In this document: one piece after another, positions 1-64,000 of the stretch
Numbering within the stretch: position 1 is the stretch's first letter
How the letters are laid out: each line of letters begins with the position of its first letter
Source of the DNA: Candidatus Binatia bacterium
GTDB lineage: Bacteria > Desulfobacterota > Binatia > UBA12015
NCBI GenBank assembly: GCA_029243485.1
Contig: JAQWRY010000032.1
Location: 1-64,000 of the forward strand
Reading direction: 5' to 3'
Length of the DNA: 64,000 nt
The notes under the pieces: model-generated
What the model was told of the DNA's origin: nothing
Database searches by the model: none
What the model saw: only the letters and a program-made list of their open reading frames with translations
Made by a program: the position numbers and the translations under genes

Positions 1-71
1 TGACGCGCCGAGAACAGATCAAGAACAAGACAATGGCCCGTCGTAAGCGACAGAATCTACGCGCCGCGTAG
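1..71 (+). pseudogene. 3' end of an unidentified ORF, possibly a transposase
   Basis: The window opens inside a plus-strand reading frame that ends at a TAG at 69-71. Its last residues are very basic (KNKTMARRKRQNLRAA). A basic tail followed closely by a terminal-repeat-like motif would fit the end of an insertion sequence, but too little is visible to name a family. The basic tail is seen; the transposase reading is inference. It could equally be the end of a ribosomal or DNA-binding protein. Confidence 0.3.
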
Positions 72-89
72 GCGGGCAAACGTGCCGGA

Positions 90-101
90 AGTGTCTCTTA
101 T
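90..101 (+). repeat. 12-bp direct repeat AGTGTCTCTTAT, copy 1
   Basis: AGTGTCTCTTAT occurs here and again at 193-204 in the same orientation, 103 bp apart. It lies just after a short basic reading frame. This may be an end of an insertion sequence or a trace of its excision. The repeat is seen directly; its role is inferred. Confidence 0.5.
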
Positions 102-192
102 AAATCGACCCCAAAGATCCCGACTCAGCTGACGACGTACACTCCTGAGATTTGGAAAGGGGGCGCCCGCCTTGCGCTTCGTGTCGCCCGGG

Positions 193-204
193 AGTGTCTC
201 TTAT
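193..204 (+). repeat. 12-bp direct repeat AGTGTCTCTTAT, copy 2
   Basis: Second exact copy of the motif at 90-101. The sequence after each copy differs (TAAATCGACCCC against TTCAAACCCC) but both run into a CCCC tract, so the similarity extends loosely past the 12 bases. It lies 45 bp beyond the stop of trpB. Confidence 0.5.
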
Positions 205-248
205 TTCAAACCCCGATTTGGTCCAACTTCAGTTGAACCCGAACAGGT

Positions 249-1457
249 TTAGCACTCGACTGGGTCGATGCTGTTCCCACGCAAGCGCGAAACCGTCTCC
301 ATGTCCTTGTCCCCGCGACCCGAGAGATTCACCAGGATGATCTTGTCGCGGCCCAGGGTTGGAGCGAGCCGGATCGTGTGCGCCAGCGCGTGAGCCGTCT
401 CGAGTGCCGCGATGATCCCCTCCGTTCGTGAGAGTCGCACGAGCGCATCCAGAGCTTCGTCGTCCGTCGCCGTGACGTACTTCGCGATCCCTTGATCGCG
501 CAGGTATGCATGCTCCGGGCCAACCCCCGGGTAATCCAGCCCCGCGGACACGGAGTGAGCTTCTTGCACCTGACCGAGTTCGCTTTGCAAGAGGTACGAC
601 CGGGCGCCGTGGAGGACCCCGGGCTTCCCGGCGTTGAGCGTCGCGGAATGGCGACCGGAAGCGATTCCCATGCCGGCTGCCTCCACGCCGATGGCACGGA
701 CCCCGGGATCGCCTAGGAAGGGATGGAAGAGCCCGATAGCGTTGGAGCCTCCACCCACGCACGCGATCAGCACATCGGGGAGTCTCCCTGTGACCGCTAG
801 AATCTGGCGGCGAGACTCCTTGCCGATGACGCTCTGCAGATCGCGTACGATCATCGGATAGGGGTGCGGCCCCGCCGCCGATCCGATCATGTAGAACGTG
901 TCGTTCACGTTCGTGATCCAGTCGCGCAGCGCTTCGCTCATGGCATCCTTGAGCGTACGGCTTCCGCTGCGGACCTCGCGGACGGTAGCTCCGAGCAGCT
1001 TGATGCGAAAGACGTTCAACGATTGTCGCTTGATGTCCTCGGCGCCCATGAAGACTTCGCACGGAAGTCCGAAGTAGGCCGACGCGGTCGCGGCCGCCAC
1101 GCCGTGCTGGCCCGCGCCTGTCTCGGCGATTATACGTGTCTTGCCCATTCGCCGGGCGATCAGAACCTGTCCCATGGTGTTGTTGATCTTGTGCGCTCCG
1201 GTGTGGCAGAGATCTTCGCGCTTGAGATATATCTGCGCACCGCCCAACTCGTCGGAGAGCCGCCGCGCGTGTGTCAGCGGGGTCGGTCGACCGACATACT
1301 CCGAGAGCAAATGGCTGAGCTCTTTCTGAAACCCTCGGTCGCGTCGGAGCTTCTTGTAGTAGGTCTCGAGGTCGTCGAGAGCCGGCATGAGGGTCTCGCT
1401 GACCCATCTGCCGCCGAACTCCCCGAAGTGGCCGGCGTGGTCGGGCATCACGTCCAT
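249..1457 (-). CDS. trpB: Tryptophan synthase beta chain
   Basis: Cytoplasmic PLP enzyme that condenses indole with serine to give tryptophan in the TrpAB complex. About 402 residues, the usual family length. The N-terminal FGEFGGRWV signature is present. The PLP lysine lies in [11 protein letters not shown], and the phosphate-binding loop is seen as [10 protein letters not shown]. An upstream ATG at 1493 would overlap the preceding gene by 32 bp; the ATG at 1457 ([11 protein letters not shown]) is preferred because it follows that gene's stop after only 4 bp and gives a normal N-terminus. It is the second gene of a minus-strand pair behind a UbiB-like kinase. No trpA is visible before the possible IS end at the window edge. 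Confidence 0.95.
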
Positions 1458-1461
1458 TCGC

Positions 1462-2868
1462 CTACGCTCCGCATTCCTGACGTCCCTCTTCACCGGGAGG
1501 CTCGCGCAACGCGGTCGGTGGGCCCTCGAGCGCCGTCATGGCGATGGCGGCCGTGTCGACCCGAGCCCCGAGTTGTGCGCAGAGAAGAAATGTCCCGGCC
1601 AGCTTCCGATTGATGAACACCAGCTCGGGGGGCGGAGGGCGACGCATGCCCTCCGCGAACGCGAGTTCCATTCCAACGTTCTGCGCTCGCGCGGCCAGAT
1701 CCGAAGCGCCGTAGTCGTAGGGACCGTTGGATCGAAGCGGCTCCGTCGCGAGCAGGAGGAACTCGACCAGCTTTTCGACCTGTTGCGGCTCGTCTTCCGG
1801 CCCCACCCAACCGAACTCGACAATTAGGTCCTGAACACTCGCCGAACAGTTCTCGACGGTGGCAGCGATGAGCTGGCGATAGCGCGAGGAGAGCTCTTCG
1901 GAGATCTCGATCATCGAGCCGAAATCGAGAAGGACCAGATCGCGGGCGTGCGGGTCCACCTGGAAGTTCGCGAAATTCGGATCGGACTGCATGAAGCGGA
2001 ACTCGAAGATTTCGCGGAGGACGAGGCGCTGTGCGAGGGTTCCGATCCGGTCTCGCAGCTCTTGGGTGTGGCTCTCTTCCCAGAGTGAGGAGATGGGGGC
2101 AGCCGAGAGGAAGTCCATGGCCAGGACGCGGCGAGTGGTCAGGTCGACGTGTGGGGCGGGGAGCTTCACGTGCTCCTCATCGCGGACGAGCCCCCGATAG
2201 CGATCGAGACTCGCCGCTTCCTTGACGTAGTCTGTCTCGGCAAGGAGCTGCTGGCGAACCTCGTCCAGAAGAGGACCCAGGTCGAACTTCGCCGGTACGA
2301 GGCCCGATAGCCGCACCAGGATCGCCAGGTTGTCGACGTCTCCGCGGATGCTCTCGGCGACCCCCGGGAACTGAACCTTGATCGCGAGCGGGCGACCGTC
2401 ACACGCCTGCGCGCGATGGACCTGTCCGATCGAAGCAGAGGCGATGGGTCTCTCGTCGAACCATGAGAAATTCTCTCGCCATCCGCGACCATATTCGCGT
2501 TCGAGAACCCGACGAAGCTGCCCCGGGGTCATCGTGTCGGCAGAGGCACCGAGCATCGCCAGCGCCTCGGACAGTGCCGGGGGAAGGAATGCGCCCCCCT
2601 CGAGGGAGAGAAGCTGTCCGAGCTTCATGGCGGCTCCGCGCATGTGCGAGAGACGGCTCGCCAGGGCTGCAGCGTTGGTGGGAGTGAAGAGCAAGTCCGG
2701 AAGCTCGGGCACCTCGCCACTGGCTAGGCGTCGGGCTCCGTCGAAGGCGGCGGATGCAACCATCCCGCCCGCGGCGACTCCCATGCGAAAGAAGCGCTCC
2801 ATACGGGTCGAAGGCACTCGACTCGCCCGCGCGGGGCGTTGGCGCGAGGTGTCGAGGAAGCCGGCCAT
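1462..2868 (-). CDS. ABC1/UbiB-family atypical kinase
   Basis: 468-residue member of the ABC1/ADCK/UbiB family, ATP-binding proteins linked to isoprenoid-quinone or lipid metabolism. The family landmarks are present: KLGQ near residue 82 (KxGQ motif), an Ala/Ser-rich SASIGQ nucleotide loop near 144-149, the ATP lysine in AIKVQFPG at 164, SDPNFANF near 295 in place of the usual DPHPGN catalytic loop, and LLDFG at 313-317 for metal binding. No membrane segment stands out. It is the first gene of an operon with trpB, whose start follows its TAG by 4 bp. The true substrate cannot be deduced; a ubiquinone role is family knowledge, not shown here. Confidence 0.85.
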
Positions 2869-3037
2869 CCGCCTACGAGAATTCCCCCTCAGGCCAGGTC
2901 GTCAAGGGGAAATCGGCGCGCCGGACTGCGTCGCCGGGCGGAGAAGGTATCAAAACTGCCAAGCGACGAATGCGCCAAGCTAGGCAATGGAGTCTGTGCC
3001 GGCCGCCCACCGCCAGAGCCCCGTCGGGAAGAGGGCG

Positions 3038-3570
3038 TCAGGCAAACTCGAGGCCAGGTCCACGCGGATAGGCGTCGGGTGCGATCGTGTTCGAGAGCAC
3101 GAACTGCTCGCTGATCTCCCAGTAGACGAACGGGCTCGGAACGCCGAGGGGGCCTTCTTCCAGACGCGCGCCTACGAGCCGCCCGCTCCGAGCCGGAGGC
3201 CCGGAAAGAAGGCATACTGCGCACCGACGAGACCGCCAGGGTTGAAGCTCTGCCCGATCGAAGCGCCGACTTCGAACGAGAAGCGTGCGGTGAACGCGTG
3301 GTTCATCAGCCAATTACCGAGCTTCTTCCCCAGGCTGACGGAGCCCGCGCGCTGTGGATGTCGCCCCAGGGCCGAGGGTCTGGCGTCGCCGCCCCGGGGT
3401 TGTTGTCCCGAAACGAATACCAGTCGCCCTGCAACGCGAGCTGGCCGCCGAGGATCAGGCCGGCGCCGACGGGGAATCCGAGTCGTCCGGCGGCGAACCC
3501 GGTATCCGTCGAGAAGGCTCCGCCGCCATTGATCGACGTGCGAAAGCCGTGCAGATAGCCCGCCGCGAGA
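3038..3570 (-). pseudogene. Broken outer-membrane beta-barrel-like protein
   Basis: Protein-like sequence runs through three minus-strand frames in turn. The first piece has alternating aromatic/Gly strands (FAAGRLGFPVGAGLILGG, LALQGDWYSF); the second continues with FSFEVGASIGQSFNPGG and VGAQYAFFPGLRLG; the third ends with FVYWEISEQFVLSNTIAPDA and a stop. The pattern suits a porin-like or outer-membrane transporter C-terminus. At least two frameshifts separate the pieces and there is no proper N-terminus, since it joins directly onto the CbiX remnant upstream. The frame changes are seen; the barrel assignment is inference from composition. Confidence 0.5.
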
Positions 3571-3598
3571 AGTGGGCCGCGGGAGCATCTGGGCGCGC

Positions 3599-3886
3599 GC
3601 CCGGTGGTGCCTTGCTCCTCGTCGGGGAGGCTCTCGGCCTCATCGATACGAGCTAATACGATCTCGACGAGTCTGGCGCCGAGCCCAAGCGTCTTAGTGA
3701 CGCGGACGGAACGCACGCGGCGACGACTTCGGGCACGTGCGGGGCGCAGATTTCGAGGTGGGCGCAGCGGATCGCCCCATCCGGACGATGCTCGACGAGG
3801 AGGCTCGCGAGATCTTCGAGCTGCGCGTTGGCCTCGGGGCGCCGGCTGCCGTGGTCCACCAGTATGATCGCGCCGTCTTCTCCCAT
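3599..3886 (-). pseudogene. CbiX/SirB-type sirohydrochlorin chelatase with internal deletion
   Basis: The N-terminus is a clear CbiX-family start: AIILVDHGSRRPEANAQLED, with the metal-binding His in VDHGSRR, then HLEICAPHVPEVVAACV. In the family a further 40-50 residues with a second His motif should follow. Instead the frame shifts directly to a piece like the family C-terminus (VTKTLGLGARLVEIVLARID). An internal deletion with loss of frame explains this. Chelatases of this type insert metal into sirohydrochlorin for siroheme or cobalamin, and siroheme is needed by the NirB encoded at 46-49 kb. The protein as encoded here is unlikely to work. Confidence 0.6.
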
Positions 3887-4030
3887 GGGATCGGGCTAGA
3901 GGATATATGCCTCGTCGAAAGTGCCGAAATGCAGAGGTTGCGCCCTTGCCAGCGGGTCGAGAGGGCGTAGGTGTGAAACGACGGCGGAGTCAGCGTCCGC
4001 ATGAATCTTGATCTCAATGACATCCGAACG

Positions 4031-4561
4031 ATGCTCGCCACGGTACTCATGGGAGCCCTCGGGTGCACGGGCATTCCGGAAGGGCTCGAGCCGGTGCGAG
4101 ACTTCGATTCCACACGCTACCTCGGTACCTGGTACGAGGTCGCACGCCTCGACCACCCGTTCGAGCGAGGCCTCGAGGACGTGTCGGCGCGTTACACCGT
4201 GAAGGACGATGGGGGCATCCGCGTCGTGAACCGGGGGTATGACGAATCTGCGCAAGAGTGGCGCGAGGCCGTAGGCAAAGCCTACTCGCAGGGAGATCCC
4301 ACGGTGGCCAGTCTCGAGGTGAGCTTCTTCGGCCCGTTTTACGGCGGTTATCACGTGATCTCGCTAGATGAGGATTACCGCGACGCCATTGTCACGGGAC
4401 CGGATCGCTCCTACCTCTGGTTCCTCTCCCGCGAGCGGTCGTTGCCCCGGGAACGCCTGGACGAGCTTCTATCCGTTGCCCGCGAGGCAGGCTTCGATGT
4501 CGCGTCGCTGATCTGGGTCGATCAGAGTCGCAGAGACCCTGCGTTGAAAGGCGAGAAGTGA
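4031..4561 (+). CDS. blc: Outer-membrane lipocalin (Blc-like)
   Basis: Bacterial lipocalin that probably binds fatty acids or lysophospholipids. The lipocalin signature GTWYEVARLDHPFERG sits near the N-terminus, followed by beta-strand blocks ending in LIWVDQS, close to the family's usual C-terminal region. An ATG at 4001 is also open; the ATG at 4031 starts a short hydrophobic signal ending in MGALGC, a weak lipobox, so a lipid anchor is likely. The gene opens a seven-gene plus-strand run; its TGA overlaps the GTG of the next gene (GTGA). Recruitment beside TIGR01777 and DUF1295 genes suggests a lipid-linked stress role. Confidence 0.85.
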   Translation: MLATVLMGALGCTGIPEGLEPVRDFDSTRYLGTWYEVARLDHPFERGLEDVSARYTVKDDGGIRVVNRGYDESAQEWREAVGKAYSQGDPTVASLEVSFFGPFYGGYHVISLDEDYRDAIVTGPDRSYLWFLSRERSLPRERLDELLSVAREAGFDVASLIWVDQSRRDPALKGEK

Positions 4562-5052
4562 CCGAGCGGCACATCGAGAATGGGCGTCCGACGGAGTCGG
4601 TCTGGGATTACCCCAGGCCCCCTCGATCCGAGCCGAGCTCTCTGCGGATCCAGGTCCGCTTCGGAGATCGTGAGATCGCGGACAGCACGCTCGCTCATCG
4701 CGTTCTCGAGACGAGTCATCCGCCCGTGTTCTACATTCCTCCCGCCGATGTGCTCACTGGTTGTCTCCACCGAGTCTCTCGGCGGTCCTTCTGTGAGTGG
4801 AAAGGCTCGGCGATCTACTACGACGTCGTCGTCGGAGACCGGAGGGAGGAAGCAGCGGCGTGGAGCTATCCTACACCGACGGACCGTTTCGAGCTGATCC
4901 GCGACTACATTGCTTTCTATCCGTCGCGAATGGACGAGTGCTTGGTCGACGGTGAGATCATCCAAGCACAGCCTGGAGACTTCTACGGCGGATGGATCAC
5001 GAGCGAGATTCGGGGGCCGTTCAAAGGTAGCCTCGGGACGGACGGCTGGTGA
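4558..5052 (+). CDS. DUF427-family protein
   Basis: 164-residue protein of the DUF427 family (once annotated NTP_transf_9). Typical features are PPVFYIPPADV, TGCLHRVSRRSFCEWKG, YYDVVVGDR and a C-terminal FYGGWITSEIRGPFKG. Members are small cytoplasmic proteins of unproven biochemistry, often near stress or light-response genes. It starts at a GTG that overlaps the lipocalin stop, so translation is probably coupled. No signal peptide or membrane segment is visible. Confidence 0.85.
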   Translation: MTERHIENGRPTESVWDYPRPPRSEPSSLRIQVRFGDREIADSTLAHRVLETSHPPVFYIPPADVLTGCLHRVSRRSFCEWKGSAIYYDVVVGDRREEAAAWSYPTPTDRFELIRDYIAFYPSRMDECLVDGEIIQAQPGDFYGGWITSEIRGPFKGSLGTDGW

Positions 5053-5216
5053 GTCGGCGGTAGGGGAAGACCGCGCGCCGCTGGCTCCCGACAGGCCTCA
5101 CGCCCGCTCGTTGCGATTGCGGTGAGAATGTTGGTCGCCAAGACCCTAGGGACTGGTAGCGTAAAGGCGTGTTCGGCGGGTGCGATCCTTGGCACCTTAT
5201 CGGTCGCAGATGGATC

Positions 5217-5888
5217 ATGGTTACGAGCCCGTACACCACCCCGTTGACGCTTCGCGCGGACCATTCGTCCCGAGACCGCAGGATTGCGACCGTGTGCCTG
5301 CCATTGCTGGCCTCGATGAGCTTCGCGACCCTGGTCGGAGTCGTCGCATCGCTCTACCTGGCGAACAACCATCCCCTGGCCCTCATCGCTCTGAGTCCAC
5401 TCCCTCGGCACCTCGTGCTCGTCGCCCCCACCGTCGATCCGGCCGCCTTTCTCCTCGTCGCGACTGCCCGTTCCCTGTCGTTCTTCGTCGTGTGCTTCTA
5501 CCTGGGACGGGCCTTCGGACCGGCGGCCCTCGTGTGGCTCGAGTTGCGCGCACCCCGGATGGGTCGTTTCGTGCGGTGGCTCGAGCGCGCCTTCGCGCAC
5601 GCATCGTACCCGGCGGTGCTCCTCCTGGCCGGTCCGGCCGTTGCCGTGATCGCCGGCGCCGCCGGCATGAAGGCGGTCGTCTTCTCGAGTCTTGCGGCGG
5701 TCGCCCTCATGGCGCGGCTCGTTCTCATCCTGGAGGTTGGTGACTGGCTCAGTGGGCCGCTCGAGGCGGTGCGGTCGCTGATCGGAATATACTGGATTCC
5801 GGGGACGTTTCTGCTGGTGCTCGGAATCAGTCTCTCGCGGTGGCGTGGACGCGGCCGGCGGGAAGAGATGGAAGGGAATCTTCGATGA
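5217..5888 (+). CDS. Multi-pass membrane protein, possibly DedA/VTT-like
   Basis: About 223 residues with several hydrophobic segments (LPLLASMSFATLVGVVASLYL, LVATARSLSFFVVCFYLG, YPAVLLLAGPAVAVIAGAAG, LIGIYWIPGTFLLVLGISL). An FYLGRAFG motif followed by a short amphipathic stretch resembles the DedA/VTT fold, but similarity is weak. The ATG at 5217 is preferred; a GTG at 5169 would add 16 residues. The stop overlaps the ATG of the epimerase gene (ATGA), tying it to the operon. No function can be assigned. Confidence 0.6.
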   Translation: MVTSPYTTPLTLRADHSSRDRRIATVCLPLLASMSFATLVGVVASLYLANNHPLALIALSPLPRHLVLVAPTVDPAAFLLVATARSLSFFVVCFYLGRAFGPAALVWLELRAPRMGRFVRWLERAFAHASYPAVLLLAGPAVAVIAGAAGMKAVVFSSLAAVALMARLVLILEVGDWLSGPLEAVRSLIGIYWIPGTFLLVLGISLSRWRGRGRREEMEGNLR

Positions 5889-6772
5889 AGGTGCTGATCT
5901 CCGGGGCGAGCGGTCTGATGGGTAGGAACTTGGTCCGGTCCCTGACCGAAGCTGGGCACGAGGTCCTGCGGCTGGTGCGTGCGGCCGATTCCGTAGGCAT
6001 CCCATGGGACCCCCGGGGTGGCGAGTTGGACCGCTCGCCGCTCGAAGGCTTCGATGCCGTGGTCCACCTGGCCGGGGAGAGCATCGCCGAGGGGCGGTGG
6101 ACGGTGGAGAAGAAGAAGCGGATTCGCGACAGCCGGATCGAGGGGACCAACCTGCTCGCACGCTCACTATCGGAGCTCGACCAGCCGCCAAAGGTACTCG
6201 TGTGCGCCTCGGCGGTCGGCTTCTATGGCGATCGTGGCGAGGAGATCCTCGACGAAAGTGCGCCCCCGGGGGTGGGCTTCCTCGCAGAGGTTTGCCGTGA
6301 ATGGGAGGCCGCCGCGGATCCGGCGCGCGAAAAGGGAATACGTGTCGTTCACCTGCGTTTCGGCGTCGTCTTGAGCGGAGAGGGGGGAGCGCTCGCGAAG
6401 ATGTTATTGCCCTTTCGTCTCGGACTCGGAGGGATCCTCGGCGACGGGTCGCAATATATGAGCTGGATTGCCCTCGACGATGCCGTCGGAATCGTCCTCC
6501 ACGCGATTTCCCATGAGGACCTGCGGGGCGCGGTCAATGCGGTTTCCCCGAACCCGGTCACGAACCGCGAATACACGAAGACGCTGGGAGGGGTGCTGAG
6601 GCGCCCGACGGTCATCCCCTTGCCATCTTTCGGCGCGCGACTGGCTTTCGGCGAGATGGCCGATGAGCTCTTGCTCGCAAGCGTGCGTGTGAGCCCAAAG
6701 AGACTCCTCGAGACGGGGTACGACTTCCGGTTCGCCGAGTTGGAAGAAGCCCTGGTTCAGACGACCGCATGA
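5885..6772 (+). CDS. TIGR01777-family NAD(P)-dependent epimerase (YfcH/SulA-like)
   Basis: About 295 residues. The N-terminal Rossmann motif is ISGASGLMGRNLVRSL, followed by VHLAGESIAEGRWT and the family pattern KKRIRDSRIEGTNLL, then SAVGFYGDRG in the catalytic region. The ATG at 5885 is chosen because it places the nucleotide-binding loop at the normal N-terminus and overlaps the previous stop. TIGR01777 proteins are atypical short-chain reductases; in other bacteria they cluster with lipocalin, DUF1295 and photolyase genes. The substrate is unknown. Confidence 0.9.
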   Translation: MKVLISGASGLMGRNLVRSLTEAGHEVLRLVRAADSVGIPWDPRGGELDRSPLEGFDAVVHLAGESIAEGRWTVEKKKRIRDSRIEGTNLLARSLSELDQPPKVLVCASAVGFYGDRGEEILDESAPPGVGFLAEVCREWEAAADPAREKGIRVVHLRFGVVLSGEGGALAKMLLPFRLGLGGILGDGSQYMSWIALDDAVGIVLHAISHEDLRGAVNAVSPNPVTNREYTKTLGGVLRRPTVIPLPSFGARLAFGEMADELLLASVRVSPKRLLETGYDFRFAELEEALVQTTA

Positions 6773-7668
6773 GTGCGGCGGAGCGACAGAGTCTGCTGGC
6801 CATTGTCGCGATCCTTCTGGTGGGTGGCGGGATCGTGTGGGCGGGAAGTCAGGGTGGTGTGCGGGTGGGCGGGCTCCCAGTGTTTGCGCTATGCGGGATC
6901 CTCGCGTTCGCAGTCAACTGGATCGCTTTCCTCCCGGCGTATCTCTCGCAGACGGAGCGTTTTTTCGACCTGACTGGCAGCTTCACCTACCTCTCTCTCG
7001 TCCTGCTGGCCCTGGCCCTGCGCGACGAGCCGGATCCGCGTTCCCTGCTGCTCGCCGTCCTGGTCGTCCTTTGGGCAGCGCGGCTCGGCAGCTTTCTGTT
7101 CAGACGAATCACGCGTGACGGCGGAGACGGACGCTTCGACGCGCTCAAGCCTAGCCTGTTACGGTTTCTGATGACTTGGACCCTGCAAGGCCTTTGGGTC
7201 CTCCTGACGTTGTCCTGTGCCCTGGCCGCGATGACCTCGGCTCATCCGAAGGCGCTCGGCGGGCTCGCCGCTCTCGGAGCGGCCCTGTGGGCGATCGGCT
7301 TCGTGATCGAAGTGCTGGCAGACCGGCAGAAGAGTCGCTTTCGAAGGGAGCCGGCGAACCGGGGGCGGTTCATCGACGTAGGCCTCTGGGCCTGGTCGCG
7401 TCATCCCAACTACTTCGGTGAGATCACGCTCTGGAGCGGGGTTGCGTTGATTGCACTGCCGGCCCTCGCCGACTGGCAGTACGTGACGCTGATCTCCCCG
7501 GTATTCGTCTACGTCCTGCTCACTCGCATTAGCGGGATCCCCCTTCTCGAGGCTCGAGCCGAGAAGAAGTGGGGCGGCCAAGCGGACTACAAGGCCTATC
7601 GGGACCGAACACCGGTTCTGTTTCTGCGCCCACCAAGCTCGCTGGGGTCTCGGAACGGTTCCGGATGA
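6769..7668 (+). CDS. DUF1295 (steroid 5-alpha-reductase-like) membrane protein
   Basis: 299 residues with about seven hydrophobic segments. The C-terminal half carries the DUF1295 hallmarks: ADRQKSRFR, GLWAWSRHPNYFGE and W.GG...YK.YRDRTPVLFL. These match the isoprenylcysteine-methyltransferase / steroid-reductase superfamily, which binds NAD(P)H or SAM in the membrane. It starts with ATGA overlap on the epimerase gene. A role in modifying membrane lipids is inference from neighbours. Confidence 0.88.
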   Translation: MSAAERQSLLAIVAILLVGGGIVWAGSQGGVRVGGLPVFALCGILAFAVNWIAFLPAYLSQTERFFDLTGSFTYLSLVLLALALRDEPDPRSLLLAVLVVLWAARLGSFLFRRITRDGGDGRFDALKPSLLRFLMTWTLQGLWVLLTLSCALAAMTSAHPKALGGLAALGAALWAIGFVIEVLADRQKSRFRREPANRGRFIDVGLWAWSRHPNYFGEITLWSGVALIALPALADWQYVTLISPVFVYVLLTRISGIPLLEARAEKKWGGQADYKAYRDRTPVLFLRPPSSLGSRNGSG

Positions 7669-7693
7669 GTCGTAGAACCGGGGAGCCGTCGCA

Positions 7694-9079
7694 GTGAAGT
7701 CGTCGCGCCTCGGCCCCGGGCGCATTGTGAGGTACTCGCTGCCGTCTCTCGTGACGTCTGTGACGGCTCTTCCGATGGCCTTGTTCGTCCCGGCCTTCTA
7801 CGCGGACGACCTCGGCATGCCGCTCGCGTCCGTTGGCGTTGCGATCGCGCTCTCGCGCCTGCTCGACGTCGTCACCGACCCGCTAATCGGCAAGCTGAGC
7901 GACCGGCTCCGGCTTCCGATCGGCCGTCGCAAGCCATGGATGGTGCTCGGCCTGCCGCTCTTCTCCGTCTCACTATGGAAGGTCTTCGTTCCGGACCAGG
8001 CGGTGACCCCCGCCTATCTACTCGGTTGGTCGGCGCTGCTGTATCTCGGCTTCACGATGATCGACCTTCCGCACCGGGCCTGGGGGGCGGAGCTCTCCAC
8101 CGACTACGACGAGCGTTCGCGCATCACCAGCTGGCGCGAAGGTCTGTCGACCGCTGGCCAGGTCCTCCTTCTCGTCGTCCTCGTCTGGCTCGGAACGTAC
8201 GGCGTAAAGGACGCGGCCGAGCAACTCCGCAGCGTCGCGCTGGTGGTCATCGTAGCGCTCCCCATCCTGACCGCGGTCTGCGTCCTCACGGTGCCCGAGG
8301 GCGAGCCAGAGGGCTTTGCGCACGAGGCCCGGAGCGCTTGGGCCGGCCTCGCACTCGTCGCGCGCAATCCCGCGTTCCTTCGGATGATGGGCTGTGTGTT
8401 GTTCTTCGTCTCCGGTGTTGCCATCCAGGGGAGCCTCCACCGACTGGTTCTTGCCGACGTGATGCGCGACGAGTCCCGCTTCACCCTCATGATCTTGCTC
8501 GAGAACGTGGCGACGTTGGCAGGCGTTCCTCTTTGGCTCGCCGTATCGGTTCGTATCGGGAAGCACCGTGCCTTGCTGGCCGCGGCCCTGTGGATCGCGG
8601 TCTGGAGCCTCCCACTCGTGGCCCTGCGAGAGGGCGACACGACCGTGATGATCGCGATGGTCGTTATCCGTGGCAGCAGCTTCGCGTCGATCCTCTTTCT
8701 CGCAAACTCGATCGCCGCCGACGTGATCGACGTCGACACGCTGGTGTCCGGAGAGCAGCGCACGGGGCTGTACTTCGCGGTCTGGGGAATGGTGACGAAG
8801 CTGTCGCTTGCGCTCGGCGTTCTGCTCGGAACGACACTGCCGGCCGCCTTCGGCTACGATCCATCCAGCGACGTGGCGACACTTCCCGTGCAGGCTTGGC
8901 TGATGGCGATCTATGGAGGCGTCCCCGCGATTCTCATGGCAGTCGGCGCTCTCTTTCTGCGACACTTCCCGATTACGCGCGAGCGTCACGACGAGGTGCG
9001 CATTGCGTTGGAAGCGCGGCGAGCGGCCGTGGGGGGCAGGGCCGGCGGGGGATGCGTCGCTATGGGAGATGAGAAATGA
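7694..9079 (+). CDS. MFS carrier of the glycoside-pentoside-hexuronide (GPH):cation symporter type
   Basis: 461 residues with about twelve hydrophobic segments. The loop DPLIGKLSDRLRLPIGRRKP, with acidic then Arg-rich residues, is the classic GPH signature, and WGAELSTDYDERSRITSWRE matches the second conserved loop. It starts at a GTG 25 bp after the DUF1295 stop. Despite the family name, members found beside lipid-modifying genes may carry other solutes, so the substrate is left open. The next gene begins with ATGA overlap. Confidence 0.85.
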   Translation: MKSSRLGPGRIVRYSLPSLVTSVTALPMALFVPAFYADDLGMPLASVGVAIALSRLLDVVTDPLIGKLSDRLRLPIGRRKPWMVLGLPLFSVSLWKVFVPDQAVTPAYLLGWSALLYLGFTMIDLPHRAWGAELSTDYDERSRITSWREGLSTAGQVLLLVVLVWLGTYGVKDAAEQLRSVALVVIVALPILTAVCVLTVPEGEPEGFAHEARSAWAGLALVARNPAFLRMMGCVLFFVSGVAIQGSLHRLVLADVMRDESRFTLMILLENVATLAGVPLWLAVSVRIGKHRALLAAALWIAVWSLPLVALREGDTTVMIAMVVIRGSSFASILFLANSIAADVIDVDTLVSGEQRTGLYFAVWGMVTKLSLALGVLLGTTLPAAFGYDPSSDVATLPVQAWLMAIYGGVPAILMAVGALFLRHFPITRERHDEVRIALEARRAAVGGRAGGGCVAMGDEK

Positions 9080-10323
9080 GCCATCGGATCGTCATCGTCG
9101 GGGCTGGATTCGCGGGCCTTTCCGCGGCGCTCGAGTTGCCGGATTCCTGCGACGTCACGGTGATCTCCGATCGACCCTGGTGCGAATTTCTGCCCAACAT
9201 CCACGAGATTCTGTCCTCACAGAAGCGCCCCGAGGATTTGCGGATAGACGCCTCCGCCCGGGTCGAGGAGGCCGGGCATCGATTCGTGCAGGACGAAGTC
9301 GTCGAGATCGATCGGGGCCGCCGCGTAGTCCGCGGCCTTTCTTCGGGAACGCATGCCTATGATGGATTGATCGTCGCGGTCGGCGGAGTGAACGCGACTC
9401 ATGGGGTCTCGGGCGCCGATCGATGGGCGATGCCGTTCAAGTCCGTGGCCGACTGTGAGCAGATTGGCACTCGGCTGCGCGCGCTCCACCGCAGATCTCC
9501 CAGGGCGCGAGTTACGGTCGTGGGGGGAGGGCTCGAAGGCGTCGAAGCCCTGGGCGAGATCCTGCGCGCGTTTCCCCGATTCCGGATCCGCGTCGTCGAA
9601 GCGGGGTCGCGCCTGCTCTCTGCGGGTCCCGCGAGCCTGGACCGGACGGTGCGTAAAGAATGCGCGGCGTTCGATGTCGGTTTCGAGATGGAGTCGCGCG
9701 TGGACGAGGTCGGTCGGGAACGGGTCACGCTCTCCTCGGGCGTGGCGGTGGACAGCGAGGTGACGATCTGGACGGGAGGGCCCACGGGCGCGCCCCTCCT
9801 GAACTCGGCCGGCCTCGCGCCGCGCGCAGGCGCCTGGGCGCCCGTCGCCGCGACCCTCGAGAGCTCCGATGCCGAAGGCGTGTTCCTCGCCGGCGATGCG
9901 GCTGCGCTTGGGGAACCGATCGCGAAGCAGGCCTACCACGCGATGGACATGGGCGTCTGCGCCGCGAGGAACGCCATGCGTCGGCTCGATGGTAGGGTGC
10001 TCGAACGGTTCGTGCCGGCCGAGAAACCGATGCTCGTTTCTCTCGGCCACTTGGGGTGCTTTCTCGTGCAGGGCCGTTGGGCGCTGTTTGGCCCAGGGAT
10101 CTCGATGGCGAAGGAGGCGGTTTTCCAGTTGGTCACGGCCCAGTTGGCGCCACCGAGCGGGGTCGATTCGACGGTTGCCGCCTGGAGGCGTCTGAGCGGA
10201 GCGTTTCCCGAGCCAGGCTGGCCGAGCGTGCCGGCGGTCTGGAACGCTCTGCGCGGAGCGCTCGACGTGCGCGTGCTGGCTCCGGAGGAGGGCGCATGCA
10301 CGTCATCACCGAATGCGCCTTGA
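9076..10323 (+). CDS. FAD-dependent NAD(P)H oxidoreductase (NDH-2/FSP1-like)
   Basis: 415-residue flavoprotein of the pyridine nucleotide-disulfide superfamily. The FAD loop is VGAGFAGLSAALEL at the N-terminus, the NAD(P) loop is VTVVGGGLEGVEALGEIL near residue 150, and the C-terminal FAD motif is VFLAGDAAALGEP. No redox-active CxxC pair is seen, which argues for a type II NADH:quinone oxidoreductase or ferroptosis-suppressor-like reductase rather than a disulfide reductase. It closes the operon that starts with the lipocalin, overlapping the MFS gene by ATGA. Confidence 0.85.
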   Translation: MSHRIVIVGAGFAGLSAALELPDSCDVTVISDRPWCEFLPNIHEILSSQKRPEDLRIDASARVEEAGHRFVQDEVVEIDRGRRVVRGLSSGTHAYDGLIVAVGGVNATHGVSGADRWAMPFKSVADCEQIGTRLRALHRRSPRARVTVVGGGLEGVEALGEILRAFPRFRIRVVEAGSRLLSAGPASLDRTVRKECAAFDVGFEMESRVDEVGRERVTLSSGVAVDSEVTIWTGGPTGAPLLNSAGLAPRAGAWAPVAATLESSDAEGVFLAGDAAALGEPIAKQAYHAMDMGVCAARNAMRRLDGRVLERFVPAEKPMLVSLGHLGCFLVQGRWALFGPGISMAKEAVFQLVTAQLAPPSGVDSTVAAWRRLSGAFPEPGWPSVPAVWNALRGALDVRVLAPEEGACTSSPNAP

Positions 10324-10416
10324 TCCAGGGCTCTGATCGCGGCTCGTGGGAGTTTCCGCGCGCGATCGGCCGCTTCGTCGCGCACTCGAGAGGAGACGGC
10401 ACTCCGCGGTGAGCCC

Positions 10417-11322
10417 TCAGCGCGCTGTGGCGGGGCGAGCGGCCGTGGGTGACCACGTGGGATCTTCTCTCGTACCGAGGTCCGCGCGCTTCAGGCCGCG
10501 GTCGACGTCGAGTCCCTCGAGGGTCCACAGGTGAGCGTGGATGTCGACCGGGGACCGAACTCGCTCGATGAATCTGGTCGGCCACTGTCGGCCTTCGATC
10601 TCCCGGTAGTCGAAGAAGGTCACGTCCGCGTGAGCCCCGAGGGTCCCCTCGAAGCCCTCCAGAGTGAAGTGGACGCGACGGAGGAGGAAGGTCTCGGCAT
10701 CGATCCACGCGACGACCCGGTCCGCGTCGGACAGGCCGATGCCGGGTCGGAGGTGTCCCAGGATTCGCAGGCGGGTTTGATCATCCTCGACCTCGTCCGC
10801 CAGGCGCGTCCACTCCGTGCCGCGGCGGTTCAGCCACGCCGGTCCCACGAGGAAAAGGCCGTACGCGTCCGCAACCAGGGCCGATGACTCGAGCACGGCG
10901 CGATCGGTCGACGGGACTCCATCATACGTGACGTAGATCTCCCCCCGGCCGCGGAGCACGGTTTTTTCACCGGACGGTCCCAGGTGTCGCTGGGCGATGA
11001 CGTCTTCTCCGAGCAGCAGGCGTTCTTCGGACTCGCCCCTGTACTCGCCGTCGGTCAATACGGGCTGAAGCATCTGGACGACTGAGCCCCACTCGCCCCG
11101 GTAGCGAACGGCGATATCGTGAATCGACGAGTAGGGATCTCCGCCAGAGGCCTGGATGCTCCGGCCCAGGATCTCCGCAGCCGTCGGCCCGGCAGGTACC
11201 GTGTCGGGCGGGACGGGGAAGCGCGCCGCGCATCCCGCAAGCGCGAGACCAAGCGCGAGGCAACGGCCGAAGCGGCAGACGGCGCGCTGGAGGCCGCCGT
11301 CGACGTGGCGGGGAGCAGACAT
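10417..11322 (-). CDS. Lipoprotein of unknown function, LolA/LolB-like repeat fold possible
   Basis: About 301 residues from the ATG at 11322 (an ATG at 11409 is also open). A signal peptide ending in LGLALAGC gives a clear lipobox, so the protein is probably outer-membrane or periplasm-facing. The mature part has an AAEILGRSIQASGGD segment followed by repeated beta-strand blocks (AVRYRGEWGS, EIYVTYDG, VHFTLEGFEG, ADVTFFDYREIEGRQWPTRF). That layout is seen in proteins related to LolA-type lipid carriers, but the identity is not certain. It converges with the flavoprotein gene. Confidence 0.65.
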   Translation of the reverse strand: MSAPRHVDGGLQRAVCRFGRCLALGLALAGCAARFPVPPDTVPAGPTAAEILGRSIQASGGDPYSSIHDIAVRYRGEWGSVVQMLQPVLTDGEYRGESEERLLLGEDVIAQRHLGPSGEKTVLRGRGEIYVTYDGVPSTDRAVLESSALVADAYGLFLVGPAWLNRRGTEWTRLADEVEDDQTRLRILGHLRPGIGLSDADRVVAWIDAETFLLRRVHFTLEGFEGTLGAHADVTFFDYREIEGRQWPTRFIERVRSPVDIHAHLWTLEGLDVDRGLKRADLGTREDPTWSPTAARPATAR

Positions 11323-11559
11323 CGACACCCTATCTTCCCCGGTGGACGGATCGCCGCTTCCAAGTCCCGAGCCACGCTTGCTTTCGCCAGGTTCGGGCTG
11401 GTTCTCCATGCTGTCTATCCGTTGCGGCGACCCGACATGCGGAATCGATTGAGAGCATACCGACACGCTGCTGTGGAGCGTACCACCCCGGCGCGCATAG
11501 CGCCTCGCGACTTCGCGCGCGGCACGACCTTCTCGCGCGCGGCCGAAATGTCGCCACCT

Positions 11560-11725
11560 ACGCCGACGTTGTGGTGTCGCTCGAGGAAGCGCCACACTTC
11601 CTCGGTGGCCTCGAACCCGGCCATCGAGCCGCCGCTCGGTAGACCCCCTCGGAGCCGAAAGGATCTACGCCGCCGGGCCATCCGCAGATTTGCACCGGAA
11701 TCCCCGGATCGTGCGGGAAGGGGTC
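11560..11725 (-). pseudogene. C-terminal remnant of a PHB-depolymerase/LpqC-like esterase
   Basis: One minus-strand frame reads QICGWPGGVDPFG, like the HxWPGG motif around the catalytic histidine of polyhydroxybutyrate depolymerase/feruloyl esterases. The adjacent frame then reads SMAGFEATEEVWRFLERH, like the usual C-terminus ATEEIWRFF. The two are out of frame and nothing upstream restores an intact gene. The 11410-11728 stretch otherwise holds no gene. Confidence 0.35.
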
Positions 11726-11728
11726 CGA

Positions 11729-12421
11729 TCACTCGATGCTCGTCCCAACCAACGGCCAAAAAACGAGCAGCGCTGCGTCCCAGACCATGTGCGCGACGAA
11801 CACCGCGGTGAGGCTGCCGGTCTCGTAGCGCAAGGTGTTCCAGCAGATGCCGGCGCCGAGACAGGCGAGGACTAGGGCCGTCGAGCCGATCGGAGCGTGC
11901 GCGATGGCGTAAAGCGCGGTGCCGGCGATGACGGCGAGGGGCCAGGGCACGCGGTCGACGAGCGCACCGTAGATGACACCGCGCCAGACGATTTCCTCGC
12001 AGGCGACGACGATGGGGAGTGCGACGAACAGTGCTGCGGGACCCAGGTGGCCGAAGTCGACGTAGAGCCGGACGACGCCGGCGAGAAGCTCGGGCGCGGC
12101 GCGGGTGACGGGCGGAAACAGGAGATAGGTCGCTGCGGCCATGAAGGCGCCGGCGGCAAAGCCGATTGAAAGTGCTCTCGGGTCTAGGCCGAGAGCCGCG
12201 CGGATTTCGGGTCCTTGGAGGAAGACCGCGGTGATGCCGAGCAGTAACGCGGTTCCGCCCACCGCCGGCCAGATTCCGAGCGGGTGCGACAGCCAGGCGC
12301 CGACGGCCCATAGCGCCGCCATGCCGAGCGCGATCGCCCCCTTGCCCGAACTGGTCGCCGCCGCGACTCTCAAGTGGCCTGCCCCGGCGCCGCCAGAAGC
12401 AGGCGCTCGATGATGCCCCAC
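11729..12421 (-). CDS. CPBP-family intramembrane metalloprotease (Abi/CAAX-type)
   Basis: About 230 residues with seven or eight hydrophobic segments. The CPBP motifs are intact: CEEIVWRGVIYG (EExxxR) near 142-147, AIAHAP with the second metal-site His near 175, and HMVWD near 211. Such proteases cleave prenylated or other membrane substrates; some serve bacteriocin immunity. The ATG at 12421 overlaps the upstream gene by about 50 bp; a TTG at 12373 that overlaps the upstream stop (TTGA) is an alternative start and would keep all motifs. Confidence 0.85.
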   Translation of the reverse strand: MGHHRAPASGGAGAGHLRVAAATSSGKGAIALGMAALWAVGAWLSHPLGIWPAVGGTALLLGITAVFLQGPEIRAALGLDPRALSIGFAAGAFMAAATYLLFPPVTRAAPELLAGVVRLYVDFGHLGPAALFVALPIVVACEEIVWRGVIYGALVDRVPWPLAVIAGTALYAIAHAPIGSTALVLACLGAGICWNTLRYETGSLTAVFVAHMVWDAALLVFWPLVGTSIE

Positions 12422-13371
12422 GGGCCGCGTATGGGCCCTTCGCGCTTCTCGTCAGAGATCGTGCGACGCGCGGCTTCGTCGAAGTCTTGCAGGCTGGTGT
12501 GGCCTATCCTCTCCCAGAAGCGCGCATCGTCGGCGAGGAGGTCTTCCTTGAGCCCCACGACGATCTCGCGCGCCACTGACCACTCGGCGCGCGTGACGAA
12601 GCGGACCCAGTGAGACGAGAGCTTCGGCGTCAGAAACGGAACCTCGATCATGATCGGTCGCGGGCGGCCGAGCACGTCCGCCGTGCGCTCGAGGATTTCG
12701 CGACCCGAGAGGACCTCCGGGCCGGGCACCCCGAACCATTCGCTCCCGTCGACGACCAAGTCGAGCGCGCCGAGGACGGCGACGACGACGTCGTTGATTG
12801 CCACCGGCTCGGTGCGCGACTTCAGCCAGCGCGGCAAGACCATAACGGGGAGTCTCGCTGCGAGATCTCGCACGATGAGCCAGCTGAGGCTGCCGTGGCC
12901 GATGATCATGCTCGCGCGCAGCTCGATGGCGCTCACGCTTCCCGAACGCAGGGTCTCGCCCACGTCCCGCCTACTGCGAAGATGTGCGGAGGCATCGGAG
13001 CTCGGGGCTGTGACACCTCCGAGGTAGACGATGCGGCGCACCCCGGCGTCCTCGGCGGCGCGCAGGAACGTCTCGGCCTGGGCGACCTCCGCTCGGTGGA
13101 AGTCGCCGCTCGCCGTCGCCATTCCGTGCACGAGGTACAGAGCGCTGTCGCATCCTTCGAGGGCGCGTACCGTCGAGTCCCGATCTGCGACGTCGGCGGT
13201 CACCCAGTTGCGGCTGGGCCACTGCGCGGCTGCGCGTTCCCCGTCTCGCGTCGCGCAGCGCACGTCCCAGCCCGCGGCGACGAGTGCCGGGTAGACGGCA
13301 CCACCCACGAAACCGGTAGCTCCGGTGAGCAGTATGTTTCGTTCCTCGCCTCGCCTGGTCGGCTCTTCCAT
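12370..13371 (-). CDS. NAD(P)-binding protein of the atypical SDR/NmrA-like type
   Basis: About 333 residues. The N-terminal ILLTGATGFVGGAVYPALVAAG is a Rossmann dinucleotide loop, followed by VRCATRD, DVADRDSTVRALEGCDSALYLVHGM and RRIVYLGGV, typical of NmrA/complex-I NDUFA9-like reductases. No YxxxK catalytic pair is evident, which is normal for this subgroup. The ATG at 13371 is chosen because it places the Rossmann loop near the N-terminus. It is cotranscribed with the CPBP protease downstream. Confidence 0.85.
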   Translation of the reverse strand: MEEPTRRGEERNILLTGATGFVGGAVYPALVAAGWDVRCATRDGERAAAQWPSRNWVTADVADRDSTVRALEGCDSALYLVHGMATASGDFHRAEVAQAETFLRAAEDAGVRRIVYLGGVTAPSSDASAHLRSRRDVGETLRSGSVSAIELRASMIIGHGSLSWLIVRDLAARLPVMVLPRWLKSRTEPVAINDVVVAVLGALDLVVDGSEWFGVPGPEVLSGREILERTADVLGRPRPIMIEVPFLTPKLSSHWVRFVTRAEWSVAREIVVGLKEDLLADDARFWERIGHTSLQDFDEAARRTISDEKREGPIRGPWGIIERLLLAAPGQAT

Positions 13372-13490
13372 GTGGCTCCTGGCTCTCCTTGCGGGGCGGT
13401 AGACAGCCGTTTCGGCAAGATCCCGGCACCCGGCGGGACCTGCACGCACATGGTGCGGAGCCTCGGCCTGCCGGGCGTTCGACGCGAGCC

Positions 13491-13889
13491 CTAGCCGATG
13501 TGTGCTTCGCGTTGGATGGCGAGCCACCCCTGGATGCGGCGCCCGATCCGGATGGGCAGGACGCGCCAGTGCATGATGAACGGCGTGCCGTCCTTCTTGT
13601 AGTTCACCGCCTTGCCCTCGAAACGGCCGCCGGAGGAGAGCGCCTCCGAGAGACGAGCGATGACCTTTCGGTCGGTTCCCGCGCCCTGCAGAATGCGCGG
13701 CGTCTCACCGATCACCTCGGCCGGCTCGTAGCCGGTGAGCTTCTTGAACGCCCTGTTGGCATAGACGATCCGCCCATGCTTGGAGGCATCGGTGATCAGG
13801 ATCGAGTCGAAGCTGTTGTCGGCGAGTGCGCGCAAGAGAGCTGGGTTTGCGCCGCTGCTACCGAGGATCTCGTCGAACGAAGCCGCCAT
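13491..13889 (-). CDS. Stand-alone PAS-domain protein
   Basis: About 132 residues that are almost entirely one PAS domain: ALADNSFDSILITDAS, VYANRAFKKLTGYEPAEVIG, then ETPRILQGAGTDR and GKAVNYKKDGTPFIMHWRVLPI. No output domain follows, so it may act as a small sensor or partner protein. The ATG at 13889 has a GAAAGGA ribosome-binding site 6-8 bases upstream. The site where a LOV photoreceptor carries cysteine is Pro here, so a flavin adduct is unlikely. Confidence 0.85.
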   Translation of the reverse strand: MAASFDEILGSSGANPALLRALADNSFDSILITDASKHGRIVYANRAFKKLTGYEPAEVIGETPRILQGAGTDRKVIARLSEALSSGGRFEGKAVNYKKDGTPFIMHWRVLPIRIGRRIQGWLAIQREAHIG

Positions 13890-14221
13890 TGGTGTGTCCT
13901 TTCTTTTTCCGTTGTAGATCGCTGAGAAACGGGGCATCGGCCCGCGCACATCCTCCAGCATGAGGTGACGGTACTCGTTCTAGGGGCGGGCACAAGGCTC
14001 AAAGATCGAAGCTCCAAGCACGACGTCACACCCTGCGCGCGCACAGCCATCCGCGAACGATCTCGACCAGTTCCTCCTTCGCCGCGAGGTCGATGTTCGC
14101 ACTGCCGCGGCATTCTATCCGCACAGCGCTTCGGTACCATCAGGGAGCGGTGGGCGGCGTGTTTTGAGCTTGCGGCAGGCCTCTGCCGGGATACGCTCTG
14201 ACGACTCGCGGAGCGAAAGAT

Positions 14222-14480
14222 ATGGAAACCCTAGGCATCGTCCTACAAGTCGTCGCGGCTCTTGGTCTGCTCAATGTGTGGCTGCTCCGTTCGGGCAAGC
14301 CGACTCCCTACCGGGGGGGAAGCGAGGAACATGGCCGAGGAGTTCGCGGTGTATGGTTTGCCGCGGTGGTTTATGTGGGTCGTCGGCGTGCTGAAGATCA
14401 GCGTCGCGCTCGCCTTTTTCCTGGGTCTGTGGATGCCGGCGTTGTCATGCAGGCGATCGCCGCGACCATCGCATTCGCGT
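14222..14480 (+). pseudogene. Frameshifted DoxX-like membrane protein
   Basis: The frame from the ATG at 14222 reads [20 protein letters not shown] and then loses frame at a run of seven Gs near 14315-14321. The next frame continues with [19 protein letters not shown] and [18 protein letters not shown], a typical DoxX-family core. After a second shift the original frame ends in [11 protein letters not shown]. Together they make about 85 residues of a four-helix DoxX protein. Either two true frameshifts or a homopolymer read error explains this. Confidence 0.6.
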
Positions 14481-14517
14481 AGCGGGTTCCGGTGGGCTCT
14501 TTGCGGGCTCGTCCGAA

Positions 14518-14739
14518 TCAAAACAGGGCGAGGCGAAGGCAGGTGTTTAGGGCCAGGTAGAAAAGGCCTGGCGTCATCTGCAGCAGACTGTCCCTGGCGG
14601 GGTAGGGGCGCGGTCGGGACTGTTCGCCCGCCTCCATCTCTTGGTAGCACGGGCCGAGACCGGTCAGCGCGATGTTCACTTTCGGTGTCGGAAGTCCGTT
14701 GGGCAAAGCGTTCATGTTCATCGCCAGATTACCTCCCAT
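14518..14739 (-). CDS. Small hypothetical ORF
   Basis: 73-codon open frame with no recognised family. The N-terminal part is polar, and the C-terminus (PGLFYLALNTCLRLALF) is moderately hydrophobic. It fills an otherwise empty 370-bp gap between the DoxX remnant and the SRPBCC gene. Its coding status is uncertain; no strong ribosome-binding site was seen. Confidence 0.2.
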   Translation of the reverse strand: MGGNLAMNMNALPNGLPTPKVNIALTGLGPCYQEMEAGEQSRPRPYPARDSLLQMTPGLFYLALNTCLRLALF

Positions 14740-14854
14740 GACCCAGGAATATGAAAGATCTGACCGATGGCAATTGTTCTTGTTGTCGAACGTTCCTGCC
14801 TTAGACGGCCTGATGAACCGGGCGTATCTGTGAGAGGGCGTGCCAGGCGCGCGA

Positions 14855-15316
14855 CTACGACTCGCAGAGAGCCCGAAACCGGTCCAGGTCGCTCTGGAAT
14901 TGGCGCCGGAGGAGGGGGCGGACGAACGTCATGCCCCAACGGCCCAGTGGTCCGAGGGGCGCGGCGAGGCGTTCGCGCCATCCCACATGGGTGGATTCGC
15001 CGGAATCGCTCTCGCGCAGGGTGAACGTGCCCTCGCCCGTGACGAGCCCTCGATGGACGACCGTCCATCGCTCCGGGGGCTCGTACGCGGTCACCTCCAT
15101 GATGTCGGTCGTGCGAAAGATCCCGATCTGCGTGGGGACCTTCATGCGGCTGCCGACTCCCATCGGCCCGTCCGTCAGCATCTCGATCGATAGCGCGTCG
15201 CGCATCCATTCGGGCTGACGCTGTACGTCTGCCAGCACCTTCCACACGGCCGCTCTCGGACGGGCGACGGTGACGGAAACGAGGACTTCCACCGCGTTCT
15301 CGATCTGAGAGGTCAC
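14855..15316 (-). CDS. SRPBCC (START-like) family protein
   Basis: About 153 residues from a GTG at 15316 (an ATG at 15388 is also open). The pattern VEVLVSVTVARPRAAVWKVL near the N-terminus, PEWM, then GVGSRMKV, WTVVHRGLVTGEGTFTL and a long C-terminal amphipathic helix (LRRQFQSDLDRFRAL) matches the polyketide-cyclase/START fold. These proteins bind hydrophobic ligands; the ligand is unknown. It is divergent from the broken gene at 15390. Confidence 0.8.
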   Translation of the reverse strand: MTSQIENAVEVLVSVTVARPRAAVWKVLADVQRQPEWMRDALSIEMLTDGPMGVGSRMKVPTQIGIFRTTDIMEVTAYEPPERWTVVHRGLVTGEGTFTLRESDSGESTHVGWRERLAAPLGPLGRWGMTFVRPLLRRQFQSDLDRFRALCES

Positions 15317-15389
15317 CTCGGGTCGCCCGTCATCATCGATGGAATGAGCACGGTGTTCACATATCACACGGGCCGTCGCCCGAGCCACT

Positions 15390-15850
15390 TCAACCCAATT
15401 CCGCTACGAGGACGTCACGCACGCCTTTGTCTCGCAGGGTCACATGGGCGAGGTCGTCTCCGAGGGCGGCCGGATCTTTGCTCGGAAGGGCGACGGCTAC
15501 GTGGGCCTGTGGTCGTGGCGCCCGGTCTTGCGGAAGATTGGGGCACGTTCGAGGCGTTCCGGCGTACCCTCGCGGAGACGCTGATCGATGTGGTCCCGCT
15601 CGGAGAAAGGATGGCCGACGGAATCTCGCCCGGCTTCGACGTCACGTACGAGTCGCCGAGCCAGGGCCGGATGGAGTTTGGTTGGGAGCGCCCGTTCGTC
15701 GTGGGCGGGCAGCAGGTCGCGCTCTCCGGCTTCCCGAGAATAGATGGGCCGTTCGGGACCCTGGAGTTCGACGCGACCAAGCTCGAGTACGAGGGCTTCG
15801 GTGTAGCGCTCGACTTCTCGGCGTGGCGCCGCGACGTTTGCCCCCCGTAG
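15390..15850 (+). pseudogene. Frameshifted 3' fragment of an uncharacterised large protein
   Basis: One plus frame reads FRYEDVTHAFVSQGHMGEVV, then GGRIFARKGDGYVGLWSWRP. It stops matching near 15510, and the next frame continues LAEDWGTFEAFRRTL, VTYESPSQGRMEFGWERPF and LEYEGFGVALDFSAW to the stop. The THAF...ARKGDGYVxLxSxRP pattern is seen near the C-terminus of large secreted, possibly carbohydrate-active, proteins, but I cannot name the family. The N-terminal part is missing, so this is a truncated and frameshifted remnant. Confidence 0.5.
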
Positions 15851-16083
15851 GGGCGGATGCGTTAGGTCCTGTCTCTCCGTTCTTGTCGGGGACGCTCGCG
15901 AAGTCGACGAACGGTGGCTTCGACGACGCAGTACTGCTGCGCCGAAAACCCGCAGACCTACCTGCCTGCGGAGGAGGCACGAGCACCGGCCTTTTCCCGG
16001 TCGGGGCTGCGGTTGTTTGACTCCGGAGACCCTTCTGGAACAAGAGTGATGGTGTGTAGTTCGACCTCTGGAGAGTCCTTCCC

Positions 16084-18576
16084 ATGACGATTCGCATCGG
16101 CGTTGTTGGCATCCTCGCTTGTTCGTTTTCTCTCATTCTCTCCGCGACTGCGGCGGTCGGGCAGAACCGGGCCGGCCCCGGCTTCGTCGAAAGCATCGAG
16201 ACCGAGGGCGACCCCGCCACCGGTATCGACATGGAGGAGGACGCGGCCGCCGCTCAGGCCGAGCAGATCGAGTCCACCGGCAAGGTGCCCACGGGCCTGT
16301 CTGGGCGCCGCGCCAAGCAGGTCGAAGAGATCGTCGTGAGCGCGCGACGACGCGCGGAGTTGCTCGAGGATACACCGATCTCCGTTACCGCCGTGAACGC
16401 AGAAACCCTGGTCCAAGCGCAGGTCACGAAGTTGCCTGACTTGCAGTACCTGGTTCCGAACCTTCAGATCTCACAAGGGCGCGGAGGCACCGGCGGCGCT
16501 CTGCGCATCCGCGGCGTGGGTCCCACCGAGTCGGGCAACCCCGGCGTCGGGACCTACATCGACGGCATCTTTCTGCAGAACGGCACCGCAGCCCTGTTGA
16601 ACGTGATCGATGTGCAGCAGGTCGAAGTGCTGCGGGGGCCGCAGGGAACCTTGTTCGGAAAGAACACGCTCGGTGGCGCGGTGAACTTCACGACCGTGGC
16701 ACCGTCCGATGAGCTGGCCGGCTCCGCGTGGCTTCGTGCCGGCAGCTTCGGCACCGTCGAGACGCGCGCGATGCTGAGCGTGCCGGTCAAGATCGGCGCG
16801 CTCGAGGACAAGGTCTTCACGCGCTGGTCCTTCGCCTCGGCCAACTCGGACGGATACACCTACAACTCCGGGCTCGACCAGTACCATAACAACCGGAGTG
16901 CCCTCTGGTTCCTAGGGAAGGTTCGCGTTCTTCCGATCGAGGATCTCGAGATCAACGTGAACGCGAACTACTTTCAGAACAAGACGAACGGCGCCGGCGG
17001 GCGCTGCGTGGAGGTGCAGGAGGCGGATCCGTCCATCCGCGGTCTCCTTCTCATCGCGAATCCGAACTTCTTCGAGAAGTGCAATGCAACGAAACCGTTC
17101 GAGTTTCGCACCTTCTCCCAGATGCTTTACCAGGACACGAACTATGGGCTGTGGGGCAACGCTCAGTACTCGCTCGGCGAGGTCGGCGTCTTCGACGACC
17201 TGAATGTGAAGCTGTTGGGCTCCTGGCGGAAGAACAAGAACCGTACGCGCGAAGACATCGACCTCACCGAAGACCTCATCATCGAGCTCACGAACATCAA
17301 TATCGGAGACGTGCAGGGTGACCCGTCGAGGACGACATCGAGCCTGGTTGAGGGACAAGTGTTCGGGACGGCGCTCGACGGCGACATCAGCTTCATCGGT
17401 GGCGGGTTCGCGAGTTGGGAGAACAACAGCCTGGCGAACGTCGTCCGCTCGAACCCGCCCACGCTCGACTATGTCGGTGGGTTCACCGTGGGGCCGGTCG
17501 AGCGGGACGAGAGCGACTGGGCGTTTTATGGTCAGGCGGCGTGGAACTTGCTCGAATGGCTGAGCCTGACGGGCGGAATCCGATACACGAGCGAAACGCG
17601 CGGAGTCACGCGCTCGACCATCTTCCCGCTAGGAGGCAATCCCACCGCGACAGAGCCGGTCGTTACTTCTGGCGGCTCGGATAGCCAGGGCTTCACCGAG
17701 TGGACGCCGATGGTTAGCCTCCAGCTCACCGCCCCCGAGGATCTTCTCGACACGATCTCCCTCGATCACCTCATGGGCTATTTCACCTACTCGAAGGGCT
17801 TTTCGAGCGGCGGCTTCAACGCGGTGGTCGGGAGCACGGGTGACGTCGGCGGCTTGATCCCGTTCGATCCGTCAACGCTCGACAACTACGAGATCGGTTT
17901 CAAGACGATCGGCTTCGATCAGCGCGCTACTTTCAACCTCACTCTGTTCTACATGGACTACCAGGACATTCAGGTAACCCAGTCAGAGAGCGTGTTTGTG
18001 CCGGGGCAGGAGCTCCCCGAGAACGTGCGCCTCATCGTGAACGCTTCGAAGGCGACACTGAAGGGCATCGAGGCCGAAGTCATCACGCGCCCGATCGACG
18101 GCCTCCTCATCTCGGGCAACATCGGCGTCCTCGATTCCGAGTACGGTGACTTCCCCGACATCTCTGCGCTGGATGCGGTCAGCGAGATTAACCGGCAGGG
18201 AGAGACGTTCAACCAGGTCCCCGAGTTTACGAGCTACCTGGCGGTGCAGTACTCGTTCGGCATCGACGTCGGCCCGACTTGGCTCGACGGCTGGCTGACG
18301 CCGCGGCTGGATTGGTACTACCAGACGAAGGTGCACAACCTGCAGCCGGAGGACACGTCCGGGCACGTTCCCGGCTACAATCTGCTGAACGCTCGACTCT
18401 CATACGACTTCCTCGACGATCGCGCTCAGGTTGCCCTCTGGGGCCGGAATCTGGCCGCCGCCGAGTACTTCAACACGAGCGGTGGCACGACCGGGACCTT
18501 CGGGTACGCGACGCAGTACTTCGCACCGCCGATCTCGTGGGGCGGGGAGATCAGCTACCGGTTCTCGGCGGGCTGA
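16084..18576 (+). CDS. TonB-dependent outer-membrane receptor
   Basis: 830 residues. A Sec signal peptide (IGVVGILACSFSLILSATAA) is followed by a TonB-box-like EEIVVSARRRAELLEDTPIS. The plug domain contains LRIRGVGPTESGNPGVGTYIDG and VEVLRGPQGTLFGKNTLGGA; the remainder is the beta-barrel, ending in a YRFSAG strand. Spacing and motifs match the FyuA/sphingomonad-type receptors common in bacteria that degrade complex organics, so a siderophore, vitamin or organic substrate is possible. No FecR/sigma pair or transporter adjoins it, and the ligand cannot be deduced. It is flanked on both sides by decayed genes. Confidence 0.95.
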   Translation: MTIRIGVVGILACSFSLILSATAAVGQNRAGPGFVESIETEGDPATGIDMEEDAAAAQAEQIESTGKVPTGLSGRRAKQVEEIVVSARRRAELLEDTPISVTAVNAETLVQAQVTKLPDLQYLVPNLQISQGRGGTGGALRIRGVGPTESGNPGVGTYIDGIFLQNGTAALLNVIDVQQVEVLRGPQGTLFGKNTLGGAVNFTTVAPSDELAGSAWLRAGSFGTVETRAMLSVPVKIGALEDKVFTRWSFASANSDGYTYNSGLDQYHNNRSALWFLGKVRVLPIEDLEINVNANYFQNKTNGAGGRCVEVQEADPSIRGLLLIANPNFFEKCNATKPFEFRTFSQMLYQDTNYGLWGNAQYSLGEVGVFDDLNVKLLGSWRKNKNRTREDIDLTEDLIIELTNINIGDVQGDPSRTTSSLVEGQVFGTALDGDISFIGGGFASWENNSLANVVRSNPPTLDYVGGFTVGPVERDESDWAFYGQAAWNLLEWLSLTGGIRYTSETRGVTRSTIFPLGGNPTATEPVVTSGGSDSQGFTEWTPMVSLQLTAPEDLLDTISLDHLMGYFTYSKGFSSGGFNAVVGSTGDVGGLIPFDPSTLDNYEIGFKTIGFDQRATFNLTLFYMDYQDIQVTQSESVFVPGQELPENVRLIVNASKATLKGIEAEVITRPIDGLLISGNIGVLDSEYGDFPDISALDAVSEINRQGETFNQVPEFTSYLAVQYSFGIDVGPTWLDGWLTPRLDWYYQTKVHNLQPEDTSGHVPGYNLLNARLSYDFLDDRAQVALWGRNLAAAEYFNTSGGTTGTFGYATQYFAPPISWGGEISYRFSAG

Positions 18577-18800
18577 GCGGCACCGCACTCCACCTCGAGC
18601 CACGTGAGCGACTGGTTCGGCAGGAACAGCAGAAGCTGCTCCTGGCCGAGGCGCACGATCGATGATTCCTCGAACGATCGTGACTCCGCGTGGCTGGACG
18701 AGAGGCGGGCGTTTCGATGGGTGCACGGCCCGTCAAGCTCCAGGAGCACGTCGCGCGACGAGTCCTCGGCCGCGCGGAACGTGGAGGGGAAGACGCGCAT
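18555..18800 (-). pseudogene. Possible C-terminal remnant of a hypothetical protein
   Basis: A minus-strand frame reads GLWARATRNGDTMRVFPSTF, RAAEDSSRDVLLELDG and ends SLTWLEVECGAAQPAENR. It looks protein-like and is preceded in frame by a TAG, so a longer gene may have been truncated. I recognise no family. It overlaps the last codons of the TonB receptor tail to tail. The surrounding 18577-19309 region has no intact gene. Confidence 0.3.
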
Positions 18801-19061
18801 TGTGTCTCCGTTGCGGGTGGCGCGAGCCCAAAGGCCGTCGGCCTACGACGAGCGGCAAGGCAACGAGCCGTTCCCCTGGGTCGCCGACCTTCGCATTCCG
18901 GACGGTTTTCCGGAGGATGGGGCTCGGTCCACGGACTCCTCCAGCTGGGTGTCCCGTTCGAGGCGGGCTCGAACGCGTCTCCCCTCGCCGACCAGTCGAT
19001 TCGACCAAGACTTCCTGGCGCATCGTCAATGAGCGCGGGGCCCGAATCTGTCTTCATGTAG

Positions 19062-19190
19062 ACGCCGAACACGAGCGGGGTCGCGACGATCGAGACCTGC
19101 GGTTCGGGTTTCGACACGGTGCTCCACATCCGCGAGGGCTCGTGCAACCTCTCGGCGAACGAGATCGCCTGTAACGACGACTCTTGCGGG
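19062..19190 (+). pseudogene. Remnant of a secreted protein with a pre-peptidase-like repeat
   Basis: After an in-frame TAG at 19059-19061 the plus strand reads VATIETCGSGFDTVLHIREG, then NEIACNDDSCG. The T.TCGS.FDTVL...G and ACNDD pattern is characteristic of beta-sandwich (pre-peptidase C-terminal-like) domains in secreted proteins. It then runs into unrelated sequence, and there is no start. The motif is seen; the family name is from general knowledge. Confidence 0.5.
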
Positions 19191-19309
19191 TTGAGCTTTC
19201 GTGTCGGCCCGGTAGTGGGCCCTTCACGCTCGACATCGCGCCGCGGCGCTCGTGTAGGGCTCGACGACGCGGGAGTTCCTTGAGGAGGTGGGCTCGTTGC
19301 TCGACTAGA

Positions 19310-19858
19310 CTAGGGGGTGCGCGCCGCCCGAAGCTCCTCCAGTTTTCGAATGCGCCGATCGTCCGTGCCGAGGTACTCGATGAGCACGGCTGTGACGCGT
19401 CCGACGTCGAGAGTTCCGGCGTCGCGCATTTCCTCGAGGTCGGCCCAGTCCCTTGTTCGATCGAAGAACGTCTTGAATACGGCAATGTCGTGGCAGGAGA
19501 GAAACGGGATCTCGGTTCCTGCGAAGCTCTCCCAGCGGGTCCGATGAAAGACGGCGCCGTGAAAGGGTGTCGTGTCGAGGAATACGTCGACCGGCGTGTT
19601 GTCCCACCAGAGCCGAACCTGCCCGTCGCGGAGCAGAGCCTTTTCGCTGGCGTCATCGAAACGGACAGGGGCGGGGAGGGCAGAGAGAACGGCACCTGCC
19701 TGGTCGGTGTCGACGAAGATGTTCACGTCGATGTCGATGGTGCCCCGCGCGCGCTGCGTGCACCACGCCAGAGCGAGCGCTCCGCCAAACGCATGAGGTA
19801 GATTCGCCGCGCGGAGCGCCTGGTGTAGGGCGACGATCTTCTCCGTCAGGGAGGTCAT
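19310..19858 (-). CDS. Nucleotidyltransferase, AbiEii/AbiGii-toxin-like
   Basis: 182-residue protein with the nucleotidyltransferase core: HAFGGALALAWCTQRARGTI then DIDVNIFVD (GG...T.DIDv pattern), followed by VDVFLDTTPFH as the likely third acidic position and a helical C-terminus (DIAVFKTFFDRTRDWADLEEM). This arrangement is found in AbiEii-type toxins that modify tRNA ends and in related MNT-like proteins. Its ATG at 19858 overlaps the stop of the XRE gene (ATGA). The pair resembles a type IV toxin-antitoxin or regulator-enzyme module. Toxicity is inferred from family and layout only. Confidence 0.75.
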   Translation of the reverse strand: MTSLTEKIVALHQALRAANLPHAFGGALALAWCTQRARGTIDIDVNIFVDTDQAGAVLSALPAPVRFDDASEKALLRDGQVRLWWDNTPVDVFLDTTPFHGAVFHRTRWESFAGTEIPFLSCHDIAVFKTFFDRTRDWADLEEMRDAGTLDVGRVTAVLIEYLGTDDRRIRKLEELRAARTP

Positions 19859-20184
19859 GTCGCGCCGAACTTCGGGTAGCGAAGCGTCTTCGTATGGCGC
19901 GTTGGGAAGTGTGCGGCCAACTCGAGCACGGCGCGGAGTTCGTCGCCGCGCGGGTAGCCGTCTTGCTCGCGAATTCGTGGCGACAGCTCGATGTCGGTGG
20001 CGTACCCGAAGGCGGTTAGGAGCCGTAGAAACGTCGTGACCGTGGGCGTCTTGCGTCCCTTTTCGTACGCGACGAGCGTCGAATGCGAGGTCCCCGCCCG
20101 CTCGGCGGCGGCACGCAAAGAGAGGCCGGCTCCCTGACGTGCGGAAGCGAGGATCGTAGCCGGATGCCCCTCGGGTCCGTTCAT
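19855..20184 (-). CDS. XRE-family helix-turn-helix regulator (antitoxin-like)
   Basis: 109 residues. The HTH covers about residues 10-65: ARQGAGLSLRAAAERAGTSH, STLVAYEKGRKTPTVTTFLR. The C-terminal half has a short extension (DELRAVLELAAHFPTRHTKT) that may contact the partner. It is the first gene of a two-gene operon with the nucleotidyltransferase. A perfect 8-bp inverted repeat starts 8 bp upstream of its ATG and is the likely autoregulatory operator. The layout fits toxin-antitoxin control. Confidence 0.8.
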   Translation of the reverse strand: MNGPEGHPATILASARQGAGLSLRAAAERAGTSHSTLVAYEKGRKTPTVTTFLRLLTAFGYATDIELSPRIREQDGYPRGDELRAVLELAAHFPTRHTKTLRYPKFGAT

Positions 20185-20191
20185 GATTTAA

Positions 20192-20211
20192 TGGTATCCG
20201 AAAGGATACCA
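20192..20211. promoter_or_regulatory. Perfect inverted repeat, operator for the XRE regulator
   Basis: TGGTATCC, a 4-base spacer GAAA, then GGATACCA: 8-bp arms with no mismatch, directly upstream of the XRE start codon at 20184. An AT-rich stretch between the repeat and the start (CATTAAATCATGA on the minus strand) could hold the -10 element, so a bound dimer would block transcription. The symmetry is seen; the binding is inferred. Confidence 0.65.
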
Positions 20212-20284
20212 CCAGGCAAGGCGGCAGGCGCCACGGGGAAAATCTGCGTGGAGCTGGGTCGGGAGCGCTGCTAGCGTCAGCGCG

Positions 20285-20488
20285 ATGTCCGACGAGCTGA
20301 CGCGCGCGCTCGACCAGGCCGGCCAAGAGTTTCGGTTGCAGTTCTACTATCGGGACCTGGTCCGGCCGATTCTGAATCTGCCGCGCAAGCAATGGCCGAG
20401 CTGCTGCGGCGGGCACTGCGAGCCGTGCGCTCAGGTGCTGGTCGCCGTCGCGGATCGAGTGCAGGAACTGCTCGGCGAAACCACCTGA
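20285..20488 (+). CDS. Small Cys-rich hypothetical protein
   Basis: 67 residues: an N-terminal helix rich in charged residues (DELTRALDQAGQEFRLQFYY), then LVRPILNLPRKQWPSCCGGH and CEPCAQVLVAVADRVQELLG. The central CCGGHCEPC cluster offers four Cys and one His, suitable for zinc or an Fe-S centre, or a redox pair. It is transcribed divergently from the XRE regulator, about 100 bp away, so it may share the operator region. I know no characterised family member. Confidence 0.5.
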   Translation: MSDELTRALDQAGQEFRLQFYYRDLVRPILNLPRKQWPSCCGGHCEPCAQVLVAVADRVQELLGETT

Positions 20489-20756
20489 TCGGGTGACCGG
20501 CGTTGGCCCCACCGAGGCTCTGCGGCACCGCAGATCGGCTGCAAGATTCTGAACTCGGCTATGGTGCGCAGGTGCCGTTCGAGTTGCAGATCGAGTTGGG
20601 GAAGAACGACCACTCCGGGTAAGTCGAGCATGGGCCTGGGCCTGCGGTGGGGCCGGCCACGCACGAACCCGCCCTGAGGGCGCAGCAGTTCCCGAGCCCG
20701 CCCGGCGGCGGCTCGAGCGTGTCCATCGCATCGCCGAGGAATGCGTCGGTCAGGCT

Positions 20757-21017
20757 CTAGTTCGTCGCCCAAGCGACGGTCGCGACGCAGTCCCCCTTCG
20801 CGTCAGCCTTCCGCCCAGCCTTCGCGAGCTTGGCGTCCGCTTTGGCCAAGCCGGCCTCCTCCACGGCGAGGCCCTTGGCCGCTGCCACGGATTTGCACTT
20901 GGCCTTCTGCAGCGCCGCACTACCGGCTGTTCGCTACTGCCTCGCCGTGCATGCGCTCCGGGCCGAAGCTCCCTCGGGCAACAGGAGCGCGAGAGTCAAG
21001 CCGGTGGCCGCTGCCAC
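20757..21017 (-). pseudogene. Small secreted Ala/Lys/Cys-rich protein with in-frame TAG
   Basis: From a GTG at 21017 the frame encodes a signal-peptide-like start (TGLTLALLLPEGASA) and then meets a TAG at 20934-20936. Past it the same frame continues with ALQKAKCKSVAAAKGLAVEE, AGLAKADAKLAKAGRKADAK and GDCVATVAWATN, ending at the TAG of 20757-20759. KCK...GD/GGC repeats of this kind form a secreted coiled protein family in uncultured deltaproteobacterial genomes. One stop and probably a deletion have broken it. It starts only 3 bp after the truncated P-II gene. Confidence 0.5.
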
Positions 21018-21020
21018 TTC

Positions 21021-21272
<252 letters not shown>

Positions 21273-21520
21273 TCATCGTGGGTTCTCGCTCAATCATCAA
21301 AATGGTGCTCCTGGACGGCAGCTTGGTGGAAACGTCACTGCCTGATTTAGTGATAGGCGCCCAGATATTGTGGCGAAGGGGCAGGCCGCGAGGAGAGCGG
21401 TCCGAAGTGCCCAAAAATCAGGCAGGGGCGAGGGCCTGGCCAGCGTTCGGGAGGCGGCCGGCCATCGATCCGCGCGCTGCAGTGGTCCAAGAGCCGCCCC
21501 GATAGAGGAGTCCTTGAGTC

Positions 21521-23182
21521 GTGAAAAAGATCACAAGAGTCGCTCTCAAAGTCACACTGGTTCTCGCACTCCTACTCGGTGCGGCGTGGTTGAATCGCTC
21601 CGCCCTGGTGTTGACCGCGGTCGGGATCGCCATGGACATGGGCGGTTCCGTGGGACCCAACGTTGCGGTCGAGTGGCAGGCCGGAGAGCCGGACGCGGGT
21701 GCGCCCGGGGAGCGGCCGCCGAACATCGTCCTGATTCTCGCCGACGATCTCGGGTGGAACGACCTGACCTTCGGCGGCGGGGGTGTTGCCGGAGGGACCG
21801 TTCCGACGCCGCGAATCGATTCCATCGCTGCGGAGGGCGCGAGCTTCGTGAACGGCTACGCGGCCAATGGGACGTGTGCGCCGTCGCGCGCTGCTTTGAT
21901 GTCGGGGCGCTACGGCACGCGGTTTGGATTTGAGTTCACGCCGACGCCTCCGGGCATGGGTACGGTCGTCGGAATGCTCGCCGGCGAGTCGTCGGATCGA
22001 TTGCGCCCAGGGATGCCGGGAGACGGCGGCGAGTCGCTCGCTTACGAGGACATGGGCATGCCTGCCTCTGAGATTACGATCGCGGAACTCCTGAAGGCGC
22101 AGGGCTACCACACGGCGCACATCGGGAAGTGGCATCTCGGACGGAGCAACGGAATGGCGCCGGAGGATCAGGGCTTCGACGAGAGCCTCCTCATGGTCAG
22201 CGGTCTCTACCAGCAGGAGGACGACCCGCAGGTGGTGAACGCTAAGCAGAACTTCGATCCGATCGATCGATTCCTGTGGGCGGGAATGCGGTATGCCGCG
22301 AGCTTCAATGGCAGCGAGGCGTTCGAGCCCGGCGGGTATCTCACGGACTACTACACCGATGAGGCCGTCAAGATGATCGAGGCAAACAAGGATCGCCCGT
22401 TCTTCCTCTACCTCGCGCATTGGGCTCCCCACACGCCACTTCAGGCCTCGAAGGAAGACTACGATGCGCTTTCTCACGTCGAGCTGCACCGCGAGCGCGT
22501 GTACGCGGCGATGATTCGGGCTCTCGATCGTGGTGTCGGACAGGTTCTGGACGCGCTGCGCGAGAACGGGCTCGAGGACAACACGATTGTGATTTTCACG
22601 TCGGACAACGGCGGCGCCGGTTACATTGGTCTGCCCGACGTCAACGATCCCTATCGGGGCTGGAAGATCACCCTCTTCGAGGGCGGCATTCACGTGCCGT
22701 ACTTCGTGAAGTGGCCGGGGAAGATCGCGCCCGGAACGACTGTCGACGAACCGGTACACCACTTCGACGTCTACGCCACGGCGGCCGCGGCCGCGGGTGC
22801 GGCCCTTCCCACCGATCGGAAGATGGACGGGGTGGATCTCGTTCCCTTCGCACGGGGAGAGGCGCAGGGAGCACCGCACGACGCGCTCTTCTGGCGCAGC
22901 GGTGCCTCAAGGAGCGCGCTCGTCGATGGGTGGAAGCTGAACGTCAGCGACCCGCCCGGGCGGAGCTGGCTCTTCGATCTGCGGTCCGACCCCACGGAGC
23001 AGCACGATCTTTCTGCCGAGCGTCCGGAGAAACTTGCGGAGTTGCAGGTCGCGCTCGCGGCTCACAACGCGGAGCAGCAGCCTTCCCGCTGGCCCTCGGG
23101 CGGATCATTCGCGATCAACATCGACAAGGACCTGTCGATCCCCGACGCGGCGGACGACGAATACATCTACTGGTCGAACTGA
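21521..23182 (+). CDS. Sulfatase (arylsulfatase family)
   Basis: 553 residues. A hydrophobic N-terminus (VTLVLALLLGAAW) serves as signal or anchor, so the enzyme acts in the periplasm. LILADDLGWND gives the metal-binding Asp pair near 75-76. NGTCAPSRAALMSGRYG is the sulfatase signature with Cys119 as the formylglycine site (CxPSR). HIGKWHLG and IFTSDNGG are the later active-site motifs. It starts at a GTG. A maturation (formylglycine) enzyme is not encoded nearby. It converges with the PhyH gene, leaving only 34 bp. The substrate, an organic sulfate ester, is unknown. Confidence 0.95.
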   Translation: MKKITRVALKVTLVLALLLGAAWLNRSALVLTAVGIAMDMGGSVGPNVAVEWQAGEPDAGAPGERPPNIVLILADDLGWNDLTFGGGGVAGGTVPTPRIDSIAAEGASFVNGYAANGTCAPSRAALMSGRYGTRFGFEFTPTPPGMGTVVGMLAGESSDRLRPGMPGDGGESLAYEDMGMPASEITIAELLKAQGYHTAHIGKWHLGRSNGMAPEDQGFDESLLMVSGLYQQEDDPQVVNAKQNFDPIDRFLWAGMRYAASFNGSEAFEPGGYLTDYYTDEAVKMIEANKDRPFFLYLAHWAPHTPLQASKEDYDALSHVELHRERVYAAMIRALDRGVGQVLDALRENGLEDNTIVIFTSDNGGAGYIGLPDVNDPYRGWKITLFEGGIHVPYFVKWPGKIAPGTTVDEPVHHFDVYATAAAAAGAALPTDRKMDGVDLVPFARGEAQGAPHDALFWRSGASRSALVDGWKLNVSDPPGRSWLFDLRSDPTEQHDLSAERPEKLAELQVALAAHNAEQQPSRWPSGGSFAINIDKDLSIPDAADDEYIYWSN

Positions 23183-23216
23183 ACGCCTCCGATCGGAGGG
23201 GGACGAGGGCGGCAGT

Positions 23217-24113
23217 TCAGCCCGCGTTCGGAAGCGGAAGGCCGTCGAAGTCGCCGAAGAACTCCGCCATCTTCTCTGGGTGTTCCCCGTCGGGCCGCCG
23301 CCGATGCGGCCAGTGTGCCGGCAGATCGCCGCGACAGTGCACGCAGGGAGCGAACCAGTACTCGCTTCCTCGGAGTGGCGCGACTTCCGCGGCAGCGTAG
23401 CGAAAGGTCATCCCGGCGCGTCGACTGTTGGAGTCGTTCCGTTCGGACCCGTGCAGGAGCAAGTCGGAATGCAGAGAGACCTCGCCGGCTGCGAGTGCGT
23501 TGGTGAACCGCTCTCCCAGGCTTCCAGGCCCGACGGCCTGTCGCTTCAAGACACGCGTGCCGTCGAGAGGTAGGTCTTCGTGGTCGATCGCGCCGCGCAG
23601 ATGGCTGCCGGGAACGAACTGCATCGCCGCGTTCTCTTCGTCCGCCTCGTCGACGGCGAGCCAGACGGTAACGGTACGCGACGGGCTGATCGGCCAGTAG
23701 GCGCCGTCTTGATGGAGCGGCACCTGCATCGGGTCGCCGGGGAGTTTGCAGAAGAGGTGGTTCCCCCAGCAGCCGAAGTTCGTTCCGAGGATGTCCTGCA
23801 CGTAGTCGAGCAGAACCGGCTGCAGCAGCATGTCGTAAATTCCCGCGCAGACCATGTGGTAGGCGTTGATCGAATACGAGTTGCGACGATCTTGCGCGGA
23901 AAGAACCTTCTCCAGTAGATCGTCGAGATAGCTGCGGATCCGCGTGATCTCCGCCGAGTCGAAGGCGGGAAGGCCGCTGATGAAGCCGTTCTCGTTGTAG
24001 TGCTCGATCTGTTCGCGGGTGAGCGTGCGGGCGTTCGCGGGGTCGGCTGGGATGAAGCGTAGCTCGCGCGTGTCGTTCGTGTCCGTTGCGTCGAAGAAGG
24101 TCTTGATCGCCAA
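23217..24113 (-). CDS. Phytanoyl-CoA dioxygenase (PhyH) family protein
   Basis: 298-residue Fe(II)/2-oxoglutarate oxygenase. The iron ligands are visible as VPLHQDGAYWP (His134, Asp136) and LLLHGSERND (His221), with the 2-oxoglutarate-binding Arg a little later (NSRRAG). The family hydroxylates branched acyl-CoAs or diverse small molecules. The ATG at 24113 gives MAIKTFFDATDTND. The gene lies next to an IS remnant and a sulfatase; no operon partner indicates the substrate. Confidence 0.92.
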   Translation of the reverse strand: MAIKTFFDATDTNDTRELRFIPADPANARTLTREQIEHYNENGFISGLPAFDSAEITRIRSYLDDLLEKVLSAQDRRNSYSINAYHMVCAGIYDMLLQPVLLDYVQDILGTNFGCWGNHLFCKLPGDPMQVPLHQDGAYWPISPSRTVTVWLAVDEADEENAAMQFVPGSHLRGAIDHEDLPLDGTRVLKRQAVGPGSLGERFTNALAAGEVSLHSDLLLHGSERNDSNSRRAGMTFRYAAAEVAPLRGSEYWFAPCVHCRGDLPAHWPHRRRPDGEHPEKMAEFFGDFDGLPLPNAG

Positions 24114-24269
24114 TGCAGAGTCCTCCGGGTTGGGTGTCTTCTCTCTACTGCTTGGTGTGCGTGCAGTCGATGGGCGGCGCTGGGCCTTGTCCGCCTCCTG
24201 CAGGAATTACAGACCTCTTAGGACAATTGGGTGTATGAGGTTCACCCCTAAGCCTAGAGGAGGTCGCTC

Positions 24270-25056
24270 ATGTCCAATGACGAGCGGGAGATCCGCCGCA
24301 AGCTGCGTGTCCTCGAGCATGCAGGCCGGGGTGGAAACATCCGTCTGACCTGCCGGTACTTCGGAATTCCCGGTTCTCTGTTCTAGGTCTGGCGAGGCAA
24401 GTACCGAGCTCGAAGTCGAGCGGGCCTAGCACGAAAGAAAGCAGTCGGCGCCGTCTATCCGACAGCGATTGCGCCTGAGGCCGTCGAGAAGGTCCTTCAC
24501 CTACGCCGCACGTACCACCTCGGGCCCATCCGAATCGTCTGGTACATGGAGCGCTATCACGGCATTCGGATCTCCGATGCCAGCGTCTAACGCACCTGTG
24601 GGCGCCATGGGATGAATCGCCTCCCCGGCCGAGTCGGGCGACGCGCGATTCATACCCATCGCTACGAAAAGCAGGTGCCGGGCCGTCATGTGCAAGTAGA
24701 CGTTACGTTTTTGAACTTGAAGAGGAAGCGGGGGAAGCTTGCGAGGCACTTCCAATACACCGCGATCGACGACGCGACCTGCATTCGTGCGCTCAAGGTC
24801 TACACCCGCCACACCCAGCAGAACGCGATCGCCTTCATGGGCTACGTCGTCGAGAAGTTTCCGTTTCGCATCAACATGGTGCGCACCGATCGCGGACATG
24901 AGTTCCAGGCGCTGTTTCATTGGCACCTGGCGGATCGCGGAATTGAGCACGCCTACATCAAGCCACGCACGCCCCGACTCAATGGCAAGGTCGAACGCTC
25001 ACACCGAACCGACAAGCAGGAATTCTATCAGCTGCTTACGTAAAAAGACGACGTCC
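24270..25056 (+). mobile_element. IS481-type transposase gene, decayed (three in-frame stops, 3' end missing)
   Basis: A single frame from the ATG at 24270 encodes a transposase: N-terminal HTH (EREIRRKLRVLEHAG, TCRYFGIPGS), VEKVLHLRRTYHLGPIRIVW, then the DDE core with VQVDVTFLNL, FQYTAIDDATCIRALKVY, VRTDRGHEFQALFHWHLADR and TPRLNGKVERSHRTDKQEFY. In-frame stops lie at 24384-24386 (TAG), 24588-24590 (TAA) and 25041-25043 (TAA). Each sits where related transposases have Tyr. After KDDV the frame leaves the family, about 40 residues short. No terminal repeats were located; the left end must lie between 24114 and 24269. Not functional. Confidence 0.85.
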
Positions 25057-25215
25057 TGGATCGCCTCGTAGGTCGAGTCGAAGCTCACGTCGCAGGTCGG
25101 ATCGGTGGGCTCGGGACCGGGCGCGGGCGGCTCGGTCCAGAGCGGTCGCTGCTTCCGCAGCCAGCGACGAGGAACAAGGCGGAGAGGATGATGGGGTAAT
25201 GACGGGCATCCGATC
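25044..25215 (-). pseudogene. Lipoprotein gene start, frameshifted and cut by the IS481-type element
   Basis: The minus strand encodes HYPIILSALFLVAGCGSSDR, a textbook lipoprotein signal. After a frame change it continues with TEPPAPGPEPTDPTCDVSFD and STYEAIQDVVF. It then runs into the transposase sequence near 25044-25056. The CDVSFDSTYEAIQ pattern occurs near the start of secreted proteins in related genomes, followed there by a GC..CH haem-like motif that is absent here. Insertion of the element and one frameshift inactivated it. Confidence 0.55.
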
Positions 25216-25349
25216 GATCCTGGCTGGAAAGGTTCCCGAAAAACCGCGCGTCTGGGCAGAGGCCACGCGTCGATGCGAGCCCTCTTGCGGCTGGGGAATT
25301 CCGCGCTAGCGTCTGTGGCTTGGCGACACACAGCGAGGGGGCGACCAGC

Positions 25350-26306
25350 ATGCGAATCGGGTTCATCGGTCTTGGCAACATCGGTGGCAAACTCGCCGGC
25401 AGCCTGCTGCGGAACGGGTTTGACCTGGTCGTTCGGGATCTGGACGAGTCCGCGGCCCGACCCCTCCTGGATGGGGGCGCCGGGTGGGGGGCGTCTCCGC
25501 GGCAGATGGCCGATTGGGCGGACCTCGTCATCACCTGTCTGCCGAATCCCGCCGCGTCCGCAGCGGTTCTGGAATCCGAGGATGGAATCCTTGCCGGTCT
25601 CAGCGGTGGGAAACTGTGGGCCGAGATGTCGACGACCGACGAGGCCGAGGTAAAGCGCCTTGGTGCGTTGGTCGAAGCGACTGGCGCGAAGCCCATCGAC
25701 TGTCCGGTCTCAGGTGGCTGTCATCGGGCGGCGAGCGGTAACATCTCGATCTTCGCCGGCTGCGACCGCGGAGTTTTCGAACGGGCGTTGCCGGCTCTCC
25801 AGGTGATGGGGCGCCGAATCTTGCACACCGGCGAGTTGGGCTCGGCCTCGGTGCTGAAGGTCGTGACGAATTATCTCGCGACGGCGAACCTCGTGTCGTT
25901 GTGCGAGGCGCTGACTACTGCGAAGCAGGCAGGGATGGATCTGAACACGACGTACGAGGCGATCCGCATCTCGTCGGGGAACTCGTTCGTTCACGAGACC
26001 GAGAGTCAGGTGATTCTGAACGGCAGCCGCGACATCAATGTCACGATGGATCTCGTCGTGAAGGACATGGGTCTCTTCAGCGCGGTCGCCGAGCGTGCGG
26101 GCGTTCCGCTGGAGTTGGCGCCGGTGCTGCTCGACATCTTCAACGACGGCACCGAGCGCTACGGTGCGCGGGAACTCTCGCCGAACATCATCAAGCGACT
26201 CGAGGACGGCTGCGGAGCCGAGATCGTCGCTGCCGGATTCCCTGAGGAGATGGTAGACGAGGACCCGGAAGTGCGGGGGTACGAAGTGCGACCGAAGGGC
26301 CGCTGA
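25350..26306 (+). CDS. NAD(P)-dependent 3-hydroxyisobutyrate-dehydrogenase-like enzyme
   Basis: 318 residues of the beta-hydroxyacid dehydrogenase family. The N-terminus is MRIGFIGLGNIGGKLAGSLL (NAD(P) loop); DCPVSGGCHRAASGN is the substrate-binding signature, and the catalytic Lys lies in VLKVVTNYLATANLVSLCEA. The ATG at 25350 is preferred because a GAGGGGG ribosome-binding site precedes it and the Rossmann loop is at the N-terminus. The family oxidises hydroxyacids or reduces semialdehydes. It converges with an HSL-type esterase gene. Confidence 0.92.
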   Translation: MRIGFIGLGNIGGKLAGSLLRNGFDLVVRDLDESAARPLLDGGAGWGASPRQMADWADLVITCLPNPAASAAVLESEDGILAGLSGGKLWAEMSTTDEAEVKRLGALVEATGAKPIDCPVSGGCHRAASGNISIFAGCDRGVFERALPALQVMGRRILHTGELGSASVLKVVTNYLATANLVSLCEALTTAKQAGMDLNTTYEAIRISSGNSFVHETESQVILNGSRDINVTMDLVVKDMGLFSAVAERAGVPLELAPVLLDIFNDGTERYGARELSPNIIKRLEDGCGAEIVAAGFPEEMVDEDPEVRGYEVRPKGR

Positions 26307-26315
26307 GCCGGCCCG

Positions 26316-27257
26316 CTAGGTCGAGAGCCCGAACGCCCGCGCCAGAACCGCCGTCATCTCGCCGCCCGCGCGCTGCGACACGGCCGCGGTCTGAATCACC
26401 GCCGAGCCGTGAAAGGTGCCTGGATACTGGTGCAGTTCTACCGAGACGCCCGCTTGCAGGAGGCGCTGGGCGTACTGGATCCCCTCGTCACGCAACGGAT
26501 CGAACTCCATCGTCGACACGAATGCCGGGGGCAGGCCGGAGAGATCCGTGGCGCGCCCGGGGGCTGCGTAAGGCGATACGTCTCCGGGGTTCTCGCCGAG
26601 GTAGTAGCGCCAGCTCAGCGCTGCGTTCGGGCGATTCCACATCGGTGTGTCGGTGAACTGCTGCATCGAAACGGTTTCGAGTCGGTCGTCGATCACGGGG
26701 ATGTTAAGGAGCTGGAAGCACAGTCGCGGCCCCTTGCGATCCCGCGCGGCGAGCGCGACCGCGGCGGCGAGCGCACCTCCTGCGCTGCCTCCCATGACGG
26801 CGACTCGCGACGGGTCGACCCCGAGCGCATCGAAGTTCTCCGCCACCCAGAGCAGACCGGCGTAGCAATCCTCGAAGCCGGCGGGGAAGGGATGCTCGGG
26901 TGCGAGCCGGTATCCGACGGAGACGACGACGGCCTCGAGGTCCGCACAAACACGAAGAGCTCCTTCGTGCTCGGCGTCGATGCTGCCGACGCAGAAGCCA
27001 CCACCGTGGATGTACAGAACGCCGGGTCGGCCATCGCCGCTTTTGGGCCGGTACACGCGTACCCGGATCTCGGGATCGCCCGCTGGTCCGGGGACCAAAC
27101 GGTCCTCCCAGGCGACGTGCTCCGGCGGATCGGTGCGCGGCATGGCGCCCAGAAGTTCGACGAGGTTGGCGCGTGCCTTCGCGACGTCTTCGATCCCGAG
27201 CTTCGGCAGCAGAGGGACGAGCGGGGCGAGTTCGGGGTCGTAGTTGCGGTCTGTCAT
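26316..27257 (-). CDS. Alpha/beta hydrolase of the hormone-sensitive-lipase type
   Basis: 313 residues. HGGGFCVGS near 84 is the oxyanion-hole motif of the HSL family; VMGGSAGGALAA near 155-160 holds the nucleophile Ser158; STMEFDPLRDEG and YPGTFHGSAV hold the acid and histidine. No signal peptide, so it is a cytoplasmic esterase, likely for short acyl esters or lactones. The start at 27257 gives MTDRNYDPELAP. The gene ends 9 bp past the neighbouring dehydrogenase stop, on the opposite strand. Confidence 0.93.
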   Translation of the reverse strand: MTDRNYDPELAPLVPLLPKLGIEDVAKARANLVELLGAMPRTDPPEHVAWEDRLVPGPAGDPEIRVRVYRPKSGDGRPGVLYIHGGGFCVGSIDAEHEGALRVCADLEAVVVSVGYRLAPEHPFPAGFEDCYAGLLWVAENFDALGVDPSRVAVMGGSAGGALAAAVALAARDRKGPRLCFQLLNIPVIDDRLETVSMQQFTDTPMWNRPNAALSWRYYLGENPGDVSPYAAPGRATDLSGLPPAFVSTMEFDPLRDEGIQYAQRLLQAGVSVELHQYPGTFHGSAVIQTAAVSQRAGGEMTAVLARAFGLST

Positions 27258-27291
27258 GGCGCCGCGAAGCTGGCGAAGATATCGGGGAACG

Positions 27292-29076
27292 TCAAGGTGC
27301 CGGCGATGGCTCGGCGGCAGGGGCGTCGGAAGGCGACCGGTCGACGGACTCGCTCGGGCCGGCGATCGTCTCGTAGAAGGCCACGCTCTCTTCGATCTCC
27401 TCGAACAGAGTTCCTGCATTCCAGAGGACCTGGCGGCCGTCGAAGCCCAGCAGGATCGGGGAGACCTTCTTCGGCTTTTGGTAGCCTGCGATCAGCGCCG
27501 CTTCGAGCTTCTCGAGCAGCTCCAAGCTTGCCGCGGCCGCGCTTCGAGCGGCCGGGGTATCGGGTTTCTCCTGGGGGCGGTGGCGAAGATAGATGGGTGC
27601 CGTGTGCGCGATCGAACGAAGCGGCTTGCCAAATTCCGGATCGTCTCGCAGCTTTCTCCCCTCTGTTCGAGCGGCCAGCCACCCGGAAGAAGTGATCGAG
27701 ACGGTGGCCTCGAGGACGAGGCGGCCGGGGCCAGCGAGCTTGCTCTGCGTCGCGACGACCTGGCCGTCGTGCAGGATCTCCGCGGCATCCACGGCGTCGC
27801 GATCGGGGTCGAACTCGACGACGAAGGAGAGGGCTACGGGCAGCGGAGTATCGAATTCGATCGTGTCGCCGATCTGCGAATTGCCGGCCCGAAACTCGAG
27901 CATGGGACCGTTGGTCACGAACGTTCGCCCGCGGCGAATGCCCTCGAGCCACGAGGCCTCGCTGAGGGCGCCATCGACCCGGGTGTAGAAGCGGTTCCGT
28001 CCGGGTGCTCCCCACGGGATGCAGGGATAGTCGGCTCCGGCGGTTGCGCTCAACCGGGCACCGAGGTTCAGGCCTCGGTAGTACGGCTCGAGGATCGTGG
28101 CATCGCGCTGGAGGAGTTCGACGAACTCGAGATTTCCTTCCGGCAGGTCGAGAGCGAACCCGGGCCCGACACCCCAGTGGGCGTACCCATTGATCGCGTT
28201 CTGTCGTTCCGCCTCACGCCAGTATTCGCTGTAGATCAGATACCGCTTCGGAAAGTCGATGTAGTTGCCCGCGCCGAGGATGATGCCATGCCCGAGCAGC
28301 CATGTGCGCGGATTCTCTTGCCCGGAGACCAGAAGCCGTCGGCCTTTGAGGAACGTGCCGTCCTTCCCGAAGGCGTACTGCGGAGCGGACACGAGCCCCT
28401 TGTAGCTGCCCATCTCGAGGAGACAGGCGACGTTCAGGTCTTCGGCTTCGAACCACCGAACGAGGAACTCGTTCGCGTGCGCCGAGGTCCGTGTGATGTG
28501 GAGGTGATCGTCGGCGCTGAACCAGCCGCGCTTCGCCATGTCGGTCCAGCGCTCGACTGTCAGGGCGAGCTCTTCGGTCTTCCCCGCACCGATCTCCACC
28601 GTCGTCGATGCAATGCGGTACTCGGGTCCCTTCTGCGCGACGACCTCGTACTTGCCGGGCTTCAGCTGAAGTTCGACGCCGTTCTCGAGGGCGTAGAAGT
28701 GCATGCTCGAGGTCGGCGTGTATGGCAGGACGATTGATCGCGGGAACTGCTCGTCCGACGAGAGCTCGTTCCACCACGGAACCGCTTTTGCGCGGCTGCA
28801 CTCTCCGGGGGCAGGAAGCGCATCGCTCGGGACATGTGAGTCACCGGAAGCGTCCAGGACTTCCAATCGGGCCGGCGAGGGGGCGCCCGACTCGCCGTCG
28901 GTGATGAAGATTCGCAGGGTGCCTTTCGCGGGCGGGGCGTCGTCGGCCGCGTGGCTCAGCGAGGTGGGTGCGACCAGGGCCGCCAAGAGTAGGCCGACGA
29001 GAATCGGTTTGATCGAACGGGCCTCCACGAAGGTCCTAGCGGTACCAAAGAGTGCGCGGTGCGGCCAAGTACGCAT
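27292..29076 (-). CDS. CehA/McbA-like periplasmic metallohydrolase (PHP-type)
   Basis: About 594 residues from the ATG at 29076; a GTG at 29029 is another start that would begin just before the signal peptide (SIKPILVGLLLAALVAPTSLSHA). The N-terminal domain is a beta-sandwich (GTLRIFITDGESGAPSPARL). RGWFSADDHLHITRTSAHAN is the PHP-type metal site (HxH) seen in CehA/McbA carbaryl hydrolases. Later blocks include SATAGADYPCIPWG and GRTFVTNGPMLEF. The C-terminus (from about residue 510) is a helical tail. It is probably a secreted metal hydrolase of unknown substrate. It is divergent from a lipoprotein gene with 75 bp between starts. Confidence 0.8.
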   Translation of the reverse strand: MRTWPHRALFGTARTFVEARSIKPILVGLLLAALVAPTSLSHAADDAPPAKGTLRIFITDGESGAPSPARLEVLDASGDSHVPSDALPAPGECSRAKAVPWWNELSSDEQFPRSIVLPYTPTSSMHFYALENGVELQLKPGKYEVVAQKGPEYRIASTTVEIGAGKTEELALTVERWTDMAKRGWFSADDHLHITRTSAHANEFLVRWFEAEDLNVACLLEMGSYKGLVSAPQYAFGKDGTFLKGRRLLVSGQENPRTWLLGHGIILGAGNYIDFPKRYLIYSEYWREAERQNAINGYAHWGVGPGFALDLPEGNLEFVELLQRDATILEPYYRGLNLGARLSATAGADYPCIPWGAPGRNRFYTRVDGALSEASWLEGIRRGRTFVTNGPMLEFRAGNSQIGDTIEFDTPLPVALSFVVEFDPDRDAVDAAEILHDGQVVATQSKLAGPGRLVLEATVSITSSGWLAARTEGRKLRDDPEFGKPLRSIAHTAPIYLRHRPQEKPDTPAARSAAAASLELLEKLEAALIAGYQKPKKVSPILLGFDGRQVLWNAGTLFEEIEESVAFYETIAGPSESVDRSPSDAPAAEPSPAP

Positions 29077-29151
29077 TCGTCGATCTCCGGACGTTGTGGG
29101 GGGCGTCAATCGACTTGCACTCGGCGAGCGAAGGCTGAAGGATCGGTCGGT

Positions 29152-30282
29152 ATGGCCGTCGCTCGCCGTCGTGCGCGAAACTTCCTTTGGGCCCTCGCTA
29201 CGGTTGCGTTCGTCAGCTGCGCGACGCCGCCCGAGCAGGCGCCTCAGACGGAGCCGGGTCGGTCCGCGCGGATTGCCGCGCCGGAGACGCGCGGTTTCGT
29301 CGTGTCGAAGTTGAGTGGGATTCCGCCGGTCGGGGACGCCGGATGCCCTGATGGCCTCAACCGAACGGAACGGCAGCAGTACGGCATCGAGGCGGGAGAG
29401 CTCGAGGCGAAGATCGACGAGCTCGGTCGCGTCGCAGCCGAGAAGCTCTTGTACCCGCCCGACACGTGTCGGGACCCCGAGCGGCACGCGGATCCGGGCT
29501 TCCGAACGTTCGACGAGCCGGCCGCGGTCGCGGGACTCGATCTCGACGGGAAGACTTCGCGCAAGTCGGACTCCGCCGGATGCGCGCACGACGACTTCGT
29601 TGGGCCGAACGGGGAGAGCGGAATCGACAACCAGTACTGGCGCCTCGTCGGCTGTGTGGCGGGCTACCGCCCGGGGGGGCTCATCGACCGGGCCTTCGAG
29701 AACAACAACTACGTGCGCGAGGGCTTCCCAATCCTGTTGGAAGTCGACGGCGTCGACGATCCGAAGAACGACGACGCGGTGTCGGTCCGCTTCTTGTCGA
29801 GTCGCGACGCGGTATCTCTCGATGGGGTCGGGCATGTGACGCAAGGCACGAGCCTCGGCGTTCTCGACGAGCCGAAGTTCTGGAGCGACTTCGCGCCCGG
29901 ACGGATCGAGAACGGAGTGCTGACCACCGAGCCGGTCGACGTCCTCCTGCGGTTCAAGCAGCAGGTCATCGACGGTGATGTGTACTACCGCGACACGAGG
30001 CTCCGCGCCGAACTGCTCCCCGACGGCCGCCTGCGCGGGGTGCTCGGCTTCTATCGCGATACGGGCCGCCTGTTTGCCCACATGAACGATCACTACATCG
30101 GGCAGTACCACACGGGGCGGAGTGCCTCGGATGCGCGTGGATATATCTGCGGCGGGATGCACTACGCGCTGGAGCGACTCGCCGACGGTCACCCTGACCC
30201 GGTTACCGGGCGCTGTACGTCGGTTTCCGCGGCCCTGGAGTTCGAGGCCGTCCCGGCATTTCTCATCCACCCGGAGTCCTGA
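29152..30282 (+). CDS. Lipoprotein of unknown function
   Basis: 376 residues with signal FLWALATVAFVSC (lipobox VSC). The mature protein contains SKLSGIPPVGDAGCPDGLNR, CAHDDFVGPNGESGIDNQYW, an acidic GVDDPKNDDAVSVRF block, and ends with YICGGMHYALERLADGHPDP. Conserved Cys pairs hint at disulfides or a metal site. Homologues occur as hypothetical proteins in other Proteobacteria; no function is known to me. It is followed by a small secreted protein and a HAD gene on the same strand. Confidence 0.75.
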   Translation: MAVARRRARNFLWALATVAFVSCATPPEQAPQTEPGRSARIAAPETRGFVVSKLSGIPPVGDAGCPDGLNRTERQQYGIEAGELEAKIDELGRVAAEKLLYPPDTCRDPERHADPGFRTFDEPAAVAGLDLDGKTSRKSDSAGCAHDDFVGPNGESGIDNQYWRLVGCVAGYRPGGLIDRAFENNNYVREGFPILLEVDGVDDPKNDDAVSVRFLSSRDAVSLDGVGHVTQGTSLGVLDEPKFWSDFAPGRIENGVLTTEPVDVLLRFKQQVIDGDVYYRDTRLRAELLPDGRLRGVLGFYRDTGRLFAHMNDHYIGQYHTGRSASDARGYICGGMHYALERLADGHPDPVTGRCTSVSAALEFEAVPAFLIHPES

Positions 30283-30353
30283 GTCGGGTCCGCGCGGTGC
30301 GTCTCCGGGCCGCGACCGTTGAACATCGGTGCGCGGCTCGGCATCGTCGGGGG

Positions 30354-30911
30354 ATGCGCGTGTCGATCTCGGTTTCGCTTCTTGGTCCCCTTTTCGCCTT
30401 GGTTTCGGTTCTGTCGGCCGTCGGCCTTTCGCACGCGGAGCCCGAAGCGCCCTGGATCACGGTTTCACCGCCGGACGAGCCCTTCTCCGTCCAGATGCCC
30501 GGCAAGCCCGACCGAAAGACCGCGCTTACGGACACGATCGTCGGCGACCTGACCCGGGTGACGTTCGCCTTCGACGAGGGTGGCATGGAGCTCGTCGTCA
30601 CTCGCATCGACCTGCCGGGGGTCGCGACGTTCTTCATGTCGGACGAGTCTCTGTACCAGAACGTGCGCGAGGGATTCCTCAAGGGCAGCGACAAGACGGA
30701 GACGTCGTACGGCGAGGCTGAGCGAGCCGGCTGGGAGGGGAGGCGCCTCGAGTTCACCCGGCGGGGCGGCGGCCCGGAGAGGGAAGTGCGCGCTGAGTTC
30801 TTCCTGGTGGGCGATCGCATGGTGACCTTCATGGCAGTCACGCCGGCGGGCAAATCGCTCTCCGGCCTGAATCGCTTTCTCGAGTCGATCTCGTTCAAGG
30901 AGGTCGAGTGA
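30354..30911 (+). CDS. Small secreted protein, unknown function
   Basis: 185 residues with a Sec signal (LLGPLFALVSVLSAVGLSHA). The mature part begins PWITVSPPDEPFSVQMPGKP, a segment common in periplasmic proteins with a PsbP/MOG-like fold, and includes EREVRAEFFLVGDRMVTFMA. The ATG at 30354 is chosen for the signal. Its TGA overlaps the GTG of the HAD gene, so the two are coupled. Confidence 0.7.
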   Translation: MRVSISVSLLGPLFALVSVLSAVGLSHAEPEAPWITVSPPDEPFSVQMPGKPDRKTALTDTIVGDLTRVTFAFDEGGMELVVTRIDLPGVATFFMSDESLYQNVREGFLKGSDKTETSYGEAERAGWEGRRLEFTRRGGGPEREVRAEFFLVGDRMVTFMAVTPAGKSLSGLNRFLESISFKEVE

Positions 30912-31570
30912 GTTCCGCAGCAGCGCTCTCGCGCGTCGAAGGCATCCTCTGGGATAACGACGGCGTCCTCGTTGATACCGAGCCGCTCTACCTTCGTGCG
31001 AACCAGGAGATTCTCGCGGGCGTCGGCGTGACGCTCACCGAGGCGCTCTTCCAGGACATCAGCTTGCGTCAGGGGGGAAGCGTATTCGTCCTCGCGGAAG
31101 AGAAGGGGCTCGACGGCGCCGAGATCGAATCCCTTCGGTCCGAACGCGACGTTCGATACGCGGAGCTGATCGACACGGGGGTCAGGGTTCTGCCCGGGGT
31201 GCGCCCGAGCCTGCAGGCGCTGCACGGTCGCCTGCCCATGGGGATCGTCACCAGTTCGCAGCGCACGCACTTCGATCGCATCCATCGGTCTACAGAGCTC
31301 TTGGCGTACTTCGACTTCGTGCTCGCGAACGGTGACTACGACCGTCACAAACCCCACCCCGATCCGTACCTGGCCGGAGCTGCGCGTCTCGGTCTCGCCC
31401 CGGATCGCTGTCTCGCGATCGAGGACACAGAGCGAGGGCTCCGCGCGGCTACGGCTGCGGGGATGCCTTGTCTCGTCATCCCGCGTCCGCTGTCGCGCGA
31501 TGCCGACTTCGCTTCGGCGCATGAGGTGTTGGCGTCCGCGGCGGACGTCGTCCGCGCGCTCGGAGGCTGA
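30908..31570 (+). CDS. HAD-superfamily hydrolase (beta-phosphoglucomutase/CbbY-like)
   Basis: 220 residues. Motif I is ILWDNDGVLVDTEPLY (nucleophile Asp in DNDG), motif II is IVTSSQRTH, motif III is NGDYDRHKPHPDPYL with Lys, and motif IV is LAIEDTERGLRAATAAGM. The helical cap between motifs I and II fits subfamily IA. It acts on phosphorylated sugars or related esters in the cytoplasm; the substrate is unknown. GTG start coupled to the upstream stop (GTGA). Confidence 0.93.
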   Translation: MSSAAALSRVEGILWDNDGVLVDTEPLYLRANQEILAGVGVTLTEALFQDISLRQGGSVFVLAEEKGLDGAEIESLRSERDVRYAELIDTGVRVLPGVRPSLQALHGRLPMGIVTSSQRTHFDRIHRSTELLAYFDFVLANGDYDRHKPHPDPYLAGAARLGLAPDRCLAIEDTERGLRAATAAGMPCLVIPRPLSRDADFASAHEVLASAADVVRALGG

Positions 31571-31574
31571 GCCC

Positions 31575-32333
31575 TCAGACGATCGCGGTGCTCTGTGGGA
31601 CGGTCTTCCAGAACTCCGGGTCGTGACCGAAATAGATGCGCGCCCCGCGTGCCTGCAAATCCCGCAGGCGGTGCATCGAGGCGAGCATCTGTTCGCTGTC
31701 GTGGACGACCTGAGGAATCAGCAGCTCCTCGAGAGATTGTCGCAGGTAGCACGCGTCGCCGGTCAGGAGGACATCGCCGGAGTCGAGGCGGACCCGGAGC
31801 GATTGGTGTCCCGGTGTGTGGCCCCAGGTGGGGACGCACACGATGCTGCCGTCGCCGAAGAGGTCGTGCTCGCCGTCGAGCGTGAGGACGTCGTGGCCGT
31901 GGTCCCAGTCGGCGGCGGCCAGGCCGTTGCCGGCACTCAGGTCGGGATCGCGCGCGGCGTTCCACTCGCGTTCCTGGACGACCCACCTCGCGTTCGGCAG
32001 CAGCTGGTTGCCGCCGGCATGGTCGAAGTGAAGGTGGGAGTTCACCAGGAACTCGACCCGATCCGGCGCGATCTGCAGGGCCTCGAGCCGCGCGCCGACT
32101 TCCTCGCCCGCCGAAAAGTCGACCTGAAAGATCTTCGACAGAAAACCCAGGCGCTCCGCGGGGTCGGTTTGGACGTGCGGATGCATTCCCGTGTCGAAGA
32201 CAACGCGCCCCTTGGGGTGCTCGACGAGATAGCTGGGAACGGGCACGCGGATCCGGCCGGTCCCCTCGGGCACGAAGAGGTCGAGGTTTCCCTCGAGCCA
32301 GCCGCAGGTGAAGGCAAAGAGTCGGACGGACAC
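31575..32333 (-). CDS. Metallo-beta-lactamase-fold hydrolase, AHL-lactonase-like
   Basis: 252 residues. FLVNSHLHFDHAGGNQ is the HxHxDH metal motif at 100-105, PTWGHTPGHQSLR gives the next His, LLTGDACY the bridging Asp193, and IYFGHDPEFW the last His. N-terminal block SYLVEHPKGRVVFDTGMHP matches N-acyl-homoserine lactonases. It could quench quorum signals or open other lactones; no luxI/luxR lies nearby. It converges with the HAD gene. Confidence 0.9.
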   Translation of the reverse strand: MSVRLFAFTCGWLEGNLDLFVPEGTGRIRVPVPSYLVEHPKGRVVFDTGMHPHVQTDPAERLGFLSKIFQVDFSAGEEVGARLEALQIAPDRVEFLVNSHLHFDHAGGNQLLPNARWVVQEREWNAARDPDLSAGNGLAAADWDHGHDVLTLDGEHDLFGDGSIVCVPTWGHTPGHQSLRVRLDSGDVLLTGDACYLRQSLEELLIPQVVHDSEQMLASMHRLRDLQARGARIYFGHDPEFWKTVPQSTAIV

Positions 32334-32410
32334 AGCGCGACGCTACGGTGTTTCGGGTGCGCGCGGCAACTCCTCGACAAGTGCCGCGGACTCCCCTAGC
32401 TCTGAGGCCG

Positions 32411-32599
32411 ATGTCAACGAGCCTTCTCTTGCGCGCCGGGTTGGCCGTGTTCGCGGCCGGCGTCGGCGTGTACTATTTCGGCGGTGAAGAGTACCGCGTG
32501 CCGGCGGTCGTCATCCAGGTCGGCGGAGCTCTTCTCCTGTTTGTGAATGCGGCGCGCCAACGCCGTGAGGTCGCAGAGTCGGACGAGCCCGACGGCTGA
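32411..32599 (+). CDS. Small two-helix membrane protein
   Basis: 62 residues with two hydrophobic stretches (AGLAVFAAGVGVYYFGG and PAVVIQVGGALLLFVNAA) and a charged C-terminus. No family is recognised. The start is the ATG at 32411. It lies divergently beside the lactonase-like gene. Confidence 0.55.
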   Translation: MSTSLLLRAGLAVFAAGVGVYYFGGEEYRVPAVVIQVGGALLLFVNAARQRREVAESDEPDG

Positions 32600-32614
32600 C
32601 GCCGTTGCCGCTTC

Positions 32615-33463
32615 TCAGGTCACGATTCGGTAGAGCACGGTTCCGCGTGCGCTGATTCGACCGTCCGCGGCGTTGCCGACTTCGACGTCGGACCAGAACA
32701 TCTCAGCGTCTCGCTGCACGCAGCGGCCGTACGCAACGAGGTCGCACCGTGGTGTCGGCCCGAGGTTCTGGAGTTGCATCGACGCGGTAGATGCTTTGTA
32801 GCGCCCTGGTCCGCTCTCGGCCCACGAGGCCATCGCGCCGGTCGTGTCGAGCAGGGCAAGGACTGCGCCCTCGTGGACGCCGCCGGTACGATCGGCGTTC
32901 GTTTCGAGCCACGGCATTACGAGTCGCGACGTTCCACCCTTCATGTGTTCCACCTGGATCCCGCGGTTGCCGATGAAGGGGATCATTCCGATGTGGGGGC
33001 CCATCGTTCCCGGATCCGACTCGCCGTGGTCGCCGTTCGACACGACGGTTTCGGTGGGCGCGGCGCCGAAGCGTCCGCGAACGGTGGAGACGGTACGCGC
33101 GATCGGTTTTCCCTCGGACGTCTTGAGGACGACCGAGACGAAGCACAGCTCCTTGCCGCGTCGAAGAAGCTCCGCCTCGGCGACCACGTCCTGCCCGATC
33201 GCGGCGGACAGGTAGCTCACCTGCATCTGCGCAGTGTGCCAGGGCCCGGACTCCGAGCCGAGTGCCGCCCGCGCGAGGACCTGGCCACCGATGGCGCCGA
33301 GAGAGGCGGCACACCCCCCGTGAAGAACCTTGCCGGGATTGGAGTTGTCGTCCTTGTAGGGCAGGGAGATTCGGGCGCTTTCGGCGCCGAGCTCGTCGAG
33401 TCGAGCGCCGAGGGCCTGGCCGTAAGGCGAGTCCTCGACCCAGCTTTTGATCTCTTGGTCCAC
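32615..33463 (-). CDS. Tandem hotdog acyl-CoA thioesterase (PaaI-like)
   Basis: 282 residues with two hotdog domains. The first (about 1-140) has NPGKVLHGGCAASLGAIGG, the PaaI-type HGG helix motif; the second (about 150-282) has GGVHEGAVLALLDTTGAMAS. Tandem copies usually form the active dimer interface within one chain. Such enzymes hydrolyse acyl- or aromatic-CoA esters. It lies 16 bp downstream of the alcohol dehydrogenase stop on the same strand, so the two are probably cotranscribed. Confidence 0.88.
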   Translation of the reverse strand: MDQEIKSWVEDSPYGQALGARLDELGAESARISLPYKDDNSNPGKVLHGGCAASLGAIGGQVLARAALGSESGPWHTAQMQVSYLSAAIGQDVVAEAELLRRGKELCFVSVVLKTSEGKPIARTVSTVRGRFGAAPTETVVSNGDHGESDPGTMGPHIGMIPFIGNRGIQVEHMKGGTSRLVMPWLETNADRTGGVHEGAVLALLDTTGAMASWAESGPGRYKASTASMQLQNLGPTPRCDLVAYGRCVQRDAEMFWSDVEVGNAADGRISARGTVLYRIVT

Positions 33464-33479
33464 AAAGACTCCTAGCTAG

Positions 33480-34577
33480 CTAGTGTTGCGGGATGAGGCA
33501 GGAGTGAATCGACTCGTCGCCGGGTACCTGTCGCGCGAGGGTGCGGATCGCGAGCTCGGCGTCGGCGAGTCCGAAGTCGTGCGTATGCATGGCCTCGACC
33601 GGGTACTTCTTCGATTCGAGGAGTCGGATGGCGTTCGCGTATCCCGTGCTCGTCACACCGATCGCGCCGTGGATCGACACCTCTTTCATGACGATCTTGT
33701 CGGAGATGAATCCGGGGATCTCCTTGAAGCCCTTCACTCCCGCGAGCACCACGGTGCCGCCCATGCGTACGTAGTCGAGTGATTCTGCGACGGGCTCGAC
33801 CGCGTAGGAGGACACGTCGACGACGACGTCGGCGCCGCGTCCGTTCGTGAGCTCGCGAATGCGATTGCGTGCGTTCTCGTTCTGCACGTCTACCGTCGCG
33901 TGCGCGCCGAACTTTCGCGCGATCTCAAGCTTCTGCGCATCGGCTTCGAGCCCGGTGACGATGATGTTGGCGGCTCCGGCTTCGCGGCAGGCGAGCACGC
34001 TGGCTAATCCGCGTTGGCCCGGACCGAGGATCACGACGGTGTCGCCGGGTTTGGTCTTCGGGATCTCGACTGCCCACCGAAAGCCGGCGCCGAGTGGGTT
34101 GAACATGACGGCCGTCGAGGCCGCTAGGTTCTTGTCGACCTTGTGCACGATGCAGTTCGGATCGAGGTACATGTATTGTGCGTACGAACCCCACAGGCCC
34201 GGTTCATCGGCAAGTGGGATGTAGGAGTAGATCCGGCGCGAGTCGCACAGGTGGTACGAGCCCTGAAGGCACGGGTTGCAGTGGCGGCACGACAGCATCG
34301 TCTCGACGGCGATCCGATCGCCGAGGTCGACGCCCCAGCGTTTCGCGGCGCGATCGCCGATGGCGGCGACGACACCGAGGGGCTCGTGGCCGGGAACGGC
34401 CGGCATCGGTGTTTTGAGAACGCCCTCGAACTGCTCGTAGTCGCTGCCACAGATGCCACAGGCCTCGATACGAACGAGCCCGGAGTCGTCGCTGATCTCG
34501 GGGATGGGCAGGTCCATCGGTTCGAGTTTGCGCTCGGCCGTCTGCACCATCGCAAAGCTGGTCTTCGGTAGCGTCAT
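33480..34577 (-). CDS. Zinc-dependent alcohol dehydrogenase
   Basis: 365-residue MDR-family dehydrogenase. ACGICGSDYEQF and GHEPLGVV form the catalytic zinc site; CRHCNPCLQGSYHLC (97-111) supplies the four structural-zinc Cys; VVILGPGQRGLASVLACREA is the NAD(P) loop. The start ATG at 34577 has a GGAGGA-like ribosome-binding site (GAGGAGCCC). It is divergent from a TetR gene, with a palindrome between the two, and probably cotranscribed with the thioesterase. Confidence 0.93.
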   Translation of the reverse strand: MTLPKTSFAMVQTAERKLEPMDLPIPEISDDSGLVRIEACGICGSDYEQFEGVLKTPMPAVPGHEPLGVVAAIGDRAAKRWGVDLGDRIAVETMLSCRHCNPCLQGSYHLCDSRRIYSYIPLADEPGLWGSYAQYMYLDPNCIVHKVDKNLAASTAVMFNPLGAGFRWAVEIPKTKPGDTVVILGPGQRGLASVLACREAGAANIIVTGLEADAQKLEIARKFGAHATVDVQNENARNRIRELTNGRGADVVVDVSSYAVEPVAESLDYVRMGGTVVLAGVKGFKEIPGFISDKIVMKEVSIHGAIGVTSTGYANAIRLLESKKYPVEAMHTHDFGLADAELAIRTLARQVPGDESIHSCLIPQH

Positions 34578-34600
34578 CGCGGGCTCCTCCGTCCAAAATC

Positions 34601-34614
34601 CAACATAAGTGTTG
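34601..34614. promoter_or_regulatory. Palindromic operator between adh and tetR
   Basis: CAACATAAGTGTTG: 5-bp arms CAACA/TGTTG around TAAG. It is centred in the 44-bp gap between two divergent starts, the usual position for a TetR-family operator that controls both its own gene and the adjacent enzyme. The symmetry is seen; the assignment to the neighbouring TetR is inferred. Confidence 0.6.
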
Positions 34615-34621
34615 TAGTTCG

Positions 34622-35281
34622 ATGGCGCAAACGGGTATGTTCGGGCCGATGCCCGGAGCCGACGTCACGCCGCGCCCCCTACGCAGCGACGCGCAGGCGA
34701 GCCGCGCGACACTCCTCGCCGCCGCCCGGCAGCTCATCGCCGAGCGCGGGATGGAGGGCTTGACCGTCGTTGCGGTCGCGCAGCGAGCCGAACTCAATCG
34801 CAGTACGGCTTACCAGCACTTTCCCAAGCGCGCAGACCTGGTCCAGGCCGTCGCCGGGGAGTTCGCGCGGGAGGTGCGAAACATTTTCGCCGAGCCGCGG
34901 CCGTTCGGTGAGCAGATTGACTACTTCGTCGAGTACTTCTTCGAACATCCCGACATCGCCCGCATCTGGATGTTCCAGATGCTCTCGGGGCATGCGGATT
35001 CTTCTCCAGGCTGGGGCGACTACTTGGGCGCGGTCGAACGGCTCGCGCAGAGTCCCCGAACGCAGGACGGGATCGATGCCGAGATGTTCGGTGTGATCGG
35101 CATTGCGGCGCCGCTGGTCTGGTCCCTCATGGCGCGCCAACGGACCCGGTCGGAGGAAGAGGCCAAGGTCGAGACGGCACGGTTCGCGCGTGAGTTGAAG
35201 CGGCTCTTCCTGTTCGGTGCGTTGCGGCCTGATGGCTGGCCCGAGTTGGTGGAGGAGTTCGAGCGAGACGGAGGGGCGTGA
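34622..35281 (+). CDS. TetR/AcrR-family transcriptional regulator
   Basis: 219 residues. After a short basic leader the HTH spans about residues 26-72: RATLLAAARQLIAERGMEGL, TVVAVAQRAELNRSTAYQHF. The C-terminal ligand domain is all-helical (FGEQIDYFVEYFFEHPDIAR, WMFQMLSGH). It is divergent from the zinc alcohol dehydrogenase and probably represses it; the ligand is likely an alcohol, aldehyde or acyl-CoA in that pathway. Confidence 0.9.
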   Translation: MAQTGMFGPMPGADVTPRPLRSDAQASRATLLAAARQLIAERGMEGLTVVAVAQRAELNRSTAYQHFPKRADLVQAVAGEFAREVRNIFAEPRPFGEQIDYFVEYFFEHPDIARIWMFQMLSGHADSSPGWGDYLGAVERLAQSPRTQDGIDAEMFGVIGIAAPLVWSLMARQRTRSEEEAKVETARFARELKRLFLFGALRPDGWPELVEEFERDGGA

Positions 35282-35331
35282 CCAACCGGGGGGATTGCGA
35301 GCTCTCGATCCTCGACTGAGCGAAGCTTCGA

Positions 35332-35356
35332 GTGGGCTGCGCTTGCGCGCGCCCAC
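35332..35356 (+). terminator. GC-rich hairpin between tetR and the SDR gene
   Basis: GTGGGC at 35332-35337 pairs with GCCCAC at 35351-35356, and inside it GCGC pairs with GCGC across TT. No T-tract follows, so it is not a classic intrinsic terminator. A second small palindrome (CGAAGCTTCG) lies just upstream. It could be a weak terminator or a leader structure for the SDR gene, whose ATG is 40 bp on. Confidence 0.35.
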
Positions 35357-35395
35357 CCCCAACTGTTGGAGACCCTTAAGGGAGGACTAAATCCA

Positions 35396-36358
35396 ATGAA
35401 GGACTTTCGCCACAGGCTCGCGGTCGTCACGGGTGCCGGAACCGGGATGGGCCGGGAACTCGCCGTTCAACTCGCCGCGGCAGGCGCCCACGTCGCGATC
35501 TGCGACGTCATCGCCGAGAACATGGCCGAGGCGGCGGAATCGTGCCGCGCGGTCGCGCCGGACGGTGTGCGCATCTCGACGCATGAGTGCGACGTCTCCG
35601 ATGAGTCGCAGGTGCTCGCGTTTCGCGACGGCGTCCTCGCCGCTCACGGAACTGACCACATTCACCTGCTCTTCAACAATGCCGGGATCGCAGGCGGCGG
35701 TGGCTTCGTCGACGGAGACCGCGCCGAGTGGGAAAAGACGTTCTCGGTTTGTTGGTCGGGCGTCTACTACTGTGCGCGTGCGTTCCTTCCTCTGCTTGTC
35801 GCCGCGCCGGAAGGCGTCATCTGCAACACGAGCAGCGTAAATGGCTTCTGGGCGAGCATGGGCCCCGCGACCCCGCACACGGCTTACAGCGCGGCAAAGT
35901 TTGCGGTGAAGGGCTTCACAGAAGCGCTGAAGACCGATTGTGAGATCAATGCGCCGCACGTGAAAGTTGCCCTCGTGATGCCGGGCCACGTCGGCACGTC
36001 GATCGCCCACAACTCGCGCAGCATCCTCGGCAAGCCGCCGCCGTCGGAGATGGGCGCAGAAGATCTCGCGCCGGTTCGCGATCAGATGAAGCGCATGGGC
36101 ATGCCGGCCGACGGCGTTACGGACGACCAGATTCGGCAGGCGATTCATCAGCGGATGGAAGGATTCCGGGACAACGCACCCATGACCGCCGCCCAGGCGG
36201 CGAACGTGATCCTCGATGGGGTTCGCGAGGAGAAATGGCGCATCCTGGTCGGCAAGGATGCCGAGCTTCTCGACAAGATGGTGCGTGAGGAGCCCGAGTC
36301 GGCCTACGATGCGTCCTTCATGCAGCGCTTCACGCAGGGCGGAAACTTCAACTTCTGA
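35396..36358 (+). CDS. Short-chain dehydrogenase/reductase
   Basis: 320 residues. VVTGAGTGMGRELAVQL is the cofactor loop, LLFNNAGIAGG the NNAG motif, and YSAAKFAVKGF the catalytic Tyr-Lys pair, with Ser in NTSSVNGF. The Asp at the end of strand 2 (AICDV) suggests NAD(H). The ATG at 35396 has a GGGAGGA ribosome-binding site. A long C-terminal extension (about 50 residues with REEKWRILVGKDAELLDKMV) is typical of SDRs annotated with lipid or steroid substrates. It probably begins an operon with the GMC oxidoreductase. Confidence 0.92.
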   Translation: MKDFRHRLAVVTGAGTGMGRELAVQLAAAGAHVAICDVIAENMAEAAESCRAVAPDGVRISTHECDVSDESQVLAFRDGVLAAHGTDHIHLLFNNAGIAGGGGFVDGDRAEWEKTFSVCWSGVYYCARAFLPLLVAAPEGVICNTSSVNGFWASMGPATPHTAYSAAKFAVKGFTEALKTDCEINAPHVKVALVMPGHVGTSIAHNSRSILGKPPPSEMGAEDLAPVRDQMKRMGMPADGVTDDQIRQAIHQRMEGFRDNAPMTAAQAANVILDGVREEKWRILVGKDAELLDKMVREEPESAYDASFMQRFTQGGNFNF

Positions 36359-36400
36359 CCGGGACTTGTCGGTCGGCGTGCTCGCTGCAAGAGTGCGCTC

Positions 36401-38005
36401 GTGGCTGAAGAAACCGTCGACGTTCTGATCATCGGGGCCGGCGCCTCAGGCGCGGCGCTCGCCTGGAGTCTTGCCGACACGCGGATGCGCATCGTCTGCC
36501 TGGAGCAGGGCGGGTGGATGAACCCGGCCACCTACCCGACGACCGGCATGGACTGGGAGGCGCGGGCCCTGGGCGACTTCAGTGTGAGTCCGAATGACCG
36601 CGGCCGCCCCGAGGACTATCCCGTCAACGACAGCGAATCGCCGATCAAGGCGTCGATGTTCAACGCAGTCGGCGGCAGCACGATCCTCTACGCGGGCCAC
36701 TTCCCGCGGCTCCACCCCTCGGACTTCCGCACACGCACGCTCGACGGCGTCGGTGAGGATTGGCCGATCGACTACAAGACGCTCGAACCCTACTACGCCG
36801 AGAACGATCGGATGATGGGCGTGGCCGGTCTCGCCGGCGATCCGGCGTATCCGCCAAAGGGGATGCCGCTCCCCCCGGTGCCCCTCGGCAAACTCGGCGA
36901 GAGACTCGCGGGCGGTTTCAATCAGCTGGGTTGGCACTGGTGGCCTTCGGACAGTGCGATCGCGACGGAACCATACCGCGGTCGTGATCGTTGCGTGAAT
37001 CTCGGGCCCTGCATCAGCGGTTGCTCTCAAGGTGCCAAGGCGAGCACCGACATCACGTACTGGCCCGAAGCGGTGCGGCAGGGCGTCGAGGTCCGGACGA
37101 ACTGTCGCGTGCGCGAGATCCTCCTTCGCGAGGACGGCATGGCCGACGGTGTCCTTTACTACGACGAAGCCGGGAATGAGTGCCGGCAGCGGGCCGAGAT
37201 CGTGATCGTCGCCTGTAACGGCATCGGGACGCCGCGGTTGCTGCTCAACTCGAAGTCGTTGGCGTTCCCTGATGGCATTGCGAATCGCAGTGGACTCGTG
37301 GGGAAGAATCTCATGTTCCATCCCTACGGCATGGTCGTCGGATTCTTCGACGAGCCGTTGGAGGGCTACAAGGGCCCGACCGGCTGCAGCATCATGAGTC
37401 AGGAATTTTACGAGACCGATCTCGAGCGTGGTTTCACGCGGGGCTACTCGTTTGAGGCGGTGCGTGGGATGGGGCCGGTTTCGGCTGCGTTGTCGGGGAT
37501 GGGTACCGGGCGTGTTCCATGGGGGGATGGGCATCACGACGGTTTCGCGAACGTTTACGATCGCACCGCGAGCTTACTGGCCATCTGCGAAGATCTCGCG
37601 GAGGAACGGAACTGTGTCACGCTCGACTCCGAGCTGACGGACCTTGACGGCATCCCCGCGCCGAAGATCAACTACCGCCTGAGTGACAACAGCGAGAAGA
37701 TGCTCGCGCACGGTGTCGCTCGCGCGCAGGAGGTCCTCGCGGCGGCCGGGGCGCGCGATACCCAGGTGAACTCGCCCCTGAGCGTCGCCGGCTGGCATCT
37801 CATGGGGACCGCTCGGATGGGCAGGGATCCGGCGACATCGGTGGTGAACGAGTGGGGCCGCAGCCATGATGTGCGCAACCTCTTCATCATTGACGGCAGC
37901 ATTTTCGTGACGTCGGGAGGGGTGAACCCCACGAGCACGATCCAGGCACTGGCGCTGTACGTGGCCGACCGGATGAAGAAGAACCTGGCCAATCTGTTCG
38001 ACTGA
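36401..38005 (+). CDS. GMC-family FAD oxidoreductase
   Basis: 534 residues. The N-terminal FAD loop is DVLIIGAGASGAALAWSL; FNAVGGSTILYAGHFPR is the GMC signature near residue 85; RCVNLGPCISGCSQGAK adds a Cys-rich loop found in the alcohol/gluconate-type branch; the C-terminus has GWHLMGTARMG and DGSIFVTSGGVNPTSTIQAL with the catalytic His/Asn region. GTG start. The next gene encodes a small-subunit-like protein, so a heteromeric membrane-associated dehydrogenase is likely. Confidence 0.93.
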   Translation: MAEETVDVLIIGAGASGAALAWSLADTRMRIVCLEQGGWMNPATYPTTGMDWEARALGDFSVSPNDRGRPEDYPVNDSESPIKASMFNAVGGSTILYAGHFPRLHPSDFRTRTLDGVGEDWPIDYKTLEPYYAENDRMMGVAGLAGDPAYPPKGMPLPPVPLGKLGERLAGGFNQLGWHWWPSDSAIATEPYRGRDRCVNLGPCISGCSQGAKASTDITYWPEAVRQGVEVRTNCRVREILLREDGMADGVLYYDEAGNECRQRAEIVIVACNGIGTPRLLLNSKSLAFPDGIANRSGLVGKNLMFHPYGMVVGFFDEPLEGYKGPTGCSIMSQEFYETDLERGFTRGYSFEAVRGMGPVSAALSGMGTGRVPWGDGHHDGFANVYDRTASLLAICEDLAEERNCVTLDSELTDLDGIPAPKINYRLSDNSEKMLAHGVARAQEVLAAAGARDTQVNSPLSVAGWHLMGTARMGRDPATSVVNEWGRSHDVRNLFIIDGSIFVTSGGVNPTSTIQALALYVADRMKKNLANLFD

Positions 38006-38063
38006 GGCCTCGCGGCCCCGCCAGCCGTTGAGCGTCGCAGCGGATTCCTCATAGAGTAGTTCC

Positions 38064-38519
38064 GTGAACCTGTCCGACGACGAACGGCGCGGTCTCACGG
38101 GGCTCCTGAACGAGGTCATCCCGCCGAACCCGGACCGCGGGATGCCCGGCGCCGGAGACCTCGGCCTCGCAGGGATCGTCGCGGTCGCGCTCGCGAAGCA
38201 CCCGGTGGTTCTCGACGCGCTCAAGGCCGGTCTTGCCACGCTCGACCGCGTCGCGCGTGGCGAATGCGGAGACGCCTTCAGCGCACTCGCGCCCGGCGAC
38301 CGGAAGAGGATTCTCGGGCAAGTCGAGGACGCCGGCTCAGTGCTGGTGCCGATGCTCGCGTTCCCGACGTACGTCGCCTACTACGAGCACCCCGAGGTTC
38401 TCGTCGCGCTCGGGCGCGAGGCCCGTCCGCCGCATCCGAAGGGATATGAACTCGAGCCTTTCGATCCGCGGCTGCTCGAGAGCGTGCGAAGTCGCGGGCG
38501 GCTCTACCGGGAGTGCTGA
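38064..38519 (+). CDS. Gluconate-2-dehydrogenase subunit-3-like protein
   Basis: 151 residues, helical: LLNEVIPPNPDRGMPGAGDL at the N-terminus (the conserved 'iIP....PGA' pattern), then LATLDRVARGECGDAFSALA and a C-terminal aromatic block (FPTYVAYYEHPEVL, PPHPKGYELEPFD). Subunit 3 usually escorts the GMC catalytic subunit to the periplasm with a Tat signal; no Tat signal is visible here, so a cytoplasmic complex is possible. GTG start 58 bp after the GMC gene. Confidence 0.85.
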   Translation: MNLSDDERRGLTGLLNEVIPPNPDRGMPGAGDLGLAGIVAVALAKHPVVLDALKAGLATLDRVARGECGDAFSALAPGDRKRILGQVEDAGSVLVPMLAFPTYVAYYEHPEVLVALGREARPPHPKGYELEPFDPRLLESVRSRGRLYREC

Positions 38520-38539
38520 ATTGAATCCCCGCGCACCAG

Positions 38540-39166
38540 GTGCGTAGGGCGAGGCTTCCTGCGGCGATCGGCGGTCTCGTCGTCGCCTTAACGTCGTACG
38601 CCTCTTCCGTTGCGGGATCCGCGCAAGACACTCTGCAGACCATTGAGGTTCAACCAGGCCAGAATGTTCGTGATCTTTCACGCCGGTATCTAGGCAGTCT
38701 GGAACTCTGGCGCGACCTGCTCGTGCGTGCGACCACGCATCGGGATGAGGCTCTGCGTGATGGTCAGGCCGGTCGGCGGAAGGATGCGCGCGACCGTGCG
38801 AACGGGGCACTTCGTCTTCCCACCGAAGCGCGCGACCTCACGCGGTCGCGTCGCGAGGGCGAAGGCGCGAAGTTCGCCAACTACGAAGTGCAACCGGTCA
38901 AGCTGTCGTCCGGAACCGCGGAAGTGACGCTCGGGTGGAACCAGGGAATCGTGGTGTCGTCGGAGGAGGGACCGGCCGAACCGAAGGATCTCCTGCCGCC
39001 GCCGGCCCCAACCGGCTCGGTCGATGACTCCGTTCACTATCGGGAGACGGTGCTCTTGCGCTGGGCTGCCGTGGAGGGCGCGGTGGAGTACACGGTGGAG
39101 GTCGATCGCGATTCCCGTTTCGGATCGCCTGTCTTGTCCGCGCCGGGGCTTCCGACGGCCGCGTAA
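38540..39166 (+). pseudogene. LysM-FecR-type secreted protein with internal deletion
   Basis: A GTG-started frame with a signal peptide (LPAAIGGLVVALTSYASSVA) and a LysM-like module (QTIEVQPGQNVRDLSRRYLG). A full gene would then have several hundred residues of coil and a FecR domain. Here a short low-similarity stretch leads straight to the end of a FecR-like domain: GAKFANYEVQPVKLSSGTAE, VTLGWNQGIVVSS, and a fibronectin-like RWAAVEGAVEYTVEVDRDS, before breaking off. The frame is open, so a shortened product is possible, but most of the protein is lost. Confidence 0.55.
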
Positions 39167-39188
39167 GCCGCCTCGGGTCTCGGCCGTC

Positions 39189-39501
39189 GTGTGGCTGGCC
39201 GGTGTTCTGCTCCTCGGTCTCGCGCTCTCGTCGGTGTCGGGTGCGGCCCACGAAGACTTCGCGCAGGTCGTCTTGATCGATGTGCCCGCCAACACCCAGG
39301 GGCCGATACGCGTTAGGCTGTTCGACCCCGACGCCGGCGGCGAGGTGGACGTGTTCTTCGGCTCGGGTGAGTTCGATACCTCGGCCCGCTTTGTTCTGTA
39401 CGGCGGTGACGGTCTCACCGCGGGCGGTCGGGAACGAAGCGGGCGACGTCACGCGGCGCTGGGAGTTCGGAGGCGGCTCGGCGGCGTTCGTCGCCGCGTG
39501 A
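39189..39501 (+). pseudogene. Secreted-protein N-terminus, frameshifted
   Basis: From a GTG at 39189: signal-like VWLAGVLLLGLALSSVSGAA then VVLIDVPANTQGPIRVRLFD, PDAGGEVDVFFGSGEFDTSA and RFVLYGGDGLT. After a frame change it continues VGNEAGDVTRRWEFGGGSAA and ends at a TGA (39499-39501). The DVPA...FDPDAGGEVD pattern belongs to large secreted proteins of unknown role. Only the start survives, fused to the cyclase gene behind it. Confidence 0.45.
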
Positions 39502-40028
39502 CCGTCTTCTTCTCCGACATTCGTGGTTTCACGCCGTTCTCCGAAGAGCGAGAGCCTGAGGTCGTCGTGGAGATGCTCAACGTGTTCCTTCGCGAGCAGG
39601 CCACGTTCGGGAAGGAGTTCCGGGGGGACATCGACAAGTACGTCGGTGACGAGTTGGTGGCGGTGTTTCGCGGGGACGACATGGTCGTAAATGTCGTCCG
39701 CTGTGCGATCAAGATTCAAGCGGAGATGGAACGGCTTCGGTCGGAGCACCCGAAGTGGGACGTCGCGGTCGGCATCGGTGTGAATACGGGCGAGGTCGTG
39801 ATGGGGGCGAGGTGCAGCGAAGAGCGGATCGACTACACGATCCTCGGCGACACGGTGAACGTCGGGGCGCGGCTCTGCTCCGTGGTGGGACGGGGGCAGA
39901 CGCTTCTGTCGGCGACGTCGTACAAAGCCGTCGCCGGACTCGATGGCGTGTCCGCGGTGCGACTGGAGCCCCTCGAGATGAAGGGCAAGGTGCGCCCGGT
40001 CGAAGTGTACGACGTGAGCGGCGCCTGA
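39498..40028 (+). CDS. Class III adenylate/guanylate cyclase catalytic domain, stand-alone or truncated
   Basis: 176 residues from a GTG that overlaps the preceding TGA. FFSDIRGFTPFSEE and DKYVGDELVAVF provide the two metal-binding Asp; DYTILGDTVNVGARL holds the substrate-specifying and transition-state residues (Asn and Arg). The domain itself looks complete and active-site residues are intact. In related genomes such domains follow CHASE2 or FecR sensor proteins; here the sensor half is missing and only fragments of upstream genes remain. It may be a free cyclase or a remnant. Confidence 0.75.
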   Translation: MTVFFSDIRGFTPFSEEREPEVVVEMLNVFLREQATFGKEFRGDIDKYVGDELVAVFRGDDMVVNVVRCAIKIQAEMERLRSEHPKWDVAVGIGVNTGEVVMGARCSEERIDYTILGDTVNVGARLCSVVGRGQTLLSATSYKAVAGLDGVSAVRLEPLEMKGKVRPVEVYDVSGA

Positions 40029-40032
40029 GGCG

Positions 40033-40923
40033 TTACGCGGTCGCCGTTGCTTGTCCGGTCAGGTGCACGTAGAGCGCCTCGATCTCGACGAGAAGCTCGG
40101 GGCGGCAGAGCTGGGCGGGAACGAGCTCTTTGTCGACAGCGGCCGGGAAGTGCCGCTCCAGGGCATTCTGCAGGAAGGGCTTGTCTTGTGCGCGGACGTA
40201 GTAGGCGCGCACGCTTCGCGGGATGGCGCGGCCCATGGAGGAGGTCTCGAGAAGGGCGCGGAGGTTCCGGACGGTCTCGTCGAGCTGTGCTACCAGGTCT
40301 CTTTCGTGCAGGCTGGTCTCGCCGCAGACACTCGCGGTCCCACCGATGAGGAGCCAGCTCGGGCCGTTTCGCTCGAGCCGGGTCGCTCGTGCGAAGCAGG
40401 GCGGGACCGGGCCGTAACGCGCGGAATACTCGCGTGCGGGTGTCTGCCTGGGATTCTCGATTGATCGCCCCGGCTCCGTCGCTGCGAGGCAGTGGATCAC
40501 GAGACTCGAACCGGCGTGGCCGACGGCGCTGGCCGTCGCCGCCTGCCTCGCCACCTCTTCGGGGTGCTCGTACCAGTGGAGATACGCGGCATGGCGGCCT
40601 GCGTTGAACGCCATGTAGCGATGCGGCAGCGGCTCGAGTGGTTCGAGGATTCCGGGTATCAGATTCCAGAACCGGATCGGTCGGGCGGCGTCGTGTCCGC
40701 GGAGTTCCCTGTGGATCGACTCGTAGGCGGCTTGCGTCGCGCGCTGAAACTGCGCCGCGTCCAGCGATGCGGCGGCGGGGACTGCGGCCGAAGCCAGGCT
40801 GAATCCGGGGCCCTCAGACGAACGTGTCCGCACGCCTTTCTCGTCGCTGGTCCACGCATCCGGCGTGGGATCCACCAGGCCCAGTGCCCAGAAGGGCGGC
40901 GCGAGGCTGATAGATTCGCTCAT
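40033..40923 (-). CDS. FkbO/Hyg5-type chorismatase-like protein
   Basis: 296 residues. FWNLIPGILEPLEPLPHRYM, AFNAGRHAAYLHWYEHPEEV and SAVGHAGSSLVIHCLAA match the conserved core of chorismatases (FkbO, Hyg5, XanB2), which hydrolyse chorismate to dihydroxycyclohexadienoate or hydroxybenzoates. C-terminal blocks FARATRLERNGPSWLLIGGT and RAYYVRAQDKPFLQNALERH are also typical. The ATG at 40923 begins MSESISLAP. It stands alone with no polyketide or pigment cluster. The product (3- or 4-hydroxybenzoate) cannot be told from the sequence. Confidence 0.75.
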   Translation of the reverse strand: MSESISLAPPFWALGLVDPTPDAWTSDEKGVRTRSSEGPGFSLASAAVPAAASLDAAQFQRATQAAYESIHRELRGHDAARPIRFWNLIPGILEPLEPLPHRYMAFNAGRHAAYLHWYEHPEEVARQAATASAVGHAGSSLVIHCLAATEPGRSIENPRQTPAREYSARYGPVPPCFARATRLERNGPSWLLIGGTASVCGETSLHERDLVAQLDETVRNLRALLETSSMGRAIPRSVRAYYVRAQDKPFLQNALERHFPAAVDKELVPAQLCRPELLVEIEALYVHLTGQATATA

Positions 40924-41002
40924 CGGCCGCATTCTACCAGCGGAGGAGGGAAACGGGGAGCAGTCGACGTGCCCGGCCGGTTCTGCAACATTCGGCGCGT
41001 CG

Positions 41003-41986
41003 ATGAAGTTTCTCTTCGGTATTCTTCTCTCTCCGGTCGTTCTCGGCTGTGCGGCCTGGGCGGTCGCGGCGCTCTGGATCGACGGCCCCGAATCGCACGC
41101 TCTCGCCGGGGCCCTCGGCGTGGCGTTCTCGACCGCAGCGCTCGCGGTGTTTCTGATCGTTCGGCCGATGTGGCGGGCCCTGGGCGTCTTCGGGGTGTTG
41201 TTCCTGCTCGTCGTCGGGTGGTGGTTCACCATTGCCCCGAGCAACGATCGCGTGTGGGAGCCCTCCGTCGCGCAGATGCCGCGCGCGTCCCTCGACGGCG
41301 ACCTTCTGACCTTCGAGAACGTTCGGAACTTCGATTACCGCTCCGAGACGGATTTCGACGAAGTCTGGGAGACCCGGACCTACGATCTTTCCGCGATCAG
41401 CGGGGTCGGGCTGCTCCTCTCCTACTGGTCGTCTCCCCTGATTGCGCATACGATGATGACGTGGACGTTCGAGGATGGCCCGCCACTCGCGATCTCGATC
41501 GAGACTCGGAAGGAGGAGGGAGAGGAGTACTCAGCGGTTCTGGGCTTCTTTCGCCAGTTCGAGCTTTACTACGTGGTCGCCGACGAGCGGGATGTCGTAC
41601 GCGTCCGCACGAACTACCGGGGGGAGGACGTCTACCTCTACCCGCTCGACACCACCCCGGAGACCGCGCGTCGATTGCTTCTGGACTACGTCGCGCGAAT
41701 CAACGAGTTGGCTGACCAAGCCGTTTGGTACAACGCCGCCACACACAACTGCACGACGACCATCCGCCACCACACGGCGGCCATCGGCGCGAGCGGCCCG
41801 TGGGACTACCGCTTCCTCGTGAACGGCTACCTCGACGAACTCGCCTACGAATCCGGCGTCATCGACACGAGCCTTCCGTTCCCCGAAGTTCGCCGCCGCG
41901 CCAATATCGTCGATCGCGCCAACGCCGCCGACACCTCCCCAACCTTCTCCACCCAAATCCGCTCCCCAGGTGGGGATGCTCGTTAG
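41003..41986 (+). CDS. DUF4105-domain membrane-anchored periplasmic protein (Lnb-N-like)
   Basis: 327 residues. Three N-terminal hydrophobic segments (FLFGILLSPVVLGCAAWAVA, LAGALGVAFSTAALAVFLIV, VFGVLFLLVVGWWFTIAP) precede a soluble domain with DLSAISGVGLLLSYWSSPLI, AHTMMTWTFEDG, IETRKEEGEEYS and WYNAATHNCTTTIRHH. The last holds the conserved His/Asn/Cys of DUF4105, a papain/NlpC-like fold related to the N-terminal domain of lysophospholipid acyltransferase Lnb. Its stop lies within a long inverted repeat. Confidence 0.85.
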   Translation: MKFLFGILLSPVVLGCAAWAVAALWIDGPESHALAGALGVAFSTAALAVFLIVRPMWRALGVFGVLFLLVVGWWFTIAPSNDRVWEPSVAQMPRASLDGDLLTFENVRNFDYRSETDFDEVWETRTYDLSAISGVGLLLSYWSSPLIAHTMMTWTFEDGPPLAISIETRKEEGEEYSAVLGFFRQFELYYVVADERDVVRVRTNYRGEDVYLYPLDTTPETARRLLLDYVARINELADQAVWYNAATHNCTTTIRHHTAAIGASGPWDYRFLVNGYLDELAYESGVIDTSLPFPEVRRRANIVDRANAADTSPTFSTQIRSPGGDAR

Positions 41987-42091
41987 TCTCGCCCGTTTCT
42001 TTAGTCGTTACTTTCTCGACGCCTCGGACTCCGTTCGAGCGGCACTTCTTCCACGATTAAACATTTCGCCGAGACTAACCAACGTCCCCAC
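41970..42091. repeat. 122-bp element with 22-bp inverted repeats between convergent genes
   Basis: A 22-bp arm at 41970-41991 and its near-exact inverted copy at 42070-42091 match at 19 of 22 positions; each arm contains GTGGGGA and GTTAGTCTCG in outer-to-inner order. Remarkably, each arm provides the TAG stop codon of the gene it ends (DUF4105 on plus, nasA on minus). The interior is noticeably AT-richer than the surroundings. It could act as a bidirectional terminator hairpin or be a MITE-like insertion that supplied both stops. Confidence 0.65.
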
Positions 42092-44261
42092 TTCTGCGTA
42101 GGGAGACGGCGCAGTGTTTGTAGGAGGGTTGGTGGGAGTGGGGATCGAAGGTGGGGTGGGTGAGGTGGTTGGTTTTCGGGTCGTGCATGGGGAGGAAGAC
42201 GTGGCCGGGGCGGACCGTGTCGCGGACGACGGCGCGGGCGCGTAGCGAGCCCCGGCGGGAGCGGACGACGACGGTTTCTTCGGGAGAGATGGAGAGGTGG
42301 GCGGCGTCGTCGGGGTGGATTTCGATCCAGAGGTCCGGGCGGTGGAGCTTTCGTAGGACGGGGGATCGGTCGGTGCGGGTTCCGGTGTGCCACTGGCTCG
42401 ACGACCCGCGGCCGGTCATGAGGACGAACGGGTACGCCGCGTCGACGTTCTCTTCCGGTGGTCTTGGCGGGTCAAAGCAGAAGCGCGCGCGCCCCGTCGT
42501 CGTGAAGAAGCGTCCGTCTTCGAATAGCCGTCGTTCTCGCTCGGGTTCCACGGCGCCGGTGGGGTGCGGCCACTGGATTCCGGCCTCTTCTTCGATCGCG
42601 TCGTAGCCGGCGATGCCCGTAATGTCGCACGGGCGACCGGCGGACATCTCCTGCATCGAGCGGAACACGTCTTCGGGCGTCTGCCAGGCGTCGAACAGTT
42701 CGCCCACACCCCAGTATTCGGCCACGAGGCGGAAGATGTGGAAGTCGGCGAGCGCCTCGCCCGGTGCCTGGCGCATCTTCTTTACCAGGCCGATGCGCCG
42801 TTCCGAGTTGATGAACGTTCCGTCTTTCTCGCCCCAGCCGGCAGCGGGCAGCAGAATGTCGGCTTGCTGCGCCGTTTCGGTGTCGGCGTAGAGGTCTTGA
42901 ACGACGAGCACGTCGAGTTTGCTCAGCGTCTCGCGGAACTCGGTCTGGTTGATCCAGGAGTGCGCCGGGTTTGTCGCGATGATCCAGAGTGCGCGAATCC
43001 GGCCGGCTCGGATCTCCTCGAGGATGCCATCATAGGGCAGGCCGTTCTCCCGGGGGATCCTCTTCTCGTCGATCCCGAGGATACCCGCGATCTTGCTGCG
43101 GTGGTCCGGGTTCGTGAACTCGTGTCCGGCGAACAGCGAGGTGGTGTTGCTGAAGAGGCGTGAGCCCATCGCATTGCACTGCCCGGTAATGGAGTTCGCA
43201 CCGGTCCCGGGGCGTCCCATGTTCCCCGTGAGGAGGGCGAGATTGATCAGCGCCTGCGCCGTTCGCACCGCCTCGTGACTCTGATTGACGCCCATCGTCC
43301 ACCACAAGGAGACCCGTCGCCCGGTGTGGATCGTCTCGGCGAGGCGGAGCACCGATTCCGCCGGGAGTCCGATCGACGCGGCCACGGCGTCGGGCGTGAA
43401 CGGGCGCACATGCGACGCGAATGCCTCGAAGTCTTCGGTGTGGGCGTCGACGTAGGCTTGGTCGATCCAGCCTCGGTCGATGAGGACGCTCGCGACCGCG
43501 TAGTAGAACGCGAGGTCGGACTTGGGCCGGATGGGATAGTGCTGCGTCCCGGCCGTGGCCGTCTCGGTCCGGCGGGGGTCGATCACCACGACCTCGGGCG
43601 CGTGCCGGTTGCGGCAAATCCGCTCCCAGAGAATCGGGTGCGCGACGCAGAGATTCGACCCGGCCAACACGATCACGTCTGACTCTTCGAAGTCCGCGTA
43701 GGTGTACGGCGGCGCGTCGAACCCGAAGGCTTCCTTGTACGCGACGACAGACGTCGCCATGCACTGGCGCGTATTCCCGTCGCCGTGCTTCATCCCCATT
43801 CCGAACTTGGCGAGGGCCCCGAGGAACACCATCTCCTCGGTCGGGATCTGGCCGGTCCCGAGGAACGCGAGCGCCTCAGAGCCATGTTCCTCCGCGACGG
43901 CACGGAACCGCAGCACCATCTCGCGCAGAGCCGGGTCCCATCCCACCGGTTCCCATTCCCCTCGCGCGTTGCGCACCTGGGCTCGCGTCGCGCGTCCCGG
44001 ATCATCGAGGGGGGCGAGTGCTTCCCAGCCTTTGGGACAGGCCATGCCGAGGTTTACCGGATAGTCGGGCGCCGGCGACAGGTTGATCGCTTGGCCGTCC
44101 CGGAGATGGCCGGTGAGCGCACAGCCTGTTGAGCAGAAGCCGCAGACCGTTCGCGTCGTCGAGTCCGGGGTGAGCCGTCGCGGGAGCTGACCGAGGCCGT
44201 AGCGACCGGGCGAGCGCAAGAGGTCGCGCGTTAGAGGGCCGTCGTGTGTGTGCAGGAACAT
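42075..44261 (-). CDS. nasA: Assimilatory nitrate reductase catalytic subunit (molybdopterin)
   Basis: 728-residue Mo-bisMGD oxidoreductase. The N-terminal [4Fe-4S] site is VCGFCSTGCALTG plus GMACPKG. GNTRQCMATSVVAYK carries the Cys likely to bind Mo; SLWWTMGVNQSHEAVRTAQA, LTGNMGRPGTGANSITGQCN and ATNPAHSWINQ are typical cofactor-binding blocks of the NasA/NarB clade. No Tat signal, so it is cytoplasmic; it reduces nitrate to nitrite. The start lies 13 bp after the stop of the DmsB-DmsC fusion, placing it third in the nir-dms-nas operon. Confidence 0.92.
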   Translation of the reverse strand: MFLHTHDGPLTRDLLRSPGRYGLGQLPRRLTPDSTTRTVCGFCSTGCALTGHLRDGQAINLSPAPDYPVNLGMACPKGWEALAPLDDPGRATRAQVRNARGEWEPVGWDPALREMVLRFRAVAEEHGSEALAFLGTGQIPTEEMVFLGALAKFGMGMKHGDGNTRQCMATSVVAYKEAFGFDAPPYTYADFEESDVIVLAGSNLCVAHPILWERICRNRHAPEVVVIDPRRTETATAGTQHYPIRPKSDLAFYYAVASVLIDRGWIDQAYVDAHTEDFEAFASHVRPFTPDAVAASIGLPAESVLRLAETIHTGRRVSLWWTMGVNQSHEAVRTAQALINLALLTGNMGRPGTGANSITGQCNAMGSRLFSNTTSLFAGHEFTNPDHRSKIAGILGIDEKRIPRENGLPYDGILEEIRAGRIRALWIIATNPAHSWINQTEFRETLSKLDVLVVQDLYADTETAQQADILLPAAGWGEKDGTFINSERRIGLVKKMRQAPGEALADFHIFRLVAEYWGVGELFDAWQTPEDVFRSMQEMSAGRPCDITGIAGYDAIEEEAGIQWPHPTGAVEPERERRLFEDGRFFTTTGRARFCFDPPRPPEENVDAAYPFVLMTGRGSSSQWHTGTRTDRSPVLRKLHRPDLWIEIHPDDAAHLSISPEETVVVRSRRGSLRARAVVRDTVRPGHVFLPMHDPKTNHLTHPTFDPHSHQPSYKHCAVSLRRSGDVG

Positions 44262-44274
44262 CGAAAACTTCGCG

Positions 44275-45888
44275 TCAGAGGCCGGGCATGGCGCGGGCTG
44301 CTTCCGCGGCGAAGAAGAGGCGTCGGTCGAGGAATTCGCCGAGGGTCAGGGTGAGGAGCGCGAGGCCGGCCACACCGGCGGCGGGCAGGTCGCTTCCGAC
44401 GAGGGACGAGCCCACCGCGGCAACCACCAACAAGAGCCCGACGGCTGTCACAGCCACTCTCGCGTGAACGCTGGAGCGAAGCGGGCCCCGCAAAAGGCTT
44501 CGCGATCTCTCGAGGTCGTGGCCCGACGCCGGTGTCTCCGTGAACCGCTGGACACGGACGAGGCTCGCCCCGCCGACGACCACGGCGAACAACCCGCCGA
44601 CGAGCAGCCGACCCGAAGAGGGAGCGCCCGCCGAGAGCGCCGCGACGACAGTCACGCAGAGCATCCCGGCCCCACCCAGGAGCAGTTGGGTCGACCCGAA
44701 AGCGGCAATCGTTCGGCCCGCCGACCACCACGCGCGCCCGGTTGCGGCGTAGACACCGATGGAACACGCCGTCGCCACGATTCCCGCGAGGAGTGCTGCC
44801 CAGCGGGCGACAACTGCTCCGTTCCCGAGTGCTTCCGCCAAGACGGCCGCACAAAGGGCCGCGAGGTACGCACCAAACGCGAGGATCTCGCGGCTCATCC
44901 ACGACGTTCGCCATCCGAGGACGGCCCGGAACGCCTGCGTGGGCCGCCCCAGATGCGCGATGGATCCCGCGAGTCCGATCACGGCCGCACCGAGGGCGAA
45001 TGCGAGGAGCCCGAGTCGGCCGGAGGCCGCGGGACCGACGGTTCCCCGCGCCACGGCATCGAGGACCAGGATGCCGGTCGAGAGCTGTACGAACACGAGC
45101 ATGAACGCGAGGGGCGCGTGGGCGTGATTCGGCTTCACGAGCGCGGCGTCCGCCGGAACGATCGGCCGGGCGGGACGCGCGCTCACGTATCTCGTGGTGG
45201 GTCGTGTGAGGCTCGAGTCGGGTAGGTACGGGTCGAGTCCGGAGAGGAGCGCGCCGGGCTCGGCCGTCGTGGAGACGATGTCTATCGAGATGGCGGAGGT
45301 CGGGCAGCCCTGCGCGCAGGCGGGCGCCTCTCCGCTTGAGAGTCGATCCGCGCAGAGGTCGCATTTCCGTACGATGCCGAGAGAAGCGTCGAAGCTTGGC
45401 ACGTCGTACGGGCAAGTGAGTACGCAGTACTGGCAGCCGATGCACTGGTCGTCGAGGTGTCGAACGATTCCGGTGATCGAGTCCTTCTCGTAGGCTTGTG
45501 CAGGGCAGCCGCGGAGACATCCCGGGTCGATGCAGTGATGACAGGCGGTCGTTACCGTCTGTTGGTCGCCGGCGGAGGTGCCGACATCCACGACGAGGCC
45601 GACCTCGCGCCAGGCCTCGTCGGGCCGAAGGCCGTTCAGGCTGTGGCACGCGGTCACGCAGGCCTTACAGCCGGTGCACGCATCCAGGTCGACGCGAAAC
45701 GCGAACTGCTCGCCAGCACCGGGGCTCCGCTCGGTCGGCAGCAGTTCCCGATAGTGCGCAGCCAGGAGTGGCTCTTCCGCGTCTCGGTGATGTTGCGCGA
45801 AGCGTTCGACAGCGGTGAGCTCGCGTTGTTCCGCGAGGACTCGCTCGAGCAGCGAAGAACCGCTCGGCGGGTAGGCCGAGGCGGTCAT
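44275..45888 (-). CDS. DmsB-DmsC fusion: ferredoxin-type electron carrier joined to DMSO-reductase-type membrane anchor
   Basis: 537 residues. The first ~240 hold four Cys clusters of a DmsB-type protein: DACTGCKACVTACHSLNGLR, ACHHCIDPGCLRGCPAQAYE, DQCIGCQYCVLTCPYDVPSF and RKCDLCADRLSSGEAPACAQ with GCPTSAI, enough for four [4Fe-4S] clusters. From about residue 280 come eight hydrophobic segments with HLGRPTQAFRAVLGWRTSWM, the DmsC/NrfD anchor signature. The anchor suggests quinol as electron donor to NasA. It overlaps the nirB stop (ATGA). Fusions of B and C subunits are unusual but known in this enzyme class. Confidence 0.88.
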   Translation of the reverse strand: MTASAYPPSGSSLLERVLAEQRELTAVERFAQHHRDAEEPLLAAHYRELLPTERSPGAGEQFAFRVDLDACTGCKACVTACHSLNGLRPDEAWREVGLVVDVGTSAGDQQTVTTACHHCIDPGCLRGCPAQAYEKDSITGIVRHLDDQCIGCQYCVLTCPYDVPSFDASLGIVRKCDLCADRLSSGEAPACAQGCPTSAISIDIVSTTAEPGALLSGLDPYLPDSSLTRPTTRYVSARPARPIVPADAALVKPNHAHAPLAFMLVFVQLSTGILVLDAVARGTVGPAASGRLGLLAFALGAAVIGLAGSIAHLGRPTQAFRAVLGWRTSWMSREILAFGAYLAALCAAVLAEALGNGAVVARWAALLAGIVATACSIGVYAATGRAWWSAGRTIAAFGSTQLLLGGAGMLCVTVVAALSAGAPSSGRLLVGGLFAVVVGGASLVRVQRFTETPASGHDLERSRSLLRGPLRSSVHARVAVTAVGLLLVVAAVGSSLVGSDLPAAGVAGLALLTLTLGEFLDRRLFFAAEAARAMPGL

Positions 45889-48821
45889 GCCGCACGTCCC
45901 GGGCAGCCGAGTTCGGCGCCCAGCGATTCCGCGGGAGGGAGCTGAACCCAGACGGCCTCGCCCCGAATCTCGACGGGAAACGTCCGCACCTGGTAGCTCG
46001 GATCGCTCAGGCCATCTCCGGTGTGCAGGGAGAAGGTCTTCTTGTGCAGCGGGCACGCGACCTTGGGTTCCCCTTTGTGATCTCCGAGGAGCCCGCGGGC
46101 GAGGACCGTGTCCTTGCGGTGCGGGCACGTCGCCTGCGTGGCGTACCACTCCGCGCGCCGCGAAAAGTTGTAGATCGCGATCTGTTCGTTTCCGTAGCGG
46201 ACGGCGGCACCACCGTTCTCCGGGAACTGGTCGACCTGGCCGAGCCTCTGCCAAGTCCAGGCCTTCTTCGGCGGGACGTGGCCATTGCGGTGGATCGGTG
46301 TGGGAGCGGGCCAAGCGGCCGGCCGGCGTTGCCCGCGCTCGCGGACGAAGGGCAGGGCCTCGCCGGGCGCACGGTCGTCGGCGAAGTGCTGGAATCGCTC
46401 GCGGAGTTCCGGCGATTCGACGACGGCTTTCCACTCACACTCGTACGAGTCGATGAGTTTCTGCATGTCGGCTTCCAGCTGGTCGGCGATCCCGAGGGAA
46501 TCCTCGAGGACGACCGTCCTCAGGTACTCGATGCCCCCGTCAAGGTCCTCGAGCCACCGCGCCGTTCGTTGGAGGGGCTTTGCGGTCTGGATGTAGAACA
46601 TCAGGAAGCGATCGAGGATTCTGAACACCTCTGCGCTGGTAACGTCGGTCGCGAACAGGTCGCCGTGTCTGGGGTTCGAGCCGCCGTTGCCACAGAGGTA
46701 GACGTTCCAGCCGTTCTCCGTGGCGATGATGCCGAAGTCCTTGTTCTGGGCTTCCGCGCATTCGCGCACGCAGCCGGAGACCGCCGACTTGAGTTTGTGC
46801 GGGGCCCGAAGGCCGCGGTATCGCTCCTCGATCTCGATCGCGAAGGCAGTCGAGTCCTGGACGCCGTAGCGACACCACGTGGAGCCGATGCAGCTCTTCA
46901 CGGTACGCATCGCTTTGCCATAGGCGTGGCCGCTCTCGAACCCGGCTTCGACGAGCTGCGCCCAGATGTCGGGCAGCTGGTCGACGCGCGCCCCGAGCAG
47001 GTCGATGCGCTGGCCCCCGGTGATCTTGCAGTAGAGGTCGTACTTCTTCGCCACTTCGCCGAGTACGATGAGCTTGTCGGGCGTGATCTCGCCGCCCGGG
47101 ACGCGGGGGATGACGGAGTAGGTGCCGCCGCGCTGGATGTTTGCGAGGAACCGATCGTTGGTGTCCTGGATCGTCGAATGGCGGACGATCAGATCGTTCC
47201 AGGTCGCTGCGAGGATGGAAGCAACGACGGGACGGCACACCTCACAACCATCCCCGGTCCCGTGGCTGTCGAGGAGCGCGTAGAACGTTTCGATTCGACC
47301 GAGCTTCACGACCCAGAACAGCTCCTCGCGGCTATAGGCGAAGTGCTCGCAGACGTTCCGACTCACTTCGCGGCCGGATTGTGAGAGCGCGTTCTCGAGG
47401 ACTTGGGTGACGCTTGGGATGCAGCCTCCACAGCCGGTCCCGGCGCGGGTGCACGTCTTCACCTCGGCGACGGTAGAGAGGTCGTCGGCCGCGATCGCCT
47501 GAAGGAGGTCTCCCTTGGTGACGTCGTTGCAGGAGCATATCTGCGCGTCATCGGGCAGCGCGCTCGCCGTGTCGGTGGCCGTGCCGTTCGCTCCGAAGAG
47601 AAGTTCGTGCGGCCGCTCGGGGATCGGGCCGGCTTCCTTCGCGATACGCGCCAAGGTGGCGAAGGGCTCCGCATCGCCGACGAGGATGCCGCCGACGAGC
47701 CTTTCGCCCTCGACGACCAGCTTTTGATAGACGCCCCGGACCTTGTCCTCGAAGGAGACGCTTCGCACCTCTAGCGGACGTGCCTGATCGGCGAATGCGT
47801 CGCCAAAGCTCGCGACCTCGACGCCAAGGAGCTTGAGCTTGGTCGAGAGGTCGGCGCCGGTGAAGGAGGCGTCCTCGCCGGTGATACGCCGGGCGAGTAC
47901 GTCCGCCATGGTGTAGCCGGGGCCGACCAAGCCGTAGACCATCCCGGAGTGTAGAGCGCACTCGCCGATCGCGAAGATGTGCGGATCGCTCGTAGTCAGT
48001 CCGTCGTCGATCTGGATGCCGCCTCGTTCACCAACGCTCACCCCGCACGCCCGGGCGAGTTCGTCGCGCGGGCGGATGCCGGCGGATACGATGACCATGT
48101 CGACGTCCAGCGGTGGTGCGTCGTCGAATTCCAGCGCGCAGACCTCTCCAGGGCCGACGATCGCTCTGGTCCGTGCTCCCGTGTGAACGTGAACGCCGAG
48201 GGCTTCGATCGAGGTCCGCAGGATCTGCGCCCCGGCCGCATCCAGCTGCCTGGGCATCAGCCGGTCCGCGAACTCGACGATGTGGGCTTCGAGCCCCATG
48301 TCGACCACGGCCTTCGCAGCTTCCAGACCGAGGAGCCCGCCCCCGATGACGGCTGCCCGCCGCGACTTGTCGGCCCACGCTCGAATCCTTTCGAGGTCTT
48401 CGATCGTGCGGTAGACGAACACGCCCGGCGTCTCGACTCCGGGAAGCGGTGGAACGAAGGGAGAGGATCCCGTGGCGAGGACGAGTGTCTCGTAGGGCAC
48501 GCTGCGGCCGGCACTTGTGGTGATCGAACGAGCGTTCCGGTCGATCGACTCGACGCGTTCGTTCACGTGCAGGGTATACGCGGTATTGGCGTACCAATCC
48601 GGATCGGCGATCCCGAGATCTTCCGCGCTCTTGCCGCCGAAGAACTCGCTCAGATGCACGCGGTCGTATGCGGGGCGAGGCTCTTCGCCGACGGCGGTTA
48701 CGAGGAACTGCCCGGTGGTGTCGCGTTCGGCGAGCTTCTCACAGAAGCGGTGGGCGACCATCCCGTGCCCGACGACGACTACGCGCGTCGGCGCGACATC
48801 ACTGTTCGTAGTTCGGTCCAT
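45885..48821 (-). CDS. nirB: Assimilatory nitrite reductase, NirB-NirD fusion
   Basis: 978 residues. N-terminal FAD/NAD domains (VVVVGHGMVAHRFCEKL; AAVIGGGLLGLEAAKAVVDM), a BFD-like [2Fe-2S] domain (QICSCNDVTKGDLLQAI; CTRAGTGCGGCIPSV), then the siroheme/[4Fe-4S] reductase (KSCIGSTWCRYGVQDS; GCVRECAEAQNKDFG). The last ~110 residues form a Rieske-type NirD domain (CPHRKDTVLARG; ACPLHKKTFSLHTG). It reduces nitrite to ammonium with NAD(P)H. The ATG at 48821 is chosen over one at 48932 because it starts just before the FAD loop. It needs siroheme, for which the window has only a broken chelatase. Confidence 0.95.
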   Translation of the reverse strand: MDRTTNSDVAPTRVVVVGHGMVAHRFCEKLAERDTTGQFLVTAVGEEPRPAYDRVHLSEFFGGKSAEDLGIADPDWYANTAYTLHVNERVESIDRNARSITTSAGRSVPYETLVLATGSSPFVPPLPGVETPGVFVYRTIEDLERIRAWADKSRRAAVIGGGLLGLEAAKAVVDMGLEAHIVEFADRLMPRQLDAAGAQILRTSIEALGVHVHTGARTRAIVGPGEVCALEFDDAPPLDVDMVIVSAGIRPRDELARACGVSVGERGGIQIDDGLTTSDPHIFAIGECALHSGMVYGLVGPGYTMADVLARRITGEDASFTGADLSTKLKLLGVEVASFGDAFADQARPLEVRSVSFEDKVRGVYQKLVVEGERLVGGILVGDAEPFATLARIAKEAGPIPERPHELLFGANGTATDTASALPDDAQICSCNDVTKGDLLQAIAADDLSTVAEVKTCTRAGTGCGGCIPSVTQVLENALSQSGREVSRNVCEHFAYSREELFWVVKLGRIETFYALLDSHGTGDGCEVCRPVVASILAATWNDLIVRHSTIQDTNDRFLANIQRGGTYSVIPRVPGGEITPDKLIVLGEVAKKYDLYCKITGGQRIDLLGARVDQLPDIWAQLVEAGFESGHAYGKAMRTVKSCIGSTWCRYGVQDSTAFAIEIEERYRGLRAPHKLKSAVSGCVRECAEAQNKDFGIIATENGWNVYLCGNGGSNPRHGDLFATDVTSAEVFRILDRFLMFYIQTAKPLQRTARWLEDLDGGIEYLRTVVLEDSLGIADQLEADMQKLIDSYECEWKAVVESPELRERFQHFADDRAPGEALPFVRERGQRRPAAWPAPTPIHRNGHVPPKKAWTWQRLGQVDQFPENGGAAVRYGNEQIAIYNFSRRAEWYATQATCPHRKDTVLARGLLGDHKGEPKVACPLHKKTFSLHTGDGLSDPSYQVRTFPVEIRGEAVWVQLPPAESLGAELGCPGRAA

Positions 48822-48962
48822 GCGCCGTGGCGATCGCAACCCACGTGCCAGCCGAAACCCGAGTGTTCTTGAGGGCCCCTCGTCGTCGGGGCCAAGGGCC
48901 GCTCGAATTCTGGACAGACGTGCCCACGACAAGAGCAGTGAGGCCGTCGTGACTCCACCACA

Positions 48963-49560
48963 CTAGAGCTGCGTCCGTGCCGAGGCGGGTGGTTCGATGC
49001 TCGCCGGAAGGCAGAGCTCGTTCTCTACACGCGTGTCGAGTTCCAGGTCCCCGAAGAGACCGGCCGGGCGGACCGCGCCGATGCGCTTCCGATGCTTCGG
49101 CTCGTCCGCTGCGCGAACTGCGTTGTAACATGTCACGTGCAGGCCGGGATTCGCCGGGGCGGCTCCGCCGATGGTTGCCGCGAGACACAGCCGCACGGGC
49201 TTCTTCAGATCGTAGAGTCGGTCTTCGAACGTGTCTGAGATGCGCACCTGCTGCCCGTCGGGAAAGCTCGAGGGCGACGAGACCTTCACGCGATGGCAAA
49301 GTTAGGGATCGGCCAGCGCGTCCCCCGGGGGAGCGGGCACGGCACCGAGTCCGAGCGTCGCGCAGGAGAGGAGTAGGCCGGTGCCCTGCGTGTCGACCGG
49401 GAGCTCGTCGAATTTGTCGTGCAGGAGGACGCCGCTCCACGTCGGTTGCTTTGTCTGACCGGACGAGCGCTTCACATCGTAGGTCAGGCGGTGGATCTCG
49501 CTCTCGGCGATCGGCTCCCCGTCGAGTTCCGCGGGCGGGCAGACCGCGCCTAGGCGCTTC
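48963..49560 (-). pseudogene. Secreted repeat protein with LC..P/CY motifs, in-frame TAA
   Basis: One minus frame reads LGAVCPPAELDGEPIAESEI, LTYDVKRSSGQ, VLLHDKFDELPVDTQGTG, a TAA at 49302-49304, then LCHRVKVSSPSSFPDGQQVR, ISDTFEDRLYDLKKPVRLCL, GLHVTCYNAVRAADEPKHRK and GLFGDLELDTRVENELCLPA to the stop. The alternation of V.I.D.F....... V.KP..LC.PA and HL.CY is a known repeat family in uncultured deltaproteobacterial secreted proteins. A single nonsense mutation interrupts it and no start or signal peptide remains in this frame. Confidence 0.6.
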
Positions 49561-49760
49561 ACGTCGTCCCCGTTCCCGTGCCACCGAAGGAGCCGAGCGC
49601 TTCGCCGTTTTCGCGAAGCTTGTTGAACGACTGGTTGCCCTCGACCCATTGGGTATCCATCCGGTGTGCCGAGAACCAGGACCCCTTGTTGGTCGGCTCG
49701 CCGTTGTCGACCGATAGCTCCAACTCGGCACACTGATTGGGCCGGGGCTTCCCCCGGTAC
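49559..49760 (-). pseudogene. Second secreted-protein fragment upstream of the repeat remnant
   Basis: A different minus frame encodes PRPNQCAELELSVDNGEPTN, KGSWFSAHRMDTQWVEGNQS and FNKLRENGEALGSFGGTGTG before a TGA at 49559-49561. It is fluent protein sequence without a recognised family, directly preceding the repeat remnant but out of frame with it. It may be the start of the same former gene after a frameshift. The rest of the gap to 50048 shows no gene. Confidence 0.35.
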
Positions 49761-50048
49761 GAAGGCGAGCAGCCCCCACTTCACTCCCGACCATCCAACT
49801 ATTTTCGTGACTCCTAGTGCGGTGCGGCTCCACAAGGGGTGCAGAGCCGGGCTTGGGAGCATCTTCGCGCCCGCGCCCCTCGGAAGCGGCGCCCTCGTGG
49901 GAGTGGAGGACTGGGGGGGTGCAGGAAGTGCTCGTTCGGCCAGATCCAAGACTTGCGGACTGGGCTTCCCGTCACAAATGCCTTTTCACGCACTGGCAAT
50001 CGGATCCAGGCGCGCGCGGAGGTTCGCCATGGTAACCCATCGTGGTCG

Positions 50049-50870
50049 ATGGCCTTCTTGCTCGACTCGAGAAACGGTCCCGCGTTCGATCTGCCTGCCC
50101 CAGTCGAGGGGGCGCAAACGTGGATCGCCGCGTCCGTCCCGCGATCCGGGAGCACTTTGCTTTGCCGGACGCTTTGGGACACCGGCGGAGTGGGTGCACC
50201 CAAGGAGTATTTGAACGCGATGCAACTCCGCGACTGGGAGGTCCGACTGGGAACGTCCCTTGTCGCTCGCGTCGGGTACGGACTCCTGACCGGTCGGGCG
50301 AGCGGGTTGGCTTCCGGAGCGGGATGGACCCAGGAGCGGTTCGCGGCTCACGTCGAGCGCGTTCGTTCCCGGCGGAGCGATGCGAGCGGTCGCTTCGGAC
50401 TCAAGATCCACTACCACCACTTCGAGAATTGGTTCCTTACCCGGGGCTGGAGCGTGGAGGATCTGCTGGCACCGCAGCGGTGGGTGCGGATCTCACGCGA
50501 GGATCGCGTAGCGCAGGCTGTCTCGTGGGCTCGCGCCTTACAGACCGGTCGGTGGACGATCCATCAGCGCGCGTCGACGCCGTCGTTCTACCGTGCCTCA
50601 CAGATTGATAGGCTCGTTGCCGAGATCGAACGCCAGGAAGCCGGATGGGACGACTACTTTGCGTCGCGGGGCATCGCGCCTTTCCGGCTAACGTACGAGG
50701 AACTGGTCGGCGACCTGCAGGGGACGATCCGGCGGGTCCTCGGCTTTCTCGGGGCGCCGAATGCCGCGGACGCATGCGTTGCCGACGTGGCGCTCCGCCG
50801 GCAAGCGAATGAGGTCAACGCTCGCTGGATCGAGCGTTATCGAGCATCGCGCATGCTCGGCTCTGGTTGA
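50049..50870 (+). CDS. Stf0-type sulfotransferase
   Basis: 273 residues. WIAASVPRSGSTLLCRTLWD is the PAPS phosphosulfate-binding loop (PRSGST), APKEYLN a following conserved block, and FGLKIHYHHFENWF and WVRISREDRVAQAVSWARAL the 3'-phosphate-binding region. Family members sulfate sugars such as trehalose or other acceptors. The start is the ATG at 50049; no strong ribosome-binding site. Its 3' end overlaps the phosphatase gene by 34 bp tail to tail. Confidence 0.88.
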   Translation: MAFLLDSRNGPAFDLPAPVEGAQTWIAASVPRSGSTLLCRTLWDTGGVGAPKEYLNAMQLRDWEVRLGTSLVARVGYGLLTGRASGLASGAGWTQERFAAHVERVRSRRSDASGRFGLKIHYHHFENWFLTRGWSVEDLLAPQRWVRISREDRVAQAVSWARALQTGRWTIHQRASTPSFYRASQIDRLVAEIERQEAGWDDYFASRGIAPFRLTYEELVGDLQGTIRRVLGFLGAPNAADACVADVALRRQANEVNARWIERYRASRMLGSG

Positions 50871-51973
50871 GGCTCAAGAAGCAGATCGCGTAGACGTTGC
50901 CGCTTCTCGTCCGTGAGACCGAGGGTGTTTCGTAGGTACCCGTCCACGGATCCATCGCGCTCGACCATCGCATCCAAGCCGGCCTGGAGGTAACGCGGCT
51001 CGACGCGGACGAGCGGGCCGACCCGGCCCGGGTTGCTCCGAAAAAGTGAGGTGACCCAGATGATCGCAAGCTGCTGCTGGATCTTGTCGTGCGTGTAGTG
51101 GTTTGTCAGGAGGAAGTCGCGCATGACCGTCTCTTCGGGCACCCCGACGGCGAGTAGGACGAGTGCGGCGGCCATGCCTGCGCGGTCCTTTCCGGCGGTG
51201 CAGTGTAGGACCGCGGGAAGGCCGTCTTCTTCCAGAAGGTGATCGAACATCGTGCGGTACTGATGGGCGAACTGCGTCACGAAGGCCCGGTTGCCGTCCA
51301 CTAGGAACTCGCTGAGATCGAGCCCCTCGAGGTCGCCGGTCATGAGCTTGTACTGCAGCTCTTTCGGGTCGACGCCGGGCGTATAGATCTCGGGTTGGAT
51401 CACCAGGGGCGTGTCGTCGTCGGGCAGTCGGTCGGGTTGGTCCTCTCGCTCGGCCGGGCTTCGGAAGTCGCACACCAAGTTGACGCCCAGGTGGTGCATG
51501 TAGTCGAGGTCGCCGTCGCTCAGTCCGGAGAGTTGGCCGGAGCGGTACACGCGGCCCCAGCGGGTCGTATGGCCGTCGGAGGTTCGGTAGCCGCCGAGGT
51601 CGCGGAAGTTGTCCATGCCTTGGAGCGGTAGCTGGCGCTCGGCGAGCGAGACCTTCTCACCGCCGGGGAGCTCGATCTCCAGGTAGGGGCGCGTATCGAA
51701 CGGGAGCGAAGCAATCTCGGCGTGCCCGCTCTCGAGATGTCCGACGGGTGCGCTGTGGTCGATCTGCTCGGGCGACGGGCCGGCGTAGATCGGGAGCTTC
51801 GCTCCTGTCGGTCCATTCTCCCAGCGCACGACGAGTGTGCCGCCCTGTCGTTCTGCCAGCGGATCGCTCGCACCAAGGGGCGTCCGGTCGCTGCTCTGGC
51901 AGCCGGCGAGGAGGAGCAGGGCGACGGCGGCGAAGGCCGATGGCAGGGCGGAGGCCTGGAACGTGCGCATGCA
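50837..51973 (-). CDS. Lipoprotein tyrosine/dual-specificity phosphatase
   Basis: 378 residues with signal SAFAAVALLLLAGC (lipobox AGC), so exported and lipid-anchored. An N-terminal beta-sandwich (about 30-115) precedes the phosphatase domain: MDNFRDLGGYRTSDG, GRVYRSGQLSGLSDGD and the P-loop AVLHCTAGKDRAGMAAALVL (HCxxGKDR). The catalytic Cys and Arg are present. Secreted phosphatases of this type act on phosphotyrosine or phosphoinositides. The ATG at 51973 is preferred over one at 52009 because it begins the signal peptide. Confidence 0.9.
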   Translation of the reverse strand, partial: CMRTFQASALPSAFAAVALLLLAGCQSSDRTPLGASDPLAERQGGTLVVRWENGPTGAKLPIYAGPSPEQIDHSAPVGHLESGHAEIASLPFDTRPYLEIELPGGEKVSLAERQLPLQGMDNFRDLGGYRTSDGHTTRWGRVYRSGQLSGLSDGDLDYMHHLGVNLVCDFRSPAEREDQPDRLPDDDTPLVIQPEIYTPGVDPKELQYKLMTGDLEGLDLSEFLVDGNRAFVTQFAHQYRTMFDHLLEEDGLPAVLHCTAGKDRAGMAAALVLLAVGVPEETVMRDFLLTNHYTHDKIQQQLAIIWVTSLFRSNPGRVGPLVRVEPRYLQAGLDAMVERDGSVDGYLRNTLGLTDEKRQRLRDLLLEPQPEPSMRDAR

Positions 51974-52015
51974 GGCGTTATCCCGTTCGCGATGCCCGAC
52001 GGCAAGCATCGGTTC

Positions 52016-53101
52016 CTACGGGAGGTGGGTGCGGAGCCACGGCGTGAGCTCGAGCGCGAGTCGCCGGTGCATCTCGGTCGTGGGATGGCCGTCGTCCGGG
52101 ATCAATACCTCTTCCCACGGAAGTTCCGCCAGCGCGCCTCGCGTGACTTGGAAGAGGGAGAGGAACGGAACGCTCCGCCCTTCGCTCCAGGTTCGAGCGC
52201 TGCGCTCGAGATTTTCCGCGTGGAGGCGATGCGCTTCCGGCGCTCTAGGCACGAGGGTTCCGAGCGCGTACACGGCGACGAAGAGTGGGATCTCGTGCTT
52301 CTCCAGTTCGTCGGCCAGCGCATCGAGGTATGCGGCGCTCTGGTTCCACTCTGCTTCGAAGGCCTCGGGCGGGACGACGATCGGAGAGACGGGATCCGGC
52401 GGGTAGGCGGGAAGAGGGGTATCCCGGTTCTTTCGAATCTGCGCTTCGAGAGGGGTGTCCACCGGCGGAGAGGTGAGGGTGCGAGCGAGTGTCCAAAGGT
52501 GCGGAGCGGGCTTGTCCACCAAGACAGGCAGAGCGAAGTAGTTGGACTCCTTCGCTCGATCATCCCAGAGGTCGTTCTCGTACAGAACGAGGAGAACCGC
52601 GTCGGGTTCGAGCGCGAGGTAGCGCGGGACGTTCGCGGCGTACTGCAGCGGGCTTCCTCCCTGCATCGCTGCGCTCACGACGGACCAGCGACTCCCGTTC
52701 AGGGCCCGGTCCAGGCGCGTCGGCACGCTCTCCTCGGCGGGGACACCGTGGCCCTCCGGGATCGAGTCGCCGATCACAAGAAGGCGACGATCCGTTTTGC
52801 TCTCGATTGCCGGTCCTCGAAAACCGTGTGCGTTGATTTCGTAGTCGACGACGTACGACGGACGTTCGGCGCGGTACGTCGATCCCGGCAGGAACATCGC
52901 CCCGTAGGGTCGCCGCGAGACGATGTACGGGTTCGCCTCGTACGGATCGATCGTGCTTGGCGCCGGCGGGGCCGGCAAGGAGTCGGGGAGCCCGAACGCG
53001 CGCAGCAGGAGCTCCGCTGCGATGAGCGCCGTCACGAGAGACGCGGCAAACAGCGCCCAGCGGGAGGCTCGGATCATGCCGCTCTCGCCGTCGTGTGGCA
53101 T
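52016..53101 (-). CDS. SGNH/GDSL-type hydrolase, membrane-anchored
   Basis: 361 residues. An N-terminal helix (LFAASLVTALIAAELLLRAF) anchors the protein. RRLLVIGDSIPEGHGV is block I with the catalytic Ser; LVLYENDLWDD is like block III (N); DDGHPTTEMHRRLA is block V with the Asp-His pair (DxxH). The family includes O-acetyl esterases that modify polysaccharides or lipids. It is possibly cotranscribed with the phosphatase, whose start is about 40 bp downstream. Confidence 0.88.
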   Translation of the reverse strand: MPHDGESGMIRASRWALFAASLVTALIAAELLLRAFGLPDSLPAPPAPSTIDPYEANPYIVSRRPYGAMFLPGSTYRAERPSYVVDYEINAHGFRGPAIESKTDRRLLVIGDSIPEGHGVPAEESVPTRLDRALNGSRWSVVSAAMQGGSPLQYAANVPRYLALEPDAVLLVLYENDLWDDRAKESNYFALPVLVDKPAPHLWTLARTLTSPPVDTPLEAQIRKNRDTPLPAYPPDPVSPIVVPPEAFEAEWNQSAAYLDALADELEKHEIPLFVAVYALGTLVPRAPEAHRLHAENLERSARTWSEGRSVPFLSLFQVTRGALAELPWEEVLIPDDGHPTTEMHRRLALELTPWLRTHLP

Positions 53102-53119
53102 GGCCCCGAGTCCGGGGGC

Positions 53120-53992
53120 TCACTTCTCGAGGATGGGCGGCTCGAGCGAGATGGCCATTCCCGGGTTGTGCCGCGTATGGATCGCTTCAAGTCGAGCCTC
53201 CATGGTCTGGATGAACGGATCCTCCGCGGGCGGCAGAATGAAGAACTGGCGTTCTTCGATTCCGCGGAGCACGCGCTGCGCGATGTCCTTCGGCAGCATC
53301 GGGGATCCGGCCGTGAAGGAGAGAAGGCTCCCTTCGTAGACCTCGCGCTCCGGTGTCGAGGGGCCCGTGGCTTCGAGTGGCGCGGGGCGGTTTCGCCCGG
53401 AGTCGCCGATCCGCGTGCGGACGATTTCCGGGCACAGGACGGACACGCCGACCCGGGGGCACGCGGACTCGAGTTCGAGGTGAAGCGTTTCGCTGAGGGA
53501 CATCACGGCATGTTTGCTCGCGTAGTAGGCGGCGAACCCGGGCGAGTTCGTGAGGCCGGCCATCGAGGACGTGTTCACGATGTGGGTTTCTTCTTCCTGT
53601 TCCATCAAGAGCGGCACGAAGGTCCGGAGGCCGTTCACGACGCCGTAGAAGTTCACGCGAAAGACCCACTCGTAGTCTTGCACCGATTGCTGCCACGAGT
53701 TGCCGCCGACGGCGACACCCGCGTTGTTGCAAACGACGTGCACACCACCGAAGCGCTCGACCGCTGCCTTGCCGAGAGCTTGCACGGCTTCGGCGTCGCC
53801 CACGTCGGTCGGGACCGACAGGCATTCGACGCCGGAGGCGCGCAATGTGTCCTCGACCGTGGCGAGAGCGGAGGCCTCGATGTCGGCGAGCACGAGGCGC
53901 ATGCCGCGCGCGCCGAAGGCTTCTGCGAGCGCGGCGCCGATGCCGCTTGCGGCCCCGGTGACGACCGCGACACGATCCTTGAAATCTCTCAT
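53120..53992 (-). CDS. Short-chain dehydrogenase/reductase
   Basis: 290 residues. VAVVTGAASGIGAALAEAFG is the cofactor loop, VVCNNAGVAVGG the NNAG motif, VNTSSMAGL the catalytic Ser, and YYASKHAVMSLSE the Tyr-Lys pair. LADIE at the end of strand 2 suggests NAD(H). A C-terminal extension (FTAGSPMLPKDIAQRVLRGI; FIQTMEARLEAIH) resembles the longer catabolic SDRs. It is probably the first gene of a minus-strand group with the SGNH hydrolase and phosphatase. Confidence 0.93.
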   Translation of the reverse strand: MRDFKDRVAVVTGAASGIGAALAEAFGARGMRLVLADIEASALATVEDTLRASGVECLSVPTDVGDAEAVQALGKAAVERFGGVHVVCNNAGVAVGGNSWQQSVQDYEWVFRVNFYGVVNGLRTFVPLLMEQEEETHIVNTSSMAGLTNSPGFAAYYASKHAVMSLSETLHLELESACPRVGVSVLCPEIVRTRIGDSGRNRPAPLEATGPSTPEREVYEGSLLSFTAGSPMLPKDIAQRVLRGIEERQFFILPPAEDPFIQTMEARLEAIHTRHNPGMAISLEPPILEK

Positions 53993-54093
53993 GAGGGTTC
54001 CTCCCGTTGGTGTTCCGAATCCCTACCAGCCGTCCGCGGCCGGGTCGAAGCGGAGGGGCTTCCGCTGCGTTCCGTTTCTGGGTACGAGGGGGC

Positions 54094-54927
54094 GTGACCG
54101 AACCACAGGACGACAGCAACTTCGGCCCCCTCCGGAAGACCCGGCTACGGGTCGCTTCGTGGAATCTCTGGGGTCGCTGGGGGCCGTGGGAAGAGCGGCA
54201 GGAGCCGATCCGCAAGACGCTCGCCCGCATCGACGCCGATGTCATCGGTCTGCAGGAGGTCTGGGCCGAGGACGAGCGCACCCAGGCGAGCGTACTCGCC
54301 GACACGTGGGGATTTCATTCCACCTACGGGTCCCGGTTGCCGTTCCCGGACTTCCATCTCGGGATTGGGATCGTCTCGCGGTGGCCGATCGTGGGGAGTG
54401 AGGAACGGCCGTTGCCGGATGCGGGAGAACCCGACGAACGCCGGCTGGTGCTGCGCGCCGACATCGACGGACCGCGTGGTCCGCTCCAGGTCTTCACGAC
54501 TCATCTGAATTGGCGGTTCGACCACAGTCACGTCCGGGTCGCGCAGATTCAGGCGATCGCGCAGTTCATCGCCGAGTCGCCCGAGCGATCTTATCCGCCG
54601 ATCCTTTGTGGCGATCTCAACGCGACACCCGACTCGGATGAGATTCGCATGCTGACGGGCAAGGCGAAGGTGGCGTCTCCCGGGCTGGTCTTTCACGATG
54701 CGTGGGACGTCGCGGGCGACGGTACCTCCGGGTTTACGTGGGACAACGCGAACCCGTTTGCCGCGCGAGACCTGGAGCCGAACCGACGGATCGACTACGT
54801 CCTGGCCGGTTGGCCGAAGGAGGGCGGCGCGGGGCAGATCGTCGGCGCCCGGGTCGACGCGACCGAGCCGGCAGACGGCATCCATCCATCGGATCACGCT
54901 GCGATCGTGGCCGAGCTCCGCTACTGA
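54094..54927 (+). CDS. Endonuclease/exonuclease/phosphatase (EEP) family protein
   Basis: 277 residues. RVASWNLWGRWGPWE and ADVIGLQEVWAEDE hold the Asn and metal-binding Glu; VFTTHLNWRFDHSHVRVAQI, ILCGDLNATPDSDEI and PSDHAAIVAEL complete the EEP site (Asp-Asn and Asp-His). RRIDYVLAG is also typical. No signal peptide. It cleaves phosphodiesters or phosphates; the substrate is unknown. GTG start with a GAGGGGG ribosome-binding site. It is divergent from the SDR gene. Confidence 0.92.
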   Translation: MTEPQDDSNFGPLRKTRLRVASWNLWGRWGPWEERQEPIRKTLARIDADVIGLQEVWAEDERTQASVLADTWGFHSTYGSRLPFPDFHLGIGIVSRWPIVGSEERPLPDAGEPDERRLVLRADIDGPRGPLQVFTTHLNWRFDHSHVRVAQIQAIAQFIAESPERSYPPILCGDLNATPDSDEIRMLTGKAKVASPGLVFHDAWDVAGDGTSGFTWDNANPFAARDLEPNRRIDYVLAGWPKEGGAGQIVGARVDATEPADGIHPSDHAAIVAELRY

Positions 54928-54930
54928 CGG

Positions 54931-55401
54931 GGCGCGCTCAGGCTCGTGTGCGTCCCGGCCCTCGGCCTGGGCCACGCGCCAGTAGCCCCAGGGGCAGTGC
55001 ACGAGATCGAGCTTCAACCCGTCGGGGTCCGGGAAGAACACGCCGTAGTAGTCCTTGCCGTACTCCGGATACTCGGCCGGCGCTTCGAGGACCTCGTGGC
55101 CCTCGGCGATCACCCGCCCGCGAAATTGGTCGACATCGTCGCGACGTGCCGCGCGGAAGGCGAGATGATGCCGGCCCATGCAGTACCGATCGAACTCCGC
55201 GCCTTCGTTCGCGGCGTTCGGCGGCCGGATCCCGATGCTCGTTAAGCCATTCACGAAGATGACGCTCTTACTGGCGCTCTGTTCCTTGCAGAGTTTGAAC
55301 CCGAGCCGCCCGAGGGAGTGCTCGTACTAGCGCGTCGACCGGGGCATGTCGTTCATGGTGAGATCGATGTGATCGAAGCCGAAGAAGTCGATGGGTTCCA
55401 C
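54931..55401 (-). pseudogene. VOC/glyoxalase-family gene with in-frame TAG and no proper stop
   Basis: From a GTG at 55401 the frame encodes IDFFGFDHIDLTMNDMPRST R, a TAG at 55327-55329 and then YEHSLGRLGFKLC, SIGIRPPNAANEGAEFDRYC, MGRHHLAFRAARRDDVDQFR and GVFFPDPDGLKLDLVHCPWG. His of the FDHIDL strand, His of HHLAFR and Glu/Asp sites are typical VOC metal ligands. The TAG lies where relatives have Phe or Trp before YEH. At the far end the frame stays open across the convergent EEP gene, so the natural stop is also lost; the end given is where family similarity ends. Confidence 0.65.
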
Positions 55402-55403
55402 GC

Positions 55404-55604
55404 TCAGTCCTCCGTAGTTGGGGCGTCGATCGGCATCCACAGCCGGACCGTGGTGCAGTGTTCGGCATCGCCTCGGGCGTCGACGGTGCTGCGCAATCGT
55501 TTCGCGCGGATGCGCATGCTTGCGAGGCGGCGTACTCCGTTGGTGGTGGCCGGGCCGAGGCCCTGGCCATCGTCGAACTGGTCGAGACACCCGCTGGTCA
55601 GCAG
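55404..55604 (-). pseudogene. C-terminal remnant of a sensor histidine kinase (ATPase domain)
   Basis: A minus frame ending at the TGA of 55404-55406 reads DDGQGLGPATTNGVRRLASM, RIRAKRLRSTVDARGDAEHC and TTVRLWMPID. It corresponds to the G1 (DxGxG) and G2-to-end blocks of NarL-partner type kinases (DDGxG..GL.nMR.RA..LGG...GTT V.L.lPl), with degenerated glycines. Everything upstream is missing. Its stop is followed by the VOC GTG after 2 bp, so the two were probably fused by deletion. Confidence 0.5.
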
Positions 55605-55730
55605 AAGCAGGAGAAGTCAGGGCGCCCCGCGCGGCAGCGTCACGGCTCGGAAGTCCATTCGACCGGTCACGCCGGGGGCGGCGTACCACGCCCGAGCGTT
55701 GACTCCTCGCCACGAGGGCGGTACTTCTCC

Positions 55731-55771
55731 TGACCGATCGGTCTGACCGATCGGTTTAGGTCAATCGGTCA
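55731..55771. promoter_or_regulatory. Tandem palindromic operator sites upstream of the hopanoid operon
   Basis: TGACCGATCGGTC at 55731-55743 is followed at 13-bp spacing by TGACCGATCGGTT at 55744-55756, and a third related copy on the opposite strand at 55759-55771 (TCAATCGGTCA read on plus). The first contains the 12-bp perfect palindrome GACCGATCGGTC. Tandem ACCGATCGGT palindromes are typical TetR-family operators. They end 69 bp upstream of the shc start, so they probably control the hopanoid genes. The regulator is not in the window as far as can be seen. Confidence 0.65.
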
Positions 55772-55839
55772 GCGACAAATGTAGTATCCACAGGGGTCTG
55801 CCGTCCATCGGACGGACTTGGGGTCGGGGAGGACAGGGC

Positions 55840-57768
55840 ATGGCGGGCGCAGTCGTCGCGGGGAGTCCGACGGGGGTCGAGGGGCTCCGGGCCCGCGCGG
55901 GGAGAGCCGCGGATTGGGCGCGGCAGCACCTTCTGGGCCTGCAGGACGCAGAGGGCTTCTGGCACTTCTCGATGGAAGCCAACGCGACGATGGATGCCCA
56001 GTACATCTTCGCGAACCGGCTCCTCGGTCGCTCGGTCCCCGACGTCGAGCGGCGCCTGGGCGACCACATCTTGTCGACCCAGCGCGAGGACGGAAGCTGG
56101 GCTCTGTACTTCGGCGGGCCGGGCCATCTCAGCTGCAGCATCGAGGCGTATTTCGCTCTCAAGCTGCTCGGGCACGAAGCGAGCGAGCCGGCACTGACGC
56201 GCGCTCGGCACTTCATCCGGGCGAACGGGGGGGCGGCCAAGGCGCAGGTCTTCACGCGGATCTTTCTCGCGTTCTTCGATCAGTTCCCGTGGGCGGGTGT
56301 ACCCGCGTTGCCGCCGGAGCTCCTCCTCTTGCCCGAACGCTTTCCGCTCTCGATCTATCGGATGTCGAGTTGGGCTCGGTCGACGGTCGTGCCTCTCTTG
56401 ATTCTGCTGCAGCACCGCCCGTCGTACGACGTGCCGCCGGGGCAAGGCGTGGAGGAACTCTGGGTCGATCCGCCGATGCCGGCCGACGTGCAGTTCCCGC
56501 CCGACTCGAAGTTGTTCACGGTACGGAATCTTTTCCTTGCTGCCGACAAGGTGCTGCGGCTGCTCGATCGGCTGCCGGTCCGTTTCCGCAGGCGGGGTCT
56601 CGAGCGTGCCCTGCATTGGATTCTCGAACGTCAGGATAGCAATGGGGGTTGGGCCGGCATCCAGCCGGCGATGGTGAACTCCGTTCTCGCGTTGCGGGCC
56701 ATGGGTTGCGCGGAAGATCACCCGTCGGTCGTCGCGGGGCTGAAGGCGCTCGACGACTTCCTCGCCGAGCGCGAAGGTCATCTGCTCTTTCAGCCGTGCG
56801 TCTCTCCGACCTGGGACACGGCGCTCGCCGTGCGCGCGCTGGTGGATGCCGGCGATGCGCCGAACGCGGAGCACGTGACGCGCGCGATGCGATGGCTCGA
56901 CAAGTGTCAGATCAAGCGCCCCGGCGACTGGGCGGTGCTGCGCCCCGATCTTCCGGCGGCCGGCTGGGCCTTCGAATTCGCGAACGATTGGTACCCCGAC
57001 GTCGACGACTCGGCGGTCATCCTCATGGACATGGTGCTCGCGGGCGAGACCGAGAGCGAGACGTTCAAGCAGGGCCTCGAGTGGACCCTCGGGATGCAGA
57101 GTGCCGACGGTGGCTATGGCGCCTTCGACGCGGAGAACACGCTCGACCTCTGGAACCGAATTCCGTTCGCAGACATGAAGGCGATGATCGACCCCCCGAC
57201 CGAGGATCTCACCGGTCGCCTCTGTGAGTTGATGGGCATGCTCCATCTCCAGCCGCACGAGCCGCGGTTGAAGGCGGCTCGCGCGTACCTTCGACGGACG
57301 CAACGCAGCGACGGTTCCTGGTGGGGCCGGTGGGGCGTAAACTACGTGTACGGCACGTGGTCGGTGATCGCGGGGCTGCGCGCAGTTGGTGCCCGTGAGG
57401 ACGACGACATGATCGCGCGGGGCAGTGCGTTCTTGCGGGGCTACCAGAACGATGATGGCGGCTTCGGCGAGAGCTGCGCGACGTACGAAGAACCCAGGCA
57501 ACCGGCCCCCGGTCCGAGCACGCCTTCACAGACGGCGTGGGCCGCGATGGGGCTCATGGCGGGCGATGAGAAGATTACGCCCGAGCTCAACGACGCGATC
57601 AGCTACCTCTGTCACGCGCAGTCGCCCGACGGTAGCTGGCCCGAGCCGGAGTTCACGGGCACCGGCTTCCCGGGACACTTCTACCTTCGATACGACGGCT
57701 ACCGGAACTTCTTCCCGTTGATGGCGCTCGGGCGCTACCAGCGGCTGCTCGACGCGGCCGAGGGATGA
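55840..57768 (+). CDS. shc: Squalene-hopene cyclase
   Basis: 642 residues, the usual length. The acid motif DVDDSA at 387-392 (DxDD) protonates squalene. QW repeats are visible throughout (QREDGSWALYFGG, QDSNGGWAGIQPA, QSADGGYGAFDAE, QRSDGSWWGRWGV, QSPDGSWPEPEFT). The monotopic membrane enzyme folds squalene into hopene/hopanol. It is the first gene of a five-gene operon; its stop overlaps the hpnC start (ATGA). Tandem palindromes lie just upstream. Confidence 0.97.
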   Translation: MAGAVVAGSPTGVEGLRARAGRAADWARQHLLGLQDAEGFWHFSMEANATMDAQYIFANRLLGRSVPDVERRLGDHILSTQREDGSWALYFGGPGHLSCSIEAYFALKLLGHEASEPALTRARHFIRANGGAAKAQVFTRIFLAFFDQFPWAGVPALPPELLLLPERFPLSIYRMSSWARSTVVPLLILLQHRPSYDVPPGQGVEELWVDPPMPADVQFPPDSKLFTVRNLFLAADKVLRLLDRLPVRFRRRGLERALHWILERQDSNGGWAGIQPAMVNSVLALRAMGCAEDHPSVVAGLKALDDFLAEREGHLLFQPCVSPTWDTALAVRALVDAGDAPNAEHVTRAMRWLDKCQIKRPGDWAVLRPDLPAAGWAFEFANDWYPDVDDSAVILMDMVLAGETESETFKQGLEWTLGMQSADGGYGAFDAENTLDLWNRIPFADMKAMIDPPTEDLTGRLCELMGMLHLQPHEPRLKAARAYLRRTQRSDGSWWGRWGVNYVYGTWSVIAGLRAVGAREDDDMIARGSAFLRGYQNDDGGFGESCATYEEPRQPAPGPSTPSQTAWAAMGLMAGDEKITPELNDAISYLCHAQSPDGSWPEPEFTGTGFPGHFYLRYDGYRNFFPLMALGRYQRLLDAAEG

Positions 57769-58688
57769 GCGAAGAGCTCGAGCGCGCGTACGCGCACTGC
57801 GACCAGATCGCGCGCTCGCACTACGAGAACTTCCTGATTGGTTCTCGGCTGCTTCCGAAGGCGGACCGGCGCCACCTTGCGGCGCTGTACGCGTTCGCCC
57901 GAGGCGCCGACGACATCGCCGACGAGCCGGATTTCGCGGGAGACCGACGAGCGGCGCTCGACGCATGGGAGCGCGAGCTCGATGAGGCGCTGCTCGCTCG
58001 CCCGGCCGGGCCGGTGTTCCGCGCAGTCGCGCATACCGTCCAGGAGCGCCGGCTCAGTGCCGAGCCCCTGCGCGCTCTCCTTCGTGCGTTTCGTTACGAT
58101 GTCGACTTTCAACCCTTCCGGGATTTCGACGCGCTACGCGCGTACTGCCGGGATTCCGCGAATCCCGTCGGGCAGTTGGTCCTGGGCCTGTTCGGAGTCT
58201 GCGACGCGCGCTCGGTTGCTCTGTCCGACGACGTTTGTACCGGGCTGCAGCTCGCAAACTTCTGGCAGGACCTGTCGGTGGATCTCGCCCACGGGCGTTC
58301 GTACCTCCCGATCGCGGAAATCGAGGCCTTCGAAGGGGCGGGCGCGGCGCTCGCGGATCGGTCGACCAATCACGGATTCGACGGGCTTCTTTCGTTGCAG
58401 TTGGAGCGCGCGCGTTACTTCCTCTCCGCCGGAGAGGAGCTCGCAACCCGGTTGCCGCTGCGTGCTGCAATCGAAGTGCAGATGTTCGCGGGCGGCGGCC
58501 TGCGGATCGTAGACCGGATAGAGGAGCTGCGTGGACGGATTCTCACGGAACGTCCCAAGTTACGGCGGGCAGACTTCGCACGGATTTTCACCGGGAGCGT
58601 CGTTCGCTCGGTCTTCCCTGGCACGAAGGCGCTCGATCCTCGGACCAGCGCGCGTTCCCGTCGGGCGCGCCCGAAGGGAGTGGTATGA
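57765..58688 (+). CDS. hpnC: Squalene synthase subunit HpnC (hydroxysqualene synthase)
   Basis: 307 residues, trans-isoprenyl diphosphate synthase head-to-head type. YAFARGADDIADEPDF holds the first Asp-rich motif, GLQLANFWQDLSVDLAHGRS the second (N..QD...D). In the three-enzyme bacterial route HpnD makes presqualene diphosphate, HpnC converts it to hydroxysqualene and HpnE reduces that to squalene. Overlaps shc and hpnD by 4 bp each, so translation is coupled. Confidence 0.94.
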   Translation: MSEELERAYAHCDQIARSHYENFLIGSRLLPKADRRHLAALYAFARGADDIADEPDFAGDRRAALDAWERELDEALLARPAGPVFRAVAHTVQERRLSAEPLRALLRAFRYDVDFQPFRDFDALRAYCRDSANPVGQLVLGLFGVCDARSVALSDDVCTGLQLANFWQDLSVDLAHGRSYLPIAEIEAFEGAGAALADRSTNHGFDGLLSLQLERARYFLSAGEELATRLPLRAAIEVQMFAGGGLRIVDRIEELRGRILTERPKLRRADFARIFTGSVVRSVFPGTKALDPRTSARSRRARPKGVV

Positions 58689-59596
58689 CGGCCCCAACTC
58701 TGGCGTCGGTTGCGCATGGCTTCTCACTCGCGCCTCGGAGGTCCCTCCAGGACGATCTCGCACGTTGTCGAGCTATCGTAGAGGGAAGCGGCTCGAGCTT
58801 TCACTTTGCGTTCTATCTGCTGCCGCAGGCCAAGCGTGATGCGCTGTGTGCGGTGTACGCGTTCTGCCGTGCGGCGGATGACATCGCCGACGCGGCGGGA
58901 GTCAGTGCGCCTGCCGACCGCTTAGAAGCGTGGGGGCGCGAGGTGGAGCGGGCGTTCGCCGGTCGGCCGGTGCATTCGATCGGTCGGGCTCTGTCCTGGG
59001 CGATCGACTCCTTCGCGCTGCCCCGAAAACCCTTCTTCGATCTGATCGACGGTGTCGCGAGCGATCTCACGACCGACCGATACGAGACGGCCGAACAGCT
59101 CGAAGGCTACTGCTACCACGTCGCATCGACGGTCGGTCTTCTGTGCGTCCGCATCTTCGGGGCCGGGCGCGGGGTCGCCGACGACTACGCGGTGTCGTTG
59201 GGCAAGGCCTTTCAGATTACGAACATCCTTCGCGACGTGGGAGAGGACGCGGAGCGGGGTCGAATCTACCTTCCGCTCGAGGACCTCGCCTCGGTGGGCT
59301 GTCAGCCCGAGACCCTTCTCGAGCGTCGCGCCCTGCCGGAAGTCGGACGGCTCGTTGCTCTCGAGGTGTCGCGCGCGCGTGCGTTATACGCGCAAGCGGG
59401 CGCAGCGCTTCCCGAGGACCCGGTGCTTCGCCGCGACTTGGCGCCGGCGGAGGCAATGCATCGGATCTACGCGAGTCTCTTGGACCGAGTGGAAGAGACC
59501 GGTGCCCGGGTGGTCGACACGCGGGCGCGGGTGCCGTCCTCTTCGCGGGCCTGGTTGGCGATGCGCGCGTGGGCCGGGGGCGTACGCGCGGCGTGA
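58685..59596 (+). CDS. hpnD: Presqualene diphosphate synthase HpnD
   Basis: 303 residues. FYLLPQAKRDALCAVYAFCR followed by AADDIADAAG is the first Asp-rich motif, and QITNILRDVGEDAERGRIYL the second; LEGYCYHVASTVGLLCVRIF is the helix typical of HpnD/phytoene synthases. It condenses two farnesyl diphosphates. The ATG at 58685 overlaps the hpnC TGA; an earlier start in this frame would overlap hpnC by 450 bp and is rejected. Confidence 0.94.
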   Translation: MTAPTLASVAHGFSLAPRRSLQDDLARCRAIVEGSGSSFHFAFYLLPQAKRDALCAVYAFCRAADDIADAAGVSAPADRLEAWGREVERAFAGRPVHSIGRALSWAIDSFALPRKPFFDLIDGVASDLTTDRYETAEQLEGYCYHVASTVGLLCVRIFGAGRGVADDYAVSLGKAFQITNILRDVGEDAERGRIYLPLEDLASVGCQPETLLERRALPEVGRLVALEVSRARALYAQAGAALPEDPVLRRDLAPAEAMHRIYASLLDRVEETGARVVDTRARVPSSSRAWLAMRAWAGGVRAA

Positions 59597-60996
59597 CGGA
59601 AGGTCGTCCAAAGCGAGTCGTCGTCGTCGGCGGGGGAATTGCCGGCATGGTGACTGCGCTGGGCCTCGCGGACGCGGGCCATGCGGTCCGGCTACTCGAG
59701 CGGCGGCCCTTCCTCGGGGGGCGGGTCTACTCGTTTCACGACGCGGAGCTGGGCCGCGGTCTCGACAATGGGCAGCACGCGATGCTCGGCTGCTACCGCG
59801 AGACGCTCGCCTTCCTGGATCGGCTGGGCGTCGCAGGCCTCCTGCATTGGCAGGGGCTGCGCATGGAAATGCGAGAGCACGGTCGGCGCGGGGTCCTCCG
59901 GGCCGGTCATGTCCCGGCCCCGTTTCATCTCTCCCGCGCGCTCCTCGGCTATCGGTTGCTCTCGCGCACCGAGCAGTTGGGCGCGATGGTCGCTGCGGTG
60001 CGCTTGCTCGATCGCTGGAAGCGCGCGCCGACGCGGCTTGCGGAACAGACGGTGCGCGGGCTCCTCGCGGATCTCGGGCAGTCCGAATCCGTGAGCCGCC
60101 GGCTCTGGGATCCGATCGCGATCGCGGCCCTGAACGTTCACCCCACCCGGGCGTGTGCCGCACTTTTTGCCGCCGTGATCGAGAGGGCCTTCTTTGGGCG
60201 TGCGCGCGATGCGGCGATCGTCTTGCCGGGGGCGCCGCTCGCGGAGATCTTCGGTGGGCCCGGTGAAGCCGCGCTCCGCCAGGCCGGCGTCGAGGTGTGC
60301 TCCCGCGCGGCTCTCGCGCACGTGGATCTCGACGAAACGGGGGAGGTCGCGGGCGTACGGACGCGCGATGGCAACGCGTTCGACTGCGATGCCGTCGTTC
60401 TGGCGCTGCCGCCGCGCGCGGTAGCCGGCATTTCGATCGCAGGGAGGCTGCCGGTCGACGTGTTGGGCGGGTGGGTGGATGCTCTCCAGGGCACCGTGCC
60501 GATCGTCTCGGCGCACGTTTCCGTCGATCACGCCGTCGACCTGCCCGAGATGGTGGGTCTCATCGGCACGACGACGCAGTGGCTGTTCCACACGGACCTG
60601 TTTCAGTCGCGCGGCGCGAATGTCGTGGGCCCGTCCCTCCTAAGTTGCGTGACCAGCGACGCGGGGCATCTCGATGGCTGCGATGACCGGGAGATCGCGC
60701 GGACGACGGCGGACGAGATCGGCGCTCTGGTGCCGGAGCTCGGTCCGGTCGACCCGAAGCGCATCCGCATCGTCCGCGAGAAGCATGCGACCATCGCGGC
60801 GACGATCGAGGCCACTGCGGCTCGTCCGGGAACGGAGACGACGGTGCCGGGCCTGCTCCTGGCCGGCGATTGGGTGGACACCGGCCTCCCGGCGACGATC
60901 GAGAGCGCGGCGCTCAGTGGTCGTATGGCGGTGACGGCGGTTGCTGCAATGCCGTCCGTACGGAGCGGGGCTCCGCGGGGAGCGTGTGCGGCATGA
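59593..60996 (+). CDS. hpnE: Hydroxysqualene dehydroxylase HpnE (FAD-dependent)
   Basis: 467 residues. The N-terminal RVVVVGGGIAGMVTALGLAD is the FAD loop, ERRPFLGGRVYSFHD the following conserved block, and GLLLAGDWVDTGLPATIESA the C-terminal FAD motif of the amine-oxidase/phytoene-desaturase-like family. It reduces hydroxysqualene to squalene, the third step of the HpnCDE route. GTG start overlapping the hpnD stop (GTGA); overlaps the glycosyltransferase start by 4 bp. Confidence 0.93.
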   Translation: MTEGRPKRVVVVGGGIAGMVTALGLADAGHAVRLLERRPFLGGRVYSFHDAELGRGLDNGQHAMLGCYRETLAFLDRLGVAGLLHWQGLRMEMREHGRRGVLRAGHVPAPFHLSRALLGYRLLSRTEQLGAMVAAVRLLDRWKRAPTRLAEQTVRGLLADLGQSESVSRRLWDPIAIAALNVHPTRACAALFAAVIERAFFGRARDAAIVLPGAPLAEIFGGPGEAALRQAGVEVCSRAALAHVDLDETGEVAGVRTRDGNAFDCDAVVLALPPRAVAGISIAGRLPVDVLGGWVDALQGTVPIVSAHVSVDHAVDLPEMVGLIGTTTQWLFHTDLFQSRGANVVGPSLLSCVTSDAGHLDGCDDREIARTTADEIGALVPELGPVDPKRIRIVREKHATIAATIEATAARPGTETTVPGLLLAGDWVDTGLPATIESAALSGRMAVTAVAAMPSVRSGAPRGACAA

Positions 60997-62198
60997 CGGT
61001 AGCGCTCGCCGCGATCTCGCTGCTGGCGTGGCTCTACCTGTGCTTCTGCCACGGCCGCTTCTGGGTCGGCTCCGAACGCCTGGACGACGGGGATCCCAAT
61101 CCGCGGCACTGGCCGGATGTCGTGGCCGTCGTGCCGGCGCGCGACGAGGCCGACGTGGTGGAGCGATCGATCGGCTCGCTTCTTCGTCAGGAATACCCGG
61201 GGCGCTTCGCCATTATTTTGGTGGACGATGAGAGTCGCGACGACACGGCGACCCGAGCCGAGCGACTCCCGGACCGGCAGGGACGGCTTACCGTCGCCCG
61301 CACGCCGCCCCGGCCGTCGGGCTGGGTGGGCAAGATGTGGGCGGTCCACATTGGCGTGCAGGCAGCCCGGCGCTTGTGGCCTGCGGCCGAGTACGTCCTG
61401 CTGACCGACGCCGACGTCGAGCACAGTCCGCGCAACCTCGCGCAGCTCATCCGTCGCGCGGAGAGCCGCGGTCTGGATTTGACTTCTCTCATGGTCAAGC
61501 TCGATGCAGCGCGGGGCTGGTCACGCTTGCTCATCCCGGCGTTCGTGTACTTCTTCGCCCAGCTCTACCCGTTCCCGCGTGTGAACGATCCGGAGGCGCG
61601 CACGGCGGGCGCCGCTGGTGGATGCATGTTGGTGCGGAGCCGGGCTCTCGAACGCATCGGGGGGATGGAGGCGTTGAAGGGCGAGGTCATCGACGACTGC
61701 GCGCTCGGCCGGGCGGTGAAGCGCGGTGGTCCTATCTGGCTCGGCCTCACCACTACCGAGACGAGCATCCGTCCGTACACCGGCCTGGACGATATTTGGG
61801 CCATGGTCGCACGGAGTGCGTACACCCAACTCGGATACAATCCGTTGCTCGCCGTCGGGACCGTGGTCGGGCTCGCGCTTCTCTTCGTCGTGCCGGTCGT
61901 CGCTACGCTGGGATGGATCGTGCACGGCGACGCCCTAGTGGCACTGCTCGGCGCCGGCGCGTGGGCGGTCATGGGAGCGACGTTTGTTCCGACGCTCTCT
62001 TTGTACCACCCAGGCCCCATGGCGGCGGTTTGGGCGACGGCGCTCCCGCTCGCGGGCGCGGTCTACGGCGCGATGACGCTGGACTCCGTCCGCCGGCACT
62101 ACACGGGCAAGGGAGCGGAGTGGAAGGGCCGCGTCGGCGCGGGGGCCGACGCGGCGTCTGAGAAGGAGGCGAAGGTCAGGAGCTCTGGTGCGAGCTGA
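60993..62198 (+). CDS. hpnB: Hopanoid-associated glycosyltransferase HpnB
   Basis: 401 residues. An N-terminal hydrophobic segment (VALAAISLLAWLYLCFCHGR) precedes a GT2 domain: VVAVVPARDEADVVERSIGS, IILVDDESRDDTAT and VLLTDADVEHSP (DxD). Three hydrophobic segments follow near the C-terminus (VGLALLFVVPVVATLGWIV etc.). GT2 proteins of this kind are found in hopanoid clusters and were named HpnB; the acceptor is unproven. It ends in a 23-bp tail overlap with hpnH. Confidence 0.9.
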   Translation: MTVALAAISLLAWLYLCFCHGRFWVGSERLDDGDPNPRHWPDVVAVVPARDEADVVERSIGSLLRQEYPGRFAIILVDDESRDDTATRAERLPDRQGRLTVARTPPRPSGWVGKMWAVHIGVQAARRLWPAAEYVLLTDADVEHSPRNLAQLIRRAESRGLDLTSLMVKLDAARGWSRLLIPAFVYFFAQLYPFPRVNDPEARTAGAAGGCMLVRSRALERIGGMEALKGEVIDDCALGRAVKRGGPIWLGLTTTETSIRPYTGLDDIWAMVARSAYTQLGYNPLLAVGTVVGLALLFVVPVVATLGWIVHGDALVALLGAGAWAVMGATFVPTLSLYHPGPMAAVWATALPLAGAVYGAMTLDSVRRHYTGKGAEWKGRVGAGADAASEKEAKVRSSGAS

Positions 62199-63216
62199 CG
62201 CGCTTGGTGCGCGGCACGCGGCCGAACTGGAACTTCGCCATGGTCCAGAGGTCGCGGGCGTTGCTGCCGAGATGCCGGACGACCGACGGCTCGAAGCCGG
62301 AGTGCATCTTGCAATTCTGGCACCGGGGATCGCTTCGCTTCTCCCAGTAGTCCCAGTCGACGCCGTTCCAGTACTCGTCCCAGGTGGCGTAGTGTCGCTC
62401 GCCGATGAGATAGCAGGGGCCCTTCCAGCCGAGCGGGGTCCGCGTCGGGTTGCCCCAGGGTGTGCACGGGTAGTCGCGGAGGCCCGCGGCGAACTCGAGG
62501 AACAGCGGCGTCGACGAGACGGCGTACGACTTCGAGAGCTGCAGAACGCGCTTGAACTTCCGGTGGATCTCGTCGAGGAACAAGAAGTGGTCGCGATCGG
62601 CGAGCGCCTCGTAGTGGTAGCCTGGGGAGAGGAGCACGCCCTGGACGCCGAGTCCGGTGAGCAAGTCGAGCATCTCCTCGATCTCGTCCATGCTCGTTTC
62701 GCGGAAGACCGTCGTGTTGGTCGAGACGACGAAGCCGCGTCGGATCCCTTCTTCGATCCCGGCGATGGCCTTGTCGAAGACGCCGGTGCGCGCGCAGATG
62801 GTGTCGTGTGTTTCTCGCATCCCGTCGAGATGGACGTTCACGAGCAGTCGCGGGTGCGGCTTCGCCTTTTTATAGAAGCGATCGAGAAGGATCCCGTTGG
62901 TACACAGGATGACCTGCTTCTTGCGAGCGATGCAGGCATCGATCAGTTCGACGATCTCCGGGTACATCGTGGGCTCGCCGCCGCAGATCGATACGACGGG
63001 TGCTCCGCACTCGTCCACCGCGGCGAGGCATTCCTCGAGCGGCATACGGTCTTTGAGGTCGCCGGTGTGGCGCTCGGGAGAGCAGCCGATGCAGGCGAGG
63101 TTGCATGCGTACAAGGGCTCGAGCATCAGGACGATGGGGTAACGCTCGTTCCCCTGTATCTTGTTCTTGACCTGCCAGCGGGCCATGTCCGTGGCGATGT
63201 GCAGCGGGTACCTCAT
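62176..63216 (-). CDS. hpnH: Adenosyl-hopene transferase HpnH (radical SAM)
   Basis: 346 residues. YACNLACIGCSPERHTGDLK (Cys38, Cys42, Cys45) is the CxxxCxxC [4Fe-4S] site. SICGGEPTMYPE is the GGE motif for SAM, and CQNCKMHSGFEPSVVRHLGS the C-terminal HpnH-type cluster (SPASM-like region). It joins a 5'-deoxyadenosyl group to diploptene to make adenosylhopane, the first step to extended hopanoids. The ATG at 63216 (MRYPLHIATDMARWQVKNKI) is chosen over one at 63264 since it gives the normal N-terminus. Confidence 0.96.
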   Translation of the reverse strand: MRYPLHIATDMARWQVKNKIQGNERYPIVLMLEPLYACNLACIGCSPERHTGDLKDRMPLEECLAAVDECGAPVVSICGGEPTMYPEIVELIDACIARKKQVILCTNGILLDRFYKKAKPHPRLLVNVHLDGMRETHDTICARTGVFDKAIAGIEEGIRRGFVVSTNTTVFRETSMDEIEEMLDLLTGLGVQGVLLSPGYHYEALADRDHFLFLDEIHRKFKRVLQLSKSYAVSSTPLFLEFAAGLRDYPCTPWGNPTRTPLGWKGPCYLIGERHYATWDEYWNGVDWDYWEKRSDPRCQNCKMHSGFEPSVVRHLGSNARDLWTMAKFQFGRVPRTKRVSSHQSS

Positions 63217-63285
63217 TCCTGGCCGTCCCTCCCTCTCGAGCGCCCCTGAATCGACGCTGACCATCCGGTCAGTATCGGCCGCGCG

Positions 63286-64000
63286 TCAGGAATGCAAGCG
63301 GGGCAGGAGGTTTCCGAGGACCTTGGTGAGGGTCCGGGTCGCGCGGTGGCCGCCCCATCCGAGTCGCGCGATCCGCTGAGCCAGCCGAGGGGACGTGAGC
63401 GCGCGGGCGGCGAGCCGTGCTTGGTCCGCGACGCGGGAGAGGTCGAGTCCACTCAGGTCGGGAAGCTCGTCTTGCGCGGTATCGGAGGCGGCACGCACGA
63501 CGATCGCGGGCACAGACATCGGTAGCGCGACCTCGAGGATTGCCGCGGATTCCATGTCTACGGCGTCTGCGCGGGTCGACGTCCGCAGTGCGGATTTTTC
63601 GGTCGGCGTTCGGACCACGCGCTCGACGCTGACGAGGAGGCCGCGCCGCGAACGCCCTTGGGGCAAGTCGGCCGCGGCGATCGCCCGCAGTTCCGGATCG
63701 ACAGAAAGGGGTGACGATCCCGAGCGCGCGACGTGATCGGGGACGATGACGTCGCCAAGCGCGACCGCCGGGGAAAGACCTCCAGCGAGCCCGGTTGAGA
63801 CGAGGCATCGGGGAGAGACTGCGTCGATGGCTGCTCGAGCCGTCGCGGCGGCGGCAGCGAGGCCCATGCCGGTCTCCTGGACGACGATGTCGACGTCGGC
63901 GACGCGGCCCGACCAGCGACTGCGGCCCGCGTCGTCCCGCACGCGCCGAGGCGTCGTGAGTAGCTTCGCGAGGGGGCCGCACTCGTAGGGGAGGGCGGCG
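63286..64000 (-). CDS. hpnG: Hopanoid phosphorylase HpnG (nucleosidase family), 5' end outside the window
   Basis: At least 237 residues; the frame stays open to the window edge, where ALPYECGPLAKLLTT resembles the N-terminus of the family. CLVSTGLAGGLSPAVALGDV and DAVDMESAAILEVALP are the substrate-binding and catalytic (Glu) motifs of the MTA/SAH nucleosidase fold. It removes adenine from adenosylhopane to give ribosylhopane, acting after HpnH, whose start lies 70 bp downstream. hpnG and hpnH therefore form a second operon facing the shc operon. Confidence 0.88.
   Translation of the reverse strand, partial: AALPYECGPLAKLLTTPRRVRDDAGRSRWSGRVADVDIVVQETGMGLAAAAATARAAIDAVSPRCLVSTGLAGGLSPAVALGDVIVPDHVARSGSSPLSVDPELRAIAAADLPQGRSRRGLLVSVERVVRTPTEKSALRTSTRADAVDMESAAILEVALPMSVPAIVVRAASDTAQDELPDLSGLDLSRVADQARLAARALTSPRLAQRIARLGWGGHRATRTLTKVLGNLLPRLHS

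Follow-up and report, generated by a model that had tools for sequence, protein, structure and literature searches.

A seven-gene cassette of a Candidatus Binatia bacterium as a probable rearranged relative of light- and singlet-oxygen-type membrane-lipid clusters

The window analysed here, a stretch of 64,000 nucleotides from contig JAQWRY010000032.1 of a Candidatus Binatia bacterium, carries seven intact ORFs in a row on the plus strand. These encode a Blc-type outer-membrane lipocalin, likely a lipoprotein (4001..4561; PF08212, E=5e-41), a DUF427 protein with a GTG start (4558..5052; PF04248, E=1e-32), a membrane protein without known family, referred to as MemP (5217..5888), a TIGR01777 NAD(P)-binding oxidoreductase of the SDR39U1/YfcH/ThyD type with a DUF1731 tail (5885..6772; TIGR01777 score 336 bits against a cut-off of 207), a DUF1295 integral membrane reductase-like protein (6769..7668; PF06966, E=5e-64), a GPH/MFS_2 symporter (7694..9079; PF13347, E=8e-76) and an NDH-2-like FAD/NAD(P)H oxidoreductase (9076..10323; PF07992). 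Codon-position GC backed the coding status of all seven. The families given in a first-pass annotation of this DNA were borne out by matches to Lipocalin_2, DUF427 (NTP_transf_9), TIGR01777, DUF1295, MFS_2/GPH and Pyr_redox_2, and its description of genes joined mostly by 4-bp overlaps also stands, since four of the six junctions (lipocalin/DUF427, MemP/TIGR01777, TIGR01777/DUF1295 and MFS/FAD) overlap in this way. The ORF of MemP opens at 5169 and the start that it has in common with its homologue in congener G002 is 5217, which leaves a 164-bp gap after DUF427 and divides lipocalin and DUF427 from the remaining five genes; a gap of 25 bp lies between DUF1295 and the MFS gene. A search of the window for RNA elements and tRNAs found none.

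For the lipocalin, a start at 4001 is more likely than one at 4031, because the signal peptide of its paralogue in genome G001 has equal length and because just ~11 residues would otherwise precede the lipid-anchor Cys. The protein matched E. coli Blc structures over its full length (199 bits over 156 residues) and the lipid-anchor Cys is conserved in all lipocalin copies, although the lipobox is weak; on these sequence features it is a Blc-type lipocalin, scoring 228 bits with the subfamily model, under the cut-off of 267. Blc is known to bind lyso-PE with nanomolar affinity (PMC8177097). Paralogues occur at C10 of the same genome (69% amino acid identity) and in G001 (76%), and a decayed copy at C85 of the same genome retains 81-82% DNA identity to the window copy. 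Two further decayed genes lie upstream on the minus strand: a CbiX-family gene divergent to the lipocalin (3718..3950), which lacks its middle part in the window and is intact (154 aa) at L108 345-806, and an outer-membrane barrel-like gene with reading-frame shifts (3000..3716), which is intact at C10 (360 aa, L106 5207-6289; 74% over 82 aa).

A full homologue of the DUF427 protein (52% identity) was found near DUF1295 at locus L129, while a DUF427 match between lipocalin and DUF1295 at L128 turned out to be a 32-residue remnant (69%) and was set aside. MemP matched no family in Pfam or NCBIfam, its sole homologue found was at C210 of G002 (71%), and its structure model (pLDDT 44) was unusable for reading the fold.

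The structure model of the DUF1295 protein (pLDDT 92.9) gave a VIA Z of 17.6 over 263 residues (rmsd 4.0) with delta14-sterol reductase, 14.6 with PbSRD5A and 11.2 with ICMT, and Foldseek matched it to sterol/steroid reductases with probability 1.00 but E 6e-3. The PbSRD5A NADPH contacts D163, R170, N192, Y193 and E196 correspond to D185, R192, N214, Y215 and E218, so that five of the six TM5-6 contacts are identical, the sixth being changed from N159 to E181. Fold and these five contacts are common to MaSR1, SRD5A and the window protein, which differs from them in having only ~18% sequence identity. An ICMT-type methyltransferase was rejected on the lower Z and on the N and E of the NY-GE motif, which favour reductases; by its fold and TM5-6 contacts, the DUF1295 protein is modelled as a membrane sterol/steroid reductase of the NADPH type. 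Such best matches would suit a sterol-, hopanoid- or steroid-modifying operon with no link to light, in which a polycyclic isoprenoid would be the substrate of DUF1295 and the SDR would convert a 3-oxo or hydroxyl group while the MFS protein exported or imported the compound, and the window does hold squalene-hopene cyclase and squalene/phytoene synthase genes 45 kb from the cassette, as well as GMC oxidase and ADH genes. We consider this unlikely: TM2-3 could not be aligned by sequence to the Q-E-Y steroid-binding motif (T62 and E63 are invariant), leaving an SRD5A-type substrate motif putative, steroid-degradation genes were not recognised beside the cassette, and the recurrent cross-phylum neighbours of the subfamily, described below, are light-cluster genes and not sterol or hopanoid genes.

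Genes 71-76% identical to the window MFS gene lie beside DUF1295 at five loci (L125, L126, L127, L130 and L139). The best solved relative of the transporter is the lysophospholipid symporter MFSD2A (83.5 bits, against 30.8 bits for MelB), a weakly discriminating match; a control paralogue beside a mannosidase-like gene also preferred MFSD2A over MelB, by a smaller margin (74 against 58 bits), which weakens MFSD2A specificity as a sole argument. The window protein has MFS_2 family membership and cation-site residues (D55, D59, T121, D124 and K377 of MelB) in common with MelB and with MFSD2A, a sodium-lysophosphatidylcholine symporter, but it is bacterial and only a putative lipid transporter, and the galactoside-binding Asp19 and Trp128 of MelB are replaced by Ser and Arg. 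An operon for the transport and redox chemistry of sugars or glycosides, which the name of the GPH family, MelB homology and 164 bits with the TIGR00792 GPH profile might suggest, is highly improbable: these two galactoside-binding residues are changed while the cation-site residues are kept, the TIGR00792 score falls under the cut-off of 231, glycosidase genes are absent nearby and the partner genes are of lipid type.

The flavoprotein had been termed NDH-2/FSP1-like. Its first half of that name was upheld by a match of 103 bits to B. subtilis YjlD over residues 1-348, whereas FSP1 proved more distant (37 bits); with FAD and NAD(P)H Rossmann domains and NDH-2 as best match, its sequence is that of an NDH-2-like protein. 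Homologues stand near lipocalin (L213) and near NmrA-DUF2867 (L216) in two other genomes.

We surveyed the neighbourhoods of this DUF1295 subfamily, which occurs in many phyla, at 80 loci that were found by scanning 84,980 species genomes. Beyond clade-local synteny, three partners recurred across phyla in an unbiased clustering of the neighbours: the GPH symporter, NmrA-DUF2867 and LitR-MerR, the GPH/MFS_2 transporter being the tightest, with photolyase, Cfa, lipocalin and TIGR01777-SRPBCC as other cross-phylum neighbours. LitR/CarH-type MerR homologues were present at 6 of the 80 loci, where 0.28 would be expected from the 27 matches in 129 Mb of 30 of the genomes that carry these loci (Poisson 5e-7, or 2e-4 if just four loci are independent). 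The Gemmatimonadota locus L139 has a run of four genes, for NmrA-DUF2867, a photolyase-like protein, DUF1295 and the GPH MFS protein, and LitR, GTP cyclohydrolase, two Cfa genes and a flavin amine oxidase are found a short distance away; L162 combines a LitR with B12 domains, NmrA, SRPBCC and DUF1295 with a homologue of the window TIGR01777 protein (50%), and L137 a LitR-like MerR, lipocalin and DUF1295. DUF1295 directly follows lipocalin at L130 and L128, and photolyase lies near the subfamily gene at L202 and L146. Some TIGR01777 matches near Cfa were discarded because it was the SRPBCC tail in the C10 query, and not the SDR, that matched. Most of the 80 loci have no light-type neighbour, so DUF1295 is also found alone. 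Cultured bacteria with a gene of the subfamily include Pseudoteredinibacter isoporae (L171), Microbacterium (L164, L186) and Propioniciclava (L148).

Within the window's own genome, the lipocalin paralogue at C10 stands beside photolyase, TIGR01777-SRPBCC, NmrA-DUF2867 and a MerR gene in which a B12 domain was not detected, and the lipocalin remnant at C85 lies beside two Cfa (CMAS-family) genes, a flavin amine oxidase and DUF1365. The first-pass annotation had suggested kinship with light- or singlet-oxygen-induced clusters, and this gained support both from these paralogous lipocalin segments and from other phyla, where relatives of DUF1295, lipocalin, TIGR01777, MFS and the flavoprotein adjoin LitR-type regulators, photolyase, Cfa or NmrA-DUF2867. 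Its statement that photolyase and Cfa are absent is right for the window but not for the genome. The cassette itself contains light-cluster accessory genes (lipocalin, TIGR01777, DUF1295 and GPH symporter) and lacks photolyase and Cfa/UfaM; LitR, sigmaE/ChrR, photolyase and Cfa were not recognised in or next to it. The search for a LitR/CarH regulator, extended to the whole genome, gave a single match, a 51-aa LitR remnant at C10:27865-27990. Operators like the palindrome upstream of the G001 litR occurred in the window in chance numbers, no common 10-mer or palindrome was shared among the cassette, C10 and G001 clusters, and a TTGC-N18-TAG pattern before three lipocalin copies, kept by eye, was too weak to claim.

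The whole seven-gene set was absent from the 13 family genomes searched (three congeners and ten other members, several of them incomplete), and the idea of a conserved cassette, for which the first-pass annotation had named absence from close relatives as the refuting result, was therefore not sustained. In congener G002, all that is left of the set is MemP and an MFS gene with an internal deletion. This absence, the occurrence of MemP in a single other species, the G002 remnant and the neighbouring decayed genes, which mark a rearranging region, speak for an alternative in which unrelated membrane and redox genes were joined by local rearrangement into an operon with no common pathway. We give that explanation a low probability, in view of the four 4-bp overlaps and of the DUF1295-MFS, lipocalin-DUF1295, TIGR01777-SRPBCC-DUF1295, FAD-lipocalin and DUF427-DUF1295 linkages that recur in other phyla.

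Among known systems, the R. sphaeroides sigmaE-ChrR genes RSP_1091-1087 and RSP_2143-2144 (UfaD, UfaO, GPH symporter RSP_1089, SDR, PhrA and UfaM/CfaS) likewise hold a GPH symporter, an SDR and flavin redox genes in one lipid-linked set. RSP_1089 sits in the singlet-oxygen-induced RSP_1091-1087 operon (PMC7074977, PMC7380195), and furan fatty acid synthesis proceeds without it. In comparison, the window adds DUF1295, lipocalin, DUF427 and the NDH-2-like flavoprotein but lacks a UfaD-type amine oxidase, CfaS and photolyase, with sigmaE/ChrR not recognised nearby. The light-inducible LitR/PplR clusters of Pseudomonas contain phrB, SDR, FAD oxidoreductase, ufaM and folE genes, the first four of them in the LitR region (PMC9758184); in other phyla, relatives of the cassette genes have LitR-type regulators, photolyase, Cfa and GTP cyclohydrolase as neighbours, but the window's genome has no intact LitR that we found and splits the gene set over at least three contigs. 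The BcnA-LcoA-PsrA system for lipid peroxyl detoxification (lipocalin, cytochrome b561 and aldehyde reductase; PMC9113575) resembles the cassette by analogy only, as a lipocalin, a membrane redox protein and a reductase acting against lipid peroxidation; the protein families differ, and the cassette has DUF1295 and MFS in place of cytochrome b561. The singlet-oxygen genes that depend on SAK1 in Chlamydomonas include CFA1 and a DUF1295 gene (PMC4067076).

These comparisons lead us to regard the cassette as probably a dispersed, rearranged branch of a light/singlet-oxygen-type membrane-lipid cluster, the parent type being LitR/CarH- or sigmaE-ChrR-controlled and comprising photolyase, Cfa/UfaM, flavin oxidases, SDRs and a GPH symporter. 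The analysis established what the genes are, how they are coupled, the neighbourhoods of the subfamily, the paralogous segments in the photolyase and Cfa clusters of the genome, the reductase fold and five of the six NADPH-contact residues. The parts are known ones in a new grouping, and bacteria switch on the related clusters under light or singlet oxygen; for the cassette, control by light or singlet oxygen, the substrates and a concerted action of the seven proteins are inferred, and the set may serve lipid or quinone repair. Damaged or lyso-lipids would be handled by transport and reduction: the lipocalin would capture lysophospholipids or oxidised acyl lipids at the outer membrane, the cation-coupled MFS_2 protein would carry a solute resembling a lipid, possibly a lysolipid, through the inner membrane, DUF1295 may draw on NADPH to saturate C=C bonds of lipid, isoprenoid or quinone products of photo-oxidation, the TIGR01777 oxidoreductase could act on a carbonyl partner by reduction, and a reduced quinone pool might be maintained by the NDH-2-like flavoprotein. 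A more specific version is doubtful, namely a bacterial photo-oxidative phospholipid salvage route in which an MFSD2A-like symporter would receive lysolipids or oxidised lipids from the lipocalin, and a DUF1295 membrane ene-reductase with SDR and NDH-2 partners would detoxify them alongside Cfa/furan-lipid protection.

Gene sets for photo-oxidative stress repeatedly include DUF1295, the GPH symporter and lipocalin, all without an assigned function. One DUF1295 subfamily is now linked with one and the same transporter partner in different phyla and has an NADPH-reductase fold with assigned cofactor residues and a suggested substrate class, lysolipid or oxidised lipid, and the accessory-gene role is therefore testable in cultured strains.

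Three minus-strand genes of the window lie downstream of the cassette. An NmrA-type oxidoreductase (12370..13527), in which a DUF2867 tail was not detected, is 36-43% identical to NmrA-type proteins of the light clusters L202, L139, L162 and C10 and is a possible further member of the island. The gene at 13491..13961 encodes a short LOV-like PAS protein without the photoactive Cys (GETPRILQG), whose best NCBIfam match is the YtvA blue-light photoreceptor family at 77 bits, against a cut-off of 250, and that at 14855..15388 a lipid-transport-like SRPBCC protein (polyketide_cyc2; PF10604, E=3.5e-16).

The cassette lies at 4001-10323 of the window (bases 1-64000 of contig C32, from a 6.5 Mb assembly in 88 contigs) and consists of seven intact + strand genes encoding, in order, a Blc-type lipocalin, a DUF427 protein, a membrane protein without known family (MemP), a TIGR01777 oxidoreductase, a DUF1295 protein, an MFS_2/GPH symporter and an NDH-2-like flavoprotein. 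The first-pass annotation had described these genes as joined mostly by 4-bp overlaps, which was borne out at four of the six junctions. DUF1295 and the MFS gene are spaced by 25 bp and, since MemP starts at 5217, a gap of 164 bp splits the lipocalin and DUF427 genes from the remaining five. Divergent to the lipocalin lie decayed outer-membrane barrel and CbiX genes (3000-3950, - strand), with intact counterparts in congener G001 (CbiX) and on contig C10 of the same genome (barrel). An ABC1/UbiB-type kinase gene also adjoins the cassette (1462-2868, - strand), and an ABC1-like match stands near NmrA-DUF2867 and DUF1295 in loci L202 and L203.

The same annotation had made its reading depend on the gene set being kept among close relatives. 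The complete set was found in none of three congeners and ten other family members, a pattern that is consistent despite the incompleteness of some of these genomes (63-92% complete): the seven genes are not conserved as a unit. DUF1295 orthologues in the family (59-60% identity) occurred only in G008 and G012, both without other cassette genes. Relatives of the NDH-2-like gene (43-44%) occurred only in G010, standing alone. The one MemP homologue observed (71%) is that of congener G002, where an internally deleted GPH/MFS transporter directly follows it (the two together at L040, 8302-9269) and where TIGR01777 and a cassette-type DUF1295 are missing. Full-length relatives of the MFS protein reached at most 36% across 58 related genomes, and DUF427 homologues of about 50% sit in other gene contexts.

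Paralogous copies of the window lipocalin, together with the stretch upstream of it, occur on two other contigs of the same genome, C10 and C85. The C10 cluster contains photolyase, TIGR01777-SRPBCC, NmrA-DUF2867, a MerR regulator, an acyltransferase and a chalcone-isomerase-like gene, and further along adjacent LitR and DUF1295 remnants (about 27.8-28.4 kb; L106/L044), the outer-membrane barrel gene and finally an intact lipocalin. A complete LitR gene was not detected in this genome. On C85 (101-107 kb; L107), the lipocalin is decayed (81-82% DNA identity to that of the window); it adjoins CMAS (Cfa), flavin amine oxidase, DUF1365 and second CMAS (Cfa) genes and has an integrase-core (rve) ORF next to it. 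In G001, LitR with a B12 domain, photolyase, MerR, another DUF1295, a barrel gene, CbiX and a 76% identical lipocalin appear to form one region across two contig ends, joined on the grounds that the barrel gene is cut at both. In the simplest history, an ancestral light cluster would have been split and partly duplicated, with the window retaining one branch.

A single scan of genome contigs with DUF1295 orthologues recovered a subfamily of 80 loci, recognisable by the motifs RDGGDGRF and QTE-FFDL, the closest being 69-70% identical to the window protein, in Myxococcota, Gemmatimonadota, Acidobacteriota, Actinomycetota, Chloroflexota, Pseudomonadota and others. A GPH symporter 71-76% identical to that of the window is the next gene downstream in five loci (L125, L126, L127, L130 and L139). 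Upstream stand a Lipocalin_2 gene (L128, L130) or a lipocalin match (L137, 28-29%), a 32-residue DUF427 remnant (69%) between lipocalin and DUF1295 in L128, and a full DUF427 (52%) 2.4 kb away in L129. L162 combines LitR with B12-binding domains, an NmrA-type oxidoreductase, TIGR01777 (50%), SRPBCC and DUF1295. In the gemmatimonadotal locus L139, consecutive NmrA-DUF2867, photolyase-like, DUF1295 and GPH genes face those for GTP cyclohydrolase, SRPBCC, two CMAS methyltransferases and a flavin amine oxidase, and the locus ends in a LitR homologue. The photolyase-like gene there matches no Pfam family; its assignment rests on weak similarity to the C10 and G001 photolyases. L134 resembles L139 but lacks photolyase, which is present in L146 and L202. 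Relatives of the NDH-2-like gene (46-54%) occurred in 4 of 18 subfamily genomes, about 1 kb from a lipocalin in L213 and near NmrA-DUF2867 in L216.

Unbiased clustering of all genes within 7 kb of subfamily DUF1295 revealed for the most part synteny confined to single clades (Holophagales-type and Acidimicrobiia-type groups); GPH, NmrA-DUF2867 and LitR were the partners that recurred across phyla. With 27 LitR homologues in 129 Mb from 30 of the subfamily genomes, 0.28 would be expected in the 1.33 Mb of loci, against 6 observed (P = 5e-7, or 2e-4 with only four independent). Such light-type neighbours are absent from most of the 80 loci. The best interpretation of the cassette is a rearranged offshoot of the photo-oxidative membrane-lipid gene set, which retains the proposed kinship with light-induced clusters, though not as a conserved seven-gene pathway.

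A structure model of DUF1295 built with 50 sequences (pLDDT 92.9) matched the delta14-sterol reductase MaSR1 (VIA-align Z 17.6 over 263 residues) and steroid 5-alpha-reductases (14.6 and 13.3), followed by the methyltransferase ICMT (11.2; second entry 10.1), chain G of chloroplast complex 8xku (10.6) and remaining matches at Z ≤ 6.1. Profile search also retrieved PbSRD5A (E = 1.9e-5). Its NADPH contacts (PMC7815742), mapped via the profile alignment, are identical at D185, R192, N214, Y215 and E218 and differ at E181 (N159 in PbSRD5A); D185, N214, Y215 and E218 are invariant across the subfamily. The modelled sterol/steroid reductase fold and these contact residues speak for an NADPH reductase rather than a methyltransferase.

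The MFS protein keeps the MelB cation-site residues; Asp19 and Trp128 are not kept. Among solved structures, it matches MFSD2A lysophosphatidylcholine symporters best (83.5 bits vs 30.8 for MelB; by profile 94 vs 46). A control paralogue located beside a mannosidase-like gene likewise scores higher against MFSD2A, though by only 74 vs 58 bits, so this likeness amounts to just a hint. The lipocalin is Blc-type (199 bits), and Blc binds lysophosphatidylethanolamines with nanomolar affinity (PMC8177097). For the flavoprotein, described earlier as NDH-2/FSP1-like, NDH-2 is nearest (YjlD, 103 bits) and FSP1 scores just 37 bits. Tentatively, the cassette products would carry and reduce damaged lipids or lyso-lipids; we infer light regulation, substrates and a joint function.

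Known systems offer partial parallels. The cassette shares a GPH symporter with the sigmaE operon RSP_1091-1087 of R. sphaeroides, in which RSP_1089 is singlet-oxygen-induced (PMC7074977); furan fatty acids are made there without need of RSP_1089 (PMC7380195). Pseudomonas LitR clusters contain phrB, SDR, FAD oxidoreductase and ufaM (PMC9758184), and in Chlamydomonas singlet-oxygen induction of a DUF1295 gene and CFA1 requires SAK1 (PMC4067076). A lipocalin-based peroxyl-radical defence in Burkholderia (PMC9113575) works with partners other than those of the cassette.

Genes for an NmrA-type protein, a short LOV-like PAS protein and an SRPBCC protein follow downstream on the opposite strand, so the island may extend to 15388. 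The PAS protein (13491-13961, - strand), 3 kb from the cassette and adjoining the NmrA gene, is closest to YtvA-type LOV photoreceptors; it has GETPRILQG where the LOV photoactive-Cys motif would stand and no photoactive cysteine. In Pseudomonas mendocina a short LOV protein acts on class II LitR (PMC9758184). The window also holds a hopanoid locus (55840-58688 and 62179-63264) with squalene-hopene cyclase, squalene/phytoene synthase and radical SAM/DUF3463 (HpnH-like) genes.
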